IMG/VR virus record: IMGVR_UViG_3300031687_000064 | Span: 1 to 32,464 of that record | Direction: 5' to 3' (one strand) | From: a virus | Length of the DNA stretch: 32,464 nt | Shown: piece by piece, positions 1 to 32,464 of the stretch | How the letters are laid out: each line of letters starts with the position of its first letter | Numbering within the stretch: position 1 is the first letter of the stretch | Notes under the pieces: generated by a model | Databases searched by the model: none | Told to the model about the DNA's origin: nothing | Seen by the model: the letters and a program-made list of their open reading frames with translations, nothing else | Made by a program: the position numbers and the translations under genes

Positions 1-1206
1 GATATGAAGGTTGGAACTAAAGGATATTTAGTTAAAACTGGAATTAATGGAGGTTTAGATATTTATTTTGGTAATGGTTCTTTTGGAATGATTCCATCAA
101 CAGGAGCTTCTATCAATATAGAATACTTAGTAACTGATGGATCTAATGGTAATTTAACGGGTTCTAAAGATCTTACGTTTAAATTCATAACTCCTGGTTT
201 CGATTCAATCGGAGAGGAATATGATTTAAACGAGTTATTAGAATCATCATTTACATCTGCCCCTAAAATGGGAGCAAACCCAGAAGACGTTAAATTAACA
301 AAATTAATAGCACCTCTACAATCTCATTCATTTGTATTAGCGAATCCAAATTCATATGAACACTTTCTTTCAAGATATGGAATGTTCTCTTATTTAGATG
401 CATATAATACAACAGATGATGGATTTATAGATGATGATAACGTGATATACTTATTCATGTTACCTGATACCGCGAGGAAATTAACAAAGAATAAAGATTA
501 TTTTAATTTAGGATTAGATGAATTCTTTTTCTCAAGTGATGAAAAGAATGGATTCTTATCTTTATTAGAAAATAGTGGCCAGCAAATGGTTACCACTGAA
601 GTTAAAATAGTAGATCCAATAGTTCAATATTTTAGAATGGATGTAAAACTTAGATATTTCGAAGGATATAATAAAGCAACCCTTTATTCTGAAGTTCGTG
701 CTAAGATTTCAGAGTATCTAATTAATATAACTAGAAGAGATCGTTTACCTAAATCAGATATTATAGCGGTATTAGAGAACATCGAGGGGATTGATTCTGT
801 AAATGTTAGATTTATATCTAAAATGGAGGAAGATGCACGTAGGTTAGGATATTACATTCTAGAGAAAGTTAAGGTTACACCTTCTACTCCAGTGTTAGAA
901 AATATTGGAAACGGTAAATCTAAATATGTTTTCTTTAAAAGAACAGTTACTCAGCAAAAGGTGAAATTTGAACCGGGAGCTGCTTTACCAGAAGAAGTTA
1001 TTAATTTAGATTCTTTCGGAGATATATTATTAGGTAGAGAAGAAATTGCATTATTCAGAGGAGGTTGGCTAGATAGAGATAATGTTTCAGTTCTAGACGA
1101 TGCTAAGCTTGGAGAGCAAGGAGCTCTTTCAATTTACTTTGATGAACCTGCAGTACCAAATACTATCTTTTCTAAAATACAAGCTAAAAATAGAAAAGCG
1201 TTATAA
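1..1206 (+). CDS. Baseplate wedge protein, gp6-like/baseplate J family (5' partial)
   Basis: Likely the C-terminal part of a T4 gp6-type baseplate wedge subunit, which forms the inner ring joining wedges around the hub in contractile tails. The frame is open to the left edge (the first codon is GAT), and the Met at base 4 lies directly before the conserved beta-strand core, so the gene almost certainly starts upstream of the window. The diagnostic stretch is near residues 22-50, with FGNGSFGMIPSTG, then a YLVTDGSNGNL segment; this Gly-rich 'FG(N/D)G..G..P..G' pattern followed by 'Y..TDG..GN' is typical of baseplate J proteins. Residues 92-130 (LTKLIAPLQSHSFVLANP, then YEHFLSRYG) match the family's 'APL..rsfvla...Y..fl' helix region. 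The stop overlaps the next start by one base (TAATG). Family assignment is firm; the exact gp6 label rests on context with the following genes. Confidence 0.8.
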   Translation, partial: DMKVGTKGYLVKTGINGGLDIYFGNGSFGMIPSTGASINIEYLVTDGSNGNLTGSKDLTFKFITPGFDSIGEEYDLNELLESSFTSAPKMGANPEDVKLTKLIAPLQSHSFVLANPNSYEHFLSRYGMFSYLDAYNTTDDGFIDDDNVIYLFMLPDTARKLTKNKDYFNLGLDEFFFSSDEKNGFLSLLENSGQQMVTTEVKIVDPIVQYFRMDVKLRYFEGYNKATLYSEVRAKISEYLINITRRDRLPKSDIIAVLENIEGIDSVNVRFISKMEEDARRLGYYILEKVKVTPSTPVLENIGNGKSKYVFFKRTVTQQKVKFEPGAALPEEVINLDSFGDILLGREEIALFRGGWLDRDNVSVLDDAKLGEQGALSIYFDEPAVPNTIFSKIQAKNRKAL

Positions 1207-1478
1207 TGGCATCATTAATACAAAATTTATTTAAGAGTAGACAAAAGAGAACATATAGTGTTCGAGAAACAATAGTGGACGATCGTAAGAACAAAGGTAA
1301 CGATTATACGAACAATGTTTTAAAGAATTCAATGTCTCCTTATGTTTATAGAAATGCTAGAATGAACGATTTCGTAATTTTAATCCAGAAAGTGATATCA
1401 GATCTTATTGATTCGGTAACATTTTTAAAGGGATATAAATCATACACAACAAAAAAAGACTATAAAAACTTTAGATAA
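1206..1478 (+). CDS. Small basic protein within the baseplate cluster, unknown function
   Basis: A 90-aa protein I do not recognise. It overlaps the upstream wedge gene and the downstream 944-aa gene by one base each (TAATG junctions), so all three are probably translationally coupled and made together. The N-terminal half is rich in Lys and Arg (LFKSRQKRTYSVRE). Residues 53-75 form a hydrophobic amphipathic helix (MNDFVILIQKVISDLIDSV) and the C-terminus is basic again. There is no signal peptide, no convincing membrane span and no Cys. Its place between the gp6-like and gp7-like genes suggests a minor baseplate component or assembly factor, but nothing in the sequence proves this. Reality of the gene is supported by tight coupling and by the absence of any other ORF filling the space. 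Confidence 0.75.
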   Translation: MASLIQNLFKSRQKRTYSVRETIVDDRKNKGNDYTNNVLKNSMSPYVYRNARMNDFVILIQKVISDLIDSVTFLKGYKSYTTKKDYKNFR

Positions 1479-4312
1479 TGGCATATAACAATCTAAGATT
1501 TTTTGACAACGAGTCTAACGACTTAAATTTAATCTATAACTCTGAACTAGATTTATGGCAGGGTGTTTCATATCTTCCGGTTGTTTCTACTGGATTATAC
1601 GAGACATTAACTTTGCATATATTGGAAGAGGTTGAAGGACCTTTATTTGAGGAATTAAATACTACTCCAATTGCTGAAGCATCTGGGGATGTTTCTTTTA
1701 AATTCAAATTCAAAGATGATTATAATACAAGTACTGATATATTTTTATACAGTGCAAAGGCAGTTGCCGGAGAATTAAACATCCAAATAGATAAAGAACA
1801 AACACATAAATTATTACCATCGACAACGAGTGGTTCAATATCAAATGGTAAGAAAGTATCAGCTGACAGTTTACTGGCACAACCTATTGTTGTCCAGGTT
1901 GCACTGTCTTCAAATGTTGAAGGTTTTCATATTAGAACACTAAGTGTGATTGAGGTTGTTAATGGTATTGAAACAAGAGAAATTGCTTCTATTAAGGTAT
2001 ATGGTGAAGTTGAAGGAGAAGATGAAAGATTAAGAGTACTTTTAACGAATATGGGTATGAATCTAGACGATTTAGACTATTATATCTTTAGAGATTCTAA
2101 TATACAAGAACAATCTCCTGATTATACAATATTAAACCAAAAACGTAAAGAGTTACTTTTACAAGCATCTCAAATCAAGCCATTTATAGGAACTTATAAG
2201 GCAATACTAAATGCAATTGATTTCTTCGGATATGATAAAATAACTTTAAAGGAATATTGGTTAAACATCAATGAACAATCTGAGAATTTCGGAAAGCTAA
2301 AGGCTGTCGCAATTCCAAATCAAGATGTCGTTGGATTTTTAGCAGATAAAAATAAAGGAAATGATTTACCTAATTCAAATCAAAAGAAGACATCTAGATT
2401 CTCTTTAGTTTATAGATTGAATACTCCAACTGGATTACAGGATGAGTGGGATATTCCAACTGTTAAAGAGACTATTGACTATTCTCCAGATGAGGTTTTA
2501 ATTAAATTATACGGATTAAAAAAGAAATTACAAAAAGATTATTTACCATTACAAGCTAAAATTGTAGATATTACAGGTGAAGGGGATTACTTTTCTCAAT
2601 TTAACCAGAATGTATGGAATAATCAACATAATATTAAAGTACAAAATGCCGGAATAGAATTTAAAACTATTAAAGTGCCTGCGGAAAGAGATGTATTTAT
2701 GGAAGATCTTCGTAAGGTTGATTACAGGCTTACTGGATTCGGACAAGATTTTAGTGCGTTATCTCAATCAGTTCGATTAGAGTTAATAGCGTCAATTGGT
2801 AATTTCTATAAAGAATATTATAACAATAATTTAGATACATTTAATACTATAGAAAATATTCCAATAGGAGCACCTGTATCTTTACATGCCGAAGGGTTAG
2901 AAGATTCATGGGATCTTGCTGATTTCACATGGTTAGATGCTGAAGATACGGAAGTATCTAACACGGTCCAGGGATTATCTAGTGATACAACTACGTCTGG
3001 GATTAGTAATCTTACCGAATATATAGAAGCTCATGATTTAACATTAAGTAATCTATTAACATGGAATAACTGGTGGCATAGGGGAGTATATGAAATTGAG
3101 TGGGTAATATCTGGTCCTAATAATTATGAAAAAGCATATAGAGGTCCTGTCTATGAATATACTAATTTCCCATTAACTTTACCGTTTGCTGGATCGTATA
3201 CTATTGAAACGAATATGTATGATCTATATAATGTAAAAAGTACTAAGATTAATAAAGAGTGGATTGAAGTTAAAAACAAGAACGTTGAAGTTTATGGATT
3301 AACTCAATTAGCTCCTAAAAAATTAGACTGGAAAGATTATAAACATGCATGGAATTCAAGTGGATCTAGCTGGGACTGGTCTAGAGAGAATTTAATACCA
3401 GTTAATGATGTTATAAGTACTTATTATTTAACAATGGACCGTACTAATTATATTAATGATGAAGTTCATGTTGGTAAAGCACATTCAACTGTTAGAAGAT
3501 TTTTAGATGCATTGCAACCAGGTGGTTTTAATGAAACTCCAGGACCATATCAATGGGCGGATCTAAAAACACATGTTTGGGACGATGGTCCTGAAGTAAC
3601 CTGGAAAATGACAAGAGTCGGTGGAGATATTAATTCGTCATTTCAGATAAAGGTTGGAGGATATACTAATGGATATTCTCTGAAAGTTGAACAAATAAGT
3701 CCGTCAACTGGAGAGACATTAACAGATTCTTATACAATTAATAGTACATTCCCAATTAATGATGAGGATATTGCAGCGTGGGTTGGGGTTTCTAATGAAT
3801 TATCAGGGCTTGATCCGATCGATCACCCTATATTAACTAAATTTAATTATAATCCTATTTTAGTAGATACCGATAATAACGAATCGACAGGTACAGGATC
3901 TCTTGGTGAAGATAAATGTGTTTATATATTAGCAGTTGCAAAAGAAGCTGCTCGTAGTTATGATTTTAGTAATGTTTATTTTAGTAATATAGCAGGAGGT
4001 TCGATAGATGAAAAATTAAACTTCGTAAGTTATAACCCTGGTTTCGATGATACATATATAATAAATAATTTAGCTGAATTACATATGCTTAACCATGTTA
4101 CATTTTCGTATGATTTAACAAACATGCCGGGAATAGTTTCAGAACAATGGAGAGTAATTAATAATACGTTAAATATCGAAGATATATATTATAGTAATCC
4201 AATATTAACTTATCTATTTAAAGAGAAGGGATATTACACAGTAGAGTTAGATTTATTGGACTCTAACGGAAATAAGAACACAATAACAAAAAATATTTTA
4301 AAAATAATTTAA
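1478..4312 (+). CDS. Baseplate wedge candidate, gp7-like, with tail-protein-I-like and PKD-like segments
   Basis: A 944-aa virion protein directly after the gp6-like gene. T4 gp7 has a similar size (about 1030 aa) and the same position, so a gp7-like wedge role is likely but inferred. Residues 215-265 (KELLLQASQIKPFIGTYKA, then LNAIDFFGYDKITLKEYW) resemble the 'KGT..gl..aL.l.GY' helix of phage tail protein I families, which link baseplate to fibres. Two Ig/PKD-like beta segments follow: about residues 535-600 (YEIEWVISGPNNYEKAY and FAGSYTIETNMYDLYN) and the C-terminus at about 870-944 (LFKEKGYYTVELDLLDSNGN). Such 'G.Y.v.l...D..G' strands are usual in virion proteins. Residues about 680-690 contain DALQPG, encoded by a 19-base string found again at 9693-9711. 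The stop is one base before the next ATG. Confidence 0.65.
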   Translation: MAYNNLRFFDNESNDLNLIYNSELDLWQGVSYLPVVSTGLYETLTLHILEEVEGPLFEELNTTPIAEASGDVSFKFKFKDDYNTSTDIFLYSAKAVAGELNIQIDKEQTHKLLPSTTSGSISNGKKVSADSLLAQPIVVQVALSSNVEGFHIRTLSVIEVVNGIETREIASIKVYGEVEGEDERLRVLLTNMGMNLDDLDYYIFRDSNIQEQSPDYTILNQKRKELLLQASQIKPFIGTYKAILNAIDFFGYDKITLKEYWLNINEQSENFGKLKAVAIPNQDVVGFLADKNKGNDLPNSNQKKTSRFSLVYRLNTPTGLQDEWDIPTVKETIDYSPDEVLIKLYGLKKKLQKDYLPLQAKIVDITGEGDYFSQFNQNVWNNQHNIKVQNAGIEFKTIKVPAERDVFMEDLRKVDYRLTGFGQDFSALSQSVRLELIASIGNFYKEYYNNNLDTFNTIENIPIGAPVSLHAEGLEDSWDLADFTWLDAEDTEVSNTVQGLSSDTTTSGISNLTEYIEAHDLTLSNLLTWNNWWHRGVYEIEWVISGPNNYEKAYRGPVYEYTNFPLTLPFAGSYTIETNMYDLYNVKSTKINKEWIEVKNKNVEVYGLTQLAPKKLDWKDYKHAWNSSGSSWDWSRENLIPVNDVISTYYLTMDRTNYINDEVHVGKAHSTVRRFLDALQPGGFNETPGPYQWADLKTHVWDDGPEVTWKMTRVGGDINSSFQIKVGGYTNGYSLKVEQISPSTGETLTDSYTINSTFPINDEDIAAWVGVSNELSGLDPIDHPILTKFNYNPILVDTDNNESTGTGSLGEDKCVYILAVAKEAARSYDFSNVYFSNIAGGSIDEKLNFVSYNPGFDDTYIINNLAELHMLNHVTFSYDLTNMPGIVSEQWRVINNTLNIEDIYYSNPILTYLFKEKGYYTVELDLLDSNGNKNTITKNILKII

Positions 4313-4313
4313 A

Positions 4314-4877
4314 ATGGCAAGTATCACAACAATTTTAGGAACAGATAGTTTATCTTCTTCAAGAATAGTAATTAACGATAATTTCGCAACGATCAATGAT
4401 CAGGTTGCAGGAATCGCTAATCTATTAGATGTAAATACACAATCTTTAACGCTTACTGGCACTATGGGTGCATCTGGTTTAAGCATAGTAAATGGTGGAA
4501 ATCCATCATTCATAGTTAATGCATCTGACATCACAGCGTCTTTACCATTGACTGTAAACAAGTCTTTAATATTAGCAGGTGGAATGCAAGATTCTGTAGC
4601 TGCTGTATCGGCGATGCCATCGGCAAACTTATATGGAAAAACAACGTATGTCTTAGACTCAACCGTTTTAAATGGAGTTAATGTCATAGCATCGGGTAAC
4701 AATGGTCAAACAGTAACTTTCATCGCAAGTGGAGCTGCTGGTATTCAGATCAACTCGTCGAACATCGGCGGAGTTTCAGCTAATTTCACAATTGCTGATA
4801 ACGGAACAATAACACTTAGATATTTTAACGCAGTATGGTATGTGATTTCTCACGCCAACACTACTTTAACTTTCTAA
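4314..4877 (+). CDS. Small beta-rich virion protein, probably trimeric fibre or collar component
   Basis: A 187-aa protein lying between baseplate and tail genes. The N-terminal region (SLSSSRIVINDNFATINDQV, about residues 12-31) has the 'R..iN.NF..in' helix seen at the start of many phage fibre and tail-spike trimers; related 'K.N.NF.QL' stretches open the two collagen-like proteins of this window. The rest alternates short hydrophobic beta strands with Gly, Ser, Thr and Asn turns, has no Cys and has no charged catalytic cluster. The C-terminus ends in a strand (GTITLRYFNAVWYVIS), a pattern common in small fibre-tip or decoration folds. The start follows the previous stop by one base. The call is based on composition and context; I do not recognise the family. 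Confidence 0.6.
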   Translation: MASITTILGTDSLSSSRIVINDNFATINDQVAGIANLLDVNTQSLTLTGTMGASGLSIVNGGNPSFIVNASDITASLPLTVNKSLILAGGMQDSVAAVSAMPSANLYGKTTYVLDSTVLNGVNVIASGNNGQTVTFIASGAAGIQINSSNIGGVSANFTIADNGTITLRYFNAVWYVISHANTTLTF

Positions 4878-4894
4878 AAAAAATTAACAAATAA

Positions 4895-6859
4895 ATGGCT
4901 ACACCATTAATTAGAATTCCACAGGAACAAGGAGGTACTATGTATGCTTTTTCTAGCGCAGCTAGAGATCTTACACGTGCATACTATAATCCGGATATTG
5001 TTTTTGAATATTCAAAATTCGCATTACTAGATATGCCAGTTGTTGCAGAGCCTTCAGCAGGAGCTACTAACAACTATATTCAATTCAGTAATTTATACGA
5101 AGGTGGTCCGGTTGCCGGAGGGGGATTAGCCCCAGCTTATAGTGATACTTCACCAGACGATAATGCCAATCGTCACTTTGCACAGTCGTTTCAAAACTAT
5201 GCACTTAACTTAGAGAACTTTATTTTATCAGATGATGATTTTGACAACACGTTATATTCTTCAGATTCTGAAAAGATCTTTTTCAAATGGTTAAATCATA
5301 TTGGAGCGTTTAGAACCAGAGCAGCTAATTCACAAGAAGTAGAATCTGGATTCAATAGATTAGTAGAAGAAGATGATTCAATACAAAATGGATCAGAATA
5401 CAGCCAAGTAGTTAAATACTTAGGAAACGTAGATGTAACTAACGATAAAAATTATAATGGAGATACTTATAATGAAGTTTTTGTAAATGTACCATCTGCT
5501 GTTGGATATACTCCAACTGTATTATTTAAGTCGTCAAATTACAATACAACAGCATCAACATATATCCCAACATCTTTTATTAACGGAAGAGAGGGACAAA
5601 ATCATCCAGATTCAAATATAAACTTACAATCTCTAGCGGATTCAAGTGATGGATCTATAGATATAAGCCCAAACGTATCTTATAACTATGGAATAGAGTG
5701 GAATTCTTCCACATATTCTACTATTGTTAATGATAAAAAATTAAATAACCATTTAGATTATTCTAAAAGGGGTGGAGATTTTAGATTCAATGCAATATTA
5801 GTCTATTATGATGTTTATTCTAAATCTAACCCTGGAAATAAATCAACAAACTTATATGGTGTTATCTTATTAGATAATTTCAAATACGATCCAGCAAGTA
5901 CTGGGTGGTCTTTACCAGAATTAAGTAAATACAAACCAAACGAAGTAACTGGATTAAACGGGAATGCTTTCGCATTAAAACTAAACGTTAAATTTAATTC
6001 ATCTTTAGATAATGTAGGAATAGAATCTAATATCAATGATTATTCTACCTTCTCTATGGATATATTCTTTGATTCAACAAGTGCACTTGAGAACGCTGCT
6101 AAAGTTTTAGCAGAAGCAAGTCACAGATATACTGATCTATCTAATAGATTAAATGGATTAGAGAATTTATTATTAACTTCAGTTGAACAAACAGCGTTAG
6201 CTTCTAGAATATCTAAAGTTGAATCGTCTCTTGAAAAAGCCTCTTTAAACTTTAAAGATGCAGGATCTATCTTAGATCTTATTTCTTCAACAAACGATAG
6301 ATTAAACCAAGTTATTAACGGAACTATCCCAACTGAGATTCAATATAATACTGATGTTGTTAGTTCAGGAAATGGCGTTGCGATAGATAAGTCAACTCCC
6401 GGTAAGATCAAGGTAAATAATACTAATTATGGATATTATCTTAATAAAACCAATAGTTATGATTTTAATTCTAAGCAAGTATTAGGAGATATTAACGAAA
6501 CTACTCCATGGAATCCTGCATTAGCATCTTCTGGTTTAGGAATTTGGACAAGAATAAAGAAATATGATAACTTAATTAGAATATATTTAAATGAAACTGA
6601 GACGTTCTCTAGTGATTTAGATATATACTTAGATGATAGTGTTACACCTTTTAAATTAGGACAAGTGGTTAAATTAACCTTTAAAAATTCTATATTAAAT
6701 TTAGATAACAACGGAATCAATATATACGTAAGTGAAAATAACAAATGGGTACTTAAGAATTCGATTAACGCCGGAGAGATACTAAGTAAAAAACCATATG
6801 TTGAATTAATTTGCGTTGACGAAACAAACAAGACATTCGAACTTGAAATTATAAGATAA
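4895..6859 (+). CDS. Large tail/baseplate structural protein with central coiled coil, unknown family
   Basis: A 654-aa protein, preceded by an A-rich leader (AAAAAAATTAACAAATAA) and no Shine-Dalgarno, the usual arrangement in this window. The N-terminal 400 residues look globular and beta-rich, with a distinctive opening (GGTMYAFSSAARDLTRAYYN at about 13-32). A heptad-like helical region covers about residues 397-475 (VLAEASHRYTDLSNRLNGLE, then ALASRISKVESSLEKASL). It is followed by a beta-rich C-terminal domain from about 480 to the end. A globular head, coiled-coil stalk and beta tip is the common plan of trimeric baseplate-to-fibre connectors, and the position in the tail operon agrees. 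No enzymatic motif is visible. The stop is two bases before the next ATG. Confidence 0.65.
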   Translation: MATPLIRIPQEQGGTMYAFSSAARDLTRAYYNPDIVFEYSKFALLDMPVVAEPSAGATNNYIQFSNLYEGGPVAGGGLAPAYSDTSPDDNANRHFAQSFQNYALNLENFILSDDDFDNTLYSSDSEKIFFKWLNHIGAFRTRAANSQEVESGFNRLVEEDDSIQNGSEYSQVVKYLGNVDVTNDKNYNGDTYNEVFVNVPSAVGYTPTVLFKSSNYNTTASTYIPTSFINGREGQNHPDSNINLQSLADSSDGSIDISPNVSYNYGIEWNSSTYSTIVNDKKLNNHLDYSKRGGDFRFNAILVYYDVYSKSNPGNKSTNLYGVILLDNFKYDPASTGWSLPELSKYKPNEVTGLNGNAFALKLNVKFNSSLDNVGIESNINDYSTFSMDIFFDSTSALENAAKVLAEASHRYTDLSNRLNGLENLLLTSVEQTALASRISKVESSLEKASLNFKDAGSILDLISSTNDRLNQVINGTIPTEIQYNTDVVSSGNGVAIDKSTPGKIKVNNTNYGYYLNKTNSYDFNSKQVLGDINETTPWNPALASSGLGIWTRIKKYDNLIRIYLNETETFSSDLDIYLDDSVTPFKLGQVVKLTFKNSILNLDNNGINIYVSENNKWVLKNSINAGEILSKKPYVELICVDETNKTFELEIIR

Positions 6860-6861
6860 TT

Positions 6862-9800
6862 ATGAGTGCACACAATTCAATATCACAATTACTTGAACAG
6901 TTTCTAGAATTAAACACTAATTCACTAGAAACTTTCAATCGTATTAATGAAGCGATCTCAACTGACAAAGAAACAGTTACAGTAGATTTATGGGACCCTA
7001 ATAGTGAGGGTGTTAAATCTGTACAAATACCTGCATTTGGTTATTTAAAGAGAGAAATTGAAAGACTAAATACTAATTTAGAATCTATTACTGGTGTTGA
7101 AGGTAATGGAGCAAACGTTAGGTTAAAGGATGGATCGTTTAGAAAATTACACACGTCTAGGCTTAAAGGTCCTTCTAAACCAATCACAAATTTAGCAGCA
7201 CCTACTCAATTTAATACAAAATTGAATGCATTTTTCGAAAACTTTTTAAATCCACTATTAACTATTAAGTTAGATGTAAGTGGACAACTTCCTGTTGAAA
7301 CTGAAAGAGTTTATATTGAGAGATTTATATTTGACTCAAAGGATGCTGCAACAGTAGATCAATTTGATGAGTTATATAAAGGAGAAAGTGAAATTAAATA
7401 CAAAGCAATTCAAAATGCAATTACTGAAAATAAATTAAAATATTATTTAGATTCAGAAGTTATTGAAATGCCAATAAGAACAATACAATATTACGGAGAC
7501 TTTGATATCACTAAAATATCTAATGAACAGAAGTCACAGGTTGTTGATGGCGCAACTCAAACCAAAACTATTAAGTTATTCACTCTAAATAAACTGACGT
7601 TCTCAGACGCTTCTAAAACGCTTCTAGATACTGAAGTTTTAAAGGTTGGAGAATCATTAGTTATTAACTCTGGGGAATTAAGAACTAGATATATTATTAA
7701 ATCAATAGATAATTCAACATCACAGATTGAGTTAGAATTAATTGAAGGATTTGAATCTATTAAGATAGGTTCTAAAATGCTATCAATATACAAAGATTTA
7801 GATACAGACTTAGATGTTGAAATAAACATTGGATTTGATGAAAGACAAGTTGTCTTTATTAAACCAATTGATCCAGCATCAAATATACCTTCAAATGAAT
7901 ATTCTCCTGGGATAGGATTTTATTCAAATGAATTACAAATACCAGGATCAGACGGAACAATACAAAGCTTATCTTCTTATTATAAAGAAGAAGTTGCAGA
8001 TTTCGGGCAGTTCATTAAAGGATTTAATGTTGATTATATTCCACCGGCAGCAGTTGGTGTAGTACCTGCAACTCCTGTAGTAATTACTGGTAATTTAAAG
8101 GTTGTACAAATAAATAAACATTTAACAGATAATACAACAACGACTAAGATTAAACAACTTAAGTCTGATAAAGTAGCAGCTGAGCAAAGCCTATCTAATA
8201 CTAGTGAGGCAATTAAAGCTAAAAAATCTTTATTAAACACTAAGAAGTTTAAATCTAAAGTTGAAAGAAATAAACAATATAACGAATTCAAATCTCTTGT
8301 TAATGAGAGAGTATCTGAATCTAAGCTATATTCATCTATAGTATCTGAGATTAAAGCTTCTGCTGAATCTACCGATATTGTAGCAGTTACTCCAAAATTT
8401 AGAGTTAGAGGATTCTGGTCAATTCCAGAACCTAAAACAATAGGAGATGAAGTTTCACAAGAGGTAGTTCAGTTTAAAATAAGATATAGATACGTATCGA
8501 CTTCTGGTAAAACTAGTCAAGTTGAACAGATCGGATTTACAGATTCTGCAAACCAAACAACAAAAACTGCTGCCTTTTCAAATTGGACAGAGTTTAATGG
8601 TCCTGTTAGAAAAAGAGAATTAAATGAGGATGGAAAATATTCTTGGATTATTGAAAGCGAAGAAGATGCACAAGCAGTTAACTTCAATTCATTAGATATT
8701 CCAATCAGTTCAGGTGAAATCGTAGAGATTATGGTTCAATCTGTTTCTGAAGCTGGATATCCATCTAATCCATTAACAAGTGATTGGTCAGAGATTATTA
8801 AAGTTGAATTTCCAGAAGGAGAACTTTCAACAGATTCAATATCTGGTTTAATTACTCAAAACGAATTAGATAATTTAAAAGTTACATTAAAAGAAGATTT
8901 AGAAGCTGCTGGTATATTCGATCACGTTGGAGATTCATTCACAGTGAATGAAAAACACTTTGCACATAACGCTGCGGCAGTTGCATCTGGTTTCTTAACT
9001 GGAGAGCAGAATCCTATTTCAGTATATGATAAGCTTTTGGAACTTCAAAACGAAGTACAAAGATTAAGAGCAGAAATTGACGGAACAATTGGAGATCTAT
9101 TAATACAGATAATAGATGAGGACGGTAACGTTACACAAGTAACCAACAATAGTACTGTTAAAGTATTTGGAGGATTTTATGTTGATGAAATTCCTGCAGA
9201 AAATTACAAAGGATTTATTGTAACTAAGAACTTTAAAATAAGATTAACAAATTCGCAAGCCTCAGATTTAGAGTTAATTGCTAGAATATTAGGAGATGTT
9301 GAGAAACCAGTGCCTTCTTCAAGTGATAGTACTTTATTTGGATTAAGAACAGGGGTTATTGATAATGCGGTTGCTGGAGATAATTACTACACAACAGAGG
9401 GTAATTATGATAAAGTACCTGTTGTTTATCAGAATTTAGATTCGATAGACTTATTAGCACATAATTATTTTAATGAGAGTCCATTACAATCAACTCAATT
9501 GAAAGGTCAATTTATCTATTCAAGATATATGAATCTAGCAAATGATAGAGGATTATATTTAAGAAGTACTGACGGAACTGACGGAGATATTGATGCTCAA
9601 GATTTATCTGGATTCGATACATATGAATACGGAATTTCTACAGCATATCAATTAACAGGGATAAATACAACCGATTCAAATAAAATCTTTACAGATGCAT
9701 TGCAACCAGGTAGAACGCCAGATGGCAATGTTAATGAAGATTTCATATGGAATGGACATAAGGATGCTGTAGTTAATGATAATTTCACACCAACATCAAC

Positions 9801-10521
9801 TGGATTACTTAAGTTAAATACAGTAACGTCTGTAATATATGACGATAGTATATTAATGCATATTGATCATCCTTTAGCATCTTCAGGCCTTACGGCTCTT
9901 GAAATAGCTTCTAATGGTTATATTAGTATGCCTAAGACGGCTCCTAGAAGAGCTTCTGATTTATTCGGTAAACAACAAACTCCTTTTAGAACAGTATCTA
10001 CTTTAAATAGTGCAGGTATTGTTGCTGATAGAACATCATTAAAGAATTCATTTGAACCTAATGATCAATATCTACTTGGTGCAAAGTCATGTGGATCTTT
10101 CTTATACATTTCTCCTCTTAGCAAGGAATCAATAGTGGTTGACGCAAGTAATAAAAGAGGTAAGAAGATTGTTCCTGGTAGTAGTAAGAATTCAATAGTA
10201 ATGGATTTAGTTTTTCAATATAGAATGACAGATTATTATGGAGTTGGATCTACTGGATCTGGTAAAGTAGGAGGAGTTACTGGTAATACATTTGGGAACT
10301 TAACTTATTCTAAGAAAATTGGAATTGATGTTATAGATTCAAATGCAAACGACTTCCAATTCGATATCGAAGTATATTCTAAGTATAAAGCAACTGGTAA
10401 AAACGTAAATGCTATCACATCATCTATGTTGTCTAATTATAACTCATCACATAAATACCACTTCGACGGTAAGCCCGTAGATTTTACAATACCAAATATA
10501 ACGGAGACTTATATACAGTAG
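6862..10521 (+). CDS. Giant tail structural protein with FnIII-like domain and coiled coils
   Basis: A 1219-aa virion protein of unknown family. Visible parts in order are: an N-terminal helical stretch (SISQLLEQFLELNTNSLETF) and a mixed globular region to about 430; a highly charged helix at about 436-497 with many Lys and Glu, likely a coiled coil; a fibronectin type III-like beta sandwich at about 512-653, ending VEIMVQSVSEAGYPSNP then SDWSEIIKVEF; a second short coiled coil at about 722-745 (LLELQNEVQRLRAEIDG); and a large beta-rich C-terminal region. The FnIII-like strand order and the 'A.N..G.sdws' ending are typical of tail-tip and fibre proteins. Residues about 947-952 are DALQPG, sharing a 19-base DNA string with the 944-aa wedge gene. 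It probably makes a fibre or outer baseplate part; the precise role is unknown. Confidence 0.65.
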   Translation: MSAHNSISQLLEQFLELNTNSLETFNRINEAISTDKETVTVDLWDPNSEGVKSVQIPAFGYLKREIERLNTNLESITGVEGNGANVRLKDGSFRKLHTSRLKGPSKPITNLAAPTQFNTKLNAFFENFLNPLLTIKLDVSGQLPVETERVYIERFIFDSKDAATVDQFDELYKGESEIKYKAIQNAITENKLKYYLDSEVIEMPIRTIQYYGDFDITKISNEQKSQVVDGATQTKTIKLFTLNKLTFSDASKTLLDTEVLKVGESLVINSGELRTRYIIKSIDNSTSQIELELIEGFESIKIGSKMLSIYKDLDTDLDVEINIGFDERQVVFIKPIDPASNIPSNEYSPGIGFYSNELQIPGSDGTIQSLSSYYKEEVADFGQFIKGFNVDYIPPAAVGVVPATPVVITGNLKVVQINKHLTDNTTTTKIKQLKSDKVAAEQSLSNTSEAIKAKKSLLNTKKFKSKVERNKQYNEFKSLVNERVSESKLYSSIVSEIKASAESTDIVAVTPKFRVRGFWSIPEPKTIGDEVSQEVVQFKIRYRYVSTSGKTSQVEQIGFTDSANQTTKTAAFSNWTEFNGPVRKRELNEDGKYSWIIESEEDAQAVNFNSLDIPISSGEIVEIMVQSVSEAGYPSNPLTSDWSEIIKVEFPEGELSTDSISGLITQNELDNLKVTLKEDLEAAGIFDHVGDSFTVNEKHFAHNAAAVASGFLTGEQNPISVYDKLLELQNEVQRLRAEIDGTIGDLLIQIIDEDGNVTQVTNNSTVKVFGGFYVDEIPAENYKGFIVTKNFKIRLTNSQASDLELIARILGDVEKPVPSSSDSTLFGLRTGVIDNAVAGDNYYTTEGNYDKVPVVYQNLDSIDLLAHNYFNESPLQSTQLKGQFIYSRYMNLANDRGLYLRSTDGTDGDIDAQDLSGFDTYEYGISTAYQLTGINTTDSNKIFTDALQPGRTPDGNVNEDFIWNGHKDAVVNDNFTPTSTGLLKLNTVTSVIYDDSILMHIDHPLASSGLTALEIASNGYISMPKTAPRRASDLFGKQQTPFRTVSTLNSAGIVADRTSLKNSFEPNDQYLLGAKSCGSFLYISPLSKESIVVDASNKRGKKIVPGSSKNSIVMDLVFQYRMTDYYGVGSTGSGKVGGVTGNTFGNLTYSKKIGIDVIDSNANDFQFDIEVYSKYKATGKNVNAITSSMLSNYNSSHKYHFDGKPVDFTIPNITETYIQ

Positions 10522-10527
10522 CAGATA

Positions 10528-10574
10528 GGAGCCTCTTAAAATTATGATATATAATTTAACTAAAAAGAGGTCCC
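10528..10574 (+). promoter_or_regulatory. Imperfect hairpin spanning the leader of the 1471-aa gene
   Basis: In the 57-base gap, GG-A-G-CCTCTT (10528-10537) can pair with AAGAGG-T-CCC (10565-10574). The six-base core is perfect, followed by a G-U pair, one mismatch and two G-C pairs. Inside it, AAATTAT (10539-10545) pairs with ATAATTT (10551-10557) around a five-base loop. No T-tract follows, so it is not a standard terminator. The right arm contains the only SD-like string near this start (AAGAGG, 8 bases before the ATG), so the structure would hide it. Confidence 0.5.
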
Positions 10575-10578
10575 ATAG

Positions 10579-13500
10579 ATGGCTATAAATTTCAACATAC
10601 AAAACACCGAAGATAATTCTTCATTTGCAATATTAAGAACGAATCCTAAATTAACTAGTAATTTAAAGTTAGTTGTGGATTCGGTCGATAATATATTCAT
10701 GAGTTCTTTCAAAGCAAGTAAACTGCTTTCAAAGGTAGAATATCAGAAGCTTAACATTTCAGCCGATGGTACTTATTCGAATGACGTTGCTAGGTTTTTC
10801 AAAGGAGCACCTAAGAATGAAAGATTTCAAACATTAAGAAAATACTCAGACATTACTCCATATTCAGAATACTCGTACCAATATGAGAATGAATACAACT
10901 ACGGCGCAAGTTTTAATGCTACTAAGTTATACGACGAACAATACAAGATATTCGCTCCAATATGGCTAGATAGAAGAATTCCTAGGAAATTCGTAGTATA
11001 TCGAGTATTAGATGTAGATTACAAAACAAAATACGAGGAAAATACAAACGGTCAAAATTCTAGAATATTAGATTTACTAGAATATGCAGCTATTGTTAAA
11101 ACATTCGACCTTACACCAAAAAGTAACATAGGTAAATATCTAGACAGACATGTCTTTGATAAAGGAATGCCTAGTTCTGTAATAGACTTTAATTTTGCTG
11201 AATCAGGTTCAATACAATATAAAGGTATTGATACTAGTAAAGGGGGTTTTGCTTCAAAGAAAGATTATATTGCAGAGGACTACATACAGAAAGATAATTT
11301 AGAGATAGATTCAAATGAATTAATAACTCAAGGATTTGAAAGACATGGTCTTATTTCTGCAAATTTAGTTAACATGGAATTTATGTTTGACGATTCGTCA
11401 GCAGATAACTATGAAATTTACAGATACTTTGGATTATACGTAGATGTCGTAGAGGAAGGATCTTTTGATATAGATACAGTTTCGACGGACGGCATCATTA
11501 GTATTAAACCTAATACCATGACCTCAGTATACGACGTTGCACCAGTAGGACTTACTCACGAAGATATGTTACCAAGAACATCTGACCTAAAGTTACCTAT
11601 ACTTTCTTATATTAACCTAGGTGGTGACAATTTTCTACATATTAAAAACAACACGTACGCTTCTGGATTAAAGTTATCAATATCTGGCATAGATCCTTTA
11701 GTAGATACTAATGCATTCATAAAATCAGATAATAAAGTTAATGCACTTTCTAAAAAAACATCAAACAAAGGATTTATAAAGGTTGAAGTGGTTGCAAAAC
11801 CAAACAACAATGATAGATTTTATATTGGAGACAAAACAGAAATAGAAATAGAATCATATAGTTTGTATGATTTCACTTTAATAGCGGATGATTCTTTAGG
11901 TAAGGGTACGTTTGTTGGGAATAAATTCTCATCAGCAGGTACTTTGAATCAGATTGCAATCGCTATAAGTAAATTAATAGAAAATAAAACAACATATAAG
12001 GTATATCAAAAAGATGCGACATTCTCTATAGAGGATTATGCAGATGGCGATAATAGGAAGAGAATGTCGTTTGGAGTATACAATTCAAATAATAATTCAT
12101 TCTTAAAGATAATCACAGGGGATTTAGATAATATTGGTTTATTAAACCAAAATATTGTTATTCCATTGACGTCAAACACAGACTTTACACAATGGACTAT
12201 GTATACTGCAACAGGGGGTTCCTCTATCGGAGCATCATTCCTTGTGCCAATTAATGAACTAGGATATATTAAAGTAGGTCAATATATAAAACACAAAGAT
12301 CTTAGCATATATTCTAAAATAACTAATATAATAACAGAACACTCTGATCCAGATGTATATCGAATTATCATTGAAAAACAATTCGAAGCACCTGCCGATA
12401 TGGTTATTCAATTGTATGATAAACTTAGACCCTCATTTGGTAAATTCTCAGCATATGATCTTAAAGATTTCGATTTCGATTTCTATAATACGTCAAATTC
12501 TAATATATCAGAGTTGAATCACGAGGATGATCCCTCTTATTTTACAGGATTATCCCCGGTATTATTTCAAGAAGATCCAGATGACATATATACTGCAATA
12601 GATATTATGTCAGAATATGACAGATTAAGTGAAAATAAATTAAAAGAAACTTCATTAAAAAGTAGAATAACTCCTACTGTTTTAAAATATGCAATGAAGA
12701 ATGGTACAAACGCGAGAAATCTTCCATATATCTTAAATATGAACGAGGCATTCGGACCTAATAACCTTTCTCCAGAAATTCAATTAGAATCTGGCAGAAA
12801 CGTAGATCATTTAAATATGGAACACTTCCATTTTAATCAAATACCTATGAAATACTATGATGATAATAAATTAAATGATTTATCGTCATATACTAGTTTC
12901 ACATCAACTGACGGTATATCGATAAAGCAATTAAAATCAACAGATATTGATTATTTCAGTCTATATTTTAAATGGAATGGAGTATATAATGATCAAACGT
13001 CGGAATGGGTGGATGATAAATTCAAAAAACTATATACTAAATTAGACAATGGAACTAGTGAACTAGAACCGAGCACTCTTTTTAGAGGGTTAAGATATAT
13101 TTATAAAAAAAGAAAGGAGTTTGAAAAAACAGCCCCTACTTCTTTTACAAAAACAACCGAAACTAATTCATATAAATTTGGTGTAACTTTAAACTATAAT
13201 ACGGGGTCTAATATCAACTCAGTATCATACAATGTTGTTAAAAATGACATACATAAATTTATATGTGTTGTTATAGATTTAAATGTAAAGCAAAATGACG
13301 TAGTGTCTATTGATAGAACATTCATGTATAATGCTACTGATATTATATTAAATAATAATGTTATTGATACGGAGATTCCTTTCAATATTGATATGTCTAC
13401 TCCGATGTTTGGGTCAGCAGATCAAATACCATTAAATGCCGATCAGATTTCTATAATTGATAAATCTGCGGATTTTATTAATAATATAACCAGAAATGCT

Positions 13501-14994
13501 GAAGGAGATTATTCATGGTTACTTTTTACAATACCATCATACGGAGTCGGATGTATTAAAGTTATTTCAGTAGTTAGTGCTACTCAAATAATAGTTGATG
13601 GAACTCCATTATATTTTGAAAACAATCCCTCTCCTGGAGAAGAACGAGGACCTATATTCTCACCGGTTCCAGTTAGTATATTAAATACAGTTCCACAAGG
13701 TACTCAGTTCTCTTATTGGAAAACAGGGTCTGCTGGATGGACTAATTTATTAGAAGAGGTTGTTTCATATAACTTCGCTAAGAGATTCAATAAATTCGGA
13801 GATATTAATTATATTACAGTTGATAAAAAAGGAGAACATAAGAATCAATTTGTATTAGAAGTACAAGATGGTGTTGAGGTTGTTAAACCTTCAATATTAA
13901 ATACAGAGTCTGATAGTGATCGTCCAAAATCATATCAGCTGTCTTCGACTGAGATTGGTAAAGTTATTAAAGAGAGAAGCGATGGTGGGTATTTTACAAT
14001 ACTAAGAAGAATGAATGGGGAATATAACCCATTGTTCAAAGATTGTGTCAGTTTCACAGATATACATAACGATCAAAGCATACATCTACCAGAGGTTGGA
14101 TCTAAAACAATAGATATTAATGATGTGGGAGATGTTAGAGCTAATTTGGTTTATAGTAAGTTTAGAAATCTCGGAGTCGCGTTTGCATCATACAAAGACG
14201 TAGATGAAAAATATGGTTTTATCAACAACATGCACTATCATAAAGTAAATAGTGATAATTCAAAAAACTTGTTAAAATTATCTGAAACGTCAGATAAATT
14301 GCCGTTATATCCTTTGATTGGTGAAATCGCTATTGATAAAAAGGACTTTAATATTTTTAAATCTAAATATGCAAGTGACTATTATACAAAGGCATTACCT
14401 GGAGGAAAAAGTGAACCAGTACATGGCACATTAAATCCTATAGAGCTAAAATCATTTATGGTTTCAACAATTATGAAAGTTAAAGATCATTATGATTTAA
14501 CTAGTTTTTCAAAAACTAAAGAATCATCAATAGATTCGCTAGATCATATTAGATTTAATAAATTAAATACGTCAGCAATTCACTGGCTAGAAGAAGACTC
14601 TCAAATTATTGCAGATTTATATCTACCTAAGTCAATATATAATGAATTATTAGAGGATGGTATATTGTCTAAATTTGTAAAATATGTTACTCCAGAAAAT
14701 TCATTCGGAGACAAGTCTACAATTTCAGATGATTTGGAACAATATGTTTATTCAAATATTGTTAATAGATTTATAATTGATAACACTGAGGTATATGGGA
14801 TTGCTGGTAAAAATTTAACAACAGACTTTGTATCTGTAGATTCACCTGAAAAATTAAAAGACGGAGGGTATACTGCACAAACTAATTTTGAAATTCAAGG
14901 GTATCAGAACGATGGACTGAGTTTTAGATTAATATATAATAAAAAACTAGGCTATAAATATAATTTAAAGCTGCACATTAAAATACAAGCATAA
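10579..14994 (+). CDS. Giant virion structural protein (1471 aa), unknown family
   Basis: The largest gene of the window. The protein is acidic to neutral, rich in Asp, Asn, Ser, Tyr and Ile, and seems to be a chain of beta-rich domains with few helices. It has very few Cys, no membrane segment, no signal peptide and no enzyme motif that I can recognise. Size and place between other tail genes suggest a tail-fibre, tail-sheath-associated or outer-baseplate component. Features that may help later matching are the N-terminal YSEYSYQYENEYNYG segment at about residues 95-110, rich in aromatic residues, and an acidic YDLKDFDFDFYNTSNS stretch at about 627-642. The start is preceded by a hairpin rather than the A-rich leader seen elsewhere. 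The stop is four bases before the next ATG, so expression is probably coupled to the collagen-like gene behind it. Confidence 0.65.
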   Translation: MAINFNIQNTEDNSSFAILRTNPKLTSNLKLVVDSVDNIFMSSFKASKLLSKVEYQKLNISADGTYSNDVARFFKGAPKNERFQTLRKYSDITPYSEYSYQYENEYNYGASFNATKLYDEQYKIFAPIWLDRRIPRKFVVYRVLDVDYKTKYEENTNGQNSRILDLLEYAAIVKTFDLTPKSNIGKYLDRHVFDKGMPSSVIDFNFAESGSIQYKGIDTSKGGFASKKDYIAEDYIQKDNLEIDSNELITQGFERHGLISANLVNMEFMFDDSSADNYEIYRYFGLYVDVVEEGSFDIDTVSTDGIISIKPNTMTSVYDVAPVGLTHEDMLPRTSDLKLPILSYINLGGDNFLHIKNNTYASGLKLSISGIDPLVDTNAFIKSDNKVNALSKKTSNKGFIKVEVVAKPNNNDRFYIGDKTEIEIESYSLYDFTLIADDSLGKGTFVGNKFSSAGTLNQIAIAISKLIENKTTYKVYQKDATFSIEDYADGDNRKRMSFGVYNSNNNSFLKIITGDLDNIGLLNQNIVIPLTSNTDFTQWTMYTATGGSSIGASFLVPINELGYIKVGQYIKHKDLSIYSKITNIITEHSDPDVYRIIIEKQFEAPADMVIQLYDKLRPSFGKFSAYDLKDFDFDFYNTSNSNISELNHEDDPSYFTGLSPVLFQEDPDDIYTAIDIMSEYDRLSENKLKETSLKSRITPTVLKYAMKNGTNARNLPYILNMNEAFGPNNLSPEIQLESGRNVDHLNMEHFHFNQIPMKYYDDNKLNDLSSYTSFTSTDGISIKQLKSTDIDYFSLYFKWNGVYNDQTSEWVDDKFKKLYTKLDNGTSELEPSTLFRGLRYIYKKRKEFEKTAPTSFTKTTETNSYKFGVTLNYNTGSNINSVSYNVVKNDIHKFICVVIDLNVKQNDVVSIDRTFMYNATDIILNNNVIDTEIPFNIDMSTPMFGSADQIPLNADQISIIDKSADFINNITRNAEGDYSWLLFTIPSYGVGCIKVISVVSATQIIVDGTPLYFENNPSPGEERGPIFSPVPVSILNTVPQGTQFSYWKTGSAGWTNLLEEVVSYNFAKRFNKFGDINYITVDKKGEHKNQFVLEVQDGVEVVKPSILNTESDSDRPKSYQLSSTEIGKVIKERSDGGYFTILRRMNGEYNPLFKDCVSFTDIHNDQSIHLPEVGSKTIDINDVGDVRANLVYSKFRNLGVAFASYKDVDEKYGFINNMHYHKVNSDNSKNLLKLSETSDKLPLYPLIGEIAIDKKDFNIFKSKYASDYYTKALPGGKSEPVHGTLNPIELKSFMVSTIMKVKDHYDLTSFSKTKESSIDSLDHIRFNKLNTSAIHWLEEDSQIIADLYLPKSIYNELLEDGILSKFVKYVTPENSFGDKSTISDDLEQYVYSNIVNRFIIDNTEVYGIAGKNLTTDFVSVDSPEKLKDGGYTAQTNFEIQGYQNDGLSFRLIYNKKLGYKYNLKLHIKIQA

Positions 14995-14998
14995 CCAC

Positions 14999-17389
14999 AT
15001 GTCAATAAGTATTAAAGAAATATTTAAAAGTGATCTAGATCCTAACAATCCTAATTGGTGGGCTAAATCCAAAGTTGATAAACTTAATTTTAATTTTAAT
15101 CAATTAGAGAATGGAGGTATGCCAGGTCCTATTGGAGTACAAGGCCCTGATGGAATTACAGGTAATCTAGGATACGACGGCCCAGACGGAACAAAGGGAC
15201 CTAATGGAAATCAAGGTTTCATAGGTCTTGATGGATTTTCAACATGGGAAAAACATAATGATTCCTCAAAAACTAACAGTACTCTAACGCCAACTGAATC
15301 AGGACATCCTGAATTTTCAGCTGTTCCAGTTATTATTGGAGTACAATCAGGTCATAATATGTATGATAATTCATTGGACTGGGAAAGAACCCCAAGTGTG
15401 TTCTTCGGATCCCCTACTAGAAATAATATAAGTATGGGAGATGGTTTCGGGAACCGATCAGCCTTTCATTTAACTAATAATGGATTAGATGTCGGTAGAA
15501 CTAGTTTACCGGGAACATCAAACCCGTTGAATATTAAGATTGATTTACAAAACTTAACACATAATTTATATAATTCAAACGGAAATATACTTGCTACTTT
15601 CACAGAATCAATATTTACTACAGAGATTCCAGTTAGATCAGAAGACACTAAAATAGATACTTTAAAATACACGAAAAACATAGCAGAATCTAAAGTATTA
15701 ACTTCTGTCAATGATACAGGTGAAGTTGTTTGGAGAAATAAATACGAAGTATTTGGGGCACTTCCAGTAGGTTCTATTATGTCAATAGGTTCTGTTGATT
15801 TCAACGATACAAATTTTTACAAAGATATTAGCACGAGTGTTGATGTTAATAGTGGATTGCTTGAAGTATCATATGGAAGGGGAAGGGAAAACACTGCATT
15901 TGATGGATGGTATTTATGTAATGGACAAACTTGGGATTATCAGGGTATTATTTCGTATTTAGTGCCTAATTTAAATTCTTTTAGGTATAGTATAGAAAGT
16001 GATGGTAATTTACAAAGCATACATTCATCTGATGTTGCTAGTAATAATCCGGTTTTAATCGGGGGAGGTAATATATCTGTTGATTGTATATTTAACAGTG
16101 TAGATAGTACATATGATGTAACAGGTTCTACCGATTCATCTGATATATTAACATCGTTTAATAGTGGAGGAACTACGCTTTCTCAAAATAAACAAATCCA
16201 TCTTATTAATTTAGGAAACGCGCTACTTAGTTGGAAAACCGGAGCAGGTACTCAAATAGCAACAACACCTATTGTTTTATCAGACCCTAGTGATTCTTCT
16301 TTAATATCATGTTCAGCCTCTAGTCAAACGTATGATTGGACAGGTACTTCTAGTAATATATGGGAAGATCAACAAGACGATTTAAATGGTATTGTTTTAT
16401 ATGATTCTAATTTATCTATTGCGCCTGCTAATAAATGGTATGCTAAAAATGGACTTTCTAGATTTTGGAATGGATCATCATTTACATTATTCGAAGCATG
16501 TGCTACTCAAAATAACATATCTCTAAGGCATGACACTAGTGTTTTAAATTTAAACTGGACAATGCCTTTAAATGGTGTTACCCATGTAATAAATGAAAGC
16601 ACATTTGCATTAGCAACAACATTAAACATAAATGGAGGAACTGCTCCTGTCGGTTGGTATAGAGAAACTGATCCTAATAACACAGTGTGGGTAAGAAGAT
16701 ATTGGAATGGTAGTTCATTTGGCCAAGATAATATATTAGATAATTTTGTAAAATATGCAGGTGAAATTGAGGTTTCATTTGGGATTGGATCACATTCTTG
16801 TACTTTTTCTGATTCAGCACAGCATATATACTATTCAACAAATGTTCAATATCCGTTAGGAAGTAATATCTTAGAAAGAATTAATAGTTCTGATGGTATT
16901 GTTTTTGTTAATAATGCGTTTGTAGATGTTAATGACGGAACATCTCATATATTAAAGATAAAAAATCAAATCAAAATAGGTGCTCAATTTCCATACGGAT
17001 CTTTATTAGATGCAGATACTACGCCTGACACAAGATCTGATATAACAAATAGTAGTCGATTAGATGGGGTATATCAATGCGGTGGTATTATCATAGATGG
17101 AGGTCAATATATAACAGAAGCAAATAATGCTAATGGTAACGTAGTATTCGGTAGTATACACGTAAGTCAAGGAGGTCTTAGCATTAAAATAATAACTGCT
17201 GGGGGTATTTATCGAAATGACCGAACAACATCAACCTTAAATATATCAGGTATGTCTATATATGAGGGAATCAGTGGTAGTACCCCAAGTGAACATTATA
17301 TAACATTTAATAATGCTGGAACATATACTTATATAATGTCAGCAGATTTCGAAGGAGAAGGCGGTAGTGTTACATTGTTAGTACCTTAA
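14999..17389 (+). CDS. Collagen-like tail fibre protein with tail-collar motif
   Basis: A 796-aa tail protein. Residues 1-40 hold a virion-anchoring start (SKVDKLNFNFNQLENGG). Residues 43-79 are an uninterrupted run of Gly-X-Y triplets (GPIGVQGPDGITG onward), expected to form a collagen-like triple helix, which implies a trimer. Residues about 254-335 contain LPVGSIMSIG, then GWYLCNGQTW and VPNLNSFRY; this 'GW.lC.G.....vP.L...f' order matches the phage tail-collar domain found at fibre tips. The C-terminal part is beta-rich and carries two similar 'WNGSSF' segments (SRFWNGSSFTL and RRYWNGSSFGQ), perhaps repeated receptor-binding units. It is a clear paralogue of the next gene over the N-terminal, collagen and collar parts but lacks that gene's Hint domain. 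Confidence 0.75.
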   Translation: MSISIKEIFKSDLDPNNPNWWAKSKVDKLNFNFNQLENGGMPGPIGVQGPDGITGNLGYDGPDGTKGPNGNQGFIGLDGFSTWEKHNDSSKTNSTLTPTESGHPEFSAVPVIIGVQSGHNMYDNSLDWERTPSVFFGSPTRNNISMGDGFGNRSAFHLTNNGLDVGRTSLPGTSNPLNIKIDLQNLTHNLYNSNGNILATFTESIFTTEIPVRSEDTKIDTLKYTKNIAESKVLTSVNDTGEVVWRNKYEVFGALPVGSIMSIGSVDFNDTNFYKDISTSVDVNSGLLEVSYGRGRENTAFDGWYLCNGQTWDYQGIISYLVPNLNSFRYSIESDGNLQSIHSSDVASNNPVLIGGGNISVDCIFNSVDSTYDVTGSTDSSDILTSFNSGGTTLSQNKQIHLINLGNALLSWKTGAGTQIATTPIVLSDPSDSSLISCSASSQTYDWTGTSSNIWEDQQDDLNGIVLYDSNLSIAPANKWYAKNGLSRFWNGSSFTLFEACATQNNISLRHDTSVLNLNWTMPLNGVTHVINESTFALATTLNINGGTAPVGWYRETDPNNTVWVRRYWNGSSFGQDNILDNFVKYAGEIEVSFGIGSHSCTFSDSAQHIYYSTNVQYPLGSNILERINSSDGIVFVNNAFVDVNDGTSHILKIKNQIKIGAQFPYGSLLDADTTPDTRSDITNSSRLDGVYQCGGIIIDGGQYITEANNANGNVVFGSIHVSQGGLSIKIITAGGIYRNDRTTSTLNISGMSIYEGISGSTPSEHYITFNNAGTYTYIMSADFEGEGGSVTLLVP
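15125..15235 (+). repeat. Gly-X-Y collagen-like coding repeat
   Basis: Thirteen consecutive triplets with Gly in the first position (residues 43-79 of the 796-aa protein). Prolines and polar residues fill X and Y. Such runs trimerise phage fibres. Confidence 0.85.
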
Positions 17390-17412
17390 TATGTTGTAAA
17401 GAAAAAGAAATA

Positions 17413-17420
17413 TATAAATA
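17413..17420 (+). promoter_or_regulatory. Candidate T4-type late promoter (TATAAATA)
   Basis: TATAAATA, identical to the T4 late -10 consensus, lies in the 47-base gap 16 bases before the ATG of the second collagen-like gene. In DNA this AT-rich the same octamer also occurs inside genes (for example near 19227 and 27046), so the match alone is weak. Support comes from its intergenic position and from the T4-like gene content. Confidence 0.3.
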
Positions 17421-17436
17421 AAGATAAAAGTTAGAA

Positions 17437-20013
17437 ATGGCAATTAATTTAAAACAAATATCAACATTAGATACTGACAACTTAAAGTTGGACAAGGTTA
17501 ATTATAACTTTGATCAGTTGGTTGCTAATGGAGGAGGACCTGCTGGAGTTCAAGGACCTTATGGTACTACTGGGTTTCAAGGAATCACAGGAGCACAGGG
17601 AGTACAGGGAACTTTAGGAAATCAAGGATTTCAAGGGCCTCAGGGTAATAATGGACAAGGCATATGGAAAGTGAATACTGGTGGAAATACAAAAACACTA
17701 TTACCAATACATGATGTAGTTGATTTTCCAGCTAGAATCCACCCGCCAAGTGTACTTATAGGATTCAAATCAGATGATCCGGAATATGATGATAGTTATA
17801 TTGAAGAGAATGCATCTCTTGTTGTCAACAGACATACTAAGTTTTATAATAATTTAGAATTAAGATCTTTTGGAGTTACTAATAAATTTTTATACAGGCT
17901 AACGCATGACAATAACGTTACAACGATGGAAACTAGATTTTCATTAGATGGTGGTGCATATAATCAACACGCTGATCTATTCACATGGTCAACTCCTTTA
18001 TCGGCACAGCCTCTGATTTCTTTAGATTCTACGATGTTAGATATTAATGTTGCCTCAGATTTCGAGGATTTAACAGTTAACGGTATTTTTAAAATAGTTA
18101 ATGGTTTACCAGATACTGGTAAAATTGCAGTTGCTAAAGATGTTACTGGTGAAATAGAGTTCAAATCAATAGAGGATATTGGGGGAGTTGTACCTGTTGG
18201 TACTATTGTTTCAGTCGATCCATCTTTTTATAATAACTCATTCATACAAACAGAGGTGGTACCATCTCCATTAAACGACGCAGTTGTTTTAACAGTTGGA
18301 GCTGGTTTTGGAAATTTTGCAGGTTGGTATTTATGTAATGGTAGAACTTGGAAAAATTCAACAGTATCTTATATCGTTGATGATCTAAACTCATTTTCTT
18401 ACAATATACAGAATGATACAGATAATACTAATGCAAATAGCCAGGGAGATGCTGTATTAGTAAATAATAAAACGTCTTTAATTGGGGGAGCAGACTCACA
18501 AATGGATGCAACGTTTACGCCGGGAGCAAACAACGTACCTGGAACATATAGTGTTAATGGTACTATATCGACATCACCAGTTGATATAACGTCAGGTACT
18601 GGTATTAATTTTACTATTAAAAAATTACCTCAAATAATATATTTAGGAGCCGTTGATTTACATTGGCAAGAATCAGGATTAGGTGCAAACGTAGTATTAC
18701 CTACATTTGTTTTATCTGATTGGACTGGTAGCGTTTCTCTAATTAACAATGACGGAGACACTATATTGGAGAGAGTACTTGGTAATTCACCAATGGTTAA
18801 CTTAACTAATAATATAGGTATAAATTCAACTTACTCTATTATTTCTAATTCAACTTCAATAGATATAAAAGTACCTAATGGATATATTAATGCTGGTCAG
18901 TTTATAACTGGTTTATTTAATATAAATCAAGAAGCAGCGATCGAACCAAATTACACGTTAACTACAACTAATAATAGTGTTAGAACAAATTGGACACTTA
19001 GAACACTTAATAATGTAAATGCTCCACTAGCACAATCTAATATGTCAGTTAGTGTATTGCCTGGAGGTACAGGAACTATAATAACATATGTCGTTCCTGA
19101 TGCAGGATACGCTCTCCCTAATTTATTCGATATAACATGGACTGGCGATACGTCTAATACTGAGATTACACAAGCAGCGCATGGCGCTTATCAGATTAAA
19201 ACGGAACATATTAGCATGCATGCTAATATAAATAGCACTTATGTTTTCAGCATACAAGCTTCTTTAATTTATTATAATACAGCACAAACTGGTCAAGCTT
19301 CTAAAACTAATTGTCCGCCTGGACAATCCCCTGATAGTCCAAACGTGTCAACTGTAACTAAACAAGCAGGTTCTTATAATAGTATTATATCGCAATTTAA
19401 TGCAAATGCAAAAGCGCATTTTGCAGCAACACAGGATGCACAAATCCTTGCTAATTCAAGTGGCACATGTTCTACTGATAATACATGTCTGATTGAAGGA
19501 ACTCAGGTAGAAATGAGTAACGGTACATTTAAGAATATTGAAAACATATTAGTAGGAGACAATGTTATGTCATTTAATATACATACAATGCCGTCTAATG
19601 ATAATGTATCTCAATTATTAACATGGGAATCTCTTGAGTTAAATACAGATGAATCTATCGCTCGAGTAACAGGGAACACTGAGAGCATCTCAATGGAAAT
19701 ATTTAATATAAATAATAATCTTTTAAAAGCAACTGCAAGTCATTTACATATAATTAAAAGAAATAATGTTTGGAAGATATCTAAAACTGAAAACATATTA
19801 GTTGGAGATTATCTATTAAATAAAGATCTTACAACTACTATTATAACTACAATTGAGATTGAAAACGAAGATAATTATAAAGTGTATAAATTAGATGTAG
19901 AGGATGATGATGTTTATGTTGCGAATGGAATAGTAACACATAATCTAAAAGACCCTGATGGGGAGAACGATGGTTTAGGAAATAATGGGCATAATAACGT
20001 CGGAATACAATAA
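17437..20013 (+). CDS. Collagen-like tail fibre protein with tail-collar, DUF5977-like and C-terminal Hint domains
   Basis: An 858-aa protein paralogous to the preceding gene. In order it has: an N-terminal anchor (KLDKVNYNFDQL); Gly-X-Y triplets at residues 34-73; a tail-collar-like segment at about 251-335 (VPVGTIVSV, then GWYLCNGRTW and DDLNSF); a long beta-rich receptor-type region; a DUF5977-like unit at about 612-678, starting with Cys626 and ending QILANSSGTC at Cys678; and a complete Hint domain at 684-836, followed by a 22-residue tail. Hint domains cleave themselves, so the fibre may be processed or covalently joined after assembly. The Hint part is absent from the paralogue, which suggests a later gain of the C-terminal modules. 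The gene has its own 47-base leader and a possible late promoter, and ends four bases before the next start. Confidence 0.75.
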   Translation: MAINLKQISTLDTDNLKLDKVNYNFDQLVANGGGPAGVQGPYGTTGFQGITGAQGVQGTLGNQGFQGPQGNNGQGIWKVNTGGNTKTLLPIHDVVDFPARIHPPSVLIGFKSDDPEYDDSYIEENASLVVNRHTKFYNNLELRSFGVTNKFLYRLTHDNNVTTMETRFSLDGGAYNQHADLFTWSTPLSAQPLISLDSTMLDINVASDFEDLTVNGIFKIVNGLPDTGKIAVAKDVTGEIEFKSIEDIGGVVPVGTIVSVDPSFYNNSFIQTEVVPSPLNDAVVLTVGAGFGNFAGWYLCNGRTWKNSTVSYIVDDLNSFSYNIQNDTDNTNANSQGDAVLVNNKTSLIGGADSQMDATFTPGANNVPGTYSVNGTISTSPVDITSGTGINFTIKKLPQIIYLGAVDLHWQESGLGANVVLPTFVLSDWTGSVSLINNDGDTILERVLGNSPMVNLTNNIGINSTYSIISNSTSIDIKVPNGYINAGQFITGLFNINQEAAIEPNYTLTTTNNSVRTNWTLRTLNNVNAPLAQSNMSVSVLPGGTGTIITYVVPDAGYALPNLFDITWTGDTSNTEITQAAHGAYQIKTEHISMHANINSTYVFSIQASLIYYNTAQTGQASKTNCPPGQSPDSPNVSTVTKQAGSYNSIISQFNANAKAHFAATQDAQILANSSGTCSTDNTCLIEGTQVEMSNGTFKNIENILVGDNVMSFNIHTMPSNDNVSQLLTWESLELNTDESIARVTGNTESISMEIFNINNNLLKATASHLHIIKRNNVWKISKTENILVGDYLLNKDLTTTIITTIEIENEDNYKVYKLDVEDDDVYVANGIVTHNLKDPDGENDGLGNNGHNNVGIQ
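17536..17655 (+). repeat. Gly-X-Y collagen-like coding repeat
   Basis: Fourteen consecutive triplets with Gly first (residues 34-73 of the 858-aa protein), rich in Gln (GVQG, GFQG, GAQG). It corresponds to the run in the upstream paralogue but has diverged in X and Y. Confidence 0.85.
19486..19944 (+). other. Hint (Hedgehog/intein-type) autoprocessing domain, mini-intein size
   Basis: Residues 684-836 (153 aa) of the tail fibre. Block A begins at the nucleophile Cys684: CLIEGTQVEMSNGTFKNIEN, then ILVGD. Block B is T766-A-S-H769, the TxxH that activates the first peptide bond. Blocks F/G are YKLDVEDDDVYVANGIVTHN, ending His835-Asn836. There is no endonuclease insert. The residue after Asn836 is Leu837, not the Cys, Ser or Thr needed as the second nucleophile of standard splicing, so N-terminal cleavage, C-terminal cleavage or a bacterial intein-like (BIL) reaction is more likely than splicing. 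The motifs are clear; the reaction type is inference. Confidence 0.85.
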
Positions 20014-20016
20014 AAT

Positions 20017-20820
20017 ATGATTATACTAAAAAACATATTAGGAAATAAGACATTAATGCGATTCATAGGAATCGCTATTGTCGTTTTATTAGTCTTAAAA
20101 CAATGTAATCAGATTTCAAATCTTAAAGAAGATTTACAAAGAACTGAAAATGTTGCAGAAAGAAACTTTAATAATTACAAGACTGCTCAAGATTCTATAA
20201 AAACTGAAGTAGATAAACATGGTAATTTAGTTTCTAAAATTGGAACATATGAATATGACATATCTACATTAAAGAAAGATAAGACAAATTTGTTGAATAG
20301 ATATAATAAGGTTCTTAATGATAAGACTAAATTAGAAAATATAAATACATTAATATCTACTGATTTAATTATAAAGGATTCTATAATAGGATCAATTGTT
20401 GAAGTTACTCAAAATGCAGATACAATCTCTGTTAGTTTTAGTGACAACAAAAAATGGGATAAATATAACTGGAGAACATTTAATGGTGAACTTAGATTAA
20501 CTAAATTAGATTCATTATTTATTACGGATTCTTCTAAGTTTTATTTTAATCAAGGTATTAGTTTAACTACAGCGATAGTTGAGGAAGACGGTAGAGAAGT
20601 TTTAAGAATTACAACACCATATCCTGGTTTGACTTTCACTTCTATGGAGAATATAAATATTGTTAATGATAAATTGAATCAAAGATATAAGAAAAAAGCA
20701 GGATGGTCAATTGGGGTTGGAGTAGGTTATGGAATTAATCTAAACAATAATCAAATTATAAGTACTGGGCCTTCGATTGGAATTGGAGTATACTGGTCAC
20801 CAAAATGGTTAAAATTTTAA
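20017..20820 (+). CDS. Membrane-anchored coiled-coil protein, possible spanin-like lysis protein
   Basis: A 267-aa protein with one N-terminal membrane span at about residues 14-29 (MRFIGIAIVVLLVLKQ) flanked by positive residues. It is followed by a long charged helix with heptad character at about 31-125 (QISNLKEDLQRTENVAERNF and beyond). The C-terminal third is beta-rich and ends in a Gly-rich hairpin (GWSIGVGVGYGINLNNN, then GPSIGIGVYW), which looks like two amphipathic outer-membrane-type strands. Inner-membrane anchor, periplasmic coiled coil and outer-membrane-interacting end together resemble a single-gene spanin that fuses the envelope membranes at lysis. Cys30 is not in a good lipobox (LKQC), so lipidation is unlikely. 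No endolysin or holin is evident beside it, so a tail-associated membrane protein remains possible. Confidence 0.6.
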   Translation: MIILKNILGNKTLMRFIGIAIVVLLVLKQCNQISNLKEDLQRTENVAERNFNNYKTAQDSIKTEVDKHGNLVSKIGTYEYDISTLKKDKTNLLNRYNKVLNDKTKLENINTLISTDLIIKDSIIGSIVEVTQNADTISVSFSDNKKWDKYNWRTFNGELRLTKLDSLFITDSSKFYFNQGISLTTAIVEEDGREVLRITTPYPGLTFTSMENINIVNDKLNQRYKKKAGWSIGVGVGYGINLNNNQIISTGPSIGIGVYWSPKWLKF

Positions 20821-20834
20821 AATAATAATAAACA

Positions 20835-22892
20835 ATGGCACAATCATCAAAATTTGCAAGACTTGACGAAGATATTCTATTAGAATTCATCTACCATGAT
20901 CAAAGCGTTCCTGATACTGTTAAGATCGATAACGATGATAATGGTAGTCAATTAAAATACTTAAACACAGTATCTGGTAATAATAGTGCAGCTAGGATGT
21001 TAATTCATGAATTAGGATCTGATGTTGTAAATTTTACAGTTAATATTGCAAACGGATATGTTTATGTTAATAATTTTGCATCTAGGGAACTTCTTGTTAA
21101 AAACGGATTAACTTATAAATTTGATCTAAACGATGCATCTATTAATAATATTAATGGATTTTCAATAAATGGAAACCTACAAACTCCAGTAAATGGAATA
21201 GTAACATTCTCTCCTAATACAAACGGAACTTTCGTTTATTCTTATAAGGATTTAGCAGGAACTACTATGATAGGTGGAAATATAGTTGTTGGCGATAAAG
21301 CTAACTCACTATGGGCAACACCGTTACAAGAAACTGGAAATACAATCAAAACCGCTCCGGGTGAAGGAGGACGCTACTACGCAGTACCTACTGATAATGC
21401 TAATGTTTTAGCTTTGTTAGATAATGGATTAAATTATTTAGATTCATCAGAATGGCAAGGTACTGATTCTTCAGGACTTAATATTGTGCCTAGTGGAGAT
21501 GTTGATTCTGTTTGGTACGATACAATAAAATTGCACTTAAGAACAGGGTATTCCTTTAATAGTAGAGGATATGAAGGATTTTCTTTTCAAGTTAAAGTAA
21601 AAAGACAATCTGGAGAGTATGGTTATTTAACATCATTAGTTTATTTAAACTCTTCTAATTATGAGATTCAAAATCCACAACCATTTACATTAGCAGATAG
21701 TTCTTTCTCTAAATATATTGAAATTAAAGTACCTTCGCTAGTTCATATGAATAATCCTGCTAAGAATCAGGATATGGCAACAACATTCTTTGGAACTTCA
21801 ACAGATTCTTTAATATCTTCGGCTAATTACGAAATTAAACTTGGATTAATTGGAGAGGTTAAAACAGTTAGCGGATATGATTACATAGAGATTGTCGCTG
21901 AAAACGACCTGATATTATCACAAGAAGATGAATTCACAGATGTTTCAGTTAAATTAGAAGAAGCAACCGACGGAGATTATTTCAAAATATACGGAATGAA
22001 AGATGGTTCAGTCGCTGGTTTTGAAAATTATATAAATGGTAGGATCGCGGAATCTTCTGATGATATTACAGTATTTTATGATATTGAACTTAGTGAACAA
22101 TTAGGATTAAATTATATAAACACATATAGAACTAGCTTTTCACAAGTTGCAAATTATGACGAACCTATAATATATAGACCAGTTATTTTAAATGCAGGCG
22201 CAGCTAGTAGTTTTTTGCTTAGAGTAAATATGAGAATCTATAATGAAACGGACAATACTCAAATATTAAAAGTAGCGACTTTAGTTTATAATAAACCTAA
22301 GAAATACGGAAAGAGAATGACACAAATAAACCTGAGTGGTAATTATTCACCAACAGTGGTTTATAATAAAATGACGAACACTCAAGTTAACAGGGAATTA
22401 AATCAATTTGTAAATTCAATAAGACCATCTGTTGGAGAAACTAAATATGTTCCAGTTGCATTAGATACTTATGGTATTTTAGCAGGTTCAACTAATGTAA
22501 CGTTAGACGGTACTGATTCAATTGCAACTAATGAGATAAAATATAAACCAGAGGGAGAGGCTGTAGTATCTCTTTCTAAAGTTTCTGATAACTTTATTAA
22601 ATTCAGTATTGCAAAACCTAAAGGAGATAATTTAGAATCTATTAGTTTGGTAAATGCAGAAGATATAATTCTTATTATTAAGAGTGGAACGATAGAGCAA
22701 CAAATACACCATGATCCTAATTTTCCTGATGTTGATTTAGGGAAAGGTGAAGTAATCTTCAAAGTAACAAAAAGCATTGCAACAAGATTCGATCAAAAAG
22801 ACACAAATGTTAATCAAGATAAATTTTACATTAATTTAAAGAATGGTGTAACTGAGTCTTTATTATATCACGGTAAAGTAAACATTATATAA
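20835..22892 (+). CDS. Beta-rich virion structural protein (685 aa), unknown family
   Basis: A protein I cannot assign. It is almost entirely short beta strands with Asn, Gly, Ser and Asp turns. A strand-rich N-terminal domain of about 150 residues (with YVYVNNFASRELLVKNGLTY) is followed by several sandwich-like domains and a C-terminal domain ending FYINLKNGVTESLLYHGKV. It has no Cys, no membrane span and no catalytic motif. The short A-rich leader (AATAATAATAAACA) follows the usual pattern of this window. The stop overlaps the next ATG by one base (TAATG), coupling it to the possible tail-tube-fold gene, so a role at the tail tip, tube end or baseplate is reasonable but inferred only from position. 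Confidence 0.6.
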   Translation: MAQSSKFARLDEDILLEFIYHDQSVPDTVKIDNDDNGSQLKYLNTVSGNNSAARMLIHELGSDVVNFTVNIANGYVYVNNFASRELLVKNGLTYKFDLNDASINNINGFSINGNLQTPVNGIVTFSPNTNGTFVYSYKDLAGTTMIGGNIVVGDKANSLWATPLQETGNTIKTAPGEGGRYYAVPTDNANVLALLDNGLNYLDSSEWQGTDSSGLNIVPSGDVDSVWYDTIKLHLRTGYSFNSRGYEGFSFQVKVKRQSGEYGYLTSLVYLNSSNYEIQNPQPFTLADSSFSKYIEIKVPSLVHMNNPAKNQDMATTFFGTSTDSLISSANYEIKLGLIGEVKTVSGYDYIEIVAENDLILSQEDEFTDVSVKLEEATDGDYFKIYGMKDGSVAGFENYINGRIAESSDDITVFYDIELSEQLGLNYINTYRTSFSQVANYDEPIIYRPVILNAGAASSFLLRVNMRIYNETDNTQILKVATLVYNKPKKYGKRMTQINLSGNYSPTVVYNKMTNTQVNRELNQFVNSIRPSVGETKYVPVALDTYGILAGSTNVTLDGTDSIATNEIKYKPEGEAVVSLSKVSDNFIKFSIAKPKGDNLESISLVNAEDIILIIKSGTIEQQIHHDPNFPDVDLGKGEVIFKVTKSIATRFDQKDTNVNQDKFYINLKNGVTESLLYHGKVNII

Positions 22893-23443
22893 TGATACTA
22901 AATAGCAGAAATAACTTATTCAATTTTAAGTTCCCTCGTAATTTTATCCCAACTGAAGTAGCTGATAAATACAAGAAGTACTTGAATAGAATGCCAGGTA
23001 GTTTAATGACAGAACCTATTGATTTTGTAAATTATTCAATACAGGGCATGTCAGTTCCTGGGATTAGCTTTGATCCTATTGAACAAGCACCTAATGATGG
23101 AACTACAACGTATCATAGAGGTTCAATACCAATACAAAATACAATTGAAAGACAATTTACAGTTGAAATGCAATTATTAGACGGTTATATTAACTATTGG
23201 ATAATGCAAGATACTCTTTTGTATTATTATTCAAAAACAAACAGGAAGCCATTTCTAGAAGATCTTAAGCTTCAAATAATGGATGCTGAGGGTATTCATA
23301 TAATGAGTGCTGTTTTTGAGAAACCAATAATGAATTCAATAACTGAACTAGAACTTAACATGAGTTCTAACATTGCAGAATTTAATACGTTTACATTAAA
23401 CTTTTATTATAACAAGTTTAATTTAGTATTAGAAATAGATTAA
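22892..23443 (+). CDS. Possible tail-tube-fold protein (tube or baseplate-tube junction)
   Basis: A 183-aa protein. The segment VNYSIQGMSVPGISFDPIEQ at about residues 47-66 resembles the loop and strand region of T4 gp19-type tube proteins, in which a 'v...slPG..f' strand is followed by polar beta strands. The downstream stretch has alternating strands (ERQFTVEMQLLDGYINYWIM), then a helix (WIMQDTLLYYYSK), then a final strand pair (EFNTFTLNFYYNKFNLVLEI), consistent with the small beta-barrel plus helix of this fold. T4-like phages carry several proteins of this fold (gp19, gp48, gp54), so this could be the tube protein, a tube initiator or a hub component. The match is by shape rather than strong identity. 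Confidence 0.5.
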   Translation: MILNSRNNLFNFKFPRNFIPTEVADKYKKYLNRMPGSLMTEPIDFVNYSIQGMSVPGISFDPIEQAPNDGTTTYHRGSIPIQNTIERQFTVEMQLLDGYINYWIMQDTLLYYYSKTNRKPFLEDLKLQIMDAEGIHIMSAVFEKPIMNSITELELNMSSNIAEFNTFTLNFYYNKFNLVLEID

Positions 23444-23455
23444 GATATATACTAT

Positions 23456-23824
23456 ATGAAAACATTTTTAGATTACATGGAAGATGCAGATATCACTAAT
23501 GAAGAGCTTCAGGTTTTACAAGAGTCATTACAGACTGAGTGGACTGATGAGCTTGAGGAAAAGGTAGATGCTGCTTTAGAAGAATTTGCAAAGGAATACA
23601 AGAACGAAGACGGAACTTTTAATATAGAAAGACTTAATACTGAAATGACAAATGAAGGTATGTTTGGTTCTATATTCGGAGGTTTAACAGGATTCGCTCT
23701 TGGTAAAACCATTGGTAAAACTGTTGCTAAAGTAATGGGTATTCAAAAAGGTATATTTTATGATATGTTAACCTCACGATTAGTTGGAGCTGCTTTAGGT
23801 TCTGCTATCGGTAAAGCTCTATAA
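23456..23824 (+). CDS. Glycine-zipper protein with acidic N-terminal segment, possible membrane-active virion protein
   Basis: A 122-aa protein in two parts. Residues 1-67 are acidic and helical (MKTFLDYMEDADITNEELQV onward). Residues 68-122 contain two hydrophobic Gly/Ala-spaced segments (MFGSIFGGLTGFALGKTIGK and SRLVGAALGSAIGKAL), whose GxxxG-type spacing is that of glycine zippers found in membrane-inserting and pore-forming proteins. The border reads MTNE-GMF, a Glu|Gly step after a small residue, similar to T4 prohead protease sites, and the start MKTF resembles the start of T4 internal proteins (MKTYQEF). Cleavage would release the membrane-active half. A holin-like or injected-protein role is possible. 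It ends directly before the RuvC-like gene with no gap. Confidence 0.55.
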   Translation: MKTFLDYMEDADITNEELQVLQESLQTEWTDELEEKVDAALEEFAKEYKNEDGTFNIERLNTEMTNEGMFGSIFGGLTGFALGKTIGKTVAKVMGIQKGIFYDMLTSRLVGAALGSAIGKAL

Positions 23825-24475
23825 ATGACTTACGTTACAATTGATTTTTCACTAAATTCACCAGGTATTTGTATATTTAAAGACAAATATCATTTCATAT
23901 CTTATTTAAAACCAAAATCCGGAACTAAAAAAGATCAAAGGACTCAAGAAGATTTGAGTCTATTATCTGATGTTACTTTAAAAGAACAACCAGATTTCAC
24001 TAATGTTGGCGCTTATTCTTCAGTTGAATTAGGTAAGATCAATAGATATATCACTTCTGCGAACGATATCATAAATATTATTAAAGAACATACTAAAGGA
24101 GAAACTCAATTTGTTTTTGCTTTTGAAGGAACTTCGTTTGGATCTAAACAAGGAACTAATAACATTATTGATATGGCAGCAGGCGCTGCAATCCTTAAAC
24201 TAAAGATTCTTGAAGAGTTTAATCCAATAACAATAGAAACTGTTGCACCTTCAACTATCAAAAAGCATGCTGGAAAAGGTAACATGAATAAGTCTCAGTT
24301 ATGGAAAGTCTTTATTGAAGGCGGAACTGGAACTGATGAGATTGTTAGAGCCTCTGACTTCCTTCTTTTTTGTGTTAATGAAATCGGCGAAACAACTAAG
24401 ATTCCAAAGCCCTTTGATGATTTAGTCGATGCATATTTCTTGAACTCTTACGTTCAGTCCTTGGACCAGATTTAA
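23825..24475 (+). CDS. RuvC-like Holliday junction resolvase (RNase H fold)
   Basis: A 216-aa RNase H-fold nuclease, probably resolving branched DNA during recombination-dependent replication and packaging. The first strand (VTIDFSLNSPGICIF) carries the catalytic Asp7. The second acidic residue is Glu101 in FVFAFEGTSFGS. A basic loop (PSTIKKHAGKGNMNKSQL at about 142-159) matches the 'v.P...Kk...GkG.a.K' region that contacts DNA in RuvC relatives. The last acidic pair is in KPFDDLVDAYFL, with Asp199 and Asp202 as likely ligands. All four expected metal-binding positions are therefore present. T4 itself uses an unrelated resolvase (endonuclease VII), so this is a plausible replacement. The start abuts the previous stop. 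Confidence 0.75.
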   Translation: MTYVTIDFSLNSPGICIFKDKYHFISYLKPKSGTKKDQRTQEDLSLLSDVTLKEQPDFTNVGAYSSVELGKINRYITSANDIINIIKEHTKGETQFVFAFEGTSFGSKQGTNNIIDMAAGAAILKLKILEEFNPITIETVAPSTIKKHAGKGNMNKSQLWKVFIEGGTGTDEIVRASDFLLFCVNEIGETTKIPKPFDDLVDAYFLNSYVQSLDQI

Positions 24476-24559
24476 CTTTCAGACTTAAAGACTTAACTTA
24501 TACTGTCATCTGGCTGGAAAGTTTCATAACCATCTAAATAAATTTAATAATAAATAATA

Positions 24560-24748
24560 ATGTATAACGAAGAGATATCCCCATATGAACTTATGAACTT
24601 AAAAAGTACTTTAGACTTAATGGTCTCAACAAACCGAATAACAAAAAAAGAAAGCTTAGAGATATTAAAGAAAGCTGGGCTTAGTATATCAGACGATGGT
24701 AAAGACTTCGTTGACGAAAAAGGATCTATATATAAATTTGATATATAG
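24560..24748 (+). CDS. Small protein of unknown function (62 aa)
   Basis: A short acidic to neutral protein with an N-terminal helix (PYELMNLKSTLDLMVSTNRI), a second helix (KKESLEILKKAGL) and a short strand pair (DFVDEKGSIYKFDI). I do not recognise it. It sits alone between the RuvC-like gene and the gp32 leader with an A/T-rich leader (TTTAATAATAAATAATA) typical of genes here, which supports it as real. TCTAAATA at 24533-24540, one base off the T4 late -10 consensus, may promote it. Function unknown. Confidence 0.55.
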   Translation: MYNEEISPYELMNLKSTLDLMVSTNRITKKESLEILKKAGLSISDDGKDFVDEKGSIYKFDI

Positions 24749-24876
24749 TTTGAATATATTTGAAACTTTTAATAGTTTTCAAGTATAAACCATGAAAGTT
24801 TATTAAAGGTACCGAAAGAATTAACGATCAAAGAATTTAAAGTTTAACGAATTAACAAATTAAAAGAATTAAAGAC
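24749..24876 (+). promoter_or_regulatory. Leader of the SSB gene: possible gp32-type translational operator
   Basis: A 128-base gap before the gp32 start. The upstream part can form TTGAAACT (24760-24767) paired with AGTTTTCAA (24774-24782, one bulge); AAACTTT (24763-24769) is also complementary to AAAGTTT (24795-24801), so competing or nested pairing is possible. The downstream part is unstructured and G-poor and holds TTAA at 24821, 24837, 24844, 24852, 24860 and 24869; the last five starts are 7-9 bases apart. T4 gp32 represses its own mRNA by nucleating at a leader pseudoknot and coating an A/U-rich operator, with a site size of about 7 nt. The similarity is inferred. Confidence 0.45.
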
Positions 24877-25797
24877 ATGGCAGAATTTGACATTTTCAAT
24901 TTAGGCGTCTCAGACGTCGACACACACGAACAACAAGCAAAAACGGATGTAATCTATAAACCTAGTGCAGACCAAGGTAAAGATGGGACATACAAAGCAT
25001 TAATACGTTTTGTTCCTAATCCAGCAAATCCACGTAACTCATTAGTTAAAAAATATGTACACTGGTTAACAGATGCATCAGGTAATGGTCGATTAGTCGA
25101 TTCACCTAGCTCTGTTGGAGAAACTTGCCCAATTGCGGAATCTTTCTTCAAATTACGTAATAGTGATTCAGCAGTAGACCGTAAAATGAGTGAGAAATTA
25201 AAAAGACGTGAACAATACTACGCACTTATTAAAGTAGTTAAAGATCCTCAAAACACAGCAATGGAAGGCCAATATATGGTATATAAGTTCGGTTACAAGA
25301 TCAAAGAAAAGATCGATGAGGAATTAAAACCTGCATTTGGTGAACCAACTCAAGTATTCGATTTATTCGAAGGTAAAAACTTTGAGTTAATCATTACAAG
25401 ACAAGGTGAATATAACAACTACGATAAATCTAAATTCTCAGCAAGTCGCTCAGCAATTTCAGTAGAAGGAGAACCAGCAGAAAGAAACAAAGAATCTATG
25501 ACAGTTATTAAAGCTGAATTAGAAGCAGCACCATCATTAGAGCCTTATGAATATAAAGCATGGGATGGAGACGCAAGAGACTTTGTTAACGGTATATTAA
25601 GACAATACTTAAATCCAGGTAGTTCAATGGACGCAGTTATTTCAAAACCTAAAGCAAAACCAGCACCGAAGCAGAAAGCTAAAGTAGCAGAAGCAGTTGG
25701 AAGCACAGATACAGAAATAGATACTAATCCATCGCCAGCAGCTTCAGCGGATAGCAGCGACGATCTAGATTCTTTCTTGAATGACCTTGATATCTAA
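24877..25797 (+). CDS. 32: Single-stranded DNA-binding protein, T4 gp32 family
   Basis: A 306-aa ssDNA-binding protein (T4 gp32 is 301 aa) that coats replication and recombination intermediates and organises the replisome. The core shows YKALIRFVPN (about 39-48), the aromatic segment REQYYALIKVVKDPQNTAME (about 111-130) and GQYMVYKFGYKIKEKI, close to T4 YWANILVVKDP and VFKYRFGKKIWDKI. NYDKSKF (181-187) matches T4 NYDESKF. The C-terminus is an acidic tail (SSDDLDSFLNDLDI), the protein-interaction handle of the family. Of the four T4 zinc ligands, only His62 and Cys84 align; the other two are absent. Arg codons include many CGT, unlike neighbouring AGA-rich genes, as expected for a highly expressed gene. 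The 3' end overlaps the primase gene by 17 bases. Confidence 0.92.
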   Translation: MAEFDIFNLGVSDVDTHEQQAKTDVIYKPSADQGKDGTYKALIRFVPNPANPRNSLVKKYVHWLTDASGNGRLVDSPSSVGETCPIAESFFKLRNSDSAVDRKMSEKLKRREQYYALIKVVKDPQNTAMEGQYMVYKFGYKIKEKIDEELKPAFGEPTQVFDLFEGKNFELIITRQGEYNNYDKSKFSASRSAISVEGEPAERNKESMTVIKAELEAAPSLEPYEYKAWDGDARDFVNGILRQYLNPGSSMDAVISKPKAKPAPKQKAKVAEAVGSTDTEIDTNPSPAASADSSDDLDSFLNDLDI

Positions 25798-26908
25798 GAT
25801 AGACGAATCATTAAAATCTAAAATTAGAAGTCTAGTAAAGCAAGTCGTAACGACGCAACATACTGACCCTAATAAAAGAATGCTTAAGGAAATGCCAGGC
25901 CGTTTGAGTCTGGCATGCCCTTATTGCGGTGATAGTTTTACAGATACTTACAAAAAAAGAGGAAGTATATACTGGGATAGTTTACAATTCCACTGCTTCA
26001 ACTGTAGCCAACATGGCGATGTCTATAGTTTATTGAAAGATCATCATGTCGGTTTTAAAGACCGTGAAGATTCTATTAAAGTTATTGATTTTATACAAGA
26101 GCATAAGATTTCAGCAGAATCAGTTGAGGTATTAGAGCACGACGTATTTAAAAAGATATATGACTTAGCACCTACTCGAGAAGATCTCATAAAATATTTC
26201 GGATTCAAAGAAATAGAAACTGGAGATCCAGGTTACTTTTATCTACGAGGTAGAATGTTATCACACAAACTTGAAAACTTCATGTATTCTCCTAAGGATA
26301 AAAGAATGGTAGTTCTCAATGTTGCCCCTAATAATAAAGTTATTGGATTTCAAACAAGAGCTCTTTCAAAATATAAAAGCGCAAGATATTTAACTTACGA
26401 TATTGAGAAAATATATCAAGAGATGAAAAAAGATATTGGAGTTTCTATTGAGGAATTAATAAGTCTTAAGAAAATATCAACATTGTTTGGTATTTTACGT
26501 GTTGATTTACAAAGACAAGTAACTATGTTTGAGGGACCTATTGATGCGATGTTTATGCAAAACAGTATTGGACTAGCAACGGCCGGGAGATCTACTGAGG
26601 AATTTGATGAAATTCCTACAATACGTTATATGTTTGATAATGATACCACTGGTAAAAAGAAGATGATGGAGAAATTAAGAAGAGGAAAGGAAATCTTTAT
26701 GTGGGGTAAGTTTTTTAATGAAACTAAATTAGATGTAAGATGGGAAAAGTATCTAGAATCTATTGACAAAGAAAATAGAGATAAATATCCTAAAGAACTA
26801 GGTGACTTGAATGATTTAGTCAGAATTGCTTATTACTTAAAAGATGGTTGTATTAAAGATCTCTCTAAGTATTTTAGTAATTCAAAACTTGATGCATTTT
26901 ACCTATGA
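25781..26908 (+). CDS. DNA primase, DnaG/T4 gp61 type (zinc ribbon plus TOPRIM)
   Basis: A 375-aa primase that should make RNA primers for lagging-strand synthesis. The N-terminal zinc ribbon has Cys46, Cys49, Cys72 and Cys75 (LACPYCGDSF and FHCFNCSQHGD), which reads template DNA in this family. The catalytic TOPRIM core has Glu251 in FEGPIDAMF (with Asp255), the Asp286-Asn-Asp288 pair in YMFDNDTTGKK, and a third acidic position in GDLNDLV (341-347). Length is close to T4 gp61 (342 aa). The start is inside the last codons of the SSB gene, which couples primase synthesis to SSB, its functional partner. No replicative helicase is in the window. The stop overlaps the next gene by four bases (ATGA). 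Confidence 0.88.
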   Translation: MTLISKIDESLKSKIRSLVKQVVTTQHTDPNKRMLKEMPGRLSLACPYCGDSFTDTYKKRGSIYWDSLQFHCFNCSQHGDVYSLLKDHHVGFKDREDSIKVIDFIQEHKISAESVEVLEHDVFKKIYDLAPTREDLIKYFGFKEIETGDPGYFYLRGRMLSHKLENFMYSPKDKRMVVLNVAPNNKVIGFQTRALSKYKSARYLTYDIEKIYQEMKKDIGVSIEELISLKKISTLFGILRVDLQRQVTMFEGPIDAMFMQNSIGLATAGRSTEEFDEIPTIRYMFDNDTTGKKKMMEKLRRGKEIFMWGKFFNETKLDVRWEKYLESIDKENRDKYPKELGDLNDLVRIAYYLKDGCIKDLSKYFSNSKLDAFYL

Positions 26909-27132
26909 CAAAAATAGATATAATAGATATGATCGATGAAGAGTTCGAAGAATTTGAACAAGATCGTGACCGTAGAAAAAACCTTAAGCAACTTCTTAGT
27001 TTTAAGAGTTCAATTGTAGATTATAATGAAAAAGATATAAATATATTGGAACCTAAATTTAAAAAGAAACTTAATACAAGTATCTACATAAAGACGCATA
27101 ATAAGAATAATAATAAAAATCAACTTTTTTAA
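26905..27132 (+). CDS. Small charged protein between primase and uvsY, unknown function
   Basis: A 75-aa protein with an acidic N-terminal half (IDMIDEEFEEFEQDRDRRKN) and a basic, Asn/Lys-rich C-terminus (KTHNKNNNKNQLF). It starts by a four-base ATGA overlap with the primase gene and lies in the replication/recombination operon, so it is probably co-translated. No known domain is visible. The charge split could suit a protein or nucleic-acid adaptor, but that is only a guess. Confidence 0.6.
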   Translation: MTKIDIIDMIDEEFEEFEQDRDRRKNLKQLLSFKSSIVDYNEKDINILEPKFKKKLNTSIYIKTHNKNNNKNQLF

Positions 27133-27145
27133 AGAAGATTAAAAA

Positions 27146-27574
27146 ATGGCAGATTTGAAAGATAAAATAATTAAGATAGATGAATATTTAGCTAAGCAGC
27201 GAACAGAATGGACTGAAAAGATAAGAGAATTGACCCATGATTTAAAGCTAGGTAATAATCTTGAAGAAGTAAGCTCATATACATTAAGCTATAGACAAAT
27301 ATTAGTTGAATTACTTGCATCAATGTCTATTAGAATTCGCGCTCAAAAAACTTCAGTTGATCAGAAGTATAAACAAAAGTGGATCGAATATTACAATTAC
27401 GATTATAAATTAACAGATAAACAACGTGAGAAATTTCTACAAGCAGACTTATCATTAGATAATGAGTTTTTAGAACTTTTAGAAACACAGAAAAGCTTCT
27501 TTGAAGCATCTGTTAAAACTCTTGACAATATGGGCTTTGCAATAAAGAATCGCCTTGATATGACAAGAATATAA
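27146..27574 (+). CDS. uvsY: Recombination mediator UvsY
   Basis: A 142-aa helical protein (T4 UvsY is 137 aa). UvsY loads the UvsX recombinase onto gp32-coated ssDNA. The C-terminal signature VKTLDNMGFAIKNRLDMTRI lines up with T4 'ALDAIKSRGFAIKHIQDMRAF', sharing GFAIK and DM. Upstream, SLDNEFLELLETQKSFFEAS matches the helix before it, and the central part keeps the basic helix with KYKQKWIEYYNYDYKLTDKQ that corresponds to the T4 'KARLDYYSG' region. The leader is A-rich (AAGAAGATTAAAAA). The neighbours gp32, primase and uvsW fit the pathway. The recombinase UvsX is not in the window and should be encoded elsewhere in the genome. Confidence 0.88.
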   Translation: MADLKDKIIKIDEYLAKQRTEWTEKIRELTHDLKLGNNLEEVSSYTLSYRQILVELLASMSIRIRAQKTSVDQKYKQKWIEYYNYDYKLTDKQREKFLQADLSLDNEFLELLETQKSFFEASVKTLDNMGFAIKNRLDMTRI

Positions 27575-27591
27575 AAATAGTAACATGACAT

Positions 27592-29091
27592 TTGGTACTA
27601 ACATTAACAGAGGATAATCAATTTTTAAGAATTGATGACGCTACTGAACTTGAATTAGAACAGATTACAATCTCCCTGACGAAACGTATCGACAGCTGGA
27701 GATTTAATCCGTTAGTAAAGCGAGGGGTGTGGGATGGTTATGTCTCTTATATTAAAGACGACAAATGGATTCCAGCAGGCTTATGGAGATATGTTCTTCA
27801 AGTTTGTAAAGATTACAACTTAGAGATCGAGATACACGGAATAAAACGTTTAATCGATCCAAACATAAATGCAGAAAAGTTTGAAGAATGGGCAATGGAT
27901 TTCTTCAAAGGTGCAGAGATCACTCCACGTGATTATCAAATAGAAACAGCATATAATATACTTAAATTTAGAAAGTGTCTAGCGGAACTCGCTACGTCAG
28001 CTGGTAAGACACTTATTAGTTTCCTAACAATAGCATACATGTTAGAGAAAGGAAAGGCAGAAAAGATCCTAATGATCGTACCTAATGTTTCTTTAGTATT
28101 GCAAGCTCATGAGGATTTTCATGACTATAATTATATGAATAGAATTCCATTAAAGATTCAACAGATCTTTGCAGGACAAAAAATCAAATCAAATAAGAAT
28201 ATTATTATTGGAACATATCAGTCTCTTACGAAAAAGAACGCTGAGTATTTTGAACAATTTGACGCAGTATTAGTCGATGAGACTCACAAAGCGAAAAGTG
28301 CTTCAATTAAGACTATTCTACAAAAGTGTACTAATGCACAATATAAATTCGGTTTATCAGGTACAATCCCAAAAGATGGTACATTAGATAAATTAACACT
28401 AATGAGTCAAACTGGCCCAGTAATTAGTGAAGTTAAAGCAAGTTTTTTACAGGAACAGGGACATATTGCTAAATGTTTCGTTAAAGTAATTGAGATGAAT
28501 TATGCAACTGATTCACAGAGACTAGCTTTTCAAGAATTAGCACAAAACAAATATGAAAGTAAGGATGTATTTCAATTGGAACAACATTTCGTCATCACTA
28601 GTGACGCTCGCCTCGACTTTATTTCAAGCGTTATTGCCAGAGTACCGCGCAATTCCCTTGTACTTTTCCACAGGATTGAGCATGGTAAGAGGTTATATGA
28701 AAAACTTAGACAAGAGAGCGACAAGCGAGTTTTTTATGTTGATGGTGGAACTGATAAAGATATTAGGGAAGAATATAAGAAAAAAATGGAAGCCGGCGAC
28801 GAAGTCGTTATTGTTGCCAGTTACGGTACGTTTTCAACAGGTATCTCGATTAAGAAGATCCACAGTATCTTCTTTACGGAATCGTTTAAATCGGAGGTAA
28901 TAATAAGACAATCTATTGGACGTGGTTTAAGGCAACATGAGTCTAAGGACAAGGTTTTAATAATTGATTTCGTTGATAATATAAGAACACAGGAGTGGGA
29001 TAATTATCTATGGAAACACGGTAAAGCAAGGCAAGCAATATACAAACAAGAGAAGTTTGATTATAATATTAAAAGAGTCTCTTTTGAATGA
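27592..29091 (+). CDS. uvsW: SF2 helicase UvsW, with problematic start codon
   Basis: A 499-aa ATP-dependent helicase/translocase (T4 UvsW is 503 aa) that remodels R-loops, forks and Holliday junctions and helps switch from origin- to recombination-dependent replication. The N-terminal DNA-binding domain has FLRIDD and SWRFNPLVKRGVWDGYVSYI, close to T4 YRFNPRFRYGNWDG. Motifs seen are PRDYQ (112-116), Walker A TSAGKT (135-140), DETH (229-232), SGT (256-258), ASYGTFSTGISIK and motif VI QSIGRGLRQHES. The listed start is a TTG, because an in-frame stop (27586-27588) precedes it. An ATG at 27585 in the neighbouring frame would join this frame if one T of the TTT at 27591-27593 were absent, giving MTLVLTLTEDNQ. 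Confidence 0.9.
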   Translation: MVLTLTEDNQFLRIDDATELELEQITISLTKRIDSWRFNPLVKRGVWDGYVSYIKDDKWIPAGLWRYVLQVCKDYNLEIEIHGIKRLIDPNINAEKFEEWAMDFFKGAEITPRDYQIETAYNILKFRKCLAELATSAGKTLISFLTIAYMLEKGKAEKILMIVPNVSLVLQAHEDFHDYNYMNRIPLKIQQIFAGQKIKSNKNIIIGTYQSLTKKNAEYFEQFDAVLVDETHKAKSASIKTILQKCTNAQYKFGLSGTIPKDGTLDKLTLMSQTGPVISEVKASFLQEQGHIAKCFVKVIEMNYATDSQRLAFQELAQNKYESKDVFQLEQHFVITSDARLDFISSVIARVPRNSLVLFHRIEHGKRLYEKLRQESDKRVFYVDGGTDKDIREEYKKKMEAGDEVVIVASYGTFSTGISIKKIHSIFFTESFKSEVIIRQSIGRGLRQHESKDKVLIIDFVDNIRTQEWDNYLWKHGKARQAIYKQEKFDYNIKRVSFE

Positions 29092-29113
29092 GATATATAA
29101 TACACATGTAAAA

Positions 29114-29121
29114 CATAAATA
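29114..29121 (+). promoter_or_regulatory. Weak late-promoter-like octamer (CATAAATA)
   Basis: One mismatch to the T4 late -10 consensus, 12 bases before the ATG of the 620-aa gene, in the 42-base gap after uvsW. AAATAAATTTATTT around it is a self-complementary palindrome. In DNA this AT-rich the match may be chance. Confidence 0.2.
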
Positions 29122-29133
29122 AATTTATTTAAA

Positions 29134-30996
29134 ATGGCAGAAATGAACAAAATAAAATCTTTTAAATCGTTCTCTGATATAATAGCAACTGAATCAGCGG
29201 CTAAATTAGAAGAAGAAAACAATATTAAAAGAACAGAATTATCTACAAAGATTGCATCTATATTAGATTCAATGGAAATCACTTCATTAGAAGGATTAGA
29301 AGAAGATCAAAAATCAGCAATTATCAAGGAATTATTCGGAGATGTTAAAGAAGAAGACGTTATTGATGTCGATGTAGTAGACCAGCCGCTTGTATCTGAT
29401 GAACCTGAAGAAGAGATCGAAGAAGATACTAAATTAGAAGAGCGTAATGCATTTCTAGGAGCAAGGGCTAAAGCTATTGAAGAAGATTTAGAAGAATTTG
29501 AATTTAATGGTAAAACTTACCCTGTGACTGTTAATGAATCTACAGTACTTAATGAAGGAACTAGAGGTCAATTCGGTAAAATAGATAAAAAAGGAAATAT
29601 CACATCAGTATATACTCATTATGATTCATATCCTGATAACGTATTACCATTGATTAAAAAGGGTTATAAAAACGTTAAAGCAGTAGATGCTGTAATTAGT
29701 GGGGGAGCTAATTCTGGATTAGAAGCAACACCTGACAAAATGAATTTCTATAACGATGATTTTGAGGAAACAACAGGAACTATAAGTAAAATTAAGAATT
29801 ATTTAAAAAGTATCGCTGATGAATCTGGCGCTGAATACGCATATCTTTACGATGAAAGAATTGGTAAATGGATGATGGCAGATATTTATGGTGAAACTGG
29901 ATTAGTTAAAGCATTTGAATCAGTATCAGTTGAAGAAGCAACAGTAGTAATGGATGCAACTGATCCTAAATCAAAAGATCTCGCAAAGTTATTAAAGAAG
30001 AATAAAGTTACAATGGAAATTCTAGATATGGAAGGTCCTTCTGGATTTCCTGAAATTGAACTTAAAGGAAAAAGAAAAGATTTAGTTGCAGTTCTATCAA
30101 GTGAAGACGGATGGGACGACGCTGATTTAGCTGAATACATTGAAGAATCTAAAGTTATTGAAGAGGTTAATGAAGGAGCAGTTGTTTTAGCTAAACTTAA
30201 AAAGGACATCATATATTTAACAGATATGATGGAGGATGAAAGAATGTATGGAGATCCCGACATGAAAGAAATAGTAAAATTATTAAAAGCAAATAAATTA
30301 GAAGATGCTGCGACTGAGTTCTTATCATCATTTGCAGATCAAGACGGCGGAGAAGGAAATATAGACTGGGGAGGAGTCCAGAGTGATGTTGAACAGTCAT
30401 TTTCTGAATACGTTACAGAATCTTTAATTAATGAAGCTGTTACTATATTTGAAAAAGATTTAGCCGACATGATTAAGGAAATCAAAAAGGGTTATGGATG
30501 GATAGACCCTGAATACGTAGGAAGTACTTGGGAAAGTATGAGTAACTCTATATCATTTGATTTAGTTCAAAATGAAATATACAAAAGATTAATAGCTGCT
30601 GGATTATTAGCAACCCCAGGCGAAGATGAAGAAGAAGCTGGAACTTACATTAAATCTTTAAAAGAATTAGGTATTAAAGAATCTGTAGTTAATGAAGCAG
30701 AAGTTACGTCTGATGAAGAATTTAAAGAATATGCAACAACTATATTGAAGAAAGCATTCGGAGATGATTTCGACGAAGATAAAGCAAACGATGTTATTGA
30801 TGGTATATTATCAAAAGTAGACGGAGATTACGGAGCTGCTGTCGGAATGTTAACATCATCTTTAGGAGAATCAGTTGAACTAGACGAAAAGATCGATGAA
30901 ATACCATGCAAAGAAGGTAAGAATCATGATTGGAAGCAAATCGATAAAGACGGAACTTCTCAATGTAATAATTGTGGACTTTTAAAGTCTGAATAA
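29134..30996 (+). CDS. Acidic modular protein with repeated protease-like sites, candidate internal head polyprotein
   Basis: A 620-aa, very acidic protein of unknown family. The N-terminus (KSFKSFSDIIATE20-S21) resembles the capsid-targeting peptide of T4 internal proteins. Residues 21-140 are a Glu-rich helical region. Residues 142-255 form a unit I recognise from many phage hypothetical proteins: TRGQFGKIDKKGNITSVYTH, then YDSYPDNVLPLI and a 'kvdavIsgG..S.L' step. Smaller modules follow at about 269-343, 348-430, 435-515 and 522-590. The C-terminus is a short zinc-ribbon-like end with Cys592, His598, Cys611 and Cys614. Module borders coincide with VLNE141-G, SVEE268-A, EVNE347-G, LINE434-A and VVNE521-A, all fitting the T4 gp21-type pattern hydrophobic-X-Glu|Ala/Gly/Ser. 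A packaged polyprotein or prohead scaffold is possible. Confidence 0.6.
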   Translation: MAEMNKIKSFKSFSDIIATESAAKLEEENNIKRTELSTKIASILDSMEITSLEGLEEDQKSAIIKELFGDVKEEDVIDVDVVDQPLVSDEPEEEIEEDTKLEERNAFLGARAKAIEEDLEEFEFNGKTYPVTVNESTVLNEGTRGQFGKIDKKGNITSVYTHYDSYPDNVLPLIKKGYKNVKAVDAVISGGANSGLEATPDKMNFYNDDFEETTGTISKIKNYLKSIADESGAEYAYLYDERIGKWMMADIYGETGLVKAFESVSVEEATVVMDATDPKSKDLAKLLKKNKVTMEILDMEGPSGFPEIELKGKRKDLVAVLSSEDGWDDADLAEYIEESKVIEEVNEGAVVLAKLKKDIIYLTDMMEDERMYGDPDMKEIVKLLKANKLEDAATEFLSSFADQDGGEGNIDWGGVQSDVEQSFSEYVTESLINEAVTIFEKDLADMIKEIKKGYGWIDPEYVGSTWESMSNSISFDLVQNEIYKRLIAAGLLATPGEDEEEAGTYIKSLKELGIKESVVNEAEVTSDEEFKEYATTILKKAFGDDFDEDKANDVIDGILSKVDGDYGAAVGMLTSSLGESVELDEKIDEIPCKEGKNHDWKQIDKDGTSQCNNCGLLKSE

Positions 30997-31012
30997 AAAA
31001 AATTAAAAAAAG

Positions 31013-31045
31013 ATTGCCCTGGATTTTACCGGGTCAATTTTTTTT
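31013..31045 (+). terminator. Intrinsic terminator after the 620-aa gene
   Basis: ATTGCCC-T-GG pairs with CC-GGG-T-CAAT around the loop ATTTTA, with one T bulged on each side. The right arm runs straight into eight Ts. An A-tract (30994-31010) precedes the stem, so the structure could also stop transcription from the other strand. It separates the 620-aa gene from the three small genes, which therefore need their own promoter or read-through. Confidence 0.75.
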
Positions 31046-31058
31046 ATTATATTTACAT

Positions 31059-31083
31059 ATGAAACATATAAAACTATTTGAAG
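31059..31083 (+). repeat. Tag-coding repeat, copy 1
   Basis: The first 20 bases, ATGAAACATATAAAACTATT, are identical to copy 2, and the next five differ at one position (TGAAG against CGAAG). It encodes MKHIKLFE. Confidence 0.85.
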
Positions 31084-31493
31084 AGTATACTGAAACAATT
31101 TACCATGAAAATGATTTTGTAGGAATGCAAGCTCATAAACTTGGAATGACAAGAGAAGAATACACTGCGCATTACGGATCAGATTCAGGAATTGATGAAG
31201 CAAAGGCAATATCTTCTCAAAACGAACCATTTAAAGTAAAAGGAATTAACTTTTCTTATATAGAACAGAACGGTAAGTTTTATGGAGCAAGCTTATACGA
31301 TGTAGCTAAAACTGCAAACGTAAACAAGAAAGTAAAATTTGGATTAGACGAGATCAATTCTTTTTTGAAATCAATTAAGATCAAAGACGAAGTACCTTTT
31401 AGATACGAAGAAGAAGAATTAGAAGTTATTTGTAAACAATTAAGAAAAAAAGGCATCGTGTGTGATTATGACGATGTTATGGATGTATCCTAA
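31059..31493 (+). CDS. Candidate internal head protein with MKHIKLFE N-terminal tag (144 aa)
   Basis: The start is set at the Met at 31059. An upstream in-frame ATG at 31014 would lie inside the terminator hairpin, and the MKHIKLFE start is shared with the next two genes. The tag (MKHIKLFEEYTETIYHEND) is followed by QAHKLGMTREEYTAHYG, a polar helix-turn segment. SGIDE47-A48 is a possible protease site; unlike its neighbours, this protein lacks the Glu16-Ala17 step. The mature part would be a mixed alpha/beta domain (KVKGINFSYIEQNGKFYG) ending in a helix with two Cys (EVICKQLRKKGIVCDYDD). The function of the mature part is unknown. The shared tag implies a common destination, by analogy with T4 internal proteins the capsid interior. 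Confidence 0.6.
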   Translation: MKHIKLFEEYTETIYHENDFVGMQAHKLGMTREEYTAHYGSDSGIDEAKAISSQNEPFKVKGINFSYIEQNGKFYGASLYDVAKTANVNKKVKFGLDEINSFLKSIKIKDEVPFRYEEEELEVICKQLRKKGIVCDYDDVMDVS

Positions 31494-31504
31494 ACAAAAC
31501 AATT

Positions 31505-31529
31505 ATGAAACATATAAAACTATTCGAAG
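31505..31529 (+). repeat. Tag-coding repeat, copy 2
   Basis: 24 of 25 bases are identical to copy 1. It encodes MKHIKLFE at the start of the 123-aa protein. Confidence 0.85.
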
Positions 31530-31876
31530 CTTTTACTTCAACCCTAAGCGAAGCTAAAAAAGTAAGTCCGGCAGAATTCAAGAAATTGTTTGACGCATTA
31601 AAAGAGCTTACTAACATTACCAAGTTAAAGAAAGGTTCTAAAGGAGCTATAACGTTCACTGCGCCAGATGGTGACCCATATACAGTAAAACATGAAGAAG
31701 GAGACATCATGGTATATAACGATCAATATCTTATATGGAAAGATGAATATGCTGAGGAAGTTGGGGGAATATCTACAGATGATTTCGAAGATATGGAAAT
31801 AGAATTAGATTCTACAGATTCAGCTGAATGGTTGGATTTTCAAGAAGCTGTTGATTTTATTGCCGCATTAAAATAA
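31505..31876 (+). CDS. Candidate internal head protein with MKHIKLFEAF tag (123 aa)
   Basis: A 123-aa acidic protein. The N-terminal tag MKHIKLFEAFTSTLSE16-A17 ends at a Leu-Ser-Glu|Ala step that fits the T4 prohead protease rule (hydrophobic-X-Glu, then Ala/Gly/Ser). T4 internal proteins carry a similar leader, MKTYQEFIAEA, also cut after Glu. The predicted mature part (17-123) has a helix (PAEFKKLFDALKEL), a small beta region (GAITFTAPDGDPYTVKHEEG and IMVYNDQYLIW) and an acidic helical C-terminus (EWLDFQEAVDFIAALK). No known enzyme motif is visible. The gene follows the preceding stop by 11 bases and uses an A-rich leader, so the three tagged genes form one transcription unit. Confidence 0.65.
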   Translation: MKHIKLFEAFTSTLSEAKKVSPAEFKKLFDALKELTNITKLKKGSKGAITFTAPDGDPYTVKHEEGDIMVYNDQYLIWKDEYAEEVGGISTDDFEDMEIELDSTDSAEWLDFQEAVDFIAALK

Positions 31877-31906
31877 CAAAAATTAAATTAAATTAAAATT
31901 AAAATT
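31877..31906 (+). repeat. AAATT-type tandem repeat leader
   Basis: The 30-base gap is made almost wholly of AATTA/AAATT units (AAATTAAATTAAATT, then AAAATTAAAATT) running into the ATG. It has no Shine-Dalgarno. It is the most regular example of the A/T leaders used in this window. Confidence 0.7.
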
Positions 31907-31931
31907 ATGAAACACGTAAAATTATTTGAAG
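31907..31931 (+). repeat. Tag-coding repeat, copy 3
   Basis: 22 of 25 bases match copy 1; differences at three bases change Ile4 to Val and leave the other residues of MKHVKLFE unchanged. Confidence 0.8.
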
Positions 31932-32446
31932 CATTCGTTGCAAACATCAGCGAAGCATCTAAGTTTAAAAAAGGAGACACGATAACTTCTAAAGTTAATG
32001 ATAACGGATTAGAATATTCTTTATATGATTTAACTAATGATGTTGACGGTATCTCATTAAACAAAGGTACTGAATTCAAAATAACAGGATTCAATAAAAA
32101 AGAAGAAACTGTTGAATTACAGGGAGTTAATGATGACGAGAATGAATATTCATTAGTATCTACTGATTTACAATTCTTCGAATCATTTACTTCAACATTA
32201 AACGAAGCTAAAGTAAACTTAAAGAAAGCTTTGAAAACACTGACATCAGACGGATATGACGCTCGTTTAGAATATGACATGATAAATGTTACAGATGATG
32301 AAAACGAATACCACTGGGATGGTATAGAAGCAAGTGTTGAAACAGAAAACAGCAACCAAGGATGGTCAACAGATGTAACATCAGTTGAAGATTTTATAAC
32401 ACTAATGACAGACGACGAACTTCCTACTGGAGAATGGGTAGATTAA
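31907..32446 (+). CDS. Candidate internal head protein with two tag/cleavage signatures (179 aa)
   Basis: A 179-aa protein that looks like two joined units. The N-terminal tag MKHVKLFEAFVANISE16-A17 parallels the previous gene exactly in length and cut position. Residues 17-89 form a small beta domain (KKGDTITSKVNDNG onward), SH3-like by pattern. Residues 90-101 (FFESFTSTLNE100-A101) repeat the tag core KLFEAFTSTLSE-A of the upstream protein. Residues 101-179 are a second domain: a basic helix (KVNLKKALKTL), then an acidic alpha/beta part (ARLEYDMINVTDDENEYHWD). If the prohead protease recognises both sites, one precursor would yield two internal proteins. This is inference from motifs. The window ends 18 bases after the stop. 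Confidence 0.65.
   Translation: MKHVKLFEAFVANISEASKFKKGDTITSKVNDNGLEYSLYDLTNDVDGISLNKGTEFKITGFNKKEETVELQGVNDDENEYSLVSTDLQFFESFTSTLNEAKVNLKKALKTLTSDGYDARLEYDMINVTDDENEYHWDGIEASVETENSNQGWSTDVTSVEDFITLMTDDELPTGEWVD
32174..32214 (+). repeat. Internal partial copy of the tag region
   Basis: It encodes FFESFTSTLNEAK in frame inside the 179-aa gene. TTTACTTCAAC and GAAGCTAAA are shared with the tag of the 123-aa gene at the same spacing, so it probably arose by fusion with a tagged gene. Confidence 0.7.
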
Positions 32447-32464
32447 AAATTAAACAAAAATTAA

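Follow-up and report, generated by a model that had tools for sequence, protein, structure and literature searches.

The question raised by this locus is what a complete Hint domain does at the end of a tail-fibre-like protein, where 22 residues separate it from the stop codon. The window, which is the whole stretch of DNA analysed, is a contig of viral origin, 32,464 bases long, and by its gene content (baseplate wedge, UvsW-like helicase) the source phage is a T4-like myovirus. The fibre gene has the baseplate wedge gene upstream of it, and its features are collected in Table 1. A preliminary description had placed a Hint domain with motifs C684, T766xxH769 and H835-N836 at the end of a collagen-like fibre, and its limits proved exact, Cys684 being encoded from 19486 and Asn836 up to 19944, with all the motifs found in the 858-aa ORF. 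The residue after Asn836 is indeed Leu, followed to the stop by the rest of a 22-residue tail, and the collagen-like nature of the protein is borne out by its Gly-X-Y stretch.

Table 1. Features of the fibre locus, with positions in the window
Feature	Position	Strand	Evidence
Paralogous fibre gene lying upstream (796 aa), with the same N-terminal region but without Hint	14999..17389	+	
Tail-fibre-like protein, 858 aa, C-terminal Hint	17437..20013	+	ORF; fibre-related N-terminal part
Conserved fibre N-terminal region, about residues 1-415	17437..18681	+	blastp of relatives
Collagen-like Gly-X-Y stretch, residues 34-82	17536..17682	+	Pfam Collagen 2e-4; PHROG tail fibre / collagen-like minor tail
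DUF5977 domain, residues 612-679	19270..19473	+	Pfam PF19404, E 8.5e-12
Linker TDNT, residues 680-683; T683 is -1 of the predicted scission site	19474..19485	+	Sequence
Hint (BIL-like) domain, residues 684-836	19486..19944	+	AF2 model, fold searches, homologues
Cys684, predicted thioester-forming nucleophile	19486..19488	+	Invariant in 28/28 Hint domains
Block B, T766-A-S-H769	19732..19743	+	H769 invariant, 766 Thr/Ser, 28/28
Block G, H835-N836, predicted Asn cyclisation	19939..19944	+	Invariant in 28/28
C-terminal tail L837-Q858, 22 aa, +1 Leu	19945..20010	+	Sequence

Along the fibre, the collagen stretch is followed by a variable middle, DUF5977, the TDNT linker, the Hint and the tail; the DUF5977 domain directly preceding the Hint had been absent from the preliminary description. 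Relatives of the N-terminal ~415 residues were found at about 60 IMG/VR loci, often in the form of tandem paralogues whose C-terminal halves are unrelated, and beyond about residue 415 the sequence differs from phage to phage, as seen by blastp. The upstream paralogue shares 31% identity with the Hint fibre over residues 1-428. The Hint is located in the variable C-terminal part, with some relatives having it and most lacking it, and it is present on different fibre types. Within the 32,464-base window, no further Hint turned up in an iterated HMM search. However, a longer record (G008, 63,464 bases), 100% identical to the window where compared (window 1-211 and 11437-26010), encodes a second Hint protein of the same phage (L077 7228-9510), with ~550 residues of collagen repeat and a Hint 51% identical to that of the window, having Arg at +1 and a 7-residue tail. 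The gene downstream of the Hint fibre (20017-20820) was considered as a dedicated partner of the Hint and rejected, as this DNA is conserved 3' of Hint-less fibres in relatives too.

The second Hint gene belongs to a row of four consecutive collagen-repeat genes (L077 2-9510), one of them with very regular G-x-x repeats spanning 800 residues. A Hint-bearing collagen gene is followed by DUF6445, GT2 glycosyltransferase and 2OG-Fe(II) oxygenase genes both there (L077 9623-13037) and in another phage (L082 5636-9051), which form a candidate cassette for collagen hydroxylation and glycosylation. Elsewhere, in csAssE-Sib, a diversity-generating retroelement adjoins a DUF5977-repeat protein (L149 2791-6201).

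Evidence from the fold was sought because the Pfam Hint models remained below cut-off on the fibre (Hom_end_hint 1.8e-4, PT-HINT 4.5e-4, Intein_splicing 0.005). The AlphaFold2 model, built from an 18-sequence alignment, reaches pLDDT values mostly of 89-98 across the Hint, and a Foldseek search with it returned 57 PDB matches at E<=1e-3, with BIL domains and inteins at the top. By VIA-align, in which Z gaps below 1 count as ties, the best match is the Tetrahymena BIL2 (PDB 6y75/6tmm; Z 20.4, rmsd 1.7 A, 142 residues), followed by the Clostridium thermocellum BIL (PDB 2lwy; Z 18.5, rmsd 1.5 A, 133 residues), inteins (up to 18.4) and Hedgehog (PDB 1at0, 16.8). Region 70-230 of the model aligns from Cys1 to the terminal Asn with BIL and intein structures, and phmmer matches to solved Hints came only at E of at least 0.098. 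The match is more than chance, and the modelled Hint fold is secure despite the sub-threshold Pfam scores. BIL domains, which the preliminary description had named beside Hedgehog as parallels, are the closest structural matches, ahead of inteins and Hedgehog.

This arrangement recurs among phages. Viral contigs and genomes scanned by alignment, together with phage records, yielded 19 phage protein lineages, counted by eye and roughly by identity, in which 1-22 residues lie between the Hint and the C-terminus (the window, L080, L082, L083, L087, L089/L091, L034/L031/L032, L092/L124, L093, L071/L072, L009, Alexandra-type, Afa-NA1, NCTB136, NCTB132, L220, L222, L223 and L224). Many of them sit on collagen-like, repeat-rich or fibre proteins, and the tails after the Hint vary among lineages in length and sequence. 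The catalytic residues C684, H769, H835 and N836 are invariant across an alignment of 28 Hints (26 non-intein Hints and two inteins), position 766 being Thr or Ser. When cultured phages were searched by tblastn, the whole fibre had no match at 1e-3, and its DUF5977-Hint part gave weak matches that led to the Alexandra-type proteins. As deep forks are weakly supported in the Hint-domain tree, which leaves out the characterised A-type BILs, no single origin is claimed.

The residue after the terminal Asn separates these domains from inteins. In the terminal lineages it is L, R, R, A, I, Q, V, P, A, L, T, T, M, A, A, A, L, V and I, so that Cys, Ser or Thr occurs in two of 19 (the Thr of L009 and of the Erwinia phages), at about chance level, compared to 11 of 11 true inteins fetched (helicases, portal, terminase and others), in which several helicases share one site and are not independent. 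The difference is significant by Fisher's test (2/19 versus 10/10, P = 3e-6), with +1 read by eye for the window, L192 (Cys), L129 and NCTB136. The fetched inteins also carry C-exteins of 50 or more residues. The absence of a +1 nucleophile, previously noted from the Leu of this fibre, is thereby extended to most terminal lineages.

Other Hint arrangements were observed as well. Three proteins (L117 780-2537, L118 1286-3052 and L119 4500-6257) have a mid-protein Hint with Lys at +1, followed by ~255 residues judged LamG-like by eye, where a scission would free a possible adhesin. Six phage proteins with a Hint-like domain lacking His-Asn (L121, L123, L188, L196, L197 and L199), with Ser-Asn or Ser-Cys instead and tails of ~40-70 residues, are B-type-like. 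In phage NCTB, a stand-alone Hint-like gene of 153 aa (L162 3886-4347) lies right after a Hint-bearing tail protein and lacks Cys1 at the usual place.

Proteins that lack the domain indicate what it is attached to. In Alexandra-like Erwinia, Dickeya and Yersinia phages, a collagen-like tail protein ends in a Hint, whereas the orthologous protein of Dickeya phages JA29 and JA13 (324 aa, ~50% identical) has none, ending "...ITARNPK" where the others read "...VVARNP-TSSTSG/C-Hint". Since the distant members Afa-NA1 and NCTB carry the Hint, the JA phages probably lost it. This loss shows that the domain is dispensable and is no sign of cleavage elsewhere. Similarly, the second Hint collagen of the window's phage ends "...GSFSTASHTVSFTNGLVTSI-TTSGPPR/C-Hint" and a Hint-less sibling ends "...GSFNDNNFISRTVANGKIL", while in the L082 phage the Hint-less collagen sibling ends "...NGQFRDNSNNVLQVVNGFITTKNHS"; by visual, unscored alignment, the siblings of both phages close with a segment of the "GSF...NG-I" type, like the one found before the Hint. 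In Sphingomonas phage PAU gp21, just 3 residues separate the end of DUF5977 from the C-terminus, and no Hint follows. As the Hint-less counterparts stop there in three comparisons, the Hint follows what in other proteins is a finished C-terminus, and it looks, from these sequences, like a domain appended after the natural end of the fibre rather than its tip.

Regarding selection, the Alexandra-type Hint is under purifying selection, as judged from dN/dS over the Hint of 0.07-0.12 among orthologues in the four of seven comparisons where dS was estimable, the other three being saturated. In L034/L031/L032 the Hints are 93-97% identical and the preceding ~980-1000 residues 58-81%.

The simplest reading is that of an appended Hint which removes itself, and this is also the reading best matched by the Hint-less counterparts. 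It seems fairly probable that an A-type-BIL-like Hint on a finished fibre detaches by scission between T683 and C684. The fibre would be made as a precursor, with the Hint appended after the natural C-terminus of DUF5977. After folding, Cys684 would attack the T683 carbonyl in an N-S acyl shift, assisted by T766 and H769, forming a thioester that would be released through hydrolysis or aminolysis, while Asn836 would cyclise with H835, cutting off the 22-residue tail. The fibre of the virion would then end at about T683, without its Hint, and in a minor product the short tail could be ligated to it, a reaction of which A-type BILs are capable. These BILs, lacking a +1 nucleophile and keeping His-Asn, mainly cleave and splice weakly via aminolysis of the N-terminal thioester (PMC4031507; PMC7765530).

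The Hint itself could cap the trimeric fibre for a time or help it to fold, resembling Peptidase_S74 chaperones. A Hint gene lies directly 3' of a Peptidase_S74-ending fibre gene at two loci (L083 952-5480 and L093 3-5501), which suggests, weakly, that the Hint is an alternative to that chaperone. The occurrence of cleavage, the bond mainly cut and such a cap or chaperone role are inferred. Two features fit scission less well. Pro at -1 in L034, L083 and L089 counts against it, as this residue slows N-terminal cleavage in model inteins. Moreover, N-terminal scission alone leaves the invariant His-Asn unexplained, and the reaction may therefore be a coupled one. In the Alexandra-type phages, true splicing may occur, as their 10-residue tail TDIVAKAEKK is conserved (L143 6424-6453 and orthologues), unlike the tails of other lineages, and +1 is usually Thr. 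The earlier proposal of self-processing thus agrees with the intact fold, the missing +1 nucleophile, the BIL likeness and the recurrence with catalytic residues kept; its suggestion that the fibre releases its tip fits only as far as self-removal is concerned, because the part removed is more likely the Hint, the counterparts without it stopping just upstream.

As Tetrahymena BIL2 is reported to make an isopeptide bond to lysine (PMC8616854), conjugation is chemically plausible, though no observation here speaks for it directly, and is the main rival to self-removal: an amine would attack the T683-C684 thioester, leaving the fibre C-terminus covalently linked to a lysine on a second fibre subunit, to some other virion protein or to a molecule of the host surface, while the Hint leaves. 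BIL2 is the best structural match, the catalytic residues are invariant, and the C-terminal place with a dispensable tail suits handing the N-terminal part to an outside nucleophile; however, structural likeness alone shows no function, there is no conservation at -1, neither an acceptor nor an acceptor-binding domain or dedicated partner gene was found, and the downstream gene also follows Hint-less fibres. Conjugation is accordingly held to be rather unlikely, and the broader idea that many phage lineages use a terminal BIL as an enzyme-free device for fibre conjugation is likewise unlikely; if true, fibre C-termini would be joined to lysines of neighbouring subunits or of the host surface, so that appendages would be locked covalently or attachment made irreversible. 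Since many unrelated phages share the design, it is probable that some fibres either cleave off their own tail end or become attached to something through it.

A Hint that stays as a folded, catalytically idle C-terminal domain, for binding or as a trimer end-cap, would agree with its occurrence on different fibre types and with its place in the variable C-terminal half, which in fibres often holds host-binding modules. Idleness should cost at least one catalytic residue and is for this reason disfavoured, since none of C684, H769, H835 and N836 differs among 28 divergent Hints; the counterparts, moreover, end before the Hint, and this reading is judged distinctly improbable. The same fold and motifs, the database notes "contains intein domain" and the Thr at +1 of L009 and the Erwinia phages, which could splice, would suit a degenerate or canonical intein inserted close to the C-terminus. 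This is very unlikely, as a homing endonuclease is absent, the 1-22 residues after the Hint vary and make up no conserved C-extein, the host site is not conserved, +1 is Leu here, and the true inteins fetched all have C/S/T at +1 and C-exteins of at least 50 residues; a canonical class 1 intein was rejected on the Leu, the unconserved 22-residue tail and the lack of a C-extein. A pretoxin-type Hint releasing a C-terminal effector, to which the weak PT-HINT match points, has hardly any likelihood and was rejected, with just 22 residues after the Hint (1-22 in other lineages) and no toxin domain in them.

Parts of this picture are known. Hint domains on phage tail proteins are already in database records, those of Erwinia phage Y3 and phage NCTB reading "putative tail protein, contains intein domain", and Hints also occur among predicted viral proteins, including one collagen protein. 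A literature search on terminal Hint domains of phage fibres found no paper in the collection covered, that on tail-fibre Hint domains yielding only terminase, ribonucleotide reductase or related inteins; the text of the Dickeya jumbo-phage paper contains no virion proteomics and does not mention inteins. The chemistry is therefore known and the setting apparently undescribed. If self-removal is true, intein-like self-processing would be a recurrent step in phage fibre maturation, A-type BIL domains would gain a concrete biological job, the "intein" notes on jumbo-phage tail proteins would be explained, and fibre annotation, modelling and expression would be affected. The reading is directly testable in cultured phages with the Hint (Erwinia Y3, Dickeya AD1) and without it (Dickeya JA29).

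Compared to known systems, Hedgehog (1at0) shares the Hint fold, the C-terminal position and the N-terminal thioester; however, the window Hint has His-Asn and no sterol-recognition region in the residues that follow, and Hedgehog is structurally further from it than the BILs. Peptidase_S74, the endosialidase chaperone, is similar by analogy, as a C-terminal self-removing domain on fibres of unrelated family and chemistry. The collagen-like tail proteins of Alexandra-like phages, Erwinia Y3 and NCTB also end in a Hint with the same invariant residues and a short tail, but they differ in their hosts, their mostly Thr +1 and their tail conserved within the group, and their Hints have only distant identity to that of the window. 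B-type BILs lack the C-terminal His-Asn present here, and phage proteins without it exist elsewhere (L121, L188 and L197). Tetrahymena BUBL1 BIL2 has Cys1 and the terminal Asn, as here, but lies between ubiquitin-like domains (PMC8616854), which do not flank the window Hint. A-type BILs, such as that of C. thermocellum, share the fold, Cys1 with T/S-x-x-H (C684, T766, H769) and the C-terminal His-Asn without a +1 nucleophile (H835-N836-Leu). They sit in variable regions of non-conserved proteins (PMC7765530), and the window Hint likewise lies in a variable protein region. Unlike those A-type BILs, found inside bacterial proteins, it lies at the extreme C-terminus of a phage fibre, after a complete protein.

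Follow-up and report, generated by a model that had tools for sequence, protein, structure and literature searches.

We found that three adjacent genes of a 32-kb virus fragment very likely (probability about 0.85) belong to a large, fast-changing set of head-cargo genes in T4-like marine phages; packaging, cleavage and injection are inferred, with no virion proteomics, cleavage assay or isolate behind them. The fragment, hereafter the window, is the whole 32,464-nucleotide stretch of DNA that was analysed, and it carries T4-type genes for a tail tube, a RuvC-like protein, a primase and UvsW, together with a gene at 24877-25797 which we take, by eye, to be gp32-like. We propose that a leader of about 13-16 residues (MKHIKLFExFINE↓, the arrow marking the predicted cut) would act like the T4 capsid-targeting sequence: its aromatic half would dock the protein onto the prohead core during assembly, a gp21-type protease would then cut after hydrophobic-x-Glu, and the mature protein, free in the head, would pass into the next host along with the DNA. 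The same code of cut sites recurs inside the third gene and inside proteins of the type encoded at 29134-30996, where one chain would be loaded and cut into several small cargos. Modules would be exchangeable between phages at the cut sites, because any module behind a cut site becomes cargo. A preliminary description of the window had claimed an interchangeable capsid-targeting tag like that of the T4 internal proteins, which our computation supports, and anti-defence effectors, which are suggested only.

To place the window, we searched IMG/VR with UvsW and recovered 349 related stretches; the comparison set was eleven longer related marine contigs (90-236 kb) plus the window, 12 sequences in all. 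Contig genes were called by a simple longest-ORF method, so the start sites are our own, and the compared contigs are incomplete. A nucleotide search of this region against named phages gave no match, and a related-locus search using gene 1 as the query returned one contig only.

The three genes all lie on the plus strand. Gene 1 (31059..31493, 144 aa) starts at the ATG at 31059, although the ORF listing extends upstream to a TTG at 31014; gene 2 occupies 31505..31876 (123 aa) and gene 3 occupies 31907..32446 (179 aa). Their N-termini read MKHIKLFEEY, MKHIKLFEAF and MKHVKLFEAF, respectively, and the claim of three consecutive genes that share MKH(I/V)KLFE and then diverge held. So did the claim that two of them carry LSE↓A or ISE↓A at exactly residues 14-17: these are gene 2 (leader 31505-31552, predicted cut after LSE16) and gene 3 (leader 31907-31954, predicted cut after ISE16). 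The IDE↓A of gene 1 at residues 45-48 (GIDE47↓A48) had been overlooked; it would end a long leader (31059-31199), with the predicted cut between 31199 and 31200. The second module of this leader is shared with a relative (G001:69467), in which it comes after its own FIDE↓S, so the gene 1 leader is probably longer rather than absent. Homologues of gene 1 occur in L003 (73%) and L069 (69%), and its mature part occurs without the rest, from residue 45, in L002 and L079.

Gene 2 scored 25.8 bits against the tag profile, and its L069 homologue (62%) carries its own tag. Gene 3 scored 24.1 bits and contains an internal tag-like FFESFTSTLNE (32174-32206, plus strand; residues 90-101 including the following A), whose predicted cut after E100 separates two mature modules, the first homologous to polyprotein modules and the second to stand-alone tagged proteins. 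In the structure model of gene 3, confidence dips at 96-102; module 1 weakly resembles SH3-like barrels, and module 2 is of low confidence and cannot be interpreted. A fold search of two predicted models, gene 3 and the window polyprotein described below, against the PDB gave no match at E<=0.001, and the window's three proteins had no domain match in Pfam or PHROGs.

A separate observation concerns a UPF0227-type esterase-like ORF (MKIAYLHGLESS) that continues in frame, stop-free, into a tag plus cargo in L002:14495-15340, L003:9530-10486 and G015:102986-104200. The cargo behind it in L002 and L003 is the mature part of window gene 1.

The shared N-terminus is not due to chance, since 125 matches to the tag profile reached 9 bits or more among the real proteins of the 12 sequences, while reversed or shuffled proteins yielded none. 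A genome-wide scan for more tagged ORFs, which the preliminary description had proposed as a check, came out in its favour, with the tag found on many further ORFs. The 236-kb relative G004 carries 27 tagged proteins, which fall into 26 mature families, and G001 carries 24 in 19. Across distant phages, the tagged proteins fall into 139 unrelated mature families with the leader as the sole common part; when representatives from 136 mature families were aligned, the match was limited to MKHIKLFExFxNE. Profile matches also revealed tag copies internal to proteins. A back-translated tag pattern was present in at least 120 stretches of IMG/VR, including contigs of 246, 256 and 482 kb, and divergent forms of the tag are present in uncultured phages of 462 and 635 kb.

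Could the shared N-termini be merely a by-product of recent duplication, or of a shared promoter or start region, without any function at the protein level? The genes do adjoin, and the DNA of genes 1 and 2 is nearly identical over the first codons. However, amino acids are kept even though codon identity at matched tag residues of non-homologous genes (0.636) barely exceeds the 0.573 expected from codon usage, so the conservation of the tag is mainly at the protein level. Within the window, the corresponding values were 0.61 and 0.54 (n=23). The 139 unrelated mature families over distant phages and the internal copies of the tag also speak against duplication, and we regard this alternative as practically ruled out. 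The earlier claim that the DNA of the tag is conserved beyond the rest is accordingly weak, and DNA-level conservation as a sign of recent copying was dropped, the excess over codon usage being small.

Next, we derived a logo from 113 tags picked by residues 1-5 only, from contigs that had not been fetched by the tag. Selecting on these residues avoids a bias, as our earlier pattern itself contained positions 7 and 10 or the Glu. The resulting logo reads MK-H/K-I/V-K-L-F/Y-E-x-F-I/V/L-N-E13↓A/S/G. An aromatic residue occupies position 7 in 95% and position 10 in 96% of tags, and I/L/V/M occupies position 11 in 86%; E is found at position 13 in 81% (background 8%) and is followed by A/G/S in 59% (background 20%). 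Conservation ends at E13, with information falling from 3.15 bits there to about 0.3-0.5 from position 15 onward. E is absent from position 13 in about 19% of tags, of which some have it at another position and some are perhaps uncut. Leaders are mostly 13-16 residues long with [ILV]xE sites.

These positions match those known to matter in T4. Mutagenesis of the T4 IPIII leader (MKTYQEFIAE↓A) showed that residues 4 and 7, both aromatic, direct targeting and that residues 8 and 10 direct processing (PMC9026906); shifted by three, they become positions 7, 10, 11 and 13 of our tag (aromatic, aromatic, hydrophobic and Glu). The likeness to IPI, IPII and IPIII extends to a short N-terminal leader on otherwise unrelated proteins, to two aromatics followed by hydrophobic-x-Glu↓Ala, and, as far as relatives of the window go, to a gp21-type protease; the window's FTSTLSE↓A is also similar to the IPI leader MKTFKEFTSTTTPVSTITE↓A. 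On the other hand, the leader is about three residues longer here (MKHIKLFE.F versus MKTYQEF), T4 has three IP genes compared with up to 27 tagged genes per genome, the protease is fused to a scaffold-like part, and the literature searched describes neither internal tags nor polyproteins for T4. That a leader sends varied proteins into T4-like heads is already known, and its use as a general device of T4-like phages has been proposed before (PMC9026906). What is new, within the literature searched, is the scale, the internal tags, the polyproteins and the exchange at cut sites.

Two other proteins of relatives bear tag-like stretches. A 623-aa protein (G004:42888-44756, L102:2888-4756, and relatives) has a C-terminal nucleotidyltransferase domain with stand-alone tagged homologues and ends, in several genomes, in the tag-like MTFEQFINKDI, a possible C-terminal tag. 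A protein of ~429 aa (G004:45250-46536, L102:5250-6536, and relatives) has a tag-like N-terminus in most relatives and GGAAGHMSHPFD after a hydrophobic-x-E site; it belongs to no known Pfam family.

Because the window has no head genes, the protease and the tags could be linked solely via relatives. A gp21-type protease gene was the second check proposed beforehand, and it too was in favour, through relatives only: although the window is a fragment without head genes, a gp21-type (S77) protease was found in 16/20 related contigs. The relatives' protease matched T4 gp21 at E=1e-11, keeps the LGEL-HP and SSR motifs (His and Ser) and continues, where T4 has gp22, into a fused coiled-coil part that resembles a scaffold (G014:117158-119074, L117:17158-19074, and relatives). 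The head operon of G014 runs portal, tagged 113-aa protein, S77 protease-scaffold, tagged 90-aa protein and gp23-type capsid protein, where the portal and scaffold are what we take them to be by position and by eye. Compared with the T4 order of 20-67-68-21-22-23, a tagged gene therefore occupies the slot of the T4 core proteins gp67/68. PHROG 24, a poorly chosen protease probe, gave no match. At another place in G002-G004 there is a second S77-like match, a short one in a 132-aa frame.

An alternative is that the tag has nothing to do with the head and instead serves localisation or interaction, for instance with a phage-made compartment, the membrane or a host protein, and that E↓A is not a cut site. 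Cleavage is without direct proof, and some tags lack the Glu. However, tagged genes lie beside the protease in the head operon, the functional positions of the T4 leader are matched, conservation stops abruptly at the Glu, and internal sites fall at module boundaries; we consider a non-head signal highly improbable.

We then turned to the gene downstream of uvsW and immediately upstream of the three tagged genes, which had escaped the preliminary description. It encodes a predicted cargo polyprotein of 620 aa (29134-30996, plus strand), whose modules are parted by NE↓, TE↓ or EE↓ sites, such as ESVVNE↓A. Strict sites fall after residues 135, 141, 268, 338, 347, 429, 434 and 521 (last bases 29538, 29556, 29937, 30147, 30174, 30420, 30435 and 30696), and the motif count was 6 against 0.85 expected. 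We ranked the proteins of 120 aa or longer from all contigs by how far their count of [ILV][NSTA]E[AGS] exceeded that in shuffles, and the top 22 comprised polyproteins, protease-scaffold fusions and one tagged protein. The uvsW-adjacent polyprotein was represented by 40 sequences, some truncated by contig ends, which arrange their modules in 35 distinct orders and draw on 43 recurrent families of modules; clustering demanded mutual coverage, single linkage having merged unrelated segments. Most modules span about 60-130 aa and have no known family, and a Pfam scan of four polyproteins, including the window's, found no convincing domain.

Structure prediction of the window polyprotein gave compact domains linked by low-confidence stretches. 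Six of the eight strict sites lie within 5 residues of such a stretch (34% expected); sites 429 and 434 are not beside a low-confidence linker. Module boundaries also match between chains: module starts common to stand-alone tagged genes and to other, mostly larger proteins were on a site in 38/87 contexts (null 3%). A cyanophage stand-alone protein begins M-GTR, that is, M and then the residue that follows VLNE141↓ of the window polyprotein, whose homologous module runs from residue 142.

Homology between phages often breaks at or near such sites. Contig L304 agrees with the window at 117/118 bases across module 1 of gene 3, as far as the GAA codon for E100, which ends at base 32206; from there on it encodes an unrelated second module, and the break is exact to the codon. 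Across cargo ORFs, we found 155 DNA homology breakpoints, defined on DNA of at least 93% identity; a site lay no more than 3 nt away for 41% of them (null 9%) and no more than 9 nt away for 69% (null 24%). Boundary contexts and breakpoints are not fully independent, as module families recur. Homology breakpoints thus cluster on predicted cut sites.

The strongest objection accepts the tag as a capsid-targeting leader but takes the multi-site proteins for ordinary multidomain components of the core or scaffold, whose sites, if used, only degrade them without releasing functional cargo. The protease-scaffold fusion has the same site enrichment, and among T4 head-region ORFs [ILV][NSTA]E[AGS] is most frequent in gp22 (6), which is degraded by gp21 (PMC5694885), and next in gp21 itself (3). 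However, the modules are folded domains in the model, they are common to stand-alone tagged cargo with the same start residue, and they are swapped whole at sites, for which scaffold debris has no need. We therefore think a pure scaffold role unlikely and favour the cargo reading. In its bolder form, which we hold to be likely, cleavable cargo polyproteins would be cut apart in the prohead, the cut sites would double as exchange points, and each phage would have its own reshuffled set of dozens of injected proteins; cleavage and injection are again inferred.

We compared this arrangement with other phage systems. As in phiKZ and SPN3US, numerous head proteins would be processed by a prohead protease, and SPN3US gp53 and gp54 have identical N-termini and diverge elsewhere (PMC5694885). 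Judged by the phiKZ/SPN3US pattern, in which several propeptides exceed 100 residues and the motif is SxE-like, the criterion is not met, because leaders here are short with [ILV]xE; moreover, extra sites are interpreted there as propeptide trimming, not as release of several cargo proteins. Polyvalent proteins, such as P1 DdrB, which is processed before packaging (PMC5512222), are likewise large multidomain chains, for which packaging and activity in the newly infected host are predicted. Theirs have recognised enzymatic domains (a metallopeptidase in DdrB), which the Pfam scan of four polyproteins did not show here; our modules are parted by gp21-type sites and have links to tagged genes that stand apart. 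The Moraphages and further T4-like phages that infect Bacteroidota are large and aquatic, with a prohead protease and UvsW (PMC12619734), and could conceivably be the wider group of these phages, for which we have no tree; the passages of that paper located by keyword make no mention of tags, internal proteins or polyproteins. We found no phage cargo polyproteins in the open-access literature searched (most subscription papers were outside its scope), and we know of no tailed phage whose injected effectors come from a polyprotein cut by a protease. Should the predicted cleavage of the polyproteins take place, tailed phages would share the chain-then-cut strategy of many eukaryotic viruses, with the cut sites also serving part swaps.

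Most mature cargo parts have no recognisable domain. Tagged cargo of relatives includes an Acb1-like protein that has two HxT motifs and matches Acb1 in Pfam at 31.2 bits (cut-off 27) and in the PDB at E=0.016, and other cargo with known domains includes a cytidylyltransferase-like enzyme, a phage lysozyme, ATP-grasp-like and DUF3008 proteins. T4 Ip1-3 are injected and inhibit GmrSD enzymes, a different one in each case (PMC12373910), so one would naturally expect a counter-defence set here. We infer that much of the cargo is directed against host defences, and for the window's three proteins such a role is no more than a plausible possibility by analogy, without functional data. The tag and cut site together offer a readable code for picking, in uncultured phage genomes, unknown proteins that are probably loaded into the head and delivered to the host, and a large pool of unknown marine phage genes becomes testable as early-acting or anti-defence proteins.

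Two further proteins of the window have features that suggest processing. The gene after the tail-tube gene (23456..23824, plus strand) encodes a conserved 122-aa protein with a short leader, MKTFLDY, and a TNE67↓G site; TNE↓G is kept in 43/44 distinct homologues, and the protein is likely, by inference, another substrate of the head protease. Its C-terminal 55 aa, downstream of TNE67↓G, are glycine-rich and hydrophobic, and this part might be a membrane or pore peptide freed by that protease. The collagen-like, tail-fibre-type protein at 17437-20013 has DUF5977 and then, near the C-terminus, a weak Hint/intein-like domain, which raises the possibility that it is self-processed.

Follow-up and report, generated by a model that had tools for sequence, protein, structure and literature searches.

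The 179-residue protein encoded near the end of the window, the whole 32,464-nt stretch of DNA analysed here, from an uncultured and apparently T4-like phage, is best explained (with a rough probability of 0.7) as a two-cargo precursor of the T4 internal-protein type, predicted to be cut after Glu16 and Glu100 and built by module exchange at the cut. The N-terminal tag (residues 1–16) would target the protein into the prohead core, a gp21-type prohead protease would cut it after both glutamates, and the two products (residues 17–100 and 101–179) would stay in the head for injection. The gene would have arisen when a tagged C-module gene was joined in frame behind an SH3-like N-module, and with the join at the cleavage-site codons, module exchange would leave clean ends on both products; the protein would be a two-module version of larger multi-site proteins, such as its 620-aa neighbour. 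The internal tag copy, the occurrence of separate as well as fused forms, the switch of modules at the site codon, the reuse of modules in different orders, the sites at module borders, and the protease and T4-type capsid genes in relatives were computed directly, and from these we infer by analogy packaging, both cuts, the release of two products, injection, and an anti-host function. The features concerned are the following.

29134..30996, plus strand: 620-aa protein of several modules, with six predicted sites; the modules are ordered differently among relatives
31059..31493, plus strand: neighbouring tagged gene, 144 aa counted from the ATG
31505..31876, plus strand: neighbouring tagged gene, 123 aa; its tag is the comparison sequence for the internal copy
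31907..32446, plus strand: open reading frame of the 179-aa protein
31907..31954, plus strand: N-terminal tag of the 179-aa protein, residues 1–16 (MKHVKLFEAFVANISE); predicted capsid-targeting propeptide, compared with the T4 CTS as given in the available text of PMC9026906
31955..32173, plus strand: N-module, residues 17–89; SH3-like barrel in a moderate-confidence model, and an internal module of the 788-aa protein in L100 and L120
32174..32206, plus strand: internal tag or connector, residues 90–100 (FFESFTSTLNE); the last codon is the predicted P1 glutamate
32206..32207, plus strand: predicted scissile bond between Glu100 and Ala101; exact point at which the window and L005 DNA diverge
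32207..32443, plus strand: C-module, residues 101–179; tagged stand-alone gene in L006–L009 and L010–L014, and a confident domain of its own in the model

The protein starts with the tag MKHVKLFEAFVANISEA, and residues 1–16 end in I-S-E/A (a slash marks a predicted cut here and below). According to the available text of one account, the T4 internal proteins carry targeting propeptides of 10–19 residues, and T4 gp21 cuts after L/I-X-E (PMC9026906); by the same account, T4 IPIII is no longer processed when the corresponding position carries D. The tag agrees with this pattern of 10–19 residues and hydrophobic-X-E, and is predicted to be a capsid-targeting propeptide that is cut after Glu16. Neither Pfam nor PHROGs gave a significant match for the 179-, 123-, or 144-aa proteins, known internal head protein families included; this counts little, because the T4 internal proteins share little beyond the tag, as far as the available text of PMC3012670 describes them. 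The 179-aa protein is likened to internal proteins in its mode of working, by analogy, and homology is not claimed. The sole match in an isolate phage was to two copies of one Xanthomonas phage (E 0.8), and was taken as chance. At 31000–31050 of the window, 3′ of the 620-aa gene, an inverted repeat rich in GC, with a run of T behind it, looks terminator-like by eye.

A preliminary description of this DNA had placed a second in-frame copy of the tag and cleavage signature at 32174–32214 of the 179-aa gene, which is correct to within a codon or two, as residue 90 starts at 32174 and residue 100 ends at 32206. The segment FFESFTSTLNEA (residues 90–101, 32174–32209) is identical at 9 of 12 positions to LFEAFTSTLSEA, with which the neighbouring 123-aa protein is tagged. 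When residues 18–179 were shuffled 100,000 times, the best 12-mer never exceeded eight identities, a score that was reached five times, and nine was reached in none; the runner-up internal 12-mer match among 549 representative ORFs (the window and 139 loci) was 7/12. At the DNA level, the internal copy and the neighbour's tag are identical at 32 of 39 nt. By eye, the copy agrees with the neighbour's tag at 9 of 11 positions (from Phe91) and with the protein's own N-terminal tag (FEAFVANISEA) at 5 of 11; judged by these sequences, the internal tag belongs to the neighbour's tag lineage and differs from the protein's own. The leading QFF probably still belongs to the N-module, as its last residues, since the L100 relative has DDLKNFVKESIVTE/S at the same place, and the tag-derived portion is probably about ESFTSTLNE/AK. 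No in-frame ATG, GTG, or TTG was seen near the junction when the sequence and translation were read by eye, so that the C-half would be unable to start separately there, and a separate internal start was ruled out on this ground. A simple internal-tag pattern gave 17 matches, compared with a shuffled mean of 6.4 and a maximum of 13, and many such pattern matches in other proteins are thus due to chance.

A scan of viral contigs returned 11 loci, and the N-module was found to carry three different C-parts: those of the window, L004, and L005. The first 101 residues in L004 are 83% identical to those of the window, and another C-module (YSKSDIRK...ELGLN) follows the site; this type of C-module is a stand-alone tagged gene in L006–L009 (MKHVKLFEAFASTLNE/KYSSSDIKK...ELGLR). 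The 39 residues available from L005, comprising N-module and tag, are identical to the window up to residue 100, and a third C-part follows the site (NE/KDWSDPDMW). The site is kept in 3/3 fused forms (NE/A, NE/A, and NE/K). The C-module of the window occurs as a stand-alone gene with its own tag in L006–L009 (NINE/AKVNLKK) and L010–L014 (INE/EKINVKK). As a stand-alone gene, the N-module was never found among 818 distinct ORFs; it was seen only fused or within the 788-aa multi-module protein of L100 and L120, where it is flanked by ESIVTE/A (ESIVNE/A in L120) and ESIVTE/S.

The preliminary description had proposed a fusion of two tagged genes with loss of the stop and start, for which separate and fused homologues were to be compared. 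The comparison, in which the C-halves of the window (L006–L009 and L010–L014) and of L004 (L006–L009) are both found as separate genes, upholds the in-frame joining, and the claim of two genes is borne out for the second half only. The further proposal that the cassette grows by duplication found no support, and a tandem duplication of a single gene was ruled out: the N- and C-modules are unrelated to each other, and the internal tag comes from the lineage of the neighbour's tag, which is distinct from that of the protein's own. By sequence, an exchange of modules at the cut site accounts for the pattern better than a duplication does. At G001 95790–96572 (the same in L006–L009, four contigs), an upstream 141-aa ORF runs in frame via the leader KQNKTI into the stand-alone C-module gene, whose ATG is retained, an arrangement that is possibly a fusion in progress. 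The end of the window (32464) and the start of L005 fall in the same kind of gene, and the next gene in L005 is the one found after the 620-aa homologue in G001, so that N-module genes may be present twice in tandem, as N+C and N+C′, in this genome.

The joint itself can be placed to the base. The window and L005 share 109 identical nt, one mismatch, and 8 identical nt (117/118 bases), after which they diverge at 32207, the first base of the codon after Glu100. An exact run of 18 nt, AACGAAGCTAAAGTAAAC (N-E-A-K-V-N), is shared between the window junction and the tag end of the stand-alone C-module gene in G001 (L006–L009), and the GC content is 28.7% upstream of the joint and 36.7% downstream. 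Elsewhere in the window, the longest exact DNA match to the junction is 12 nt. A repeat of 12 nt is too short to produce an assembly chimera at usual assembler k-mer sizes, and such a chimera was ruled out on the basis of this maximum and of the three contigs with fusions at the same residue. Judged from these alignments, related phages swap the second half exactly at the predicted cut.

The window–L005 difference could also be read as a swap inside the tag by phages that recombine at short tags, in which case the internal tag would be a by-product and the protein would work uncut, with two domains; fusions that retain leader and start codon exist, and cleavage here is predicted from sequence, which both favour this reading. 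It is nevertheless unlikely in view of a third module, of ~300 aa, in which tags decay selectively, losing the targeting half (FExF, Met) and keeping the [NT]E/A half. Eleven representatives match this module in full or in part. It is a tagged stand-alone gene in three (o314, o324, and o330); it is joined to an upstream ORF in one (o129), where translation still includes the AT-rich leader and start Met (ENKNNMENTKFIFESF...SLNE/A); it is fused in three with the tag retained and the Met gone (o15, o18, and o378); and it has only a short connector in another three (o27, o55, and o57, with ELNE/A, LITE/A, and VVNE/A). The eleventh match (o109) is weak (E 6e-8), lacks a tag, and has LLTE/K. LNE/A, LNE/S, VNE/A, ITE/A, or similar is kept in 10 of the 11. 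Read as a sequence series, the targeting half erodes and the predicted cut half persists, and the existence of separate, intermediate, and fused forms lends support to the proposed fusion with lost stop and start.

Read-through of a leader is also seen in G001 for the window's C-module and for MKTNFIFESF, and in L060 for a UPF0227-like protein with a relative in L061, the UPF0227-like assignment coming from a Pfam scan of the L060 protein only among the read-through fusions. At L060 6670–7626 and L061 6977–7822, the UPF0227-like protein and its relative, respectively, are read via the leader into a homologue of the window's 144-aa protein, and in L061 the tag joins directly at SE/AKAIS. This direct joint suggests that the 144-aa protein of the window is cut at IDE/AKAIS. 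Among pairs of stand-alone and internal copies, which are dependent on one another, 19/63 are without a strict site at the junction.

The 620-aa neighbour extends the pattern to larger proteins. It contains six predicted sites, compared with 0.68 expected from shuffling, and has at least 80 relatives. With ten seed modules, nine from the window and one from G001 (gaps in other proteins being unnamed modules), its architecture reads AB//CE/F//G/HZ, many relatives read A/C/D/B...H, and others read A/D/B//C or A/Z...D/C. Across these relatives, the same modules occur in different orders with predicted [LIVMFY][NST]E/[AGS] sites between them. Homology break-points, which are not fully independent, lie within 5 aa of a site in 134/549 cases (24.4%), compared with a mean of 8.0% and a maximum of 11.1% in 500 site rotations, and are thus about three times as frequent near sites as in the rotated controls; for proteins less than 50% identical, the figure is 71/267 (26.6%) versus 7.7%. 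With six decoy motifs, 1.0–6.0% of break-points lay near the motif, and the decoys E to Q (5/84) and polar P3 (12/199) also topped their own small nulls. Connectors of the form E[SA]x1-4[NST]E[AGS] past residue 40 number 166, compared with 18.5 expected (maximum 30) in shuffles, and a mere scar of recombination would not maintain these. In two cyanophages, one of the modules of the 620-aa protein is encoded separately; its product starts MGTRS, which matches the residues that follow the LNE/GTRG site in the 620-aa protein. In L047 (4737–5894), a 385-aa tagged protein has further sites (LNE/A, VNE/A, and VNE/A) separating small modules; by eye, one of these (AKFKVGDKW...) is similar to the SH3-like module.

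A precursor would be expected to consist of modules that fold separately and are also found alone, with protease sites at their borders. The predicted sites do lie at module borders; the C-module occurs alone and appears to fold separately, and the N-module is a module elsewhere and never alone. In the full-length model of the 179-aa protein, pLDDT is below 50 up to residue 99, block means are ~76–91 for residues 101–170, and the last nine residues have 69, from which the C-half is modelled as a separately folding domain; the alignment was five rows deep, which limits the N-part. A helix modelled across residues 88–114 (pLDDT below 50 up to 99) spans the predicted site, which might hide it and speaks against an open site. 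Modelled alone, the N-module forms an SH3-like barrel with a mean pLDDT of 74 in the best of five models (33–61 in the other four), and fold comparison gave Z up to 6.8, a level at which numerous SH3, Tudor, and KOW barrels scored alike, so that the barrel assignment is suggestive only. Foldseek returned nothing at E ≤0.001 for the full-length model against solved structures (best E 0.23), or for the N-module against a viral library.

If the site is cut, the N-module (17–100) might be a propeptide that is discarded as in the giant phages, leaving the C-module alone as cargo; the available text of PMC10052503 describes long propeptides in SPN3US that undergo several cuts and for the most part do not stay in the head. 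This seems quite improbable, given that the N-modules of the window and L004 share 83% identity despite unrelated C-parts and that the module is reused inside the 788-aa protein, which suggest a function of its own. Chance combined with a natural end of the SH3-like module, DLQFF being partly module-derived, or an assembly chimera is very improbable in the face of 0/100,000 shuffles, which already refute chance for the ESFTSTLNEAK part, a longest junction repeat of 12 nt, and three contigs fused at the same residue.

The two-cargo precursor would depend on a head protease. No S77 protease gene, portal, or Gp23 was found in the window, which is a fragment, and an S77 prohead protease is present in 4/8 records of one set of relatives and 3/7 of a second, with Gp23 in 4/8 relative records. 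In G001, a T4-type portal, a tagged 112-aa ORF, an S77 protease ORF, and Gp23 are consecutive, and Gp23 starts MNLLNE/AEIKNTWAPIISE/ATGINE/SS (slashes being the analyst's site marks). The S77 domain lies within open frames of 648–747 aa in 7/7 matching records; at L028 11307–13364 (G001), the long acidic, repetitive C-part of this frame resembles a scaffold joined to the protease. In 55 N-terminal tags with a readable site, where P1 is E by construction, P2 is N in 37, P3 is V/I/L in 44, and P1′ is A in 17; the K that follows the site in L005 is present in 7/55. At P3, V is the commonest residue (19/55), whereas T4 gp21 prefers L/I in the available text of PMC9026906. Single-linkage clusters of the tags merged too much and serve as leads only. 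From the site kept in all three fused forms and the protease encoded by relatives, we infer that the 179-aa protein may be cut at both sites.

In the available accounts, the T4 internal proteins IPI, IPII, and IPIII with their CTS are likewise small proteins with a propeptide of 10–19 residues ending L/I-X-E (PMC9026906, PMC3012670), and have a conserved tag with highly diverse mature parts; T4-type head genes accompany the present family in relatives. They differ in that here the tag recurs inside a protein between two unrelated modules, tagged genes are many more, the tag sequence is another (MKHxKLFExF..NE/A), and no sequence match to them was found (PHROGs, Pfam). The diversity of T-even internal proteins was reportedly described by Repoila et al. 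in 1994. The T4 core proteins gp22, gp67, and gp68 are also cut into several fragments at short E-ending sites; those pieces are scaffold fragments that leave the head, whereas here distinct modules are reordered and reused between proteins. Viral polyproteins likewise yield several products from a single reading frame, with target sites of the virus-encoded protease between them; they differ in that the products here are predicted phage head cargo. The ejected head proteins of SPN3US and phiKZ resemble the present case in their multiple cuts after E and in being carried with the DNA, but their extra cuts, in the available text, lie in propeptides (PMC10052503), whereas some of the pieces in the present case are modules that exist elsewhere as independent genes. 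Neither tagged internal proteins nor head proteins cut at several places are new; in the open-access literature searched, as far as its available text extends, an exchange of cargo modules at sites of the prohead protease is not described.

T4 injects its internal proteins to counter host defence, and the GmrSD restriction enzyme that is blocked differs among Ip1, Ip2, and Ip3, according to the available text of PMC12373910; by analogy with these three, the best guess for the products of the 179-aa protein is the inhibition of host defence. At somewhat less than even odds, these phages may build head-packaged injected effectors as shuffled precursors, with one tag, several modules, and protease-cut [LIVMFY][NST]E/[AGS] connectors at which recombination yields new effector sets; the 179-aa protein would then be the smallest case and proteins of ~400–830 aa the large ones. 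If this is true, the cut site doubles as a joint, and cargo could be exchanged with both products left intact. Scanning for the signature is straightforward; it would predict cargo borders to the residue and provide lists of candidate injected proteins.
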